DNA of 64,000 nt, from positions 148,243,143 through 148,307,142 of the forward strand of contig CM038217.1 in assembly GCA_021442155.1 (NCBI GenBank), given 5' to 3'. The stretch comes from Cymbidium sinense. Lineage: Eukaryota; Streptophyta; Magnoliopsida; Asparagales; Orchidaceae. The position numbers and the translations under genes were made by a program. Below the pieces are notes generated by a model. That model was given only the letters and a program-made list of their open reading frames with translations. It was not told where the DNA came from and ran no database searches. Below are positions 1 to 64,000 of the stretch, one piece after another. Position 1 is the stretch's first letter. The number at the start of each line of letters is the position of its first letter.

Positions 1-339
1 CTTTTGACACCTGTTGTCTGAATTGGGTCAGAAAACTTTGCTTATACTTTATTGTACATATAAAATTACTTTATTGAACACAATTCGAATACAAGAGAAG
101 AGAAGCAACTATATCGGCAGGAACAATAGGATATCTTAGACCTTAGTATGTTTCTTTGGGGATTCCCAGAGAAGACGGATGTTTACTTTTGGTGTAGTAG
201 TTTATGAAAGGTGAAAAGGTGAAAACGGGAGAAGGGGGTCTTGCTCGACCACTGGGACCCGCGACCGATGGGAGTTTTGCTTTCACAAAAAAAATTTATC
301 CTTTGAATTCCTTTTTTTTCTTTTCTTCGACCGGAAACT

Positions 340-411
340 ATTCTGGAGAAGTTCAAATCCGCTTCGTTTGGATATTGATCGGTCTTGGTTTGACATGGTT
401 CACGCGTTATA
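340..411 (+). pseudogene. mttB: mttB (tatC-like) N-terminal fragment
   Basis: The + strand reads RFVWILIGLGLTWFTRY at about 355-408. This resembles the first membrane segment of the plant mitochondrial TatC-like protein MttB, a subunit of the twin-arginine translocase in the inner membrane. Similarity stops at once after TRY, where unrelated sequence begins, so only about 24 of roughly 260 residues remain. The fragment lies inside a longer 125-codon frame opening at 204 that has no other support. The match is short and from memory, so the assignment is moderate. It is non-functional in this state. Confidence 0.5.
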
Positions 412-3400
412 GGAATATTTCACATTGTCCATCGACCACGCCTTCTACCGATCCAGTCCCGACTCACCCTCCATGGACTAACCTGCGAGAGGAACCCTTA
501 GGTTTTCTGGGCATTGATTCTCACCAATGCTTGTGTTACTATTCTCGCTCGCTTCTTCCACACCTGCGTGCTTCCCTCTAAGGCAACGCCTCCCTACCAT
601 GCATTTTACATCCCACAACTTCGGTAGATTGCTTAGCCCTGTTCATCTTTGGCCCTTGGTCATAGATCTTGTGACCCATTCTCAAAGCTTCATGTGGGAG
701 AGATCCCTTGAATCGAGGAATCCCAATCTGCTCCCCTAATCATGAATCTCTCGTAATAGGGTGTATTGGTTCTTCGGGGCTCCTAGTTCCATAGTTGCAT
801 CGCTATCGCCCTTCCTCTTATTGAGATGCACCTTTTTTTACGTCCATCCAAGCCTCTGCGGATGTCATCTTATGGTCGATGTTTCAGCTCACCACTACCG
901 GGACTACGTTCTAAACCCCCCGAGGAGTTGAACCCCATTGACTGCGCATTGGAAGGAAGTCCAGTCCCCCCCTTTCCATTTGCACAAACCTTTGACTTTT
1001 GATAAAGAAAAAAGTCAGAACCAACAACTCTTTTCTGTTCCATCTCATATTGAATAACGATGAAAGGTTGCTTGGTTCAACACGTGTGAGGAATGAGCGT
1101 AGGAGCAAATTTTTCTTTTTGGGGAATGAGCATTGGGTTGCAACATTTCATCATTCCCATGCAGATTTTCTTCTGCCTAAGGTCTCTGATCATTCTCGAT
1201 TCTTGTGAGAAGCACTGGAAAGTCCAACACACTAAGAGGTTCAGAACCACCGGGGTGACGAGCTTTACTTTCTTGATGTGGTTGTGAAGGAGCATGGGTG
1301 CAACTGGGACCCCATGATTCGCTTTCTCCAAAGTTGAAATTGGTGAAGGCAGCTTTGAAGCCATGGACTAGGCAGAGATTTGGTCATCTCTCTGCAGGTA
1401 TCCTACTTTTCTGTGGCAAGGGAGGTGCTTAGCTAACTAAGCTATGGGACAGTGGGGGAGAATGGCTAATAGCACTGCAATCCGCTTCCAGAGACTAGAA
1501 TAGGCCGGTGAAGATGGAATTTTGGATATGAAGAGGGTGGGGACTTCTCCCTCAGATATAGGAGAAGGGAAGGAGTCTCCGGTCCGCGTGGTTGCCTCGT
1601 AACCATTCACCGCAACGCTTGCATTCCACGCCTATTCTTTGCCTATTGATTCAACTCGTTAATCCCATGAATTGGTAATCGATTGGCAACAGTACGTATT
1701 TGGATGAAATTCCTTTGAAGTTTGCTCGTAACAACAATATCGAGAGACTCACCCACCGAGGACTTTCTCGCAACCCTTATGTCTCCATCTCTTGATTCGA
1801 GCTCAATCTATAGTTTGGTCTGGATGAATGCCAGAGCATTCAAGGTCTGATCGGCTCATAGGTGGGAAGACAAAGAGTTTTGAGTGATTGACTCCAAGCT
1901 ATGAATTAGAGGTTATCCACTGGGAATAAAAAAATGGCATACTATGACCAATTAGGAAAGATGCTAACATGTTTGAAAGAATGGAACATTCCACTTGGGA
2001 TATGATTTCAAGGATCTTACCCAAATTTCAATTTACCAACACATGCTTATGAGCAAAATGTCTTTCTCAAGGGAAGTGCCTCTTTTTTTTTAGGTGAATT
2101 GCATGCTATGTTTCATGCAAACAACACACAAATGATGATTTGGTCTACTTTGAGACAATGCAAGTTTCGAAAATAGGGCTTTGATGACCTGCAAAGTTCA
2201 TGAATTCAATACTTGATTCATTGCCCATGTACGAATTGGATTCAAACCAATATCGACACTACTTTCTTTTAGTAGATCGTGAGTGGATCACCGCTTTTTT
2301 TCATTGCTTCGCACCTAAGCATTTCGTAAAAATTTCTAACCGGATCACGTATGAAAAGAATCAATACGCTTTCCAATACCAACATCAACTCTCAAAGCCA
2401 TTTTTTTAGTTCCTGACACCCCCCAATCCAAATTCATGCTCAGAGCAGATTCGTGACCCCGAAACTCCCTACATCGATACCAGACGTATCACTTCTTTTC
2501 TGACTTAACCTAGGCACACCCTAATAGAGATTGGGTAAAAGAGGAATGGGTGATCGATGAAAGATGGGGTAATAATATAATAGGGTCATAGCAAAACCAC
2601 TCTTTTATCCGTCTTTCTCAAAAATCATACCAGTGGTTTAAGTAGCAAAAGTTCTAGCTTAGATAGCTAAGACTTCCAACGAATTGAATTCTTTTATCCG
2701 AACTGACCCCAAATTTCTTTTCAATTGAGTTATCACCGTCTTGTTCAGCTTTTTTTGTGTTGCCTCAAGGCGAATCCATCTAACAATCTTATAGATAGAA
2801 GTAAGTAGAACAATTTTGGTCTACACCTCGGAGGAAGAGGTCGATTGCCTAAACTACCCAATACACTACATTCAAAAGAGTCCACTAAAGCTAAAGGTAA
2901 AGACTTCAATCAAAAATCTGTCCCACCAGGTCGCTTTGAATGATCGGTTTCAATGGCATCCCAAAGCACATGGGGATATGGGACGCGTGTCTAGTTCTCA
3001 TTGGAAAGAGAAGAAGGAAAGGTGAAAAGTGTTAAGAGAAGAGAACAAAGACTTCTTACCAGTCATATGGGCTTATGCTCTCGAGTAAATGACCCAAGAG
3101 GCACTAGTAGTGGAAACTAAAGGCAAGATTATTTGTTTGAGCAAATGTAGCTACATCATTAGGTGCTTGCTGATGTTCCTTTTCTTATGAAAGAATCAAA
3201 CTCTTGCCTTTTCTTTTGTATTGAAGCATTATACGCTACGCCCTTGAAAGACTGATAGAGTCAGCAGCAAGGTTGCGAAGCAAAAGAATTTCTTTTTCAA
3301 AGATCGGACAACAGAGACCGACTTCATCGACTTTCAATGTCCGTGTGGAATGCTGCTTTTAGCTGATACGATATTCTAAGAAAAGATATTTATTGAAAAG

Positions 3401-5710
3401 AATAAGAAGAATCTAGACTAGTTATTGAAAGAAAGGTTCTCCCGCAAAGAATGCAAGAGTTGATGAAAACCGTGGGACCGAGAACAGGTGTAATATTGAT
3501 CTATGCTACGCCCTCTCTTTCTTATAGTCTAACCTTCTTCTTTCCCATCCAACAAGAAAGCAAAGAGCAAGGAGTAGTCCTGTGCAACCAAAAAGGCTAT
3601 AAGGATCTAGGGTTGACATCGTGAAATGGTCAAAGTCAAAGTCAGGTCACTCTGAGATCGGAGATCAGAAGAAAATGGAGCCCGGCGAGAAGCTCTAAGG
3701 ATTGGCAATGGCGGCTCATGGATGGAAAATTGCTTCATCCGTTCCTACCTACTATTGACTCCTCTGAGGCCCATAAGGTTGTGATTTGACCAAAATTTTG
3801 ATGCTATCTAGCGCCTTTGCTTCATTTGGGTTCTTTCCCTTGCAACCGGCGTCCCTTTTCTATCCTCGCGCTCCTATGATATGCTTCTTTGGTGCTGGTT
3901 TCTTGTCCGAGTTGTTTTTCTTCTGCAAACGGTTTACCTTTTCTGCCTTGTGTGGTGGTGCAGCTTTTTCTCCAAGTTACTTCCTTAAGAAAATGAAGTG
4001 AAGTAAAGTAAGCTCCCATGATATGATCCAAGCAAGTTGAGGGTGAGGGGCTTCAGCTTCTCCCTCAACGGGCACTTCAGAGTGTGAGCCTTCCATGTTA
4101 GGGGGGACTACACTACTTGAAAGTCATCGTACAAAGGTGAGCCAACCCTCTGATTTTCAAACTTTTCATAGTAGCGACCTATCTCTTCCAACTAGAATGC
4201 TTTGAGTAGTTCTTGTTTTGCTCCTCATTCAGAAGCACACTGGGTTGCTTAGGCGTAATACAGCGTGTGCTTTAAGAAAAAAGACATTTCTTTTTTCATT
4301 ATGGAACGGAAACTCACAAGATGGGTTTTATCCAACCCGACTATGACGACCAATCCCTAGTGGTGGTTCCATTTTGGAATCGCCAAGTCAAGGTCAACGA
4401 CGAAGCGAGCAAACCGATCATCTACCTCTTTCGCTCTTGCTCGATGCCGATCTCACTTTTATCCGTACTCATCAGACTTTACCTTCTACATTTTGGATTG
4501 ACTTGTTGAATCTCCACCACTTGTCCGCTCAAGAGTTGAGCTGCACCGCCAGCAATTTTCGTGCGAGAATGGAAGAGGGCATTCATTCTTCATACCCGGT
4601 CCACAACCGGTTGGTCAAAATTAGACAAAGAAAAGAGAGTGCTCGACCGAACAACATCAAACCATAGAACACAGCCCCTTTCTTAACCCGCCTCAAGCTT
4701 ACCTTTATGTAGATAGTCTCGGAGAGCTATCAGTCCCCCGCTTGACCTTCTTTTCTAAATAAAAGAGTGGAAAGGACTCCCATACTTTCTCCACAAGACG
4801 AGCCTCATACGAGTCGCATCTGCTCGCTCCTTAGCTAGTGCGGTTGTATTGATGAATACTGGTTCTTCTTCTCCTTGTCCCTCTTCTCATTCATCATCTG
4901 AGGAGGAACTTGAATCTTGTTCTGCTTGTTCTACATGAGGATTGACGGGTTCGATTGTACGATGCCGTTGATTATAGAATGGTGTACCGGGCTGGTCATT
5001 GGCATGTTCAACCATATAGACCACCTCAACTATTTTCTACGTTCTTAGGCATAACCATAGCATGTTATAACGAGCCACACTAGTAGCGCGCATCTATTTT
5101 TCATGATCAGTATTGGAATAGGGGTTCCCTTTTCTAAAGAGCTGCTAAGAGTTTGGGGGACCGAAGGCAGTTTTATTCCTCTTCCTTTAGTACAGTCAAC
5201 TTTGCTACCGCTAGCCTTCTGGATAAGCAATAGGTAGCACATTCGGGGTCTACAGATGGCTTTGCGAACAAATATGGTTGAACAAGCTCTTTTCTAAGAC
5301 TTTTTTCTGATAAGTTTCAAAACGTGTATTTGACGGCCTCTGATGGTTTTGCTAACCTTGTACAGTGATCACATGTCGAGGACCTAGCTTTCATAGAGTA
5401 ATGAATGCCTGATGATTCAGACTACCAATCACCTTCACGGGCTCTTTCTTAATGGCCTAACTTCACCGATGAGAAGCTTAGCACCCTTTCCTAGTCTGGT
5501 CCGCCTTTTAGATCTCCTATGAGGTGTGCTATGTTTTGGGTTGCCAGCCGACTTTGTCCTTTCACCGATGTCTCGTAACAAGAAGAATAGCAAACAAGCA
5601 CACAAGCAGGAATAGCAATATTGGCTTTCTGGTTAGCAATCAACTATGGAGCTGGCAACTCACAAGCTAGCATGTCAACCTCTGTCAGATCTTCGGCCTA
5701 GTTTATGAAC
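412..5710. other. Unassigned mitochondrial-type sequence
   Basis: No gene could be recognised in this stretch. Short open frames exist (for example 2,200-2,409, 2,816-3,025, 3,786-4,001, 4,321-4,509 and 4,374-4,667 on +, and 1,077-1,364 on -). None shows a known motif, and several overlap each other on opposite strands. A 24-bp sequence at 2,504-2,527 recurs at 11,106-11,129, and the next stretch (2,530-2,563) recurs in altered form at 14,184-14,214, which is typical of small mitochondrial repeats. Confidence 0.5.
2504..2563 (+). repeat. Short dispersed repeat cluster (partners at 11,106 and 14,184)
   Basis: Bases 2,504-2,527 are identical to 11,106-11,129 (24 bp containing CTAGGCACACCCTAATAG). 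The adjoining 2,530-2,563, which contains GGGTGATCGATGAAAG, matches 14,184-14,214 apart from a small indel. The two repeats therefore abut here but are separated by 3 kb elsewhere in the block. Such recombining short repeats are common in plant mitochondrial DNA. Confidence 0.7.
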
Positions 5711-6137
5711 TAAACGGACTCTACTTCCTCATTCAGGCTGATATGAACTGCAAAAGAAACGCTCCACGCCTCATCTTTAGCGGCATTATATATTTGAAGC
5801 CTATGTATTCCCAATCCTCTAGCTTCTTTAGGTTTACAAATGTCATTCCAAGCCACAAAAAGAGTTCCCTCAAAGAATAAATCGGCAAAGATATCTTTCC
5901 ATTTGGTTTCTAATAGAGACGGGGAGCTCAAATGCTTGGTTCCAAGAAACTCCTAAAGCCAAAGAAAAGTTGATTGAACAAGTCGACATCTTTCTCGCCA
6001 TTGAAAGAAGTTTTGTTTCCAACCATGAAGTTTCCCAACCACCCTATCCACCGGGGTCAACAATGTGGAGAAAAGAGAAGGGGAAAGGGATCACCTTTCC
6101 TTAAGCCTCTATTGCCTTTAAAGAAGGGTTGGGAGGT
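5711..6137 (-). pseudogene. Non-LTR (LINE) reverse transcriptase relic
   Basis: On the - strand, 6,137-6,060 reads FFKGNRGLRKGDPFPLLF. This matches the conserved LINE RT block built around GLRQGDPLSP, upstream of the catalytic FADD box. Further down, 5,856-5,779 reads VAWNDICKPKEARGLGIHRL, matching the block after the RT domain (W..IC.PK..GGLGI) in plant L1-type elements. In an intact element these blocks are several hundred residues apart. Here they are about 200 bp apart and in different frames, so the catalytic centre is deleted. LINE fragments are often found in plant mitochondrial DNA, so this may predate transfer to the nucleus. Confidence 0.65.
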
Positions 6138-6139
6138 TA

Positions 6140-7077
6140 GAAGGGGAGGGGGCTCATCTAGGATTGCAAGTAGGCTCGAAAGACTGGCATTAGCCAGATG
6201 ATGAGCACAAAAATTTCTTTCATGCCGAATCTTTTTGTGTACTGCCAGTCTTTTTTTTAAGAGGCAATGAATCCAAAGCATCGCAACCGCACTGAATTGA
6301 AATTGGGTATTTCAGGGGTCTTTAGTCTAGAAGAAAGATTCTTTATGATTTTTTGAAGGCAATTAGTTAGGTGTGAAGGAAACTGGAAGAAGACTTTCAT
6401 ACTGAAATCGATTCATCACTAAGATAGAAGATAGTGAAAAGCCTGAGTTCGCCTAATCATCAACCAAATTCCTCAAAAAGAAAGAGTAGTAATGACCGAA
6501 GAATGAAAGATTGATAGAGCTATGCAATGTCGGCTACAGAAGGCGGAAGGCCTTTCAAAACATAAAACACTCTACTACTCATAATCGTAATCTTCAATGA
6601 CCAAAAAGTTTGTCGAGGGGTGCTGTCTCTTTCTATACGAAATTGCTTCATTTGTTTCTTTCTCTATGCAATTTTGTATCTAACAATCATTCAATCCTGC
6701 TGAATCAAGTTTGTTGTTTATTTACGATAAGCCAGCGCCCAATAGAGCCTAGCACTGACAAATGGTCTAGCTGGCACTGCTTGGTGTAAGTACTTCTCAA
6801 ACTTGACAGCCTTTTCGTGAGAGAATAATTGAAAGGTGAGTTATGTATGCTCGAAAGAAACCGGTTAGCAACTTCTTCTCTCTTTTCCAACTACCACCTA
6901 TAGAATTCTATCAAATGGAACCTAGTTTCACTTATTGTCAATAAGGGACTTGACTAGTACACCTAAGACCGCCAAAAGCGAATGTCACTAGAAATCAAAA
7001 TCCCTCCTATCCTACAAGGAGAAGTCAAGAGAGTCCTACCAAAGAATGAGAGAAGAATAGAATGACAGGTTCTTGTC
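6140..7077. other. Unassigned mitochondrial-type sequence
   Basis: Nothing recognisable was seen on either strand. The only frames present are short (6,705-6,890 on -) and show no known motif. Confidence 0.4.
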
Positions 7078-7425
7078 CTAGTTCTACCATATCTTTTGTT
7101 TCATTTATTCTGGAACAATCATAAAAACTTTTTTGATTCTGGATCTACTACCAGAAATTTTATGCGTAATCTCAACATTCAATGTGTATTCCTGAAGAAT
7201 CTCATTATTATTCAACCATTTCATTTTATGAAGTTCCACGTTAGCCAGATTAGTCAACATTTCTATGTTTTGATGCAACAACAATCTTTTTTTTTTCTTT
7301 TTCACAAGTAGTTTTGTTGGTTGGTTAATTGGTCACATTTTCTTCATGAAATGGGTTGGATTGATATTCTTCTGAATACGACAAAATCCTTATATTCGAT
7401 CTAAGAAGTATCTTGTGTCAGAATT
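7078..7425 (+). pseudogene. ycf1: Plastid ycf1 (tic214) N-terminal fragment
   Basis: The + strand reads [20 protein letters not shown] and then [20 protein letters not shown]. This matches the N-terminal membrane region of plastid Ycf1/Tic214, part of the inner-envelope protein import complex. After a frameshift near 7,205 the match resumes as QQQSFFF and, in another frame, [17 protein letters not shown] sequence. It ends with IRSKKYLVSE near 7,420. Only about 115 of some 1,800 codons are present, with several indels and a stop at 7,309. It is a plastid-derived fragment and not functional. Confidence 0.85.
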
Positions 7426-9021
7426 CCTTTTCCTATTCCATTGACTCGATCGACTCAGAAAGTCTTACATTGCGACCTTACATTTGCATCCGCCAAGCCT
7501 TGACTTCTTTTCTTCTTAGACTGCGATATTCAATAGCTTTCTCTTACCATCCCGATTGCAAAGCATACTTCAATGAAAAAGCTTTCATGCTCTATCCCGA
7601 GAAGACTACTAACACTTACCCAATCTCACATATAAGCAACTTTTATCGACAAAAAAGCTTCAGCTGATTCAACTAAGGAGATAGCTAATCATTCCCTAGG
7701 CATACAACTGACTTCTCTTTCTTTTCGCGCTCGGTGATATCGGCTCCTTTGCCTACTTTACACCTTTTGGAGACCCCAGGGGTCCCTATTGAAAAACTTC
7801 TTGAAGATGGAGAAGATTCTAAAATGGAAATCTCAATCCAATCGTCGGGTGAATAACGAGCGAGATGATTTGGATAAAAACCCATACTGCAAAATCATGA
7901 GTTTCAGTTCCATAAAAAAAAAGAAATGTCTTTTTCTTAAAGCTTAAGCCAAACCAGGTGTGCTCCTCATTATCCCTTAGCATTGATCCTATAACTCACT
8001 TCATAAACAAGACCGAGCCATTGATCTTGTCGATCCACCCGGTGGAAGTAGGGCAAAAAAAAAAGATAGAAAGAGCTATTTGATCAATTCACTCGTGATA
8101 ACCACCAGGTTCTAAAGGTAGCAAAGAAAGTTGATCCACCAAGATGGAAAACCAGCATACCTTCCATATCGAAATGAATATAAATTTCGCTCTTTCTTTA
8201 CGTAACGTAAAGAGAACTTCACCCTCAATCTTCTAAACTAGTCTTTTCTTTGATTTGAGGTTTAGGATAGGAAGAAAGAACTCTTAACAAGACATCCTGG
8301 CCAAGCTTTCATGTAGAAAGGAGTCCTTCTCAAGTGAAAGTTTTGTTCATACAATTGAATCGCATACTCAATCATCGTCTAGGTAGGCAACGAAACAAAT
8401 AGGGTTTTTTCCACCGCAGACCGCTTCTATAACCAACCTAATTCTGTAACCAACTACTACTTGAACTACAACTAGTACCAAAGACGGGAGAGACCGTACT
8501 GCTTCTACCCTAATATCCCGTTATTGTAAGAGAGAAGCGAAAAGCAGTTATATATACTCTACTAGAATAGAGTCTGAGACTTGAAACTAGCAACCATGAG
8601 GTCCTTACTAGAGATCATGATGTAACTAGAACATAGCACAAAAATAAGGATAGTATAGAGACCGAATCAGATGGATAGGAGCTTTATTGTAGGGGATGCT
8701 GGGGTGGGTCAAAGGCTGAGAATTCTCTCTATCAAAAGCTCTCCCGGAGTTCTTATGAAAGCTATCCTTCTAGGGGCCTCTCTTATCTACCAACTGGGGA
8801 AAAATGGCCACACCTCTCCTTTCAGTCGAGCAAAGACAAGCTGACCTAGCTGACATCAGGTCTATCTAATCTGCTTGTCCATATTTCATGGATCAAGTCA
8901 ATTTACTCTACTCTAGAATGATGCATCGAGGTTGGTAATAGGTTGTCTATGGCAATCTTTCTGCTCATATCTGACTAAAAACCTTATATATCAGCAAAAC
9001 AGTACCTGCAACAATGCCAAA
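7426..9021. other. Unassigned sequence, possibly trnK intron at its right end
   Basis: No gene was recognised. A frame at 7,413-7,667 (+) and one at 7,685-7,885 (-) show no known motif. The last roughly 100 bases (from about 8,900) may belong to the trnK-UUU group II intron, whose 3' end follows, but I cannot place the left edge of that fragment. Confidence 0.4.
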
Positions 9022-9093
9022 AGCCGTGTGCAATGAAAACTGCAAGCACGGTTTGGGGAGGGATCTTTTTCTTATATAACAACAAGAAAAAAT
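9022..9093 (+). ncRNA. trnK-UUU: Group II intron domains V and VI (trnK-UUU intron 3' end)
   Basis: Bases 9,022-9,053 form the typical domain V hairpin. AGCCGTGTGCA pairs with TGCAAGCACGGTT around a small terminal loop, with the usual asymmetric bulge. Domain VI follows at about 9,063-9,093, as CTTTTTCTT opposite AAGAAAAA with an unpaired adenosine-containing side that would hold the branch point. In plastids this intron hosts matK and splits tRNA-Lys(UUU). Domain V is complete here, but the rest of the intron is not recognisable, so it cannot splice. Confidence 0.8.
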
Positions 9094-9101
9094 TCTCTAC
9101 T

Positions 9102-9140
9102 CCATTCGACTTGTTCCAGGTTTGAGTCTCGGGCAACCCA
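9102..9140 (+). pseudogene. trnK-UUU: tRNA-Lys(UUU) 3' exon, degenerate
   Basis: This segment directly follows the intron end. It corresponds to the 3' half of plastid tRNA-Lys(UUU): lower anticodon arm, variable loop, T arm and acceptor strand ending GGGCAACCCA. The T stem and loop carry substitutions (CCAGG against CTCGG, and TTTGAGT in place of TTCGAGT), which breaks pairing and the conserved T-loop. No 5' exon is seen in the window. It is a relic. Confidence 0.8.
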
Positions 9141-9253
9141 TCAACCCATGCCCAAGTAAAAAAAAAAGAATCTTTCTTTTTTTAGTTTTCTTTGAACTCT
9201 TTCAAATTATTCTGATAGGTTTGGTCATTACAATCGATATTCATGTCGATTGG

Positions 9254-9345
9254 TTGACATTGCATATAAGACATATTATCGTGAAATAACAAGCCTTTCA
9301 TTATCTATCTCATCTCTAGTTATAGTTCATACGTGTGCTTGGAAG
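9254..9345 (+). promoter_or_regulatory. psbA: Plastid psbA promoter and partial 5' leader
   Basis: TTGACA at 9,254 is the -35 box. TATAAG at 9,265 is the psbA-specific internal TATA-like element. A degraded -10 region (TATTAT, about 9,274) and the conserved AATAACAAGCC follow, then part of the psbA 5' leader including GTGTGCTTGG near 9,333. The sequence breaks away before the psbA start codon. Its position just after the trnK 3' exon matches the plastid order trnK-psbA, so 9,022-9,345 is a single transferred plastid piece. Confidence 0.75.
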
Positions 9346-10629
9346 GTGAAGATTAAGGAAGGGAGGTTTTTCATTAACAAATTTGAAATCACGGGGATAT
9401 AGAGCATCCAACTGCCAAATCACACACCGAAAGAATCCACGAATCCTCTTCTTTCATTCAAAAAATTATTTGAAGAAGAAGAATTATCCACATCCAAAGC
9501 AGCGGTGAGTAGCTAAAGCCTCATCCGTACCAGTAACCATCTAAATATACAGACGAAGCCTCCTTTGACCCCAAATTCATCTCTCTCAGAATCCTCGGAT
9601 TCCACCAAAGAAAGTAGCTGTCCATTGAACCACTAAAAGGAGGAGAAAGAGTAGCGAACTATTCAGTGACATATGAGTTTGTCGCATAATGAGCCGCTCA
9701 CGATAGAGATTCGACTCCGGATTCGCCCTATCCACCATAAGTGAGAAAGGTAAGAAGTAAGAAAGAGATATACGATCTTAATAAGAAGCTAGACTCATTC
9801 TCTTGTGAGTGTCACTCATGTCATAGGGAATAGACATCTATCTCGTAAGGATGGACTTGCTCTCTTGCTTCAGATTCAATCTTTGCTCTGGGAAGGAGGG
9901 CGTGGGAACGATGAACCACGCTGATGGTTAGATGCGTGAGGCGAGGGCTGTGGTACCCCTTCTTTCAAATAAAAAACTCTTGCTTCTTAGGGAAGGGAAG
10001 AAGAGGCCTAAGCACGGATGTCGCACTTGAGTGGCAAGGATCGCTTTTGTGAGGCTCCAACCCTCAATGAAGACTCTTATGCTATGCAATTTACATTTTC
10101 CACCGCTTTGACCATGTCTCCAACAATTTCAGTACATATGGCGCAAGACGATTCCACATATCGAGGTCAGAATGGGATCAGGTGTTTTCATGTCTCACCG
10201 TAGTGCCCGATTTGAGGGCCATTGGTCAGCCCACACTACTTCAACTCTTTCTTCATGTCAAAAGAGAAGGAGCTGGTGCAAAGAGGATGGAAAACACCGC
10301 TGTGGACCTTCCTAATAGGGCGTTCTAACTTGAAGTTGTTTCAATCAGAAAGATCAGCATGGTGATGGGCATCACATTCAGGTCCGTTATCCTCTTTTTT
10401 TTGCAGGTAAGCGAGGGCAAAGCCCATTTTCTTAAGAAGCAACTATCTAATTACAAAAGAATCCCATGGGATATCCATAGGAGGGAAGGAAAGCAAACTT
10501 CTCTTCTACTTTGGCAAGCTTCTTTCTTGCTTCAGGAAATTGACTTTAGATGCACAATCCCCAAAAGAACCTACCGACCCCAAGAGGAAGTACCCCCGGG
10601 GCGCAACAGGTCCCCATCTCCTCATGGAA
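9346..10629. other. Unassigned mitochondrial-type sequence
   Basis: No gene was recognised. The frames at 10,018-10,203 and 10,359-10,703 (+) look like chance frames. The second runs into the ycf2 fragment at its right end. Confidence 0.4.
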
Positions 10630-10920
10630 AACCCTTTTTTCTCCGCTTAGACCTATCCCCTTCTAGAGGTCTTTTAGTGATAGGTTCTATAGGAACTGGA
10701 TGATCCTGTTTGGTCAAATACCTAGAGACAAACTCCTATGCTCCTTTCATTATGGTATTTCCGAACAAGTTCCTGGATGACAAGCCTAAAGGTTAACTTC
10801 TTGATGATATCGATATTGATGATAGTGATGATGACCTTGATATTGATACGGAGCTTCTAACTATGACGAATGTGCTAACTATGTATATGATGCCAAAAAT
10901 AGACCGGTTATATCAAATCC
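10630..10920 (+). pseudogene. ycf2: Plastid ycf2 fragment (AAA-like P-loop region)
   Basis: The frame reads [15 protein letters not shown], then a stop where the plastid protein has Arg. Similarity continues in shifted frames through [12 protein letters not shown] and an Asp/Ile-rich run encoded at about 10,800-10,850, then [19 protein letters not shown]. This is the nucleotide-binding (Walker A) region of Ycf2, a subunit of the plastid import motor. About 95 of more than 2,000 codons remain, with a nonsense change inside the P-loop and at least two frameshifts. A second, more N-terminal ycf2 piece lies 5 kb to the right. Confidence 0.9.
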
Positions 10921-11922
10921 TTAGCGTTCTTAAAGGTCCAATCAAAATGGATTCAATTGGGTCAAGTTAGGTAAATTGAAGTCTATTGACCTATCCAATG
11001 GATCTAATGGGTAATTCTGAATTCCATAAGTTGGTCACATTGGCTCATTTGGGTGAGGTTCAAGTGACCCATTCTCCCATACAAAATTGGCTTTCACAAG
11101 TTTTTCTTAACCTAGGCACACCCTAATAGACTCCCAAATTTCCAATTTTGTTAAGGGTTGAAAGTCAGAATTTCTTTTCAAAGTTTGGCCAAAGCCAACT
11201 ATAAGATTTGATGGAAGGAGGATTGGGGTTAGATCAAATTTCACCATTCTCATGGACAAGCTAATGAGAAGATTGAAGACTTAGGCCAATGTTCACTAGG
11301 AAACGAAAGACAAAGTATGAAAAGATGTCTACTTGCTAGAGTAACACCTATGAGGAGGAATGAATTCCAATCAGATGACCTCCTATGGTTTTGACTCGCC
11401 TAGAGATATCCTAAGGATAGTCTAAGGACTAGTAGGAAGATTGAAATGATTTGATACATCTTGGCTTAGAGATTTAAACCAACTTTGTCTTAGGCCATGT
11501 GAGTGAACCTATACAAAGTGATGGATATTTACATTGTTTATGTCAACAATCATCGGTCAGTTCAAGTGTACAATGATCTATCATCGCTCCGTCTGAGGCA
11601 AGTGGTAATCTTCAAGGATGTTGTGCTCGATCCCACCCTCGGTCCAGCCTCATTTTCTTGGTACGCCCGTCACACTCTCTTTTTCGCTCGTCCACTCATC
11701 AAGGGCGGAAAAGTTGATTATTCAATGCTACGACTATACATAAAAGATTGAATACGGTTCGAAAGCATCCATCTTTCTTTCTCAAACCGTAAGTTCTCAT
11801 ATCAAGATTTTGAGAAATCATTGATTGATTTGTGTCTACAATAGAAAATAGATGATTGATTTCATTTTCTTATTTTACCGGTCGAAAATATTTTGTGTTC
11901 AAAACTAGAATTTAGAGACCCA
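10921..11922. other. Unassigned sequence left of the psaC fragment
   Basis: The frame at 11,503-11,751 (+, 82 codons) has no family I recognise. Bases from about 11,800 to 11,922 may be the plastid ndhE-psaC spacer, because they lead directly into the psaC start codon. Confidence 0.35.
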
Positions 11923-12021
11923 ATGTCACATTCAGTAAATATTTATGATACATGTATAGGATGTACCCAATGTGTTCAAGCTTGCCCCACGGATGTATTG
12001 GAAATGAGACCTTGGGATGCT
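11923..12021 (+). pseudogene. psaC: Plastid psaC 5' fragment
   Basis: From the ATG at 11,923 the frame gives 33 codons that match the start of photosystem I subunit PsaC. They include the first iron-sulphur cluster motif [12 protein letters not shown] (C-x2-C-x2-C-x3-CP). Similarity ends after PWDA, so the second cluster motif and the C-terminus (intact length about 81 residues) are missing. The downstream sequence is unrelated. It is a truncated plastid-derived copy, not expressed as far as can be seen. Confidence 0.93.
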
Positions 12022-14595
12022 TTCAGGGGGTAGTAACTGGAAAGTTCTTTGGGTTTTTTTCTTAGAAAAAATGGTATCACAGTTGACCCAGCCAAAACTA
12101 CATCCATCCTTTCAATGAAACCACCAACTAACCTCTGGGAACTCAAACGGCTACAAAGAAAAAAGACCTCCTGAAGAAGATTCATCTCAAACCTATCAGG
12201 AAGGTGCCAACCGTTTTCATTTCTACCAACTCCAAGCCCTTATTATGATTCATTTTATGCAAAGTTTTATGCAAAAATCCCTTTTTTTGATACCTTACAT
12301 TATTTCCATTACTCATCCTTTGCATACTTTGGTGTTCCTAACTACCCACTTATTTTTGATTGATCCCCAGTCTAGTAAGAAATACAGTTGATCTTTTGCA
12401 TCCGCTTCAAGAAAGCAACCAAAATAGTCGAGATGAGAAGCCTGGCTCAGCCGATGAGAAAGGTAAAGATTGAAAGAACTTGGTAGCTTCAGACGAGATG
12501 AAGGCGCTAGACTAAACCACTTGACATAGGGGGTCCCATTCTGAATAAGGGAAGTGGCTAGGCAGCCTTTGAAGGTCATAGATTGAGTCATTCTTGTATT
12601 TTCAGATCTATTCTTCTATTGGACGATATTCATGGGGAATCTACTTCGAGCATTGAAGTAGAAGCAAGGTGTGCAGCGTTGAGGAACCTATCTTCTTGAT
12701 TCTCCAATCACTGGACTGTGGGAAAGAAAGATGACCCCGACCTTCTTTCCTCTGTTCAATAGTAGTAAATTGAGTTCAGTAGCGCCTAAACAGAATAAGA
12801 AAAAGAGGGCTATAAGTTGGCCTTTTTCTATAAGGACTACTCGCCTTTTGATGGCTTGGCTTTGCTATTGCTCCGTAGTGGTGGTCGGCCTTTCAAGGAG
12901 TCTTCCTACCATACCAGAATGCCTATGTTCTTTCTAGTGTGTCAAGGAAGTTCTATCTCTAGAGGCAAGACAGCTTCGACTCCAAAGGCGCTTGCTAAGG
13001 GGCTTCCATTCATCATGAGACTACATACCTGCTCTCCGTGGATAGTCACCCATCACACGGCTCTCAAACCCAACCTGTGGTGGATCCTAAGGGATAAAGT
13101 CAAAATGCTTGATCCTTTTCCCCATACTTTGAGATGCTCCTCCCCGTCGATCAAGCAGTGACGCTGCTCGTGATAGGAGCCGCTAACATTCGATTCGGAT
13201 AAGTCAAGTCTGTCAGTTTGCTCAAGTGGTCTTCCCTAATGTTCATAGTTGTTCTGGTTTGAGAAAGGAGCACCACCAAGTCCACTAGGGGCATGCCAAA
13301 GCAACTGGGGCCCGGGTCAGTATGGTATGGCATTTCTGGTTATAGAAGAAAAGAGTGAATAGGCGGATCGAACTCCAAGCAAAGTTTCAAGCGGTAGATC
13401 GAGATAGTAGAGAACCGTGATTGATCTCCCATTCATAGAAAAGGTGAATCGAGCTCGACAGTCACTCGGAAGAAAACATCGCACACATTTTTCATGAAAG
13501 CTTTTCCCGCATATGATAAGCATCCGAGAACAACAAATACAAGGGGAGGGTAGCGATAAGATCAATGTATAGTATGGCATTAGTGTTATCTCTTGCCAAC
13601 TTCGGTCTCAAGCAGGGAAAGAGCTACGGATACCGCAAGCAAGCATGTAAGACTCCTCTGCTGACCTGATGAAAGAGCCATCGGTGACAAGAGAATCTTT
13701 GATAAGATGGGGCGCCCCCAAGAATGAAAAAAAATTGGATCTTCAAATGAAGCCAAGGATGATCTCTATGTTATGTTCCAAGATCGCCGTAACCAATTCA
13801 TGCATCCACGTGGATGCCGTGTTCTTTAGTGAGGAGATGGAAATCGATCTGGAGGCTGGAAGATTCGGTGTCAAGCTAGAGGGTAGCGGAAAAGTTTGCA
13901 TGTTTGACATTGGCAACCCGATTTTCTTTGGAAGGCACTCTTAAGGCCTTTCTGGGTGATGAATGTTCTCTGACGGGACTTTTCATCAGCGCCTTCCAAA
14001 GAATACACCGTTGGATAGATACACCCTTAGCGTTGAATGTAGATGGATTCACCAGCTCTATCCCTGAAAGGTTGACTTGAGGCTTACTTAAACGATGAAG
14101 AAATAGCACCCGAGCCAAATCTAGTAAAGATGGGGCCTCGAAGATTGACAAGACGTCGGTTTCTTCTCCCATCGATTGAGGGTATTGGGTAAAAGAATGG
14201 GTGATCGATGAAAGAAAGAAATCTCCTGGAATGGGTCAGTCTTATTTGCCGGGCAATCACTCCTAGGCCGTTGAGCATGCCGGTAGTCAATTAAGAACAC
14301 TAACACATCGAAACGGAAAGGGCTTGAAGGCTTCCAATTTTGTACCCAACGGGGATCCCAATCCTACTTGACCCGAAAACTAAACTTGTTAGGAGTATTT
14401 TGGAGAAAGATAGGTAAGCGGTTAGCCAGAAAGGAATTCCTTTTTCTATGGATTCTGGAGAGAGGAAAAAAGAAAATGTTTCATTTCATATAAGGAGAGC
14501 TGGCTTCAAGCAAGGCTATAGTGTGTTCCCAAGTGGGCAGGGATAGAGAGTTTGTCTAGAGAAGTCACTAGAGGCGTGGAGACCGATCTTTTCTT
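12022..14595. other. Unassigned mitochondrial-type sequence
   Basis: Several frames of 60-114 codons occur (12,313-12,591 -, 12,817-13,161 +, 13,317-13,580 -, 13,669-13,944 +, 13,876-14,172 -). They overlap on opposite strands and carry no motif I recognise. I treat them as chance frames in mitochondrial-type DNA. Confidence 0.4.
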
Positions 14596-14855
14596 GTGAT
14601 CAGCCTTCAATGGAAGACTACAAGGAATTAGGATTATTAGTCATCGGAATCATAATGACAAGCTAATAGCCACTTGATCTTTCTTTCTATATATAGGATA
14701 TAGGATCCTCTAGTCACTCTATGACCTCTGCTTTTCTTTTACCATCCGGAAAGTTAAGAAACTTGACTTCTCTTCAAAGCTAGTTGGCCATCATACCGGT
14801 TCAAATGAAAACTTCCTCATGCCGAGTGAAGAGTGACCAAATTCACTACCCAAGT
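14596..14855 (+). repeat. 260-bp direct repeat, copy 1
   Basis: This segment recurs at 16,721-16,981 in the same orientation. Shared landmarks in order are CCTTCAATGGAAG, CATAATGACAAGCTAAT, CACTTGATCTTTC, CTATATATAGG, CTTTTCTTTTACCATC, AAACTTGACTTCTC and TTCACTACCCAAG. The copies differ by substitutions and by many 1-6 base indels, so they have diverged for some time. Confidence 0.9.
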
Positions 14856-15954
14856 TGGCTAGAAATCGGTGATCTCCCTATGCAACAACCTACCATTACC
14901 ATGTCAAAGTTGGATATGTAAGATGTCCATAGGAATGAAATACTAGACTACTTTCACTTTTCTGCTTGAAGGGGGCTCCTTCTCACCTCTTAGCCAAGGG
15001 TGCTTGGAGGAAGGCCCTAATGCCATTGCCATTTTGTTGGATGAGAGAAAGAACCATAAGCATTAGATAGAGTAGCGGGAAGGGATGAGTTCATACCAGA
15101 TCTTACCCGACAATCTCATTAGCTTGGTTTCAGTGAGTTGAAGAGATGAGGATGAAGTGAGTTCAGTTTCCTCGGGTGATAAAGAATAGGAATTTCGTTC
15201 ATCACAAATTGACTTAGATAGAGTAAGAAAGGATTTCATGGATCCGTCATCCCAGGCTATCAAGCTCAAGGTCATTTAGCTTAGGAAGGTAGTCGACCCA
15301 ACCCAGTTGTCTGCTAACAAAGTAGAATTGGAAATGTAGTCAAGTAGATGATTGTTCCTCCACATAGGTGTTGCTCTGGTTTGGACCTACGTGAATAAGT
15401 TCAGTGAAGTAAGGGAGCCTGAAGGCTTTTCCAAGCTAGCGGCTCATGGCTCGCTCAGTTCACTCACGAAGTTCTTTAGATCAGTAGCTCTATCTATGAT
15501 CCGATAGAGTCTTGCTCGTAAAGGAAGAGAAGGCTTTGCTCGAAGAAGACCTTGCATGTGTGGACAAATGGTTAGACACGGACATCAATTTTGGTCAAGA
15601 AGAAGTGAAAAGAAAAGTGACATGGGTTGTTGTCACCTTTCTTTCTCACTAGACGGGAATATGTATCTCGATTCAGGCAAGCATTGACTTTGAGTTTGGC
15701 AAGTACCGAGTTGATTCATAGATTTGTTGAACCGTTCAGCTACATGATGATTTGATCAATCTTACCCGGGTACATTAGCTCCCCGATTCTCGTCTCTTCC
15801 GAAGGCGAGAAGAACAGAATGAATTCTAGAACCCACCAGGTAATCTAGAACGCGTTGAATCAGATGCTTGGATTGTTGACAAGTGGCAGACACATCACTG
15901 ATCGATGCCTATAAGTATGAGGCTCAGGGCTTTCTTCAAAGGTTTCCAAAATCT
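14856..15954. other. Unassigned mitochondrial-type sequence
   Basis: No gene was recognised on either strand. The 15,063-15,275 frame (-) has no known motif. Confidence 0.4.
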
Positions 15955-16310
15955 CTCTTTTTAGAGAGAGAGACTATTTCACCAATCGAATGCGTATCAT
16001 CTTCATACCTAACGATTTCCCACAAAGTGGTGATGAAATGTATAACTTGTACAAATCGCATAAATCTTTCCATTTTCCAATTTGATCCGATCCATTCGGT
16101 GGAGCTATGTACCGATACATTTCTTCAATACATCTAACAGGAACAAATAGTCAATTTGGAAAAAACTTATTGTCGCCTCTTTCGGATATGAATCTATTGA
16201 AGGGAATAACTTGCATCTGTATCTCAGTTTCAATTCGAACATGGGTTTGATTCACACTCGTGAGAAAGACAAGATCAAATTAGACCAGAAAAGCCCGTGC
16301 TCGGGAGAAG
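15955..16310 (+). pseudogene. ycf2: Plastid ycf2 fragment (central N-terminal half)
   Basis: Starting near 15,958 the sequence encodes [11 protein letters not shown], and after a frameshift [17 protein letters not shown]. It continues through KSFHFPIXSDPF-like, SGTN.QFGKNLLSPLSDMN and FNSNMGLIHTREKDKIK near 16,270. This follows plastid Ycf2 about one half of the way along the protein, upstream of the P-loop piece found at 10,630. Several single-base indels and an internal loss break the frame. In plastids this segment precedes the P-loop segment, so the order here is reversed. Confidence 0.88.
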
Positions 16311-16720
16311 AATAATCTGGTCTTTTCCACATCAAAGGGGAATCTTTTGTTACAATAGAACCAAAAGTGATGTGGATCATTCAAGAATCAAGTCGGCTTT
16401 ATAAAAAGAAGATAGAAAAGAACTTCTATGAAATAGTTTCACTGGATTACAATTGTCTCGATCGTGGGATATCATTGAGAAATAGAATCGATAGACCGCT
16501 GATCACTAAGAGGGATGGACTGATATCTTTGGAATTAGTTCCATCATGACTTTTCTTTTTCTTTTCTCTTTATTGCAAACCAAGGGGTACTAACTCACCA
16601 GTCCTCTCAACCACAAGAGATAGTTGCCCATCATACTCACTAACTAAACTTGCCTCTAAGAGGGGCTCGCTCGGCGTTTGGATCACTTACAATACACCGG
16701 CGCTATACATTCCATTTTCA
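16311..16720. other. Unassigned stretch with a 60-codon frame
   Basis: The frame at 16,367-16,549 (+) encodes a basic 60-residue peptide containing [20 protein letters not shown]. It follows the ycf2 fragment directly and has the texture of organelle coding sequence, but I cannot assign it to Ycf2 or to any other family. Confidence 0.35.
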
Positions 16721-16981
16721 GTGATCACGCCTTCAATGGAAGTCTCAGGAATTAGGATTAGTCAGTCAAATCATAATGACAAGCTAATGTACCACTTGAT
16801 CTTTCTTTCTATATATAGGCTATAGGATCCTATATGCTAGTCACTCTATGACCCTTTTCTTTTACCATCAAGAAAGTTAGAAACTTGACTTCTCTTCAAA
16901 GCGCTAGTTGGCCGCTTCGATAGTTCAAATGAAAACATCCTCGATGCCGAAGTGAAGTGAGTGACCAATTCACTACCCAAG
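16721..16981 (+). repeat. 260-bp direct repeat, copy 2
   Basis: This is the second copy of the repeat at 14,596-14,855, in the same orientation, with the ycf2 fragment lying between the two. It carries extra bases at several sites (for example GCGCTAGTTGG against GCTAGTTGG) and a few missing ones. Confidence 0.9.
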
Positions 16982-17479
16982 GCTACTTGGGCTTTTCCAG
17001 GATATCTAATCCAATGGAATTGGGCATCATAATGATGCCACTACCAAAAGTAGTACCAACTATCGTAGATTCCCCAACGAGCTGAGTTATTTCAACGTCC
17101 GATTTGAAATCTTTCCTAGCTTCTGTAGAATATAAACAGGGATTATTCTAAAAGCAATAGAGAGATGCTTTCTTAGAAGCTATATGCTTGTAGGCTTGGA
17201 AAGAAATAGGAAGGACCCATCCGCTCAGTAGCCTTCATTCGTGATTGAAGTTCTGTCTGTCATGAAGGTCTCCTATTTATTTTCACACCATCATCCAGAC
17301 GTCTTTTTTGAGTAAGTCAACTTGCCTTTCAAGCACTAGTCCCTTTTCTTCAATAAAGAGAGAATCAAGTTCTTCTATCAAGTAATTCGAAAGTGTATGA
17401 CGGATAGAATAAAGAGAATATGAAAGATAGAATAAAGAGAATGGGATGAAGTGATAAAAGAATCGGAGAAAGACTAGAT
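16982..17479. other. End of the organelle block and junction to retrotransposon
   Basis: No gene was seen. Near the end is a short tandem duplication, GATAGAATAAAGAGAAT at about 17,404 and again at about 17,426. Similarity to the LTR family begins at about 17,480, where AGACTAGATG occurs twice about 24 bp apart. The edge is placed by where alignment to the LTR copy at about 59,315 begins by eye, so it is good to perhaps 20 bp. Confidence 0.5.
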
Positions 17480-19425
17480 GTTAGGGTGCATTTGCATAGA
17501 CTAGATGATATAACAATCTTAGTCTAATCATATCTTCTGCAGGGGATTGTGCTTAAGGGATGCTGTAATAAAAATATAAAATTCTTTTGCTGTGCAGGTT
17601 GCTTATACCCCTTAGCATGATCCAAATTAGGACAGGTGTACTTGGTTATGCATGTGTGGGATGCTAAGTCCAAATTATTTATATAACTTTTTGGGTTGTG
17701 TGGTATATTTAGCTAATCTCTATTTTGCATGTTTAGTTAAATTTATCTTTCCCATTTTAATGTAATTTTTATAGTTAAGATTTGGAATGAATGTTATGGG
17801 GGAAATTAAGGTGAACATTGGTCATAAGACCATGTCTTATGTACCATGTGATGCCTTGGAGAAAACTACATTCCAAGTCAAAATTAAGAAAGAAAGAAAT
17901 GAAGAAAGGAAGAAATGAAGAATGAAGAATGAAGACCACCATAACATGAATTCCTTTAAATTATAATTATTCATTTGTGTGTTGTATAAGGGTGAGCTGC
18001 TACCCATTTTTCCTTCTATATATGTGGAACCACCACATCTCTTATTATTTTACACTAATTTTATAAATTGATTGATGTTTTGTTTATGATTGTGCAATTA
18101 GGATGGAATGATTTTCCTAGTTTATTAATTACTTGATAGTTGTTGAATGGCCTCGATGTGAGTAGACTCTTAGGGAAGAATAAATTTTCTATCCAATTAA
18201 TTAACTCAAAATTAAATTAAATAACTCATAACCTCACCTAAAAAGCCTAGGACATAAGTCAAGATAATAAAAGATTTAGCAACCCCTTTGCTAGATGTTG
18301 TATGTCTAACATCATGCATAAAATATATTACTTCACTCTTGCAAGTGGAGGGCTTCCACCTTTTCCAGCGAAAATGGCTTGACCTTTGAGAGCCATGGTG
18401 AAAACACACCTCCTTCTTTTTGATTTTGGACCATAACCAATTTCTCATGCATTAGGCATATGAAATCCCATAACCTGTGTCAAATAAAAATGTCCAAAAA
18501 TAAAATAAAACTTAACAAAATTTGTATTAGATTAAGTCATTTATTCATGTCCTTCATGATCTAGTCTCTCAGACAGTGTGTTTAAGGACTTAGTCTTCTT
18601 TCTAAATAAACAACAGCTCAGCCATCTTGCAAAGTTTAAGACTCACTTACATGTATTTAAAATTGAAGGAGGAGTCAGTTCGCAATCACCCCTAAGCGGT
18701 TGTAAGTCTAACATTCAGGTGGTTTATTCTCTCTTTTGGAGATAAACCATAAACCCATTTTTGCCTTAAATTTAGGTCACGCCTTGGCCCTCGCCAAAGC
18801 TCCCTAAATTTAGGATATGAGGTTGTTGTTTCCCTTTGTAGGCTATAAGCATAAATCCTCACCTCTTAGGCATTTCCATGATCTCGTGTTATGGAATTGT
18901 AAGCCCTAAATTTCTAATAAAAATTCAACTCAAACATATAATTCTTCTTAAATTTTTAAAAAATAAAGCCCAACCATATGATAGTTTGGGATGTTCGCTA
19001 TATTTCCTAGCATCTTAAGCATCCCCTACTCATCTCCCTTTGGTTTCAATAATAACTCCCTTCTTTTGATCAATCCCACTTGATTTTCTAAAAATAGCAA
19101 ATTTGTTGATAGTCATATGTTCAAAATCTTTGGAGATAATGATCATTTACCTTAATCAAGAGTATTCTTAAAAATCTCATTCCTTAAGATGTAATTAACT
19201 ATGGGGGCTTGCCTCCATAAGAAACTTAACGAACCCGGTTTAAATAAATCCTACTTTACTTTTTCATGTAAAGTAGGGGAAAGATATCTGGTATATTCGA
19301 AGACCCATTATCCTTAGGAGTCGTTATTAGGTGGTCAGGTTCATTATAGGATGGTGAGTTCTATCTCTCGAGATAGTACATCATTCCTCAATGTCACACC
19401 CAATCTCCTAATGAGTCGGATCACA
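17480..19425 (+). repeat. 5'-truncated LTR (type C), + strand
   Basis: This stretch is colinear with the last 1.9 kb of the LTR ending at 61,185 and with the LTR ending at 40,505. Shared landmarks are GGGGATTGTGCTTAAGG, the AAGGGT(A/G)AGC start-site region, CATGCATTAGGCATATGAA, CTATGGGGGCTTGCC and a final block with GAGATAGTAC. It is also the inverse of the - strand LTR at 20,934-23,215. The 5' part is missing at the junction with organelle DNA. The end is set by CA at 19,424-19,425, directly followed by a primer-binding site. Confidence 0.85.
17985..17990 (+). promoter_or_regulatory. LTR TATA-like box
   Basis: TATAAG is followed by GGTGAGCTGC and lies at the same alignment position as TATATAAG at 59,796 and TATATG at 39,070. 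The conserved GGGT(A/G)AGC just downstream in all LTR copies suggests the RNA start region, which would mark the U3/R border. Confidence 0.5.
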
Positions 19426-19437
19426 TGGTGTCCCAAC
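19426..19437 (+). other. Primer-binding site of the truncated + element
   Basis: TGGTGTCCCAAC follows the LTR-terminal CA with no gap. The TGG start is expected for pairing with the CCA end of a tRNA primer. The same motif follows the LTR at 40,505 and, inverted, lies next to the LTR end at 20,934. It is not the common initiator-Met site; I could not assign the tRNA. Confidence 0.7.
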
Positions 19438-20921
19438 TATACATTTTTCAAATTCCAAGTTTGGAAAATAAAAAAACCATAGAACTTAAAATTTAAAATT
19501 TCTTCCATATAAAGTAAAAGTAAAGAAAACATTTTGGTACATTCAATGCATCATTCCATCCTTAATAAAATTATGCCCATTATAATTATGATTTCTATCT
19601 TTTGAGATAGTGCATCTTTCCTTAAATGCATCACTTCAATATACCTAAGGCGTGTCCCCAATATCCAAAAAATAAATTAACACAAAGTGTTTTGGTTCAA
19701 TTGGATTGAGTCAATTTGGCTTGGATTTGATTTTGATTTTGTCAGAAGCCAGTAAACCAATTTAATAATTGATTGAAAGGGGTGGTAATTTAAATTAAAT
19801 GATTTAGGAAATGATTTCAACTTTATTTGCTCACGTTCCCCAATCAATTGAAACATCACTTCACTTTACAAATCAATTTGGGTTAATTTGGGTTAATTTG
19901 ATTTGATCTTTGTCAAGTTAGTTTAACTTGGGTCAAGATGGCTAATTGGGTTTCATTTGGCTCAATGGAGGGCCAAGTCATGTTCAAATATAGATTATAG
20001 GTTAGTATGAATCATTGGTTTCAATTAATTCAGCTTGGGTTGAGATTTGGCTAGTTTGGTTCATGTAGGTTAAGTGGATTAACTTGGTTAAATGACCAAG
20101 TTGGCTTGGTTTGACCCAATTGATGACAATTGATCAATCAAGGATAACGATCATCATAGGAGGTTTTGGTAGGTTTGATTCAATCTAATTTGGGTAGGAT
20201 TGGAATTTGGTTCAAATTGGTCAAATTGGTCATTTTGGGTAAAGTAGAACAATTGGGTTTAGTTTAATCAATTTTGGGTTGAATTGAGTTTAGTTAGATT
20301 TATATATGGATTTAAGATTGTAATTGATTTGGGTTCAAATGGGTTTTAGATTTGAATATTTCAAGTCAAATGGGTTAGGTTAGGTTTGATTGAATTAATT
20401 TTGGCTTAGGTTATTTGATTATAAATTTCATATATATTTGGGATGATGATTATGGAAATAATTGATTCATGAGAAAATCAATTGAGTTTTGACTTAGATT
20501 GGAGGCAATTTTGGCTAAGTCCATGGGATTAAATCATATGGATTAGGAAGGATTGATTTAATTTTATTTTTAATTTAGCTTCATTTGAATTGATTGTGAA
20601 TTTGATTATAGATTTCATTTATATTTGGGATAATTATTGGAGAATTGATTTATTCATGGAAAATTAATTAAATTTGATTTGGATTGAGGATAATTTTGGC
20701 TAAGTCCATAGGATCAAAATCATGGGCTTAAGAAATGTCGATTTGATTTTGTATTTGGCCATGGGTTTCAATCACTTGGTTTGGAGTTTGAATTTGAATT
20801 AGGAATTTGAATTTGGATGAATTGGATGAATTGGATTTGAGGCTTGGTTTAGCTTAAGAAGGAAAGTATGGATTTGGTTTGGCTATAGGCTATGTGTGGT
20901 GTTTATTTTTGGAATGTGTAT
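19438..20921 (-). repeat. Leader spacer with inverted AT-rich module
   Basis: The first 250 bp (to about 19,690) is AT-rich and includes another partial LTR-end-like block near 19,590-19,660. From about 19,690 to 20,915 the - strand matches the front part of the type A LTRs (compare 54,350-55,600 and 35,100-36,130). It is rich in AAATTGACC, CCAAATTGGATTGA and GGGTCAAACCAAG motifs. The module is therefore inverted relative to the LTR that precedes it. No coding sequence was found. Confidence 0.65.
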
Positions 20922-20933
20922 GGGGGGACACCA
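20922..20933 (-). other. Primer-binding site, - strand
   Basis: On the - strand the bases read TGGTGTCCCCCC directly after the LTR-terminal CA at 20,934. This is the same site as at 19,426, in opposite orientation. Confidence 0.6.
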
Positions 20934-23215
20934 TGCAAATCGTAGGATTTACTTATTGAAGTGAACGTGTATGACATTGAGGTGTGATGTACTATCTAAA
21001 AATATAGGGCCACCATCCTTCAGTAGACCTAATCACTTAATAAAAACTCCTAAGACATGATGGGTCTTCGAATATACTAGACATTTTCCCCCTACTTTAT
21101 ATGGATGAATAAAGCAGGGTTTAAATTAAATCGGGTTCTAAAGTTCCTTATGGAGGCAAGCCCCCATAGTTAATTCATCTTGAATGGTTTTAGGAATACT
21201 CTTGATTAAAGTAGCAATGCCTCTATTTCAAGGTTAAATCAAAGGATTGGTTATATTTAAAAAATCAATCTAGATAGATCAAATGGAGAGACTTATTTTG
21301 GAAGCCAAAGGAGATGAGTAGGGAATGCTCATAATACTAGGAAGCCTAGTGAGCATCACAATCTTTCTTGTGGTTGGGCTTTATAATTTTGAAGTGAAGA
21401 TAATTACTTTGTTTGAGTTGAATTTTATTTGATTTCTAGGGCTTATAATCCACCAATACAAGGTTGTGAAAATAAGAGGTGAGGATTTATACTTATAGCC
21501 TGAAGAAAACAACAACCTTGGATCCTAAATCTAGGGATCTTCAGTAAGAACCAAAGCACAACCTAAATATACTAAATACAAGCAATGGGCGAACATAAAG
21601 TTCACCTCCACAAGAGAGGATAAATAGCCTGACTTCTGGACTTATAACCTCCTAGAGTGGATGCTAGCTAACTCCTCCTACAATTTAAATCTATGTAGAC
21701 AAGTCTTATGAAATTGTAAGATAGTTGGGCTATTATTTATTTAGAAAAGAAACTAAAGTCCTTAAACTCACTCCCTAAGAAACTAGAGCATGAGTGGTAT
21801 GAGTAATGACTTAATCTAATGCAAAAATATTTTCAAGTTTTATTTAAATTTTGACACTTCATTTTGACAAAGGCTTTAGAATTTTGATGATTATATGCAT
21901 GATGAAATCAGATTGTTGGCTAAATCAATGAAAAATGGGTATTTTCCACCACAAGTAATGCCCTCATAGGTCAAGCATTCCCCTATCATGCAAGGATGAA
22001 AATCTCCTATTTTCAAGAATGAAATAATATGATATGCATGATATGAAATATTCAACCATTTAGCTAAGGGGTTGCTAAATCTTTTAATTATCTTATTTAA
22101 TGCCTAGGCTTTATGGTGAGGTTATGAGTTATTTAAAATTTCAGTTATGAGTTGTAATTAGGTAGAAAATTTATTTTTATCCTAAGAGCCTAATCGCATC
22201 CAAGCGACACATTGAAGCATCAATCAATTAAGAAACTAAGAAAAGCATGCCATTTTTAGTGCATAATTTAAACATAACATCAAATAATTTTATAACTATC
22301 ATGAAAGAATAACAGGCCGGTGTGGTTGGGTACCGCCATACAACTCGAAAGAAAAGATGGGTAGCCAAGCTCTACCCTTATTCAACCAAGAATATGAAAG
22401 AATAATTACAATTTATAAATGAATAAGCATTGGGGATCCTCAAGTCTTCATGTCTTCATGCCTCCTTCATTTCTTTTTTTCCCTTTGATTTAGTGGACTC
22501 GAGGCATCACATGGCATCCCAGGACAAAGCCTTCTAGTCAATGCTCATCCTAACCCCCATAGCACTAATCCTAATTCCTAATACAAAATTATATTAAAAA
22601 TAAGAAAAGTAAATATAACTAAACTTGCAAAATAAGTGTTAGCTAAACACACGTACAACTCTAAGCAGTTAAATATAATTTGGACTTCATACCGCACATG
22701 GGTAACCAAGCCCGATTGTCCTAGCTTGGATTATGCTTAGGTTTGAGCAACATGTAAAGAGAGCATTTATATTTATTTTAAGCACCCCTTAAGCACAATC
22801 CCTTATAGAAAACATCATTAGGCTAAATATGGCCTAATATCTAGTCTATGAGGCATACACCCTAACATTTGATCTACAATAATACATCATAAAACAAAAC
22901 ATACATCATGCTAAACACCACCCTAACATAAAGCTAGAAGTGGTAACTTAATCTAATGTGTGTGTTAAGGCTTGTGTGGTATGTCTTGCTAAGCATTAGA
23001 GTTGTAGTTTAGGATTGTGTGGTATGTCTTGTTAAGGCTTGTGTGGTATGTCTTGCTAAAGTTTGAGATTAGTTAATTAATTAAGTAAGGTAATTAATTT
23101 CTCAATTAAACTCAAATTAAGCTTAATAACTATTCAAAATTAATTAATTAAGGTATGCTCTTGTTAAGGCTTGTGTGGTATGTCTTGAGAACTCACTCCA
23201 AAAGTGAGGTCAACA
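20934..23215 (-). repeat. Complete 2.3-kb LTR (type B), - strand
   Basis: On the - strand it starts TGTTGACCTCACTTTTGGAG at 23,215 and ends CA at 20,934. That start matches the starts of the LTRs at 34,893 and 54,152. The rest matches only the last 2 kb of those LTRs; the roughly 5-kb AT-rich front module is absent. The TATA position shows GAATAAGGGTAGAGC on the - strand near 22,375. It lies directly downstream of the - strand RNase H remnant, so it serves as the 3' LTR of the - strand element, although the sequence next to it is not a clear polypurine tract. Confidence 0.85.
22965..23187 (-). repeat. 24-bp repeats in the 5' part of the type B LTR
   Basis: Four copies of TTAAGGCTTGTGTGGTATGT followed by CTTG (+ strand sense) lie at 22,965, about 23,008, 23,032 and 23,164. 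The second copy is partial. They sit in the predicted U3 of the - strand LTR, where repeated elements may act as enhancers. A related single copy (AAACATACCACACAA) is present near 59,195 in the type A LTR. Confidence 0.8.
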
Positions 23216-23720
23216 TTGTGACAAAATTATGGACCAACATGCCAACATGCCAACTGTCCAACATGTCAACACTCATGAGATATTACAGTGGATTGATCCT
23301 AGAGATCAAGTTCACCTTATAACAAAGCATGTAATGTCATAGCTTTTAGGATGCAAAGATTAAAACTAGGTAGTGCTTCTCAATGGGTAGAGTTTGCTTC
23401 AATAAGGATTAGATGATGGTTGAGGTAATAGAGTGCATTCTCTTTCCCTTCATCATTTTCTTGGGCCAACAAAGTGCTAAGGGAGTCATTTAATGCAGCA
23501 GTGTAGAGGATGAGCAGCTTGTATGGGATAGGGACTGCTAGAACTGGCGACATCATCAGGTAGTGCTTGATGTCATCAAAATAATGCTAGCACTTATCAT
23601 CCCACTTGAACTTAGTTTCCTTTTTGACAAGTGCTGAAAATGGATAGCACCTTCATAATAGGTTGGGTATAAAGCATCTTAGATACTCCAACTGCCCTTG
23701 AAATGATCTGAGTTGAGTTA
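23216..23720 (-). pseudogene. Type B element: RNase H remnant and truncated 3' end
   Basis: On the - strand this continues the RT with a connection/RNase H region. It includes LRSFQGQLEYLR, FDDIKHYLM, ALNDSLSTLLAQENDEGKEN and ALYYLNHHLI, the last two being typical of Ty3/gypsy RNase H. The reading is broken by stops and shifts. It ends near 23,270, followed by copies of CCAACATGCCAAC and then the LTR. The second RNase H, the integrase and the long 3' region present in the type A element are missing, so the element lost about 4-5 kb here. Confidence 0.8.
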
Positions 23721-24640
23721 AATATTTAAGGGGTGGCATTTCTAATATTGCTTTGATCTTCTAGATCAATCTAAATTCCACAATGTTGGACAACAAACCT
23801 AAGAAATTTCCCTAATGCTACTATGATTGCATACTTTAGGTGGTTTATTTTGTTGTTAAATTATCTTAACCATTCGAAAACTACTCTCATGTCAAAGAGG
23901 TGCTCTTTTGACTATGAGATCATCGACATAACATTTAACTTGATGATGAATGAGTTCATTGAAGATTCAAGTCATGGCCTACTGGTAGGTAGCACTGACA
24001 TTTTTAAGGCCAAAAGTATGACTCTATAGTAATATATTCTGATCGGGGTTTGAAAAGTAGTATTTTTCTCATCTTCAGGGTCCATCTTAATTTAGTTGTA
24101 TCCATATGAGTCATCCATGAAGCAAAAGACTACATGAGATGAGGCAATCCACCATCAATTTTGGTATTGGTAGTGAAAATTTGACTTTTGTACATGCCTT
24201 ATTTAAGTCCCTAAAATTGACGCATATGCGAATTTGGCCATTCATCTTCTTAACTGGGATGACACTTGACAACCAGGTAGGGTATTTTTCTTCTTGGATG
24301 AAACTAGTATCAATCAGTTTCTTGACTTCAGAAATGACTTGTTGTTCAATGTCTAATCACATGCATCTCATAACTTGCTTAATAGGATTAGTACTAGGTT
24401 ATATTACTAGTTTGTGGACTACTACATTAAGAGATAAACTAGGCATCTCTTCATAAATCCATGTGAAGCAGTCCTTAAACTCAGTCAATAGCCTAACTAA
24501 GTCATTGGTTTCATTTTGGTTCAACAAGAAACTGATGTCTGTCGGGCATGGATTATCTTAAGTCCCTAATTTAATTTCTTTGAGCTCCTCAATGGTTGAC
24601 CTGATCTCCTCTTCAAACTTTGGTGGTGCATTTTTCACTT
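23720..24640 (-). pseudogene. Type B element: reverse transcriptase remnant
   Basis: On the - strand the reading gives KKLIDTSFIQEE, then IRICVNFRDLNKAC at about 24,230-24,190. Next come a degraded substrate-binding region and ELIHHQVKCYVDDLIVK, with the catalytic YVDD at 23,930-23,919. These are the RT blocks of Ty3/gypsy elements of the Tat type (FRDLN.AC.KD). Stops and frameshifts occur between blocks, so no active enzyme is encoded. The same blocks occur in the + strand element at 48,480-48,890. Confidence 0.88.
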
Positions 24641-25504
24641 CAAAATATTCTAAACCATCTTAAGTTTATAAGCACACCTCCTCATGTGAGTTAGTGTGGT
24701 TTGAAAAGAACCTATCAGATTTCAAATGATTGGTGATGACTAAGTAATGATCATCATCATCAACTAGACCCACTGTACCAAATCCTAGTCCTAATCTTGA
24801 TAAAGAGTTTTACATTTGTTTCTCCATATTCTTTTGAAATAGTCTGATATGTGCTTTGACCAAGTATGCCTTTCTTTTCTAGATTATGAACACACAATAA
24901 GTACCAATCAAATGATAATTCTATTAAATCTTTATATGAATCATCCTCAAGTTCTACATCAACTTCTTAACTTGAGGATGATGCTCCCAGAAAGAACCTC
25001 TGGGTCTTTGCATCTGTGGATGACTTAGGGGCTTCCTTAACTACTAAACCTCAACTTTTATGAGAAAAGTGGGTTAGAGCTAAAGTTCTCAACTAATGCT
25101 TAACTATTTCACATACAAGCATGGATACACTAATGCTTTACTTTAGAGTCTGATCTTTATCATTGTCTGGCTCAAGTGTCTCCTTGAAAGGAGTCTACTG
25201 CTGAGAAGAGTGGCTGGTGTGATAACCATATAAGACTCATCCTTTGAACTAAATTCTAAGTCTATATGGATAGCAGGTGTACTCCTGGTGGATGGGATAT
25301 ATCTTTATTGGGTGGCCAATAAGGAGGTTTTCCACCCTAGATTGCCTCTGAATAGGCCTCTTCCTCTACCTGGTGGAGGTCGGGTCATCTACCCACATGT
25401 TCGAATGGAGTAATAAACTGTGGGTAAAATCTAATGTCAAGCTCCACTTCCTCCTCCAAGTCTATTTCTTGCTCCCTTTTATTTTCTTTTTCTTTTTCTT
25501 TTTT
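24640..25504 (-). pseudogene. Type B element: protease-RT connecting region
   Basis: This corresponds to 47,640-48,250 of the + strand element, with similar codon texture but no domain I can name. Stops break it in all - frames. In Ogre elements an intron lies between protease and RT; no splice sites could be supported here. Confidence 0.5.
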
Positions 25505-25732
25505 CTATTTTTTCTTTTCTTTTTCTTTTTCTTTCTCTTTTTCTTTCTCTTTTATCTTTGAACTTTGACCAAGTTTGCGAGAATAGACTTGTTGATTTTG
25601 AGGGAGGTAGTAGGCCACATCCTCATTTATGTTGAACTCATGAACTAAAAATGGATTGAGATCTCCTTCGACATAGTAGGTGATCCCACCTCTCACAAAC
25701 TTCATAAATTGATGTAGAGAGGATGGGTCCAT
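25505..25732 (-). pseudogene. Type B element: linker after protease with Lys/Glu tract
   Basis: The 75-codon frame begins with MDPSSLHQFMKFVRGGITYY, includes EDVAYYLPQN, and ends in a Lys-Glu alternating run encoded by CTTTTT-type repeats at 25,480-25,555. The + strand element has the same order at about 47,120-47,340 (SLHQFIKF, EDATYYLPQN, then a Lys/Arg/Glu tract). It lies just after the protease in both elements, as the segment following the protease domain does in Tat-type polyproteins. Confidence 0.8.
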
Positions 25733-25817
25733 GTTGTTTTCATGTATCCATGGTCTCTCATGTCAAAGCATTGAAAGATGTATCTTATTTTATAATGTGA
25801 AATTTAGCTTCAGTCTT

Positions 25818-26291
25818 CTAATCATCTATCTTTAAAGGAAACACTATAGAGCCTAAGGCCCTCTCGCTTTGTTCATTGATTCCCCTCAATATTATCCTTT
25901 CCTTTTGGAGTTTGGAGATGTCAATCCTCGAGTAGGCAAAGATTCTTATACTCATAATATTAACTGATGCACTTGGATCAACCAATACTCTTGATAGCCT
26001 GTATCTGTCAACATCCACTATAATATAAAGAGGATGGTTATGCCCAATCATCCCTAGAAGTAAGTCTTCATCATTGAAAGTAACTCCTAAGGTATCCTTC
26101 GAGTGGCATACTACCTCTTCAATAGCGGACAGCTGAGCCAAGCATATCTCTGGATCAAGTAAGGCCTTGAATAAAGATTCTCCTATTTCAATAAGATAAG
26201 CATCGTATATTCTTAGCTTAGCTAACTGCTTTCTAAGGTGAGCTTGGATGTTGTAATCAACTCTAGCTTGGTCCTCCACAAGCATATCCAT
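25818..26291 (-). pseudogene. Type B element: aspartic protease domain
   Basis: This is the longest surviving frame in the element (157 codons). Residues 27-52 (RIYDAYLIEIGESLFKALLD) and 53-80 match the region before the protease core in the + strand element. The active-site motif is at residues 103-112, LVDPSASVNI, coded at about 25,985-25,956. Gag-pol proteases have D-[ST/P]-G-A; here Gly is replaced by Ser, which should abolish activity. Residues 132-152 (RIILRGINEQSERALGSIVF) match the second half of the fold. The 157-codon frame with no stop reflects chance survival. Confidence 0.9.
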
Positions 26292-27640
26292 AGGTGGAGC
26301 ATCTTGTGGAGGGGCTGTCTACTCGCTAGAACCAATGACTTGCTTACCCTTATTTTGAGGTGCTACCCTAGGAGGTACGACTTTGCCACTACATAGGTTG
26401 ACTTCAGTGACTTGATGTGGCAGGTTAGTGGAAAGTTCTACCTACTCGTCAGGTATACCTACAGCTTCTCCTATGGGACTCTCAGAGTCGGTTGACTCCA
26501 GGTCAATCTCAATGGGTAAACCCAATTGATTTAGAAAAGGAAAATCTAATTCTAAATCATAATAGAAATGATTAGAATTATTTATAATAATAATATTATT
26601 TAGACTTGGAGAGCTTTCAATTGAACTGAGATCCTCAAGACTATCAAAAGTAGAGAAGATATAAGTTGAATTTGCTTTCTTCATTGATTTCTTCTAGGTG
26701 GAGGTATATGATAGAAATCAAGTCAAGTAAGCTAAGCAAGGGATTTAGTGCCCTAATTCATAGATAAAATATTTTTGCTGGTAGAAGAAGAGCTGGATGA
26801 AGTAGTAGTAGCTAGAATGGTGGAAGGAATGTTGTACTTGGATAGTGGTTGCACTACTTGGCTATCCTAGGAAAGTGTGAACTGCTGCTGCTGCTGCTGA
26901 GCTCCCACCCTCCCCGAGTTGTCTTTGGCAACCTGCAAACCCTCCTTGATGTTGGAGGTTTGAGCTACCTCAGGAACCTGCAAGGAAAGTTTTTTGATCT
27001 TTAAGGCGATCTTCTTAGAGGTTCGGGATAAGGAGATATCCCAACTTTCTTTTGTCTTAAGAGGATCACATGTATCCCCAAGGATTACTCTAATAGAACT
27101 AGATGGTTATTCTAATAAGTATTCCTTAAGGATAATAATGGCACCTGACTTGTAGCTGTGCTCAAGCCAGTCTTTGAAAGTGATGTAATCCTCTAAAATA
27201 TAGCCTAATATGCTATGGTAGGGGAAAAAGTTAGGATCATCACTCTTGCCCACTTCCTTCGGCCTTTTAGGCTCCGATAGCTAGAAATCAGGTTTCTTTA
27301 TGAGATTTTTAAAGATTTTCCTAACTACCTCCCTCTTGAATGAATAGGGTTTATTTAATTTATAGAAGTGTAGATGGGTAATAACTACCTAGTCCAAATA
27401 TGACAGTCGTTGTTGAGAATACTATTGAGGAGGCGGTGGCAATGGCCATTGAGGCGGCTGTGGTGGCTAATATGACGCCATTATAGAGATAAAGGAGGTG
27501 GTAGTGGAGGCTGCTGAGCTCAGGGTATCTCAAACTAGACTTTAGCTCGATGCTTCCCCTTTTCTACTAACAACACTACCTCTAGCTTCTTTTCAAATAC
27601 TTTATGTGGCTTGGGCTTGGATGACTGGTCCTAAAAAGGT
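26292..27640 (-). pseudogene. Type B element: gag C-terminal region with lost zinc knuckle
   Basis: The 26,442-26,684 frame (80 codons) is acidic and Ser-rich and lies between gag and protease. Near 27,235-27,150 the - strand reads DPNFFPYHSILGYILEDYIT. The + strand element has CPYNHMLGHVWEDC at this point, so the Cys and second His of the zinc knuckle are changed (to Phe, Tyr and Tyr). A six-unit CTG run lies at 26,882-26,899. No intact frame is present. Confidence 0.7.
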
Positions 27641-28160
27641 AATTGTTTGACTTCTTCTTGTAGACTAGCCACCTTGTTGATTAACTTGTCAAAAGTGTGA
27701 TTGTAAAGCCTTTGAGCATGAAAGCAATTGGGCCATGGATATTTAAGAAAAATCTTATGGCATGCTATTCATAATTGTGGGTCACATTTCATACTCATGT
27801 TATGCCACCTAAAATGTAATTAGTGAGGGACTTGTTGGGATTTTTCTTTGCTACAACGAGGTCATCCACAGTCATCCTCTGCTGGGCTCCAACAAACCTC
27901 TTGATAAAGAGTTGCTCCAACTCAACAAATATCTTCACCGAACTGTTGAGTAGTTCAGCGTACCAGTCAAATGCAACGATAGGCTACTGATGAAGAGGTG
28001 AAAAATATGTGCATCGCTACCATCGAGCAACAGCTGGCTCTGAAATGTGCCATGTGTTGCTGTGGGTTCCCACTGCCATCATCAAATTCCTCTAGGTAAG
28101 GCCTACCCTTTGGAACAGATGAACTACCGGGCTTGGGCCAATGCTTCTCTAACTTATTGT
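27640..28160 (-). pseudogene. Type B element: gag core
   Basis: On the - strand the reading gives VPKGRPYLEEFDD, GNPQQHMAHFRA, ELEQLFIKRF-like and FVGAQQRMTVDDL, then KNPNKSLTNYI. These are blocks of the retrotransposon gag capsid domain (glycine/asparagine-P..H...F and the F..RF.GAQ segment). They are colinear with 44,830-45,170 of the + strand element. Frameshifts break the domain into at least three frames. Confidence 0.82.
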
Positions 28161-29195
28161 TCTACCATCTATTTTATGTCTTCTTTTTTTTTGCATGAAT
28201 GCAAACTACCACTGTCCTGATCCATGGGAGAGGTACTTTGGGAGGTTCCAAGACATGCAAAAGCTTAGGCCCCTTGGCCTCCATAGGGCTAGGCTATGGT
28301 GCTAGAGTTTGACTCTGAAGTGCTAGAACTATAGCTAACAAATATTCCACCCTCTTCTCCATCCTATGGATATGATCATCCATCTACCTGAACTACTGAA
28401 GGAGGTTGGGTTGAATGAACGACATCATATTCTTTAACCACAACACCTTCCTGACTCTGATGGTCTCAGTGGATGGATCCTAGAGTATAGATAATATGGA
28501 TTTTTTGCTTAATCCTCAAATAGGTCATTCTTATTGGGGTTGAAATATACTCTACCCTCCCCCTGATCCGAATGATCACTCCCAAGAAGTTGTTTTCAAC
28601 AAAGTAGTCTTCTAGGATGTCGTCTAATGAATGATCTCCTACTCTACCTAGTTGAACTAGTACAAATACACTGGCATCAGAGACTATGCTTCAACCTATG
28701 TATAATTACCTACTGATAGGATTCTCTTACTAGGAGGATCAACTGCCATGGGTACTGCACTAGTATTTCCTCCTTCATCAGCTACTACTAATGGCTGCAG
28801 GGGTGGCACGACCATAGCACTTTTGGGTCACCACTCTCTCTTTACCCTGACTGAAGTGGGAGGCTGAATGGGAGAACTCGACCTCACCTCAGCTGGTGGG
28901 ATAGATGTGGTGGGATCTTTAGGCCATAGTCAGATCACTAGTGGGGATGTCTTCTCCCGAATGTAGACTTTAGACTTTAGTAGGGACTATGGAAGGAGGG
29001 ACTTGGATGGGTGATGGTGGATGGGGAATGGAGCAATGTGGTTGTGGACGAGGAGTGGAACAGTGTAGGTGTGGATACATTGATTGCCCTCTACAGAATC
29101 CTGCTCCTACAGCTGGTGGTGCCTATCAATACTATATTATCGATGTGATCGGCTCTGGACTTAGCCTTAACCAAATTGAAATCAATCCCAGTTAA
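28160..29195 (-). pseudogene. Type B element: N-terminal ORF before gag
   Basis: The - strand from about 29,190 to 28,200 matches 43,850-44,660 of the + strand element (Pro/Ser-rich segments; KRERV and RKEW-like sites). It lies upstream of the gag core and shows no family I recognise. Ogre elements are known to carry an extra ORF of unknown role before gag, which this may represent. The + strand frame 28,989-29,195 is a shadow. Confidence 0.55.
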
Positions 29196-29199
29196 ATTG

Positions 29200-32100
29200 A
29201 TTTTCTCAAAGATCAATTCAATCTCTCAATCATTTATCAAATCCAAATCCAAACCAAATTCCAAATGATTGAAACCCAAAGTCAAAACCAAGTTCAAAAT
29301 TACTTCTTAAGCCATATGACCCATTCTCATAAACTTAGCTAAATCTCCATCTAAGTCATCTTAAACTTGATTGATTTCTTTATAAATCAATTATTCTTTC
29401 ATTTATATTCACAAATATAAATGAAATCCACACTCACATGATCTTAACCAAATCAAACTAAATCAAACCAAACCAAGACCCATCTTAAGCCTTATGGACC
29501 TACCTCCATAAGCTTAATCAAATCTTAACCCAAATCAACCCAAAATTATTTAGTTTCTTTATAAATCAATTCTTCCTTCATTTATATTCATAAATATAAA
29601 TGAAACCTACCTTCTAATGACAAAAAAAATAAAACTAAATTGATTCCCTTCTTAGCCCTTTTGATCTACCTCCATAAGCTGGGTCAAATTTGCTTCCAAA
29701 TCACTCCAAACTCAAGTGATTTTCTCATAATTATTTATATCTTCATTTATATTCCCAAATATAAGTGAAATATAAATCCAAATAGCCAAAACCAAATTCA
29801 AAATCAAACCAAAACCTAATCAAAGCCTTTTAAGCCATTTCCATAAACTTGGCCAAATTCTATCCATACCAAGTCAAATCAATGAATTTTCTCTTGAATC
29901 AATCATTCCTTCAATCATCTATCCAAATATAAATGAAACCTTCAATTATCAAAACCAAACTCAAATCAACCCAAGTCAAGCCCAAGTTAGCCCTTTGACT
30001 TGAAAACTTCAAATGAGCAAAATCCATTAGACTCTAAATTGATAGCAGTTGAATTTATATTTCAATCATAGTTCATATATGAGTTCAAATAAACTTGAAT
30101 CAAGCCAAAATAAAACATATTGACCCATTTAGGTCCACTTGACCCAAAGTGGCCTAAAGGACCTTTTTAAGCCAAGTTCTAATCCAACCCAAATTGGATT
30201 GAACCAAACCCATCCAAGCCTCGTATCATGATCAACATCTACCCTAAGGTGATAAATCACCTTGAATTGGGCCAAACCAAGTCAACTTGGTCCTTTGACT
30301 AAGTCAACCTTTAGCCAAATGAAACCTAAATTAGCTAAAATATGCCATATACCAAATTGATTGAAACCATTGATTCACACCAACTCATGATCAATGATTG
30401 AACATGACTTGACTCTCAATTAAACTAAACCAAGTCCAACTGGATATTTGACCCAAGTTGACCCAAATTGGCCTAAAAGGTTAACATGGACCAAATCATA
30501 ATCTAACCCAAATTGATTACAACCAACGGATCAAGTTCATTTCAAATTGATTATTGAACTTGACCAAAGCCATAATTGAGCGTAATTTGACCAATTGGTC
30601 AACTTGACCCAACCTAGTTAAATTGGCCTAAAGGGTCAAGTTGGCCAAAATCTAAATTAAATCCAAATTGGTTCAAACCAAAGCCTAAAATTATTTTCAA
30701 TTGACCAATTGAACATGAACTAACACCTAACCCAACCCAATTTGGTCAAATTGGTCAACTTAGCCCATTTGATCTATATGAGTCCAAGTGAGCCAAAATC
30801 AAACCTAGGCCAAATTGATTGAAACCACTTGAACCAAAACTCTTCAAATCATTGAACCTAACCCAAGCCTTGGTTTGACCCAATTTGACCAATTGGTTAA
30901 CCTAACCCAACATAACCCAATATGAACCCATTTGACCAAATGAAGCCAAAACCCATGAAACCAACCCATGACCCATTGAAGGCTAACCAAACCTAACCCA
31001 AACCCATCTTGGGTCAACCTAAAATTATCCAAAACTGATTTGGAGCCAAAACCAATGCAAATCCTCCATGGATCCTCTCCCCCATGTGAGATTTTGCCAA
31101 AAATGGCAAAGTCACTCTTTTTTTCACATTGGCACCCCTCACTCACCCAAATGAGGGATCCTTAAACCTCCTAGCCACTCAACAAAGAATAAGACTTAAC
31201 AGTAAAGGAAGGTGAGCTAACTCACCTCCCATGCAACCCAGACACCCAAGGGATCAAGGAAAGATAATCAACCCATATCCAGCTTGCACTCCTATCATGG
31301 CCTCTCCCAATCCATACGAGCCATGTGGACTTGAGTGTGACCACGGTGCTCTAACCGGCTGGGAAGCCATCCTGTCCATCCACCTTAGCAAATCGATGAG
31401 TATACCCCCTTAATTCACATGAGAAGTGCATCACTTCGATTTGGCTAAGCTACCAGAGATGATTTCAAGCCTCCTTACAATCCTCAGAGTGATCCTGAGC
31501 TTCCTATCTTCAAAATTTCTCCTCCCTGTGCAAAATAAAATAGGGGAGGCTAATCTCGATCCAAGCTTGCTCATTCCCCAACCAAAATAAAATTCCTTTT
31601 ATACACACCTTCCACACATCGTCGAAGCTAGCCAACCCATTTCCTAACCTCCAAAGTCATTGGAGCAAGGATTTTGACCAAGATTGAAGATCTAAAGCTC
31701 GATCCTTGGCATTCTGAGCTATGCATTTGGAATAAATTCAATTATTACTCAACAGGGCTTTGTCTCAACTAGAAGAAGCTTCCTCAAGTGTGTGAGCCCC
31801 TAGTCTTAGCTTGGGTGAGGTATTTCTATGAGAATTGATCTCTAGCTTAAGTGGTGTTTGTCCTTTGTGAAGGAAATTTGCATGTGAACTCATCCTAATG
31901 GTTGGATCCTTATGGATCTTTGCGTGAATGTGTGGGTTGATTTTAGAGTGAATCTAAGCTTGGGTGAGCTCGGATTAAGCGATCCAGATCCCGTTGTTTA
32001 TCGCTCAGAGGATGGAGGATCACGAGCCATGCATTTCATGTGATTGGAATGGACGGCTCTAATCAAATCATGTTAAATCCATCAAGTTTTCTCCCTTTAC

Positions 32101-34560
32101 ATCACAAGTTTCATCTGAGTCATCCTATCCGCTATCGTCTAACTCGGCAAATGATGACAACTTAAATAAATCTGGTGCCATGTGAAAGCATCACGCCGCC
32201 ATATGGCACCGATGGGATTAAGCTTAATGAAGGTTATTTAATGTGTTTTTAAGGCTGAAGCTTCCATAATTAATAACTAATTGTAGAAAAATTCAAAATA
32301 ATATAAATAATAGCTCATTTTAAAGGTATTTTAGATGGGGAATCCATTAAAATTACTCTTAATTAATTTTAAATAGTAATTTTGGCTTAATTAAGGTTTA
32401 ATTAAAATTTTAATTTATCAAATTACTCTTTAATTAATTAACCAATCAATTTGAAACTTTCTGAGAATGTTTAGGGGGATGACCTCTACCTCCCCTATAT
32501 TTTTTGGTTGGTTGATTAATTAAGGGAATTGATTGCTTAAGTTTTAATTACTCTTTTAACTTAACTAAGTAATAATTAAGCATTTGAACAGTAATTAATC
32601 AACAAATTAGACCCCTTAATCATTACTGAAAAGTGGGGAGATTTAGAGAATTGGATTTGAGCCTCCATCCTAATCTTTTCCCTAAGTTCCCTTCTCTTTT
32701 TTTCAACAAAAATGTTAATTAATGTTTAATTAATTATTTAGTTGCTTAATTGGTTAATTTGAAATTCAAATCATGTTTAATTAAATGAGGGGCTTATGAA
32801 ATTAAGTTGGGACCTCTTTCCCAACCTTTTCCCCTTAATCCCATTTCTTTTCAAAGGATAATCAATTTAATTTGGTAATTAAGAAAGAGAAATGGATTAA
32901 TGGATTATTGACATGATTAACCTAATTAAAAGGGTAATTTTATCTAATTTCCCTTAATTAATTCATGGGTAGAGCTTTAGGTGTTTAATAACCTAAAGAG
33001 AGTTAATGAAATTATGGTTGGCTCACATGTGTGAGAAAACCATAAAAGTAATTAAGTGAGTATCTTAAGCCTAACTAATTAATGATTGTGAGCTAATTAC
33101 CCCTTTTCATTTCATAGGAGCATTGCTATTTACTTTTCAATTCATTTGCATATTACATTAGCTCATAATCATTTAATTAATTATCTTAAGGTAACATAGG
33201 TAAGGGTTTAATTAATACATTAACCTAATTAATCCATAAAATCAACCTAATTTCCTTTCATTAAATCAAATTAGCTGACACATGGGGAATGGGATTAGGA
33301 TTACAAACCTCTCTCACATTTCTTAAATCAAATCAAACATCAAATTAAAATGGCATTAAGAAATTTTGGTTTGTTTTAAATGAGCTTATTTAGTATGATT
33401 GTCCTTAGGAATTAGTTGGATTGAATGAAATCATATGCTTATGTCTCTTTATATCTTTCCAATCATGTTAAATGTTGCATGCCACTTATGATTATTCATT
33501 CTTTTTTTTCCAAAAATTAATTAAATCAAGTAACTTCCTTTATGTTAAGCTTGCATGTATTGATTTAAATTAATATATGTGTGGCTATTATCACTATTAA
33601 ATCCAAATTTATTTTTCAAAATTTATAAATAAATGATTATATATGCTATGAATGTGAATTATAGATACATAAGAGATGTATGTGATTACAGCTTAAGCAT
33701 ATGAAGTGAAGTTTCTTTTTTTTTCATGTATTGATTTATATAAGTAAGAATGTTAATAGGTATATAGCTTGGATATCCGAGGAATATGAGGCTTTAATTA
33801 GCCCCAAAGTGGTCATCTGATTACCTCACTTCCCTAGTTTAACAATGACACATACTCCACTTGATTTCATTCTTATGCATTTCAATATTAGAATTTGGAT
33901 AAGACTTTAACTCCATGTGCATAAATGTTTCAATCAAATAAAAATATAATTTTTGCATGGTTTTCCTTCTTTATTTATGTATACATCCATATGTATTTGA
34001 GAAAAGCAAATATTTAGTCTAGACATCCCAAAAATATGATGCTTTAAGTAGCCCCAAGGAGGTCATTTGATTACCTCACTTCCCTAGTTAACAATGGCAT
34101 GTACTAGCTTATGCCTCTTATACATGTGTGTGTGTGTATTTAATTATGGAATTAGAACCCATTGTCTTTTATAAAAAATTCATGCATTCATGAATGATTA
34201 AGTTGTTGAATTAATTAATCATATGACTTGTAGCTCTTTCTTATGTTCATGTATGCAAATTTACATATGCTTGAATATAATGGGTATACAATTTGGACAT
34301 CCTGGGAACACGAGTTTAGCTAGCCCTAAGGAGGTCATTTGATTATCTTACATCCCTAATTAACAAAGACACGTACCTATTTAATTTTATTTCTATGTAT
34401 GTTTGTATAAGAATTTAGATAGAGCTTTAAATTAATTCAATCAAATGAAACATTTAAATTTCAAAAATACATGTTTACACTCGTCATTTAAGTGTGCTAA
34501 GACATATTACATGAATAGGTATGCTTAAGGTTTAATCATGTGTATGTTACATATGTGTGG
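29200..34560 (+). repeat. AT-rich non-coding module (matches front part of type A LTR)
   Basis: No coding sequence was seen over 5.3 kb. On the + strand it is broadly colinear with 54,350-58,900 and 35,100-38,800. First come degenerate CAAATC/TTGACC/CCAAATTGG arrays (29,200-31,000). A more complex part around 31,050-32,250 includes GGACGG and CACGTGGCACC-like sites. AT-rich sequence follows to 34,560. It lies upstream of the - strand coding region, so in that element it sits in the leader in inverted orientation. The LTR start motif TGTTGACCTC is absent at its left end. Confidence 0.7.
33770..34380 (+). repeat. Three spaced repeats containing GGTCATTTGATTACCTCA
   Basis: The block (GGACATCC, GCTTTAAGTAGCCCCAAGG, AGGTCATTTGATTACCTCA, CTTCCCTAGTTAACAATG) occurs at about 33,770-33,850, 34,020-34,105 and 34,295-34,375. 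Spacing is 245 and 280 bp. The type A LTRs hold a single related block (38,405-38,490 and 58,563-58,650), so the triplication is local to this copy. Confidence 0.75.
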
Positions 34561-34892
34561 GCTCTAAAAATTCACCACCGACCTCTCACATTGAAGAGAG
34601 TATGATTTAAGTGTCGATAAATTTTAGAAGGCAGATGAGATAGTAGATAAGACACTACCCAGAGATTTCACCCTCATTTTATAAGGACTTTAGATCTGGT
34701 TCCAAGTCTCCTATATGCAAAGCACCTATAGTTAATTAACCCTCGCAATGCTGAGATAGAAATTTTGATTAAAGCTAGTCATTAGATCACTAAATTTGTA
34801 GCGTATAGTAGTAGCATGTGGAGTTTAAATTTTAATTTTATGAAATTCATTATATTAACTTAAAGCGGATGGTTGGGGGAATGATGACGTGC
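34560..34892 (-). repeat. Degraded end of the type B 5' LTR
   Basis: Read on the - strand, this matches the last part of the LTR family. Landmarks are TTAATCAAAATTTCTATCTC, a GGTTAATTAACTATAGG block matching GTAATTAACTATGGGGG elsewhere, and a downstream purine-rich block. It is cut on its right by the start of the type A LTR at 34,893. It is most simply the remaining end of the 5' LTR of the - strand element. Confidence 0.5.
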
Positions 34893-36994
34893 CTGTTGAC
34901 CTCATTTTTAGAATGAGCTCTCAACCCATCCATCTTAGACATAGGACTTCTCTTAGACACTAAGGTTTCATTAGTCTTAAGACACTTCTAGTGATTAGGT
35001 GAACACTTAACCTAACCCTAGAAACTTAAAAGAGTTAGCCATAGGAATAGTCAATGCCTTAGGGGTTTTAGAAAAATTTTCCTACCCTATAGCTTGAACC
35101 AAATCCTCACTTCCTTCTTTCAAATCAAACTCCAAATCAAACCAACTTCAATCTCAAATCAATTCCAACTTAATTGATTTTATCAAACCTTAAATAAATT
35201 CCAATGGATTTTCTCAAATCATGAATCAATTCCAAATGATTGAAGCACATGATTGAAATCTAAATCTAAAATCTTTCCTAAGTCACTTTATTCTATCTTA
35301 TGGACTTAGTTCAAATCAAATCCAAATCAATTCAAATTCAATAAATTTTCTCATAACCCATTTTTATTCTCATTTATATTCAAAAATATAAATGAAATAT
35401 AAATTCAAATATCCAAAACCAAAATCAAAACTCAAATACAAATCTAATCAAAATCGAACTTATGCTTCTTCAAGTCAAATTCTTAAACTTAGCCAAATCA
35501 AACTCAAATCATGCCAAACCCTTGATTTTTATTCATGATTCAATGAATCATTCAATCATGAATCCAAATATAAACATAAAATTCAATTATAAAACCAAAA
35601 CTAAATTCAAAACTCAAATCCAAATTCAACCAAAATTCAACCTAAACCTTTCAAGTCAAATTCTTGAACTTAGCCAAATCAAACTCAAATCAACCCAAAC
35701 CCTTGATTTTTCTTATGATTCAATGAATCCTTCAATCATGAAACCAAATATAAACATAAACCTCAATCATCAAACCAAAACCAAATTCAAAAATCAAACC
35801 CAAGATAAACTCATGTTCACCCTTTAAACTTGAAATTGTCAAATGAATCAAAACCCATTTGACTCCAAATCACTTGCAAATGGATTTAATTTTAACTCAT
35901 AAGTCCATATGTGAGTTCAATCAAACTTGATTCAAGTCTTGATCAAGTCAATTGACCCACTTAGGCTCACTTGACCCAAAGTGACCTAAAGTACCCCTTT
36001 TGAGCCAAATTCTAATCGTACCCAAATTGGATTGAACTAATCCCACCTAAGCATCACATTATGACCAACAATCATTATGAGATGATGAATCACTCAAATT
36101 GGGTCAAACCAAGTCAAACCTAATGGTTGCCCAATTCAACACTTAAGGCTAAAATTGACCACCCCACTCAAAATGAGCACATGGGAATTACTCCTCCACC
36201 TCATTTAACACATGGAAACTTCTCCACCACCTCCCTCTGGCCAAACCAAACCACATGGTGTACAAAATGGCCTAACCAACTCAACCCATAGGATCAATTT
36301 GATCAAAATAGCAAAGTCATGCTCGGCCATCCGATCCTTCTAGGGGGAGATGTAATACAAGCATTCCTAAGCTCATCCAAGCTTCCTATAGCTAATTCGA
36401 TTTCTCCATTTTTGGTTTTCCTTAAGGAAAAAATAGGGGAGCTCAAGGCAATTTCATTCTAATTCAATTCTCCACTAAAGCTCAATTCCTCTTTTGAGCA
36501 CCTTGAGGGAACCTAGTAGAGCTCACCCAAGCCTTCATCTCTCAAGCTGTGAGAAGGTAGAGTTTGATCAAGGTCGCAAGCAATTGAAGCCCATTTTGTT
36601 CCATAGGAAGATCCACTTAACCTCATGCCCTAAAATCTTCAACAAAGCTTCATCTCCATTAGATGAAGCTAACTAGCTGGGAGGGCCAGTGATAACCTCT
36701 AGTGGGGTATGGATCAAAACTGAGCTTAGGTGCAGGAGTTCTTGTCTTTTGTAAAAGAAACTTTCACCCTATTGCATTTTGATCATTGGATGTCTTGCTT
36801 CTTATATGATGATGGTGTGGGTTCAATTTAAGCTCAATCAAGCATGGATCAAGCCCTAAAGGGTGGATTGTTCCCTCCAACAGGAGAGCTCAGGGATGGA
36901 TCATTGACCATCCATCTGTGCATTTTGGATGGACGGTCCTGATTAATGCTCATATGGTCCTTCAATTTATCCCTTAAGAACCGCAGGCTTAATT

Positions 36995-37025
36995 TGACCG
37001 TCCGATCTTTGATCGGATGGTTGAG
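36995..37025 (+). repeat. Inverted repeat around CCGTCCGATC
   Basis: CCGTCCGATC is followed after three bases by GATCGGATGG, giving a 10-bp stem with one mismatch. A second GGACGGTCC occurs 70 bp upstream. The other type A LTR keeps only CATCGATTGATCGATG at the equivalent place (near 56,964). Confidence 0.6.
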
Positions 37026-39069
37026 GAGAAAGCACGTAGCATCGCTAACGGCATTGGATGTGACACTTAAATAACCAATCCCATCATGCCACGTGGAAAG
37101 CGTGTGCCACATCACGTGGCACCGACAGGATTAGTTATGTAATTAGAGTTTTAATTAATCCTTAATGACAAAAACTTCAAATTTACATAACTAAATGTAG
37201 AAAAATAAAAAAATATAAAATAAAATGCATTTTGAAGATAATTTAGAGGGAAATTCATAAAAAATGTTGACAATTAGTTTTAAACAATAAATTGTCCTTA
37301 ATTAGAATTTTATTTAAAACTTAATAATCATAATTACTCCCTAATTACTTCATTAATTGATTCCAAGTTTCTTAGATGTATTTAGTGGGATGACCTTTAC
37401 CTCCCCTAATTTTCTTGGAATTTATTGATGAGTAAATTAAGAAAATCAATTAATGAATCCTTAATCACTCTCTTAATGTAATTAAGCTTAATTAAGCATG
37501 TGAATAGTGGTTTAATCTCTTGATTAAGTTAATTATACTTTGTTTAAGTGAAGAAGAGGTTTATGAAATGGTTTTTGGGTATTTTTCCCAAGTCATTCCA
37601 CAAACCCCTTTCTTTCCTTAATTTAAATTTAATTAAGGCCTAATCCACTAATGACCCACTTAATTAACTTGATAAAATTTACAAAACATTCCAAAACTCA
37701 ATCATTTCCTTTTTGGGTACATGCTTAGGTGTTCAATAACCAAAGTAGCTTAAGGAAATCATATCTAACCCATATGTATGGGAAGGGTTATGAAAGTACT
37801 TAAATTAAACCATTTTTCTTAATTAATCATTAATTATGAGCCAAATGCATTAGGTCCTTTTTTTCTTAGGTGCATTGCTAATTTAAATTCCTTGTGATTT
37901 TATATCATATATTGGCTCATAATTATTTGGTTAAATATGTTAAAGTGGTGTAGGTAAGGGGCAATTAATGAACTTAATGAACACCTTAACCTAAATAAAA
38001 CATAAAATCCACTTTAAGTGTTCTAAAAATTAAACTAAAATAACATACACATGTAGGAGAATGGATAAGAGAATGGATAAGATTTTATGTCAAACATTAT
38101 AAATGAAAGATTTGTTATTTATAAGTAATTATAAACTTGCATGTGAATAATATGAAATGTGTTATGTGATTTCTTCTCTTCTTAACATAGTTTGTATAGA
38201 TTTGCTTGTATAGTCCATTTGAAAAGGACATAACACTTTCTTAATCCTATACACTCCTATGTCATGACCTAAGAAGAACTCCACATCACACATGTAAACT
38301 AAACAATCAAACCAAAATGAAACAAACATAAACTTTTTGCATGATTTTCTTTCCATGCTTTTCTTTTTGTACATGCACATATATTTAAGAAAAGTGGTAT
38401 ATTATTCTGGACACCTTGGGGTTATGAGCTTAAGTAGCCCCAGGTCTTATAACTTACACCCCATGTGTAAATAATGGCGTCAGATAACTTATGTCTTTCA
38501 TACTTGTAAATGTACATATGAAAATGGATAAGAGAATCTCTTTCTACTTAACCAAATCATGCATCATGAAGAATCCAAATTTTCTTAACATCCTTTAGCA
38601 TTCATCATTAAGCAAATATATTTGCATGTATATATTTTCTGGGTCCATCCATATGCAAGCTACAGTTGGGAAAGAAATAAAGTGTTGTGTTTTGTGATAG
38701 TAATTCACTTTACTTAATCTTAAACCATTTCTTTTTGAATAGGTTTGTTTGTGAAAACTTAGTTAATAAAACACATAAAAACATTTACCAAACAAAAATA
38801 TTCAAAATAATTGGACTTGAAATTTATACAACACTTATATTTATGTTCATTTAGCTAATTACTTATTAAGTTAAATGATTTCTTTTTCCTTATCATGTAA
38901 TATTTAATATAAAGAAAATATAATAACATTATTGTTTTATAGATGAAGATGAACAACAATCTTAGTCTAACTATTATTTTCTAGAAGAAAGAAGAAAATA
39001 GAAAAAGATGAGATAAGATAATCCAAATCAATACTCTCATTGTGATTTAATTCATTTATAATCCAGATT

Positions 39070-39090
39070 GTATATGGGTAGAGCTCGACC
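39070..39090 (+). promoter_or_regulatory. Type A 5' LTR TATA-like site and start region
   Basis: TATATG is followed by GGTAGAGCTCGACC, aligned with TATATAAGGGTAGAGCAC at 59,796 in the other LTR. The TATA box is weakened (AAG to G). GGGTAGAGC is kept in types A and B and would be at or near the RNA start. Confidence 0.5.
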
Positions 39091-40505
39091 ACCCAATTTT
39101 TTTTTGGGTTTTTGTGGTGGAGCCCGACCATAAATAGCCTCTTATTCTTTAGCGCTAGCCTTATAAATTGATTGATGTTTGTTTAGCTTATGCATTAAGA
39201 TGACATTTTTTTTCTAGTTTCTTCCTTACTTTGATGTATGGCCTGAAGATGACTAGGCTCTTAGAAAAATAAATTTTCTATTTAACTAATCAATTCAAAC
39301 TAAAAAAAATTAAATAACTCATAACATCACCTAAAGCCTAGGTTATAAAAAAGATAAAAGAATTAGCAACCCCTTTAGCTGGATGTTGTATAATATTTCA
39401 CATCATGCATAAAAAGCATATTATTTCACTCTTGATTTGGAGGGCTTCCACCTTTGCCAGAGAACTTGCAGACCTTTGAGAGCCATGGTGGAAACACTCC
39501 TCTTTTCTTACTAATTTTGGCCCATAATCTAATTTCTCATGCATTAGGCATATGAATCCTAAAGCCTCTGTCAAATTGATTGTCCAAAATAAAAATAAAA
39601 TATAATAAAAATTTGCATTTGATTTAAGTCATTAATCATGCCCTACATGATCTAGTCTCTTAGGGAGTGTGTTTAAGGTCTTAGTCTATTTTTAAATAAA
39701 CAATAGCTTAGCTATCTTGCAAAATCATATGACTTTCCTACATGTATTTAAAATTATATGTAGAGTTAGTTGGCTACCAGGTTGTAAGTCCAATCAGTGG
39801 TTTATCCTCTCTTATGGAGGTAAACTAGATACCCATTTTCACCTTAGATTTAGGTCATGCTTTGGCCCTCGCCAAAGCTCCCTAGAGGTTAGGTTTCTTC
39901 CCCTTATGGCTACAAAGCATAAATCCTCACTCTTAGGCATTTTCATGACATTGTATCATGGAATTGTAAGCCCTATATTTCTAACAAAAATTCAGCTCAA
40001 ACAAATAAATCACTTCAACTTCAAAAATATAAAGCCCAATTATATGATAGTTTTGAATGCTTGATAGGATTCCTAGTATCCTAAGCATCCCCTACTAATC
40101 TTCATTTAGCTTTGATAAGAACTCCCTCCTCTTGATCGATCTCACTTGATCTTTCTAAAAATAAACCAATTGATTGATAGTCCTACCTTCAAAATCTTTG
40201 GAGACAATGATCATTTACCATAATCAAGAGTAATCTTAAGAAATCTCATTCCTTAGGATGTAATTAACTATGGGGGCTTGCCCTTGTAGGAAACTTAATG
40301 AACCCGATTTAAAATAAATCTTGCTTTACTTTTTCATGTAAAGTAGGTAAAGAATCTCTAGTACATACGAAGACCCATAGTTTTTAGGAGTCCTTATTCA
40401 GGTGATTAGGTCCATTGTAGGGTGGTGACTTCTATCTCTTGAGATAGTACACCATTCCTCAATGTCATACCCGATCACCCTAATAAGAATATCTGCGGAT
40501 CGACA

Positions 40506-40517
40506 TGGTGTCCTAAC
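40506..40517 (+). other. Primer-binding site of the type A element
   Basis: TGGTGTCCTAAC follows CA at 40,504-40,505 directly, one base different from the site at 19,426. This fixes the LTR end and the start of the leader. Confidence 0.75.
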
Positions 40518-41011
40518 AAGGTGTAGTATATATATTTTTGTTTTTATTCATCCTTTCCAAAGGGATAGATGAAGGAAAGAATGTATTATTTCACCACAGA
40601 TTTTTCTAGCGAGTCCACTTGGGAAGGTTCCTATCTCCATCTTTGGTAAATGATCATTGTCTCCAAATATCGATAGTGGGTTTGTATTTTATACAAATTT
40701 GAGACTATCTTTCTTTTCTGTTGGCACTTAGTTTATTTCATCCTTAAACTAAGCTAGCCAACATCTTTAGGTTTTAGGACCCCACTCCTAGTGTGTCTTA
40801 AAACCCCCATTAGGTTCTCCAATGGGTAAAAATTTAATAAAAGAAATAATTAAAGACTTCCTCCCTACCATTTTTATGGTAAGTTAAGGTTCATTCCAAA
40901 AATAAAGAAAAATAAATCCTTCATAAAAAATTAGCAATTTTCCAAAAGCACTTTTTCAAAATGCATATAATAAAATGTTTGCACAAGAATTGTCATAAAA
41001 CACCCTCATCT
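40518..41011 (+). other. Proximal leader with two hairpins
   Basis: This is non-coding sequence between the primer-binding site and the hairpin array. TTTGTAT and ATACAAA around three bases form a hairpin at about 40,681-40,697. At 40,719-40,763 TGTTGGC/GCCAACA and CTTAGTTTA/TAAACTAAG form a two-part stem. In the second copy (about 61,384-61,428) the outer stem is kept and the inner one is degraded. Confidence 0.6.
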
Positions 41012-41850
41012 AACAATCTTCATGATTGTTATATGTTGGATCATTCCAAAAATAAAATTCCAACAATCATATTTTTTGAAAGCATAAATGAACATCTTCA
41101 CTCAATTTATTTTGATGAAGATTTCATTTTCAAAAATAAAATTCCAAAAATCATATTTTTCAAAAGAAAAAATGAACATTTTCACTCAATTTATATTGAT
41201 GAAGATTTCATTTTCAAAAATAAAAATCCAACAATCAAATTTTCCAAAAGCACAAATGAACTACTTCACTTAATTCATTTTGAAGAAAACTTCATTTTCA
41301 AAAGTAAATTCAAAAAAAAAAATCATACTTTCCAAAAGCACAAATGAACATATTCATTCAATTTATTTAATGAAGATTTCATTTTCAAAACAAAATGAAC
41401 AATCACATTTTCAAAATAAAATGAACAATCAAATTTTCAAAACAAAATCAACAACATCCTCTTAAAAATAAAATCCAACAATCATAAAATTTCAAAAAGC
41501 ACAAATGAACATCTTCATTCAATTCATTGAATGAAGATTTCATTTTCAAAACAAAATGAACAATCACATTTTCAAAACAAAAATCAACAATCATCTTTCC
41601 AAAAATAAAATCCAACAATAATAATTTTAAAAAAAACACACAAATGAACATCTTCATTCAATTCATTGAATGAAGATTTCATTTTCATAACAAAATGAAT
41701 AGTCACATTTTCAAAACAAAATGAACAATCACATTTTCAAAACAAAAATAAACAATCATCTTTTCAAAAATAAAGTCCAACAATAATAATTTCAAAAAAT
41801 AATAATAAATGAACATCTTCATTCAATTTATTGAATGAAGATTTCATTTT
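41012..41850 (+). repeat. Leader hairpin array, first class
   Basis: Seven imperfect to perfect palindromes lie at about 41,085, 41,170, 41,254, 41,342, 41,503, 41,642 and 41,807, each about 44 bp. Typical arms are ATCTTCATTCAA and TTGAATGAAGAT around a 4-base loop, extended by AAATGA / TCATTT. A small AACAATC/GATTGTT hairpin precedes them at 41,012. They are separated by A-rich spacers with AACAATCACATTTTCAAAA units. Short ORFs on both strands here (for example 40,961-41,347) only reflect the lack of stops in the repeats. Confidence 0.9.
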
Positions 41851-41976
41851 CAAAAGAAAATAAACAATCACATTTTTCAAATAAAATCAACCATCACATT
41901 TTCAAAAATAAAATCAACATCATCTTTTTTAAAAATAAAAATCAAAATCAAAATAAAAAGAATCAAGAATACATTT

Positions 41977-42775
41977 GGATTTCCTTAGCATACCTAAATT
42001 TGCTAAGGATCCTCTTTTTCAAAATCAAATTAAAAAAATAAACAACATAGGATTTCCTTAGCATACCTAAATTTTCTAAGGATCCACTCTTTCAAAATCA
42101 AATCAAAAACAAAAGAAACACATTTGGATTTCCTTAGCAAACCTAAATTTGCTAAGGATCCTTTTTCAAAAATCAACAAAAATAAAAGAAACACATTTGG
42201 ATTTCCTTAGCATACCTAAATTTGTTAAGGATCCTCTTTCAAAATCAAATCAAAACAAAAGAAATAACATTTGGATTTCCTTAGCATACCTAAATTTTCT
42301 AAGAATCCTCTTTTTTAAAAACAAAAAACAAAACAAAACACATTAGGATTTCTTTAGCATATCTAAATTTGCTAAGAATCCTATTTTCAAAAAATTTCAA
42401 AGACAAAACATATTTGGATTCTTCATTTAGCATACCCAAATTTGCTAAATGAGGATTCCATCTTTCAAAATCACCCATGATTCACAAAACAAAGCAAACA
42501 AAAGAAAGAAGAAATTATTTTCAAACACCTCACCTAGCATACTTAAATTTGCTAAGTGAGTAAAATTCTAAAAAATCTCAATTAAAAAAAAAATCAAAAT
42601 CAAATATGAACCTATGGAAGCATCTCTCTCAAAAAATATTTGAACCCATTTTAAACATACCCAAATTTGTTAAAAAATGGATTCTAAATTAAAAAATTCC
42701 CTTTCCAATCAATCTCAAAATCTCTTCTAAATTCATTTGAGCCCCACTTAACACTTTCAAATTGTTGAGTGTGGG
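41977..42775 (+). repeat. Leader hairpin array, second class (constant loop, varying stem)
   Basis: Ten stem-loops lie at 41,977, 42,050, 42,126, 42,199, 42,273, 42,345, 42,421, 42,530, 42,645 and 42,742. The first six recur every 72-76 bp. The loop is near TACC(C/T)AAATT, closed by CA and TG. Most of the first six share the stem CCTTAGCA/TGCTAAGG with outer GGAT/ATCC, some with arm mutations. The seventh has TCATTTAGCA/TGCTAAATGA and the eighth CTCACCTAGCA/TGCTAAGTGAG with one mismatch. The ninth pairs CCATTTT..ACA with TGT..AAAATGG and the tenth CCCACTTAACA with TGTTGAGTG. They end about 130 bp before the first ORF. Confidence 0.92.
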
Positions 42776-42905
42776 TTCAAATTCTAAATTCAAATTTAAA
42801 AAAATCAACAAAGAAAAAAATTTGATTCAAGTTTGTTTTCAACATTGCACACTTTCAGTTAGCTTCAATCAGTTTCAATTTCAATTTCACTTCAGTTCAT
42901 TTGCA

Positions 42906-43589
42906 ATGGTAGGAGTATGTGTTCATTTCCTTGGGGATGAATTTTTGATCGGCCACCTCCCATGCCATTATGCCCACCTCATCCACTTTGGCAGACTTTG
43001 AGGGGCAGATTATATGTGAGGGAACCTCCACGCAGTGAGCATAGTGACCAAGAAGCTAGTCATCCAGGTTGACATACCATGTGATTCATATATTCCCTCG
43101 CTGAAGAGGAAGGCTATGGCGGTTCCCACAGTAGCAGTAGTAGTGCTAGCGTTAGTGCACCCAGTTGTTCCCCATGTTTCCCCAGCTAGGGCTAGCACCC
43201 ACTCACTAGTTCCCACCAAGGGGAAGGCTCCCCTGATTTTAGGGATTGTCTCCCCTGCCTTCGAGGTTGGGTTTAGTTCCTACACTGCTCGACCTACCAG
43301 GATCCAGCACAAAAATAAGAACTACATGATTAAGCGGTATCACACTCGCATTGCCAGGGAGTTGGAGGCAACAACCCAGTCTGTTATAGAGGAGTAGCCT
43401 AGGATGGTTTCCCCACTGGTTATAGAAAACCAGGTCCACCCTCTCTCTGGATATGATAGAGAGATGTTAAGAAGATTTCAACTTCACCTCCCCCGAGCAG
43501 TTCAATTTCAGGCACCTATTAATTGGAGGAGGAGGTCATACGCCGACCTTCGATCCATTTTACGTCAAGTAAGTGGAGCCTACGGATGA
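42906..43589 (+). pseudogene. Type A element: extra ORF before gag, N-terminal part
   Basis: The ATG at 42,906 opens MVGVCVHFLGDEF and continues to YAHLIHFGRL before a stop. The second copy at 63,601 has MAHHVFSPWDGLPDRA and YAHLIHLDEV, so this start is shared. The reading goes on in other frames at 43,035-43,397 (120 codons, basic, with KNKNYMIKRYHTRIARELEA) and 43,404-43,589 (61 codons, Arg-rich, with YDREMLRRFQLHLPRA). I recognise no domain. Position before gag agrees with the extra ORF of Ogre elements, whose role is unknown. It is broken by at least two frameshifts. Confidence 0.6.
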
Positions 43590-44660
43590 TTGGAGTCCAG
43601 GGCTCAATTTGATTTGAGATCAGTTATCCCCCACATCATGGGTAGATAGATTAGATAGGAGAGGGCCAGAGAGGCCCACACATTAATTCATATCAATAGG
43701 AGAGGAGGTAGTGCCAATCGCAGTCTCGCACTTATGGAATTTCTTTGACGGCATTACCCACATCAATCATACTAATAATTCTCTTGGACTACTACACATC
43801 ATAAGCGAGGAGCTTGTATCCCGAGAGAGTCGGTGGTGCCTCCACCACAGCTTCCCTTCCGCCTCCTATACATGTTCTAGCATCTACTATTCCAGCCAAG
43901 GCCATGAAGGCTGCAGGGGAGAAGAGAACCCTGCTAGTGATTCAGCTATGTCCAAGAGATCCTGTTACATCTACATCGCCTACAGTGGCGAGGCCTAGAT
44001 CTCCCAGTCGACCTTCTTCCCTAGTTGTGGTGAGGAAGGAATGGCGACCTCGGAGTATCATAGTTGTCCTGTCACTACCACCACCGCAGTAGGCTATGGA
44101 GATTATAGAGCTAGGGAGGAGATAGCAATAGCTCCCATGGCCATAGATCCTCCTGTACCACTCAGAGCAAAATAGTCAAGAGTATCATCCTCTAGTGAGT
44201 GTCCTCACAAGAGCTCTCAGTAGCAAGGTTAGGTGACTATCTGCTCATGATAGTGATCCCACCAATCGACATCTTCATGCTTCATTGGATCATCCCTAGA
44301 TGACATATAGCTAAGATTCTAGTGGAGAAGAAATCTTGGATATGTCGGTCCAATTTAGAGATGATGAAAAGGACAATTTTGATCCAATGAAGATGACGAG
44401 ATTCAGGAGGTACATGGTAGATACCAAGGGTTCCCTCCTCCATGATCAGCAAGATATGGAAGGTCTTGTGGTTGAGTAGGAAGACACAGCCTATTCGACC
44501 CAACACCTCTATCAGCAATTAAAGTTAAAGGATGAACAAATAGATAGGATGGGGAAGTAGCTTGAGGAATTGGTAGCAGCTATTTTAGCACTTTAGAACT
44601 AAGCACTGGTAGTTCATCTTACTATAGCTAAGGCTAATCAGCTAGAGTTGGTGCATGTCT
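43590..44660 (+). pseudogene. Type A element: ORF-to-gag region
   Basis: This is Pro/Ser/Arg-rich coding remnant in mixed frames (43,711-43,998 and 43,814-44,092 are partial). It matches the - strand element at about 28,200-29,190. No domain was recognised. A predicted coiled or charged stretch near 44,400-44,600 (LKLKDEQIDRMGK-like) lies just before the gag core. Confidence 0.5.
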
Positions 44661-45345
44661 TGGATCCTGCTAAGACTTTACCTCCAGTAGAGCAGAGCAG
44701 CACCAGTTTTTATAGGAAGGTAGTGGATAATACCTTCATACAAGAAGAGGGCATCAAAACCATGGTTATGTAGTAGGTGAGAGAAGTGTTGGCTCAAGCT
44801 CAAGGAGGATCATTAGTTCCAAAGGGTAGACCCTACCCAGGGGAATTTGATGCCATCCAATATCCTAAGGGTTTCTTCCTTCAAAAGTTTTGATGGCAGG
44901 AACCCAAGGCATACACATTTTAATTATTGCAACACCAAGGTGGCAATGATGCTCTCCCATCTAACTTTTGTCGGCTTAGTAGGTATAGCCTGGTATGCTT
45001 GAACTTCCCAATAGTTAGTGAAGACTTTGTGAGTTGGAGCAACTTTTTTAAGAGGTTTGTTGGAGCTCAACAAAGGGTGACAGTAATCTCGTAGGCTCAA
45101 TAAAAACCAGTGAGTCCTCATTGATTATATTCTCGACATAATTTGAGTATGAAATACAACCACATGTCTAACAACATGCCATTGAGATTTTCGAATATCC
45201 ATGGCTCCTTCATGCTCAAAGGTTTCACCATAAAAATATTTGAGAATCTAATCAACAAGACGACTAGCTTACAAGGAGAAGCCAAACATTGGCCTTTTCC
45301 AGACCAATCAACAAAGCAGAAGCCATAAGAAGCTTATGAGAAAGT
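44660..45345 (+). pseudogene. Type A element: gag core (capsid-like domain)
   Basis: In successive frames the sequence gives PKGRPYPGEFDAIQYPKGF, GNDALPSNF, SWSNFFKRFVGAQQRVTV and then HNLSMKYNHMSNNMPLRF. These match the Retrotrans_gag capsid domain. The protein would form the virus-like particle that packages element RNA. At least four frame breaks and several stops are seen. The same blocks are found on the - strand at 27,640-28,160. Confidence 0.82.
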
Positions 45346-45639
45346 CGCGTGATAGTAGTAGATAAGGGAAACAGCTAGAAGAGTAATTGAGAGACCTCAG
45401 CTCCACCGTCACTTTCCACCTCCTCTACCACCACGAGGTAGTCCCACCGCTTCCCTGTAGCCTCCATGGCTGCACTCTCCTCCTCACCATATCAGCGAGA
45501 TACATACATACCCCGCCAGTGTATGATCCACCTACTCTTTTGGATAAACTTAGCAAGCTTTATTCATTTAAGAGGGAGGTAATTAAGAAGATCTTTAAGA
45601 ATCTCTTAAAATCCTGATTTTTAGCTACCTGAACCTAGA

Positions 45640-46032
45640 AGGCTGGAGGAAGCAAGAAAAAGCAATGATCCTAACTTTTGCCCCTACAACCACATGCTAG
45701 GTCATGTTTGGGAAGATTGCTTTACATTCAAGGACTTGAGACATAGCTTCAAGACCTGCTATAGTTATCCTAAAGGAATACCTTGTGGAACAACCATCCA
45801 GTTCCATTAGGGTAATCCTTGGGGATACTTGATCCTTCCAAAACTAAAGAAGGGGATATCTCCTTATCCAAAACCTCTAAGAAAATTGTTTCCAAAAGAA
45901 ACTTTCTGTGTGCTAGGAGCTCAAACCTCCAACATCAATGAAGGTTTGCAAGTTGTTCAAGACAACTCAAGGAAAGAGGGAGCTCGAGAGAGATGTGCCA
46001 CTGAGAGTATAAACCACCGAGTCCGCCTCTAG
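45640..46032 (+). pseudogene. Type A element: gag zinc knuckle and C-terminus
   Basis: DPNFCPYNHMLGHVWEDCF at about 45,670-45,725 holds a zinc-knuckle-like motif (C, H, H, C in the order C-x3-H-x3-H-x4-C) of the type found after gag in Tat elements. It is followed by FKDLRHSFKTC. The 45,829-46,032 frame (67 codons) continues with PKLKKGISPYPKPLRKLFP. The knuckle residues are kept here but lost in the - strand element. Confidence 0.72.
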
Positions 46033-46600
46033 TCCACAATTGCAGCTACTACTACTTCAGCGAGCACCTCTATTTCAGCTAGCTCTTCCTTTAGTAGACA
46101 TCTTGTATCAATGGATGAGGGCATCAAATCCCTCACCCCACTTACTTTACTTGACTTATACTATGTACCTCCTTCAAAACCTAAGAAATCAACGAATAAA
46201 GCTAGCTTGAATTATATCTGTGTCACTTCTGATGGGTTGACTAAATCTACTCCTAATGAAAACTCTTCAAGTCTAAACAACAGTTATAAATAACAAATCT
46301 TCCTCTTAATTGAGTTATACTTTCTTTCTCTGAATACTATGGGTACACCTCCTAAGATAGACATGGAATCATCCAATTTCGAGGGTCCCATAGGAGAAGC
46401 TGTAGGTGAGCATGATGAGCAGGTAGAATCTTCCACAAACTTGCCATAATAGATCACTAAAGTCAACCTCCTAGAGTAGCACCTCAAGATAGAGGAAAAT
46501 AAGTCATTGGTTTGAGGATCGAGAAGCCTCTCCATAGGATGCTCCACCCTTGGATATGCTTGTGGAGGATTAGCCCAAGGTGGACTACAATGTCCTCTCT
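46033..46600 (+). pseudogene. Type A element: gag-protease linker
   Basis: Serine-rich and acidic coding remnants are present (46,111-46,293, with YVPPSKPKKSTNKASL). They correspond to 26,292-26,880 on the - strand. No domain was recognised. The - strand frame at 46,284-46,679 is a shadow. Confidence 0.45.
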
Positions 46601-47110
46601 CACTGAGAAATTTGCCATCTAAGCTAAGCATATACGATGCCCTTATCTTATCCAAAGAAATAAGAAAATCATTAATCAAGGCTCTCCTTGATCCAGAGAT
46701 ATGCTTAGCTCAGCTGACCGTTATTAGAGAGGAGGCACATTATTCTAGAGAAGCTTAGGGAATCACTTTCATAGATGAAGACCTTCTTTTGGGGACATGG
46801 TGCATAACCGTCCCCTATACATTATAGTGGACATGGGTAGATACAGACTTGCTAGAGTTCTTATCGATCCAGGTGCATCGATGAACATTATGAGTCTAAA
46901 GACCCTTGCTTGTTTGAGGATCAACATCTCCACACTCTGAGGAGATCGGATGATGTTGAGAGGATTCAATGAACAAGGCGAGAGGGCATTAGGTTCCATA
47001 GTGTTACCTTTAGAGATAAGTGGTTGGAAGACTGAAGCTAAGTTCTATATCATTGATTCAAATACTTCATTCACTACTTTGCTCGATAGGCCTTAGATAT
47101 AATAGAACAA
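46600..47110 (+). pseudogene. Type A element: aspartic protease
   Basis: The reading goes KSLIKALLDPEICLAQLTVI, DEDLLLG, GRYRLARVLIDPGASMNIM, MLRGFNEQGERALGSIVLPL and FYIIDSNTSFTTLLDRP. The active-site motif DPGAS lies at 46,866-46,880 and is intact. LLDRP matches the LGRPW block at the end of retropepsin domains. The enzyme would cut the gag-pol polyprotein. One stop and one frame change (near 46,757 and 46,810) break it. Confidence 0.9.
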
Positions 47111-48248
47111 GATGATTCCATCCTCGCTCCATCAGTTCATCAAGTTTAGGAAGGATGGGATTGAGTACTATGTCAAAGGAGATGAAAAGTCATTTTCAAT
47201 CAGAGAGGTTGAGATATATGAGGATGCAACCTACTATCTTCCTCAAAACACCTTTTAGCATGAACTTGGTCAAAATTCAAATTCAAATACAAAAGAAAAA
47301 AAAGAAAAGAAAAAGGAAAAGAAAGAGAAAAGAAAAATAAAAATCCAAGTGAATAAGAAAAGGAAATTGAGAAAGAAGTAGAGCTGCATATCACATTCCA
47401 CCCACAGTTCATTCCATCATATGGACATGTGGGTAGGATGACTCAACCTTTGCCAGGTAGAGGCAAAGGCAGACATAGAGATAGTCCCAAAAGCGGAAGA
47501 CTCCCTGTTTGGCCATCAGCCAATAGGGGTTATGTTCTAGTTCACAGGAGTACACCTACTATTCACATAGACTTGGAATCTAGCTCGAAGGATGAGTCTA
47601 ATGTAATTATCATACCAGCCAACCTCTCTCAATGAGTTTCATTGGAAGTGACACTTAAGCCAGATAGTGATGAAGACCAGGCCTCCACAAAGCATAAATG
47701 TATTCGAATCAAATGTATGTGAAACTATTAAGCAACAGGAACCTTAGCTCTAACCTCACTTTCATCTCAAAAGTTGAAGGTTTAGTAGTTAAGGAAGCCC
47801 AAGTCTTCCATGGATGTCAAGAGATTCTTTGGGATCATCATCCTCAAGTCCAATTGATGTAGACTTGAGGATATTTCAAACAAAGAATTAATGGAATTGC
47901 CTTTTGATTGGTATTCTACTTGTGTTCTTAACAAAGAAGGGTTTGATTCCTATACATGGTCTAAGCACGTCAAGTACTTCAAAAAAAAGCTATGGAACAA
48001 GATAGGGATGCACAATCAAGATCAGGACTAGGATTCAGTATAGTGGTTCCAGTCGATGATGATGATTACTGCTTAGCTATCTAATCATTTCGAGTTTGAT
48101 AGGTTCTTTTCACACAACACCAAATCTTATGAGAATGTGTGTTTAGAAATTTAGATGATCCAGATGATCTCTAAATCAAAAATGCACTGCCAGAATTTGA
48201 AGAGGAGATCCATTCAATAATTGAAAACTTAAAGAAATCAACCTCAGG
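47110..48248 (+). pseudogene. Type A element: protease-RT connector with Lys-rich tract
   Basis: PSSLHQFIKFRKDGIEYYVK and EDATYYLPQN are followed by a Lys/Arg/Glu run coded by AAAGAAAAG repeats at 47,290-47,340. A Gly/Arg-rich frame follows (47,429-47,635, with GRGKGRHRDSPKSGRLP). The remainder to 48,248 is broken. The layout equals that of the - strand element. In Ogre an intron lies near here, but I could not support splice sites. Confidence 0.65.
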
Positions 48249-48965
48249 ATGAAAGAAAATCCACGCCCAACATACATCAATTTGTTGCTGAATGAAGAAG
48301 AAACCAATGACTTAGTTAGGCTATTGACTAAGTTTAAGGACTACTTTGCATGGAGTTATGAAGAGATGCTTGCATTATCTCTTGACATAATTATCTATAA
48401 ACTAGCAATAGATCCTAGAACTAACCCTATCAAGCAAACTCCTAAACGCATGCGATTAGAAATCGAACAATAGGTCATTTCTGAAGTCAAGAAACTAATC
48501 GATGCTAGTTTCATTAGGTAAGAAAAATTCTCTACCTGGTTTGCCAGTGTCATCCTAATTAAGAAGAAGAATGACTAAATTTGCATATGCGTCAATTTTA
48601 GAGACTTAAATAAGGCATGTCCTAAGGATGGGTTCCTCTTCTATACCAATTAATGGTGGACATCCTCTCGTAGTATTCTCCTTCATGGATGGGTCATCTA
48701 ACTAACCAAATCAAGATGGTCCCGAGGATGAAAGAAACACTTTTTTCAACCTCGATCGAATCTATTATTATAGGTCATGCCTTTCCTTAAAATGCCGGTG
48801 CTACATACCAACGGGCCATGACTCAGATCTTTAATGAACTCATCCATCATCAAGTTGAGTGCTATGTTGATGATCTAGTAGTTGAAAGCAGAGAAAAGAA
48901 GACCATCATCTCTTGACTTGAGAGTAGTTTTGAATGGTTAAGATAATTTAACCTCAAAATGAATC
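48249..48965 (+). pseudogene. Type A element: reverse transcriptase
   Basis: The 75-codon frame at 48,249-48,473 covers the RT N-terminus (LVRLLTKFKDYFAWSYEEM, then KLAIDPRTNPIKQTPKRMR). Then follow VKKLIDASFIR, ICVNFRDLNKACPKDGF, and KMPVLHTNGP-type sequence that in a neighbouring frame reads AGATYQRAMTQIFNELI. The catalytic YVDD is at 48,863-48,874. FRDLN.ACPKD and AGATYQRAM are typical of the Tat lineage. The region between FRDLN and YVDD is shortened and shifted several times, so no enzyme is made. Confidence 0.9.
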
Positions 48966-49558
48966 TCAAGTGTGCATTCGAGTAGCTTCAGGAAATTCCT
49001 TGGGTTTATGTCCGACACTGGGAATAGAAATAGATCTAAAAGATCAAAGCTATCTTAGAAATGCCACCCTTAAAAGTTTAACTCAACTCGATCTTTCCAA
49101 GGATGGTTATATCTAAGATGCTTTATCTCCAACCTATCGAGATGCAAGCCATTTTCAACACTTGCCAAGTTCGTGGGATGACAAGTGTCAACAAGCTAAA
49201 GATATCAAGTAGTATGCAGACAAAGATAAGTTGATGATAAGTGCTAAGAATAAGATATTAGGTGAGTGCCTTTGAAGATATCAAGCACTATTTGGTGAAG
49301 CCAGGTTCAATCCTATCTGCCACTCATCCTCTACATGCATTGGATGACTCCCTCAGGACTTTGTTGGCCCAAGCTAATGACGAAGGGAAGGAGAGTGCTC
49401 TCTATTATCTCAGTCGTAATATGATTCCTGCTGAAGCAAACTACCAACCTATTTAGAAATATTACCTAGCTTTGATCTTTGCATCCCAAAAGCTACAACA
49501 CTATATGCTTTTTCATAAGGTGAACTTAATTTTCAAAACCAATCCAATGTAATATCTC
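48966..49558 (+). pseudogene. Type A element: RT connection and first RNase H
   Basis: After a short connection region the 49,262-49,456 frame reads SAFEDIKHYLVKPGSIL, LLAQANDEGKESALYYLSRN and MIPAEANYQPI. These are the Ty3/gypsy RNase H blocks (E.A.YY.SR and E..Y.P.EK). After a stop, YYLALIFASQKLQHYML continues the domain. RNase H removes the RNA strand during reverse transcription. Confidence 0.85.
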
Positions 49559-49918
49559 ATGACACAGCCAATGATATCTAGACGTTTGGCATGTTGGTCC
49601 ATGATACTCTCATATTTTCATAATACATTCGTACCCCTCCGTGTAGTAAATGGACAAGCACTAGCAGATTTCTTAGCAGCACACCCACTTCCTACTAATT
49701 CCTCGCTTAGTGATGATCTCTCTGATGAACAAATCATGAACTTAGGGGAGGTTAAAAACCATCGATGGGAGATGTATTTTGATGGTGTGGCTTCCTTTCA
49801 TAAAGGAGAACCACCACGATCTACTCTTCTGGAAAAGGAAATGGTAGGAATAGTTCTATTAACTCCAGATCGTGATGTGATGAGATTCTCATACTATCTC
49901 TCCAACCGCACCAACTAA
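49559..49918 (+). pseudogene. Type A element: archaeal-type second RNase H
   Basis: This is the longest surviving frame of this element (119 codons). Residues 9-47 (RLACWSMILSYFHNTFVPL and VVNGQALADFLAAHP) form the tether after the first RNase H. Residues 70-77, WEMYFDGV, match the start of the second RNase H with its first catalytic Asp (residue 75, codon about 49,781). The later part (GIVLLTPDRDVMRFSYYLSN) fits the second and third strands. A second RNase H of this kind marks the Tat lineage (including Ogre and Retand). A small insertion follows the FDG block, and a stop ends the domain early. Confidence 0.88.
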
Positions 49919-50440
49919 GTGAAAGTATGAGGGTTTATTTTAGAAGCATCAATGATCTATTGGCCTGAATTTGGCCGTCATTACCACAAAGTTCATGAAG
50001 TAGAACAAGTGGTTCCTGGGAGAGAACATAAGATGCTCCAAAAGAATTGGCATGTCGGAAGATGAGTCCATTCCAATGGGTCCAAAATAGACAAGTCTTA
50101 TCCCTTATTGATCAACTCATCGAGAGACTTTCTCTTGAAGGGAGGTTTTGCCAAAATAAAGGAGTTGATTGGAGGCAACATTCATAGATTATTTGAACAC
50201 CGAAAACTACTCAAGAAGCAAGCCCATCGTGAAACAAAGAGCTCTCTCTATGCTCTCATGGATGGCACCTAGACGATGTCCTTCGATCAAATGTGGTTAT
50301 GTATTTGGAAAACATAAAGCCCATGATTGTGATTGAGGTACATTATCTGTGTTTATGTGAAGGCATGATCCAAGATGAAGATAAGATCAAGAGACTAGAT
50401 ATTATTGGCCTTTGATGATTATAGACTCATGGATGTAGCT
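49919..50440 (+). pseudogene. Type A element: RNase H end to integrase N-terminus
   Basis: These are broken remnants. The last RNase H part and the integrase zinc-binding region should lie here; CTRCGLPLTTQHSTPY at about 50,457-50,504 looks like its end (CxxC). No intact frame is present. Confidence 0.5.
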
Positions 50441-51374
50441 AGAGATGCCATAGTGTGTACACGGTGTGGTCTTCCATTAACCACCCAACATTCTACACCC
50501 TACATTAGCCTCATGGCCATTTGAGTGTTATGGGTACCAACATTGTGGGTCCTATCGATCCTTCTTCTTCCAAGGGTCATCGGTTCATTCTAATTGCCAC
50601 CAACTACTTTTCCAAGTGGGCGGAAGTAATCCTACTCAAAGAGGTCACAGGTCAGCATGTGCATCAATTTTTTAGGAACCATATCATATATAGGTTTGGG
50701 GTGCCTTGATGAATTATATCCGATAATCGTACTGCATTCAAAAGTACCAAGATCAATAGCCAAGACATGGTATAAATTAGAGATACTCCACCATCTACTA
50801 CCCTAGAGCCAATGGCTTAGTAGAAGTATTCAACAAAACTCTCATCCAAATACTAAAGAAGACACTTGATCAATAAAATAGGAATGAGAGCAAGCTGGTT
50901 GAAGCCTGGGCATACCGCACACATAGAACTCCAACTCAATCTATCCCATTTTCCTTAGTGTATGAGTCCGAAGCCATTTTATCTTTAGAAGTTCAACTCC
51001 CATCACTAAGGATAGCATTGGGTAGCAAAATCACTACAGAATAGAATGCAAAGTTACAATTAGAAGAGCTCAAAGGTTTGGAGGAGAGACGCCTATGGGC
51101 GTTCCAAAACCTCAAGTTATACAAATCCAAGATGATTCAAGCTCACAATAAGCTAGTCCACTCTAGGTCTTTCCAAGTAGGATAACTTGTGTTAGTCCTA
51201 AGGAGACCAATTGTTGCCCATCGAAAGATGGGAGGCAAGTTTGAACCCACTTGGGAAGGCCCCTATGTCATAGAGAAGGCCTTCCAAGGAGGATCTTATC
51301 AGCTCATTGATTGTAAAGGGGAACACCTGATGATTCCAATTAATGGGCTATATTTGAAGAAATATTACCCATAA
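50441..51374 (+). pseudogene. Type A element: integrase
   Basis: The 50,521-50,709 frame reads GTNIVGPIDPSSSKGHRFIL and YFSKWAEVILLKEV. The first catalytic Asp is replaced by Asn (codon 50,539). The second Asp is in SDN at 50,722, and the Glu in NGLVEVFNK at 50,823, about 34 codons later, as expected for DDE integrases. The C-terminal frame 51,189-51,374 contains GKFEPTWEGPYVIEKAFQGG and ends PINGLYLKKYYP, the usual end of Tat-type pol. Several frameshifts and the lost Asp make it inactive. Confidence 0.9.
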
Positions 51375-51750
51375 ACATGTTTGAAAATAATTATCAACAA
51401 AGAATAAAAATTGATTCCATTTCATCAAAATCTTCTCTTCTTCAAGTGTTATTTTGTTGTGAATCCACATGTTTAGGATAGGTGTAAGAGAACCCAAGAG
51501 GCATCATATCCCTCTTTCACAACACAAACACAATCAAACACAATCTCTCAATGCCATTAGAATAGGTGTAAGAGAACCCAAGAGGCATCCTATTTCAATT
51601 AGCACAACTAAGTTAGGTGTAAGAGAACCCAAATGGCATTATTTCTTGGTGGGAATTTTGGTTGCCATCCGTGACACCATTTCATCAAATTCCCCAAGTG
51701 TGTTTAGTGTATGTGTGAGAGAACCCAAGAAGCATCCTATTCCTTAGCTA
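51375..51750 (+). repeat. 3' region: four GTGTAAGAGAACCCAAGAGG repeats
   Basis: Units begin at about 51,480, 51,565, 51,617 and 51,713, each followed by CATC and TA(T/A)-rich sequence. Spacing varies from 52 to 97 bp. The 92-codon frame through them (V/IREPKRHPI repeated) is a by-product. Confidence 0.8.
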
Positions 51751-53700
51751 CTAGACCGGGTTTACATGCTACCTCGCTAGTATCTCACTCCAATGGTCAC
51801 TTGTTTGGAAGATGTGAGTCCCCGAGCTTTCTTCCTAACTTGATCATTGCAAACCAATGAGCACCTTGTCAATTTGGTAGTCTTCACTACCCTACCAATA
51901 AGCTATCTCATGTTGATTTTGTTTAAGTAGATGTGAGTCCCTATGATTTCTTCTTGAACTAATCATCATGATCTAACTAAGTCAAGTATATTTGAGATTT
52001 AGGGTAAGTCCCCTAGAGGCTCCTTTCCCCTTGACTACATTTGACTTGATATAAGTCCTCCTTTCATTTAGTAGTCGCCTAGGTCGGATGCACACCGCCA
52101 AAGAGACTATCAATAATAAGTTCGCTATAGATGTGTGAGTCCCCGAGCTTTCTTCGTAGGCTAATGGTTGCAAACTGACGGGCACCTTAGGTTGGTTGAT
52201 ATTTGTTATGTTGACAATGACTCACCTAGTGGATACACCACTCTTGGCAAATGTGACTCCCCGCACTTTCTCCTTGAGTTGGCCATCAAATACTTATGCA
52301 TATTATCTTCTCTAGAGTTTTGGGTTAAATCCCTTAGTGGCCCCTCTCCCTGTGAGCACTCTATTTGGATCACATCCTTTATGACCCCATTTAGACACTA
52401 CCCAGGTTACTTTTGGATTGGATAATCCCCCTTTCCTAGTAGCCACCCTTGTGGTTGGAGAATTTGTTCAGCGGATGCACAGATTCTCCCTTGGTTCAGT
52501 AATTTTGAGATAGGTCTAGGTTGAAATAATCTCCTTCTTAGTTTGAACTCTCGCAAACTAACACAGTCCACGATAAAAAACTAAATAAACAAACAAATAA
52601 TATATGGTTGTGGATTAGGAATTCAAGCCCCCAAAGGGCCCCTTTTCCCAAGCAGGCATCCAATCTTTAGGGCGTGTGAGAACTCCCTAAGAATTGCCTA
52701 ACTACCAGTTGAGATAAGTCCCTGGTCACCACTCTCAGTCACCCTTAGTGTTCAATCTATTTTCCACAAACAAAGTTACCCATCATTTGCTTTGAAGATG
52801 TAAGCTATTGACGCATTCTTTCTAGCATGACTGTAATCTGAAACAGGTCGGGTTGATTTGTTGCCCAAAGCAACTAATCACTCTAGTGGTCTTTTATAGT
52901 GGAAGATGGGAGTCCCCTTCCCCTGAATTGACCATTGCAAACCAAAAGGCACTTCTTTGGTGGGATAGTTCTCCTCCGGCTGGGAAGCTACTCCCTTTGG
53001 TTCAATAAATCTGAGATAGGTCTAGGCGATATAAGCTCACTGTGATCCATCACAAACCAACAAAATCCATCAAAAAATAAACTAAAAATGAAGTCTCGCA
53101 GTGGCATTCACTCAATAGTCAGCCCTAGGTCAGGTTCAAGTTGTTGCCCAAAGCAACTGATCACCATAGTGGTTCCTTGTTTTGGAAGATGTAAGTCCCC
53201 GTGCTTTCTTCCTAACTTGACCATTGCAAACCAAAAGGAACTCCTTTGGTTGTATAGTCCTACTATGTGGTAAACTACTCGCTTTGGATTGGTAAATCTG
53301 ATGTAGCCCAAAGTCTGTGGCCCCTACTTAGTGTATCCAATGCAAACTAATGGGATCCATCAAAAATAACTCAAAAATAAAATTAATCTTGACTATCCTT
53401 GAGTTGATTTAAGTCCCCCAACGGCATTCACTCAATAGTCAACCTAGGTTGGGTTCAATCCATTGCCTTGCCAATGGATCACCCCAACAACTTGTCCCTA
53501 CTTTGGAGGATGTAACTCTACTATGCTTTCTTAGTATACTGCACACTGGAAAGCATCCCTTTGGTTGGTTAGTCCTACTATGTGTTTGGTAGACCACCCC
53601 TTTGGATTGGTAAATTTGAGTTAGGCCTAGGCTTCCATGCCCCCTACTCAGTATGATCCATCGCAAATCGACATGGTTCATCTCAAAATCTAAATTTTAA
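51751..53700 (+). repeat. 3' region: degenerate repeats with GTGAGTCCCCGAGCTTTCTT
   Basis: The theme AGATGT(G/A)AGTCCCCG.GCTTTCTTC, then TGACCATTGCAAACCAA.GG and TTTGGTTGG.TAGTCC, recurs at about 51,813, 51,928, 52,130, 52,250, 52,905, 53,195 and 53,508. Unit length runs from about 115 to 310 bp. No protein is encoded; frames here are chance. Tandem repeats between pol and the 3' LTR are a known trait of Tat/Ogre elements. Confidence 0.75.
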
Positions 53701-54151
53701 AATCTAAAACAAATTCAATCAATCTCCCCCGGTGGAGTCAAAACAAAAACAAATCAAACAACTAAATAAATAAAACAAATCCAATCAATCTCCCCTAGTG
53801 GAGTCAAAACAAACAATCAAAATAAATAATTAAAATAACATAACTAAATAAATCAAACAAATCAAATCAATTTCTCTCCATAATGAGACTCAAATCAAAT
53901 CAAACCTCTCATCCCCTTGTGGATGACTTGAACCTCTTTCCCTAGTGGAAGGTTCACATACTCTATCCCTAATGGATTCCTCCTTCACTCTTATGTCTTT
54001 GACATGAGTAGAGTCACATTGCACTAAGCTCTTGATTCCTTCTACACCTTGGGTTGGGAGTAGATCATTTTGTAGTGCTTGTGATCATTCTGTTGTTGAT
54101 CATTTTCAACACAAAATGTCCTTGTCAATCACACCACACCTATTGCCCTTT
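53701..54151 (+). repeat. 3' region: AT-rich duplication before the LTR
   Basis: CAATCAATCTCCCC(C/T)(G/A)GTGGAGTC occurs at about 53,716 and again near 53,782, each followed by AAAACAAA and A/T-rich DNA. The rest up to 54,151 is simple unique sequence. A purine-rich tract is expected just before the LTR but is not seen (the last bases are CACCTATTGCCCTT). Confidence 0.6.
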
Positions 54152-55854
54152 GTTGACCTCATTTTTAGAATGAGCTCTCAACCCCTCCATCTTAGACATA
54201 GGACTTCTCTTAGACACTTTAAGAGTTCTTAGTCTTAAGACACTTCTAGTGATTAGGTGGACACTAACCTAACCCTAGAGACTTAGAATAGTTAGCCATA
54301 GGAATAGTCATGCCTTAGTGTTAGGAAAATATACCCCATAGCAAACCAAATCCTCACTTCCTACTTTCAAGTCAAATGCTAAATCAAACCAACTTTAATC
54401 TCAAATAAAATTCCAACTTGATTGATTATCTCAAACCTTAAATCAAATTCAATAGATTTTCTCAAATCATGAATCAATTCCAAATGATTGAAGCCCATGA
54501 TTGAAATTCCAAATCCAAAATCTTCTAAGTCCTTTGATTCCTCTTATGGACTTAGCTCAAATCAAATCCAAATCAATTCAAATTCATGAAATTTTCTCAT
54601 AAATATTTATATTCTCATTTATATTCACATATAAATGAAATATAAATTCAAATATCAAACCAAATCAAAACTCAAATCAAATCAAATTAAAAATCTTTTC
54701 TAAGTCAAATTCTTAACTTAGCCAAATCAAATTCAAATCACTTCAAATTGATTTTTCTCATATTATATTTCAATCATGAATAAATATAAAATAAAATTCA
54801 AATCAAACCAAAACCAAATTTAAAAACTCAAACTCAAATTCAATTCAACCTAAGCCTTTCAAGTCAAATTCTTGAACTTAGCCAAATCAAACTCAAATCA
54901 AGCCAAACCCTTGATTTTTCTTCATGATTCAATCAATCCTTCAATCGAATCCAAATATAAACATAAACTTCAATCATCAAATTAAAACTAAATTAAAAAA
55001 TCAAACCCAAGTCAAACTCATGTTTACCCTTTGAACTTGAAATTATCAAATGAATCAAAACACATTTGACTCCAAATCACTTGCAAATGGATTTATATTT
55101 CAATCATAAGTCCATATGTGAGTTAAATCAAACTCAAATCAAGCTTTGATCAAGTCAATTTGACCCACTTAGGCTCACTTGACCCAAAGTGACCTAAAGT
55201 ACCCTTATGAAAATTCTAATCCTACCAAATTGGATTGAACTAAGCATCTAAGCCTCATCATTGTGAACAATAATCATCAATTGATTAATCACTCAAATTG
55301 GGTCAAACCAAGTCAAAATGAAACCTAAACTAGCCAAAATCCACCATAGGCCAAATTGATTGAAACAATTGATCAAAACCAATTCATGATCAATGTTTGA
55401 ACTTGACCAAGTCATCATTTGAGCCTAACCTAGCCCAATTGACCAGTTGACCCAAGTTGACCTAAAAAGTCAAAATGTGTCAAAACTTGATCTAAGCCAA
55501 ATCAATTGCAACCAATGGATCAATTCATTCTAAATCACTTGTTGAACTTGAAAAAGCCTCAACCAACTAGCCCAATTGACCATGAACCCAACTTGACATA
55601 AAAGGTCAAATTAAGACAAATTCAAATCAAACCAAAATAAATTGAAACCAAAGCTACCTAAACATTTCAAATGACCAACCAAACCTAAACCAACCCATGA
55701 CCAAACCCGAATAGGTCAAATGGGACAAATTGGTCAACTTCACCCATTTGACCTAAAAGAAATCAAATGAACCAAAACCAAATATTAACCAAATTGAACA
55801 AAACCAATGATGCCAATACATTTCAAATGGTCACATAAACTTGACCAAACCCTT

Positions 55855-55945
55855 GGTTTGATCCAATTTGACCAATTGGTCAACTTGACCCAAGTTGACC
55901 TATTTTGACCTATTTTGACCTAAATGGGTCAACATGAGCCAAATG
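55855..55945 (+). promoter_or_regulatory. Cluster of TTGACC (W-box-like) sites in LTR
   Basis: Within about 90 bases there are at least six TTGACC or GGTCAA sites, including the palindrome TTGACCAATTGGTCAA. TTGAC(C/T) is the core bound by plant WRKY factors. Similar but looser runs occur at 30,580-30,660, at 36,120 and, inverted, at 20,110-20,260. Regulatory use is inference. Confidence 0.45.
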
Positions 55946-58900
55946 GCATCAAATCAACTCCAAATTCTTTGAAATTTGGACAAACCTAATTTCAAACTAT
56001 TCCAAATCATTGAAATCAAAGCCAAATGACCATTTTACCCTAGGTAACCTATGGCCAATTTCACTTGGAATTTGGTCAAATCCTTTCATGGCCACTTGAC
56101 ACTCTTAGTGACCAAGTGGAACAGTGGGTGTGGTGCACATGACCCAATGGGTTTTCAAACCAACCCAAGGCCAAAACTGACCACCCCACTCAGATGAGCA
56201 CATGGAATCTCCTCCACCTCATTTAAGCACATGAAACTTCTCCACCACTCCAGCCAAACCAAACCATGCCAAAACGGCCTAACCAACAACCCATAAGATC
56301 AATTTGATCAAAATGGAAAGCTGGTCGTCGATCTCTGGGAGATATACTCCCCTAATTTCATTTCATGACTCTCATTGATTGAGTGAAAGCGAGAAGCATT
56401 CTTAAGCTCCAAGCTTCTAGAGCAATTAATTTCTCCATTTTGGATTTCCTTAATCCAAAAATAGGGAGCTCAAGGAATTTCAATCTCATTCACTCAATAA
56501 AGCTCAATTCCTCCCAAGCACCTCAGGGACCCAATCAGTCACCCAAGTCTTCATCCAAGCTCAAGCTAGGGAAGGAGAGTTTGATCAAGGTCGCAAGTAA
56601 TTGAAGACTTGTCCATAGAAGATCTACTCCAACCTCAAGCCCTCATCAACAAAGCTTGCCTCCACTGACAAAGCTTCTCAAGGTGGAGTGTTGATACCCT
56701 GAGGTATGGGTCAAACCGAGCTTAATAGTTTGGTCCTTGTGAAAGAAACTTTCACCCCATGCATTTTGACCATTGGATGTCTTACTTTCATGATGATGGG
56801 TTAAGTTTGAGCTCAATCAAGCTCAATCAAAACAAGCCCTGGGATGGATGTTCCTCTCATGGATAGGAAGGATCATGGATTGTCCATCCGCATGTTTTGG
56901 ATGGACGGCCCTGATTAATCCATGTAAGATCCTTCATTTATCTTTAGAACCGGTTTAATCTCACCATCGATTGATCGATGAGGAGAAAGGTGTGCCGCCA
57001 ACCGATTATGACAACTTAAAATAATCCATCACACATGGAAAGCATGCGCATCAGGTCCATGTGCCATGGGATTAGTTATATAATTAGGCATTTTAATTAA
57101 TACATGAAACTTAAAATTCATAACTTAAGTAGAAAAATTAGAAAATACAAAATAAAAATGCATTTTGAAGATAATTCAAAGAATTCATTATAATTTCAAT
57201 GATTTTAAATAATAAATTTTCTTAATTTGGTTTTATTAAAATTAATAACCCTAATTACTCCCTAATACTTCATTAATTAATTTAAGTTTCTATGTATTTG
57301 GTGGGATGACTTGCCTCCCTAATTTTCTTGGGATTTATTATGGTTAATTAGAAATCATAATGAATTTAATCACTTTAATGTAATTAAGCTTAATTAATGT
57401 ATAGTGGTTTAACCCTTTATTGTTAATTAATTTATTTAAGAAAGAGGAGGTTTATGGAATTTTGTATTTTCCCAAGATATTCCTTAAACCCCTTTCTTCC
57501 TTAATCCAAATTTAATTAAGGGTTAATCACTAATTACCTACCTAATTAATTGATAAAATTTTCAAAACTTCCAGAACTTAATCATTTCTATCTTGGGTAG
57601 ATGCTTAGGTGTTCAACCTAAGTACATTAAGGAAATCAAAATCAACCCATCATGTGTGAAGGGTTATGAAAGTACTTAAATTAAACCTTAGCTTAATTAA
57701 TCATTAATCATGAGCCAAATGCATTAGGCCCTTTCTTTAGGTGCATTGATTTAAATTTTTGTGGTTTTATGTCATCATTGGCTCATAATTATTTGATTAA
57801 ATATGTTAAAGTGGTGTAGGTAAGGGTAATTAATGAACTTAATTCATACCTTAACCTAAGTAAATATAAAAATCATCTAATCCTAAAAATTAAACTAAAA
57901 TAACAAACATAGGGAATGGGTTAGACCAGCAAACCTTCTCATTTCCTAAAATTCAAACAAAATTAAAATTTCCTTAAACAACTTTGATTCACTTTAAATA
58001 ATCTTATTTCATAAGATTGTCTTTAGAATTAATTAGGGTGAATGAATTTACATGCTTTCATCACTTTATTTCTTTCCTAGCATGTTAAATGTGTATGTCA
58101 TATGAAAATCATGCATTCATGTCTTTTAAAAAAATCAAATTAAAATGAAATATTTCTTTATGTCAAATTGCATGTTTTGGCTAAAGTAAAATATGAATGG
58201 CTATTATCACTACTAAACCAAAATTATTTTCAAAATATAAATCAAACATTATAATGAAAGTATGCTACTTATAATTATTTATAAGCTTGCATGTGATATA
58301 AATATGAAGATGTGTTATGTGATTTTCCTTCTTTCTTAACATAGTTTTGAATAGATTTGAAAGTGTATAGTTCATTTGAAAAGAACATAACACTTGCCTA
58401 AATCCATTCCTATTCATCTATCATTACTTAAGAAGGAACTCCACATCACACATACTAATAAACAAATAAAATCAAACAAATTAAAAAAAACATAAACTTT
58501 TGCATGATTTTCTTTCCATTCATTTCTTTTGTACATGTGTATTTAAGAAAGTGGTATATTAGTCTAGACACCTGGGTTGTGAGGTTTTAAGTAGCCCTAA
58601 GTAGGTCTTGTACCTACACCTGGTGCTAATAATGATGTCATACTCTTATGCCTTTCATACTTGTAAATGTGCATATGAAAATGGATAAGAAACCCTCTTT
58701 TTCTACTTAATGAAAATCATGCATCATAAGCATTCAAATTTTCTTAAGTAACATCACTTAGCATTCATCATTAAAGTGTGCTAAACATTTCCATTTGTAT
58801 GTATAGATATGCTTAGGATTCATCCATATGCATGTTATACATGTTGGGAAAGAAATGAAGTTGTGTGTTTTGTGATATAATTCACTTTACTTAATCTTAA

Positions 58901-59685
58901 AATGCCTTTTTTTTTTTGAATAGGTTTGTTTAGGGAAAATCTAAACTTAGGTTTAATTAAAACACATAATAAAATATTCACTAAAAAAAAATCAATGAAT
59001 CTACTTTAGAAATTACTGGTAGGGAGGAAAGAGAAGTTCTCTTCTCCCTTTCTTTACAACACTTAGTAATTAATTGTAGGTTCATTCAAACCAATCAAAT
59101 CAAAATAAAATCAACCCAAATCAACTAAATCACTTAAATAAAAACCACCCTAAGTTGAACATTTCACACTTAGAAATTTAAACCTTAAAGCCTAGCTAAA
59201 CATACCACACAAACTAAAGCACACACATTAGGCTAAGTCACCACTTCTAGCTTTAGGTTAGGCGGTGCATGGTTTGATGTTTGCTTTTATTTTGTGATGT
59301 AATATTTTAGTCTGGATGTTAGGTGTATGTGTAGAATGAATGGTAGGATCTTTAGTCTAACCATTATCTAGGGGATTGTGCTTAAGGAGTAATAAATAAA
59401 ATATAATTTTTTGTGTGCTTATACCCCTAAGCATAATCCAATAGGCTGGTGGACTTGGTTACCCATGTGTGGGTGCTAAGTCCAATATATATACATGCTT
59501 GGGATTGTATGGTTTGTTTAGCTAATCTCTATTTTGTAGTTTTAGTTAGATTTACTTTTCCTTTTTCATGTAATTTTGCAATTAGATTTTGGAATGATTG
59601 TTATGGGGGATTAGATGAGCATTGGTCATAAGATCTCATCTTATGTACCATGTGAAGCCTTTGAGCAAACCACATTCCAACCAAC

Positions 59686-59740
59686 CAAAGAAGAAAGAAG
59701 AAAGAAGAAGAAGAAGAAAGAAGAAAAGAAGATGAAGAAT
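59686..59740 (+). repeat. GAA/GAAA microsatellite upstream of TATA box
   Basis: A run of AAGAAGAAAGAAG units lies about 60 bases before the LTR TATA box. The same place holds AAGAAAGAAATGAAG at 17,888-17,935 and AGAAAGAAGAAAATAG at 38,984-39,005, so a GA-rich tract is a constant part of the promoter region. Confidence 0.7.
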
Positions 59741-59795
59741 GAAGACCCCATAACATGAATTCCTTCTTAATTGTAATTAATTCATTTGTAATCGG

Positions 59796-59812
59796 TATAT
59801 AAGGGTAGAGCA
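59796..59812 (+). promoter_or_regulatory. Type A 3' LTR TATA box and start region
   Basis: TATATAAG followed by GGTAGAGCAC is the best-preserved promoter core in the window. It puts U3 at about 5.65 kb and R plus U5 at about 1.35 kb. Confidence 0.55.
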
Positions 59813-61185
59813 CTTAATTTATTTTTGGGTTTGTGCGGTGGAGCTGACCAAATGGCCTTTTATTCTTTTGCTTAGCTTTATAAATTGATGTTTTTGTTTT
59901 TTTGTGCATTAAGATGACATCTTTTCTAGTTTCTTCCTTGCTTTTGATGTATGGCTGGATGATGATTAGGCTCTTAGAAAAATAAATTTTCTATCCAATT
60001 AATCAACTCAAATTAAAAAATAAATAACTCATAACCTCACCTAAAGCCTGTTAAAATCAAGATAAAAGAATTAGCAACCCTTTGGATGAGTATTTTCTTT
60101 ATAACATCATGCATAAAAGCATATTATTTCACTCTTGATTGAGGGCTTCCACCTTGCCAAAGAACTTGGCTTGACCTTGAGAGCCATGGTGGAAACACAC
60201 CTCTCTTTTCTCCGATTTTGGCCCATAATCTAATTTCTCATGCATTAGGCATATGAATCCTATAAGCTAGTCAAATGATTGTCCAAAATAAAATAAAATA
60301 TAACAAAATTTTGCATTAGATTTAAGTCATTAATCATGCCCTACATGATCTAGTCTCTTAGGGAGTGAGTTTAAGGACTTAGTCTCTTTCTAAATAAATA
60401 ACAACTTAGCTATCTTGCATAAAGCATATGACTTGCCTACATGAATTTAAAATCATAGGAGGAGTTAGTTGGCAGCCACCCCCATGTGGTTGTAAGTCCA
60501 ATAGTTGAGTGGTTTATCCTCTCTTGTGGAGGTAAACCCAATACCCATTTTTATCTTAGATTTAGGTCATGTTTTGGCCCTTGCCAAAGCTCCCTAGATT
60601 TAGGTTCTGAGGTTGCTTCTCCCATTTGCAGACTATAAGCATAAATCCTCACTTCTTAGGAATTTTCATGACCTTGTATCATGGATTTGTAAGCCCTAAA
60701 TTTCTAACAAAAATTTAACTCAAACAAATAAATCACTTCAACTTCAAAAATATAAAGCCCAACCATAGGATAATTTGGGATGCTTACTAGTTTCTAGTAT
60801 CCTAAGCATCTCTACTCATCTCTTTGGCGATAAGAACTCCCTCTCTTTGATCAATCACTTTTGATCTTCTAAAATAAACCAATTGATTGATAGTCCTACC
60901 TATTGAAATCTTTGAGACAATGATCATTTACCTTAATCGAGAGTATTCTAAGAAATCTTCCTTAGATGTAATTAACTATGGGGCTTGCCCTATGAAACTT
61001 AATGAACCCAATTTAAAATAAACCCTACTTTACTTTTCCATGTAAAGTAGGGAAGAATCTCTGGTACACATGAGACCCATTACCTTAGAGTCCTATTGAG
61101 GTGATTAGGTTCATTGTAGGGTGGTGACTTCAATCTTTCGAGATAGTGCACCCGATCACCCTCAATAAGAACATCTGTGGATCTA

Positions 61186-61670
61186 TGTAGTGTCAAAATG
61201 CATAAAAAAAAGAAGTATGTTTATATCTTCATTTTATCCCACATAGAGTGAACATGGAAGTATATTCTCTTTAGAAATTCCTCATAATTTTCACCATAGA
61301 TTTTTCTCTCAAAATCTTTGGGATGAATCTCCATCGATAGTGGGTTTGTACTTTTGTATGAATCCAAGACTATCTTTCTTTCTGTTGGCACTTAGTTTAT
61401 TTCATCCTTAAGTTAATTTAGCCAACATCTTTAGGTTTTTCTGACCTCACCCTGCATTGGTCTTAAAGCCTGGGTTCTCCAATGGGTAAAAAATAAAAAA
61501 TTAAAAAAGAGAATTAATTAAAGACTTCCTCCTTACCATTTTATGTTAAGGAAAGGTTCATTCTAAAATAATAAAGATAAAATAAATCCTTCATAAAATC
61601 TTGCTTTTCAAAAGCACTCTTTCAAAATGCACATAATAAAATATTTTAAAATTTTAAATCACCTTCATCT
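61186..61670 (+). other. Degraded primer-binding site and proximal leader, second copy
   Basis: TGTAGTGTCAAAAT at 61,186 replaces TGGTGTCCTAAC. The sequence then follows 40,518-41,011 closely, including TGTTGGC/GCCAACA arms near 61,384-61,428. It shows that a second internal region starts right after this LTR. Confidence 0.65.
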
Positions 61671-63500
61671 AACAATCTTCATGATTATATGTAGGATCAT
61701 CTTTACAAAATAAAATTCCAACAATTTTCTAAAAGCAAAATGAGTTTCTTCACTCAATTCATTTTGGTGAAGACTCATTTTCAAAAAATAAAATTCCAAC
61801 AATCATATTTTCAAAAGCATAAAATTTGAAGATGGGTTTCCATTCAATACATCCAAATGTGTTGAATGGATATTACATCTTCAAAAAATCATAATTTTGA
61901 AATTCCATTCAACACATTCCACTGTTATTGGGATTTTCACATTTTCAAAATAAAAAATAAAATAAACACATATGAAACCTCTCCATTCAATATACCCACA
62001 TTGTTGAAGTTTCATTTTCAAATAAAATAAAAATAAATAAATTTTCCAAAAGCACATATGAATATCTCCATTCAATATACCCAAATTTATTGAATGAAAT
62101 TTCATTTCCAAATAATAACATTATTTTGAAATCCACTTAACATATTTCATATATGAATTGGGATTTCTCTTTCAAAAAAGCAATAATCACAAACAAAATA
62201 TACATTTGAAAATAAAACATAATTGATTTCCATTCACATACCCAAATTTGTTAAATGAAATCTCTTTCAAAAAAAAAAAAAAATCAAAAAACAAAATTTT
62301 CAAACATATTTGAACTTCATTTAGCATATCCCATTTGCTAAATGAATTTTCAAAAAAACAAAAATTTTAAACACATTTGAATTCTTTAACATACTCAAAT
62401 TTACTAAGTAAATCTCATTCCTCAAAAAAAATTTCAAAACATATTTGGAACTTCATTTAGCATACCCCATTTGTTAAATGAAGTCTCCCTTTTCAAAATC
62501 AAACAAAATTTGAAACACCTTTTTTGAATTCATTTAGCATACTCAAATTTGCTAAGTGAAATTTCCATTTCACAAAATTTTCAAAAACACTTTTGGAACT
62601 TCATTTTAGCATACCATATTTGCTAAAGTGAAGTTTCAAATTAAAATGAAAACAAAAATTTTGAACACATCTTTGGAATCAAGCATACAAATTAAACATT
62701 TCACAAAATTTGAACTTCATCTTAGCATACCATATTTGCTAAAGTGAAGTCTCCATTCATCAAATCAAAATCAAATCAAAATCAAAGAAACACATTAGAT
62801 TTTAGCATACAAATTTGCTAAGGATCCTATTTTCAAATCAAAATCAAAATCAAAAGAAACACATTTGATTTCAGCATACTTAAATTTGCTAAGGATCTAC
62901 TTTCAAAACAAATCAAATAAAAAAGAAACACATTAGATTCCCTTAGCATACTTAAATTTGCTAAGGATCCTATTTTCAAAATCAAATTAAAATCAAAGAA
63001 ACACATTAGATTTTCTTAGCATACTAAATTTGCTAAGAATCCTATTTTCAAAAATTTCAAAAAAATAAAACACACTTGGATTTTCTCATTTAGCATGCCC
63101 AAATTTGCTAAATGAGAATTTCATTTTTCAAATCACAAAATGATTCACAAAGCAAAATAAGAAAAAAAAACAAAAAGAAGAAATTGTTTTCAAACATCTC
63201 ACTTAGCATACCCAAATTTGCTAAGTAAATTCCAAAAATCTCAAATCCAAAACAAAAGCAAATTGACCCTTTACTTTAACATACCTAAATTTGTTAAATA
63301 AAGGGTCCTCAAAATCAAAATAAAATGCAGATATGAACCTATGGAAGCATCTCTTTAAAAATATTTGAACCCATTTTCAACATATCCAAATTTGTTGAAA
63401 ATGGATTCTATATCAAAATTCCTCTTCCAATCAAACTCAAAATCTATTCTAAATCATTTGAACTGACTTAACATTTCAAGATGTTGAGTATGGGTTCAAA
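61671..63500 (+). repeat. Leader hairpin array, second copy
   Basis: About twenty stem-loops lie at roughly 61,738, 61,825, 61,898, 61,972, 62,057, 62,125, 62,225, 62,316, 62,382, 62,451, 62,529, 62,598, 62,714, 62,796, 62,867, 62,937, 63,013, 63,083, 63,201, 63,265, 63,371 and 63,459. Perfect or near-perfect stems include CATTCAATA/TATTGAATG, TTCATTTAGCA/TGCTAAATGAA, TTCTTAGCA/TGCTAAGAA, TTCTCATTTAGCA/TGCTAAATGAGAA and CCATTTTCAACA/TGTTGAAAATGG. At 63,265 GACCCTTTA-C-TTTAACA pairs with TGTTAAATAAAGGGTC apart from one bulged C. Most loops are TACCCAAATT or close to it. Confidence 0.93.
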
Positions 63501-63600
63501 TTCTAAATTCAAATTCAAAATCAATAAAATCTGATTCAAGTTTATTTTCAACATTGACTCTTTTCACAGCCAATTAGTCAGCTTAATTTAGTTGATATAA

Positions 63601-64000
63601 ATGGCGCATCATGTGTTTTCCCCATGGGATGGACTTCCTGATCGTGCCTTCCCGAATTATGCCCACCTCATTCATTTGGATGAGGTTTGAGGGGGAAGGA
63701 TTACCTATGAGGGCACTCCCCTCACAACCAAGTAGTGATCATAGTGGAGAAAAGTCGCATTCATTGATTTTGCCATCGTGACTGATATCCCTCACCAAGA
63801 GGAAGGCTGATAGTTTCTACAAGTGCGCTGTCGACAAGATGTGATAATGCAATGAGCTGTTATTTCCCTGCTACCCATTAGCACACCTCAAAGGTAAGGC
63901 TCTAATCCCGTGGATTATCACTTTTGAAGTCTAGTTCTTACCCACTCCCTACTCAAAGGAGGAATAAAAAAATATGATAAGTGGTACCATACACGCATTG
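63601..64000 (+). pseudogene. Start of a second type A internal region (ORF before gag)
   Basis: The ATG at 63,601 opens MAHHVFSPWDGLPDRA and YAHLIHLDEV, then a stop. Further similarity to 42,990-43,340 runs on (GGRITYEGTP, then FAIVTDIPHQEE) to the window edge in several frames. The element continues beyond the window. Confidence 0.65.

What the first reader, a model, noticed from the sequence alone, without database searches (positions are those of the whole stretch)
41977..42775. Array of stem-loops with constant loop and covarying stems in a retrotransposon leader
Seen: ten consecutive hairpins with a near-constant loop, TACC(C/T)AAATT closed by CA/TG. Stems change from hairpin to hairpin on both arms: CCTTAGCA/TGCTAAGG, then TCATTTAGCA/TGCTAAATGA, then CTCAC-TAGCA/TGCTA-GTGAG, then CCATTTT..ACA/TGT..AAAATGG, then CCCACTTAACA/TGTTGAGTG. 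Paired change of this kind is the classical sign of selection on RNA (or DNA cruciform) structure. The array sits between the primer-binding site and the first ORF, where packaging, dimerisation or translation signals act. I know of no such array described in Tat/Ogre elements. The function (packaging signal, ribosome shunt or internal entry, decoy for silencing) is inference.
Basis: partly seen in the sequence, partly recalled or inferred. Interest (0 to 1): 0.92.

Follow-up and report, generated by a model that had tools for sequence, protein, structure and literature searches.

The report
Constant-loop hairpin array in retrotransposon leader
The RNA start region of a very abundant plant jumping gene carries a row of small hairpins whose loops stay nearly the same while both sides of their stems change together, which points to selection on RNA shape and perhaps to a multi-site signal by which the element packages its own RNA.

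Summary
Window 41977-42681 carries nine stem-loops that match one covariance model; the tenth (42740-42776) has another loop and only E 0.61. They lie in the 5' leader of a Ty3/gypsy element of the Tat clade, between a tRNA-Arg-like primer-binding site and the first coding region. A second copy (62064-63406) carries 13-16. In this 3.53-Gb genome the 16-base core occurs 41,138 times. Forty sampled copies gave 329 distinct units. Stems covary: 87 randomly drawn units are 81.5% paired, against 33-48% when one arm is slid, with 0 of 500 shuffles as high. Genome-wide, pair 3 is G-C 54,466, A-T 24,441, G.T 7,675, A.C 4,008. At pair 7 sense-strand T.G (26,656) outnumbers C.A (948) 28 to 1, which favours RNA over DNA. 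But the strand bias is carried mainly by pair 7, and outer pairs lean the other way. Best reading: sense-RNA hairpins under structural selection that show one loop many times to a protein, most likely Gag for genomic-RNA packaging. Structure well supported; function inference. No Rfam family reaches its cutoff; my paper searches listed no such array.

The parts
40590..40598 (+). approximate 3' end of the 5' LTR (..TTCACCACA)
   Evidence: read by comparison with L039; boundary inferred, no target-site duplication tested
40607..40624 (+). degenerate primer-binding site, tRNA-Arg type
   Evidence: copy L039 has TGGAGACTCCGCTGGGGA at the same place. The tRNA-Arg sequence is recalled, not from a call
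40625..42905 (+). about 2.3-kb A/C-rich, G-poor structured leader
   Evidence: sense folding z -4.8 to -7.6 in windows 40600-42599; composition
41511..41842 (+). three upstream 13-bp hairpins ATCTTCATTCAAT/ATTGAATGAAGAT with a minimal loop
   Evidence: inverted repeats I14-I16
41977..42014 (+). hairpin 1, TCCTTAGCA(TACCTAAATT)TGCTAAGGA
   Evidence: model R1, 44.1 bits
42050..42087 (+). hairpin 2
   Evidence: R1, 42.4 bits
42126..42163 (+). hairpin 3
   Evidence: R1, 34.4 bits
42199..42236 (+). hairpin 4 (G.T at pair 3)
   Evidence: R1, 41.2 bits
42273..42310 (+). hairpin 5 (decayed)
   Evidence: R1, 40.7 bits; -1.5 kcal/mol
42346..42383 (+). hairpin 6
   Evidence: R1, 39.1 bits
42419..42456 (+). 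hairpin 7, CTTCATTTAGCA(TACCCAAATT)TGCTAAATGAGG
   Evidence: R1, 52.4 bits
42526..42563 (+). hairpin 8, CTCACCTAGCA(TACTTAAATT)TGCTAAGTGAG
   Evidence: R1, 43.1 bits
42644..42681 (+). hairpin 9, CCATTTTAAACA..TGTTAAAAAATGG (decayed; some orthologues pair fully)
   Evidence: R1, 34.7 bits; alignment A1
42740..42776 (+). last leader hairpin, different loop CTTTCAAAT; not a clear member
   Evidence: R1, E 0.61; both arms found by a loose pattern in 24 of 27 rows of A1
42906..43394 (+). ATG and degenerate first coding region downstream of the leader
   Evidence: similar DNA in 16 of 40 copies, own copy included; ORF identity not shown
46779..51371 (+). degenerate protease-RT-RH-aRH-integrase region
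   Evidence: 46877-51743 aligns in three pieces at 80-84% with L065, whose pieces match RVT_1, RT_RNaseH, RVT_3 and Integrase_H2C2 in that order; protease by eye only
62064..63406 (+). second array in a second copy, same orientation: 13 units at E up to 0.01, 16 at E up to 0.38
   Evidence: R1 hits

Best explanation
Shown: the leader of this Tat-clade retrotransposon is a string of short hairpins (usual loop UAC-Y-Y-AAAUU, about 8-12-bp A/U-rich stems), 200 of 332 neighbouring units being 60-113 nt apart, joined by G-poor A/C-rich linkers. Loops stay nearly constant while both arms of the stem change together. Inferred from this: selection acts on the folded sense RNA, which shows the same loop many times on one molecule, and the stem serves only as a holder. 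Further inferred: the loop is a recognition site for an RNA-binding protein, most likely the element's own Gag, so that the array works as a multi-site, high-avidity packaging (and perhaps dimerisation) signal that picks full-length element RNA into virus-like particles. Extra hairpins arise by tandem duplication and are kept or lost without harm because the signal is redundant.
For: Motif-free hairpin detection recovers the same loops (574 hairpins in the fetched spans of 40 copies; commonest loops TACCCAAATT 71, TACTCAAATT 53, TACCTAAATT 44). Covariation on 87 units drawn at random from 329: 81.5% of cells paired against 73.6% shuffled and 33-48% slid; 114 cells changed on both sides against 46 shuffled; 0 of 500 shuffles as high for either. 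On a tree of 329 units, Watson-Crick-to-Watson-Crick double changes number 22.4 against 1.0-6.2 for slid pairs. Arm swap: own arms -9.53 kcal/mol, arms from other copies -5.86; own better in 267 of 329. Genome-wide pair 3: 87.1% of 90,590 are Watson-Crick, odds ratio about 43. Pair 7: sense wobble T.G 26,656 against C.A 948, C-G 19,275. A leader-end piece of at least 145 nt matches 37 of 40 copies in the orientation of the hairpins (three more 27-94 nt). The place between PBS and first ORF is where retroelement packaging signals usually act (general knowledge). [quoted passage not shown]
Against: No binding or expression data exist here; Gag binding is pure inference. Without units carrying T.G at pair 7, sense and antisense stems are equally stable (217 units, p=0.6), and at pairs 9-12 A.C mismatches exceed G.T ones (168 against 102). 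One-sided restorations of a pair are not commoner than in slid pairs (132.6 against about 160-219). The R-scape-like test passes 0.05 at one pair only. RNAalifold on A1 gave 6 unrelated pairs. In leader B three of nine hairpins tested are hardly formed in the predicted ensemble. Known multi-site packaging signals are dispersed over the genome; here they sit in the leader. The minus-strand fold is also better than shuffled (z -2.1 to -5.0). Only one genome was available, and copies were picked by an exact core match.
Confidence: 0.47

Rival explanations
1. Translation control: the hairpin string lets ribosomes shunt over, or enter inside, a 2.3-kb leader to reach the first coding region.
For: The ninth hairpin ends 225 nt and the tenth 130 nt before the first coding ATG; upstream ATGs are not removed (30 seen against 27 expected in leader A, 28 against 33 in leader B), so plain scanning would fail.
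Against: Known shunts use one large hairpin behind a short ORF (recalled); a near-constant loop repeated 9 to 22 times is not explained; many stems are weak enough for scanning ribosomes to melt (inference).
Confidence: 0.14
2. Other RNA role: loop-loop contacts (AAAUUU at the loop edge is self-complementary) for dimerisation or condensation, or binding of a host protein for nuclear export or splicing control.
For: AAATT is in the commonest loops, though loops such as TACCACATT and TACCATATT vary there; Ogre transcripts are partly spliced (PMC6317226, passages read).
Against: Only A-U pairs, so a weak kiss. For a long-range partner the window was checked for exact complements only: one 10-base complement of the TACTCAAATT loop lies in the coding part at 45140, and TTTGGGTA at 37574 and 37712; not followed up.
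Confidence: 0.14
3. Mutational by-product: tandem duplication spread one palindrome, and template switching during reverse transcription or replication keeps correcting the arms to match. No selection.
For: Six of nine units in the window are tandem copies with nearly one stem type; tandem arrays are common in Tat elements, though placed in 3'UTRs (PMC7004042, passages read).
Against: Arm correction would not hold the loop constant (loops recovered without a motif), nor keep 26,656 T.G pairs at pair 7; changes are mostly single matched positions, not whole arms; linkers carry less information than the arms (the loop was fixed by the search pattern there).
Confidence: 0.13
4. DNA-level function: an array of protein-binding sites or cruciforms, like the insulator made of 12 Su(Hw) sites in Drosophila gypsy.
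For: A reiterated binding-site array in a Ty3/gypsy element has a precedent (12 sites, PMC5825117, passages read; its place in the gypsy leader is recalled). The core GCATACC resembles the Su(Hw) site as I recall it; no call tested that (the passages gave no site sequence).
Against: A protein reading double-stranded DNA needs no matched arms; T.G at pair 7 is a mismatch in a DNA cruciform; Su(Hw) is an insect protein (recalled).
Confidence: 0.12

Closest known systems
Multiple-dispersed packaging signals of ssRNA viruses and HBV pregenomic RNA (MS2, STNV, HBV)
   Same: Several stem-loops sharing a loop recognition motif while the surrounding sequence varies (PMC6281560, passages read; PMC7612645, start of abstract in listing)
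   Different: There dispersed over the genome; here clustered as a dedicated tandem array in an untranslated leader. Protein binding untested here
Retroviral psi/DIS stem-loops (HIV-1, MMTV, FIV)
   Same: Structured RNA in the leader, Gag target (starts of abstracts in listings)
   Different: A few distinct stem-loops (recalled), not 9 to 22 units with nearly one loop
Tandem repeats of Tat/Ogre elements (source of satellites)
   Same: Tandem arrays in non-coding parts of the same clade (PMC7004042 and PMC6317226, passages read)
   Different: Described as hypervariable and in the 3'UTR; 'hairpin' and 'palindrom' occur 0 times in the main text of PMC7004042
Drosophila gypsy insulator
   Same: Reiterated short sites in a Ty3/gypsy element (PMC5825117, passages read)
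   Different: DNA sites for a zinc-finger protein; not hairpins with covarying stems (recalled)

Membership tests
Tat clade (Ogre or Retand) LTR retrotransposon | Second RNase H (aRH) between RH and INT | tested here: met
   Copy L065: RVT_1 7.9e-17, RT_RNaseH 9.7e-16, RVT_3 1.6e-6, Integrase_H2C2 4.1e-7 in this order; position criterion from PMC6317226. Of 10 pieces of the window's own decayed copy only two matched, both below their curated cutoffs (RT_RNaseH 1.1e-4, DUF7244 6.7e-5); it aligns with L065 at 80-84%
Tat clade, Ogre subclade | PBS for tRNA-Arg | tested here: inconclusive
   TGGAGACTCCGCTGGGGA in L039; tRNA-Arg sequence and its link to Ogre recalled. PBS-side DNA in 12 of 40 copies, the window's two included; many fetched spans are too short to reach it
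Tat clade, Ogre subclade | Extra ORF before gag; intron between PROT and RT | not tested
   Coding parts are degenerate; no RNA data
Multi-site packaging signals | Several stem-loops with one loop motif | tested here: met
   (22 hits at E up to 0.01 in element sense in the 2.2 kb of L042)
Multi-site packaging signals | Dispersed over the genomic RNA | tested here: not met
   All 33 R1 hits (E up to 1) in the 64-kb window lie in the two leaders; none at E up to 0.01 in coding loci L064 and L065
Multi-site packaging signals | Bound by the coat or Gag protein | not testable with these tools
   Needs binding assays
Tat 3'UTR tandem repeats | Lies downstream of gag-pol | tested here: not met
   Lies between PBS and first coding region
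Rfam families | Match above gathering score | tested here: not met
   Window 40500-43500: only mir-2574, 22.2 bits against 90, E 0.24

The most novel reading that the evidence does not exclude
A new kind of cis-acting RNA: a self-expanding tandem array of constant-loop hairpins that gives one retrotransposon RNA many near-identical protein-binding loops, so that packaging strength is tuned by copy number and stems are free to drift as long as they pair.
Probability: 0.4. Interest if true: 0.85.

Novelty: new variant of a known kind. Interest (0 to 1): 0.74.

Why it matters
How plant LTR retrotransposons choose their own RNA for packaging is, as far as I know, largely unknown (none of the 12 papers listed out of 525 is about a plant element's packaging signal). 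Tat/Ogre elements can make up a large part of a plant genome (Ogre: 45% in Lathyrus sativus, PMC7004042, passage). This array gives a concrete, testable candidate: a 10-nt loop on a short stem, present in tens of thousands of natural variants that already form a mutational scan. It also shows how a repeat can gain a structured RNA function while its sequence changes.

Tried and rejected
Rfam: no family above cutoff. Viral contigs: 0 matches; genome contigs: 2 matches in a collection of 257 Gb of prokaryote DNA, taken as chance although both scored E 2.5e-4 and 4.8e-4 with R1. Loop complement as a long-range partner: a few exact matches, not followed. Purged upstream ATGs: not seen. Pfam on the window's own pol pieces: too decayed, so L065 was used. 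A first fold script timed out after three rows. RNAalifold on A1 failed to show the hairpins, in my view because subfamilies differ by indels inside the stems; I did not re-align to rescue it. Substitution rates in linkers were discarded because ungapped linker columns are misaligned. The search for the Su(Hw) site letters found 0 papers. The pair-7 T-A count was not obtained, so only an upper bound of 7,587 (T-A plus all other letters) follows.

Rows dropped: L016 was left out by mistake. I took it for the place of L018, but it lies about 43 kb away and has 2 units of its own; so 40 of 41 copies were used. Also dropped: duplicate units; 11 of 40 copies with a leader-end match shorter than the limit, then L028 and L012 as near-duplicates, leaving 27 in A1; 3 of 90 drawn units as duplicates in A2. 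Apart from the two in the window, the copies come from the first 29 Mb of contig C1 and were found by an exact match to the core, which favours well-kept copies. In one search only the strand set by the hairpins was searched.

Full report
WHAT IS THERE. The region holds nine hairpins at 41977-42681 that match one covariance model with E between 2.1e-10 and 9.9e-6, and a tenth at 42740-42776 that does not clearly belong (E 0.61, other loop). The first six are 73-76-bp tandem copies with the stem TCCTTAGCA/TGCTAAGGA or, in the sixth, a one-base variant; the other three carry CTTCATTTAGCA, CTCACCTAGCA and CCATTTTAAACA arms. Six of nine loops are exactly TACC(C/T)AAATT and seven of nine keep the CA/TG closure. 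This copy is old: two of the nine stems are nearly lost. A second array lies at 62064-63406 in the same orientation, with 13 units at E up to 0.01 and 16 at E up to 0.38. Copy L042 shows 22 in 2.2 kb.

WHERE IT SITS. A leader-end piece of at least 145 nt matches 37 of 40 sampled copies (own copy included) in the orientation set by the hairpins; the other three match over 27-94 nt; the opposite strand was not searched. In copy L039 the leader begins with TGGAGACTCCGCTGGGGA behind CACCACAGATTTTTC, which fits a primer-binding site for tRNA-Arg (the tRNA sequence is recalled); the window has a decayed form at 40607-40624. PBS-side DNA was found in 12 of 40 copies, many fetched spans being too short to reach it, and DNA like the first coding region in 16 of 40. 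Downstream of copy L028, pieces of locus L065 match reverse transcriptase (7.9e-17), RNase H (9.7e-16), a second RNase H of type RVT_3 (1.6e-6) and the integrase zinc domain (4.1e-7), in that order. RT-RH-aRH-INT is the order of Ogre and Retand elements of the Tat clade, found in angiosperms (PMC6317226, passages read). The window's 46877-51743 aligns in three pieces with L065 at 80-84%. So the array is in the 5' leader of a Tat element, not in the 3'UTR where Tat tandem repeats are described (PMC7004042, passages read).

HOW COMMON. TAGCATACCTAAATTTGCTA occurs 15,929 times and GCATACCNAAATTTGC 41,138 times in the 3.53-Gb assembly; the reversed patterns occur 0 times. A related 22-base degenerate pattern occurs twice in the 257-Gb prokaryote collection and not at all in viral contigs. 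The number of arrays is therefore of the order of ten thousand (inference).

IS THE STRUCTURE REAL. A finder with no knowledge of the motif gave 574 hairpins in the fetched spans of 40 copies; the commonest loops were TACCCAAATT 71, TACTCAAATT 53, TACCTAAATT 44 and TACCAAATT 25; six loci had 12-20 hairpins each, against 0-6 in five shuffles of each. Sense-strand folding is far better than dinucleotide shuffles in both leaders (z -4.0 to -8.6 in 400-nt windows of 40600-42599 and 61200-63599). It is not so at 42600-42999 (z -1.1), which holds hairpins 9 and 10, nor after the leaders (+1.0 to -1.5 at 43000-44199; -0.4 at 63600). In the LTR it is -1.3 to -1.8 at 39000-40199 and -3.8 at 40200-40599. 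The antisense strand of the leaders is also better than shuffled, but mostly less so (z -2.1 to -5.0). Outside hairpins there is 7.0% G and 18.9% C, inside 12.6% G and 16.3% C. In the partition function of the whole leader A, the inner seven pairs of the nine hairpins have mean probabilities of 0.49-0.99; of nine hairpins tested in leader B two have 0.0 and one 0.19.

DO THE STEMS COVARY. For 87 units drawn at random from 329 (A2), 81.5% of cells pair against 73.6% when 3' letters are dealt anew and 33-48% when the partner is slid by 1-3 columns; 114 cells changed on both sides against 46; 0 of 500 shuffles reach either; 10 of 12 pairs show change on both sides (5 of 500 shuffles reach that). 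On a tree of 329 units there are 22.4 direct Watson-Crick-to-Watson-Crick changes, against 1.0-6.2 for slid pairs (17.8 against 0-4.4 with 174 units). One-sided restorations are not in excess (132.6 against about 160-219). Stems with their own arms fold at -9.53 kcal/mol, with right arms from other copies at -5.86; own better in 267 of 329. Among 44 of 329 units with a perfect 9-bp stem there are 11 different stems. Genome-wide, with the loop and neighbours fixed, pair 3 reads G-C 54,466, A-T 24,441, G.T 7,675, A.C 4,008: 87.1% Watson-Crick where independence gives about 55%, odds ratio about 43. These counts include relatives by descent and are not independent events.

RESULTS AGAINST. My R-scape-like test with a tree-based null passed 0.05 at pair 3 only (E 0.04; pair 5 E 0.36), and neighbouring linker columns scored nearly as high, because units were stacked without gaps. 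RNAalifold on 27 orthologous leader ends gave six unrelated pairs and -0.77 kcal/mol. Both may be alignment limits, but they stand.

RNA OR DNA, AND WHICH STRAND. A C-G pair decays equally often to T.G and C.A if strands are alike; only T.G is a pair in sense RNA. At pair 7 (with G-C at pair 3) the genome holds T.G 26,656, C-G 19,275 and C.A 948: 28 to 1. At pair 3 it is 1.9 to 1. In the 329 units T.G at pair 7 occurs with both G-C (78) and A-T (23) at pair 3 and in 35 of 40 copies. At pairs 3-6 and 8 together G.T exceeds A.C by 68 to 39. Against this: without T.G-at-7 units the sense and antisense stems are equally stable (217 units, p=0.6), and at pairs 9-12 A.C exceeds G.T by 168 to 102; recent breaks on tree tips show hardly any strand bias (58 G.T, 51 A.C). 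So the strand evidence is strong at one pair, inherited through many copies, and weak elsewhere.

HOW IT PROBABLY WORKS. Loop nearly constant, stems free but paired, many copies on one molecule, G-poor linkers: this is what a multivalent display of one binding loop would look like. I give this about 0.47. The steps up to 'hairpins under structural selection' rest on data; 'sense RNA' is likely; 'protein' and 'Gag' are inference. Rivals: translation control, another RNA role, a mutational by-product, a DNA-level array.

NOVELTY. No Rfam family reaches its cutoff. In the titles and starts of abstracts listed by paper searches (each a capped list) nothing describes such an array; one search found no paper. 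Most subscription papers are missing from that library, and I opened passages of four papers only (PMC6317226, PMC7004042, PMC6281560, PMC5825117), so absence from print is not shown. I rate it a new variant of a known kind (structured retroelement leaders).

Noticed in passing
window 41041-41940: A second AT-rich tandem array (periods 139-165) just upstream, with three perfect 13-bp hairpins ATCTTCATTCAAT/ATTGAATGAAGAT; the second copy has a related hairpin TCCATTCAATACAT(ccaa)ATGTGTTGAATGGA at about 61839-61870.
   Followed up: partly
window 35413-35857 and 54550-55010: A 180-bp tandem repeat in the LTR-like segment of the first copy, with similar DNA in the second, itself holding short palindromes (..ATTCATGATTCAATGAATCAT..).
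   Followed up: no
window 23273-27346 and 45561-49562: Inverted pol pieces of a third, oppositely oriented relative at about 74-80% identity.
   Followed up: no
window 42740-42776 and 63466-63489: The last leader hairpin before the coding region has its own loop; both arms are found by a loose pattern in 24 of 27 orthologues.
   Followed up: partly
window 45140-45149: An exact 10-base complement of the TACTCAAATT loop in the coding part; may be chance.
   Followed up: no
hairpin core GCATACC: Resembles, from memory, the Su(Hw) site of the Drosophila gypsy insulator; probably coincidence.
   Followed up: no
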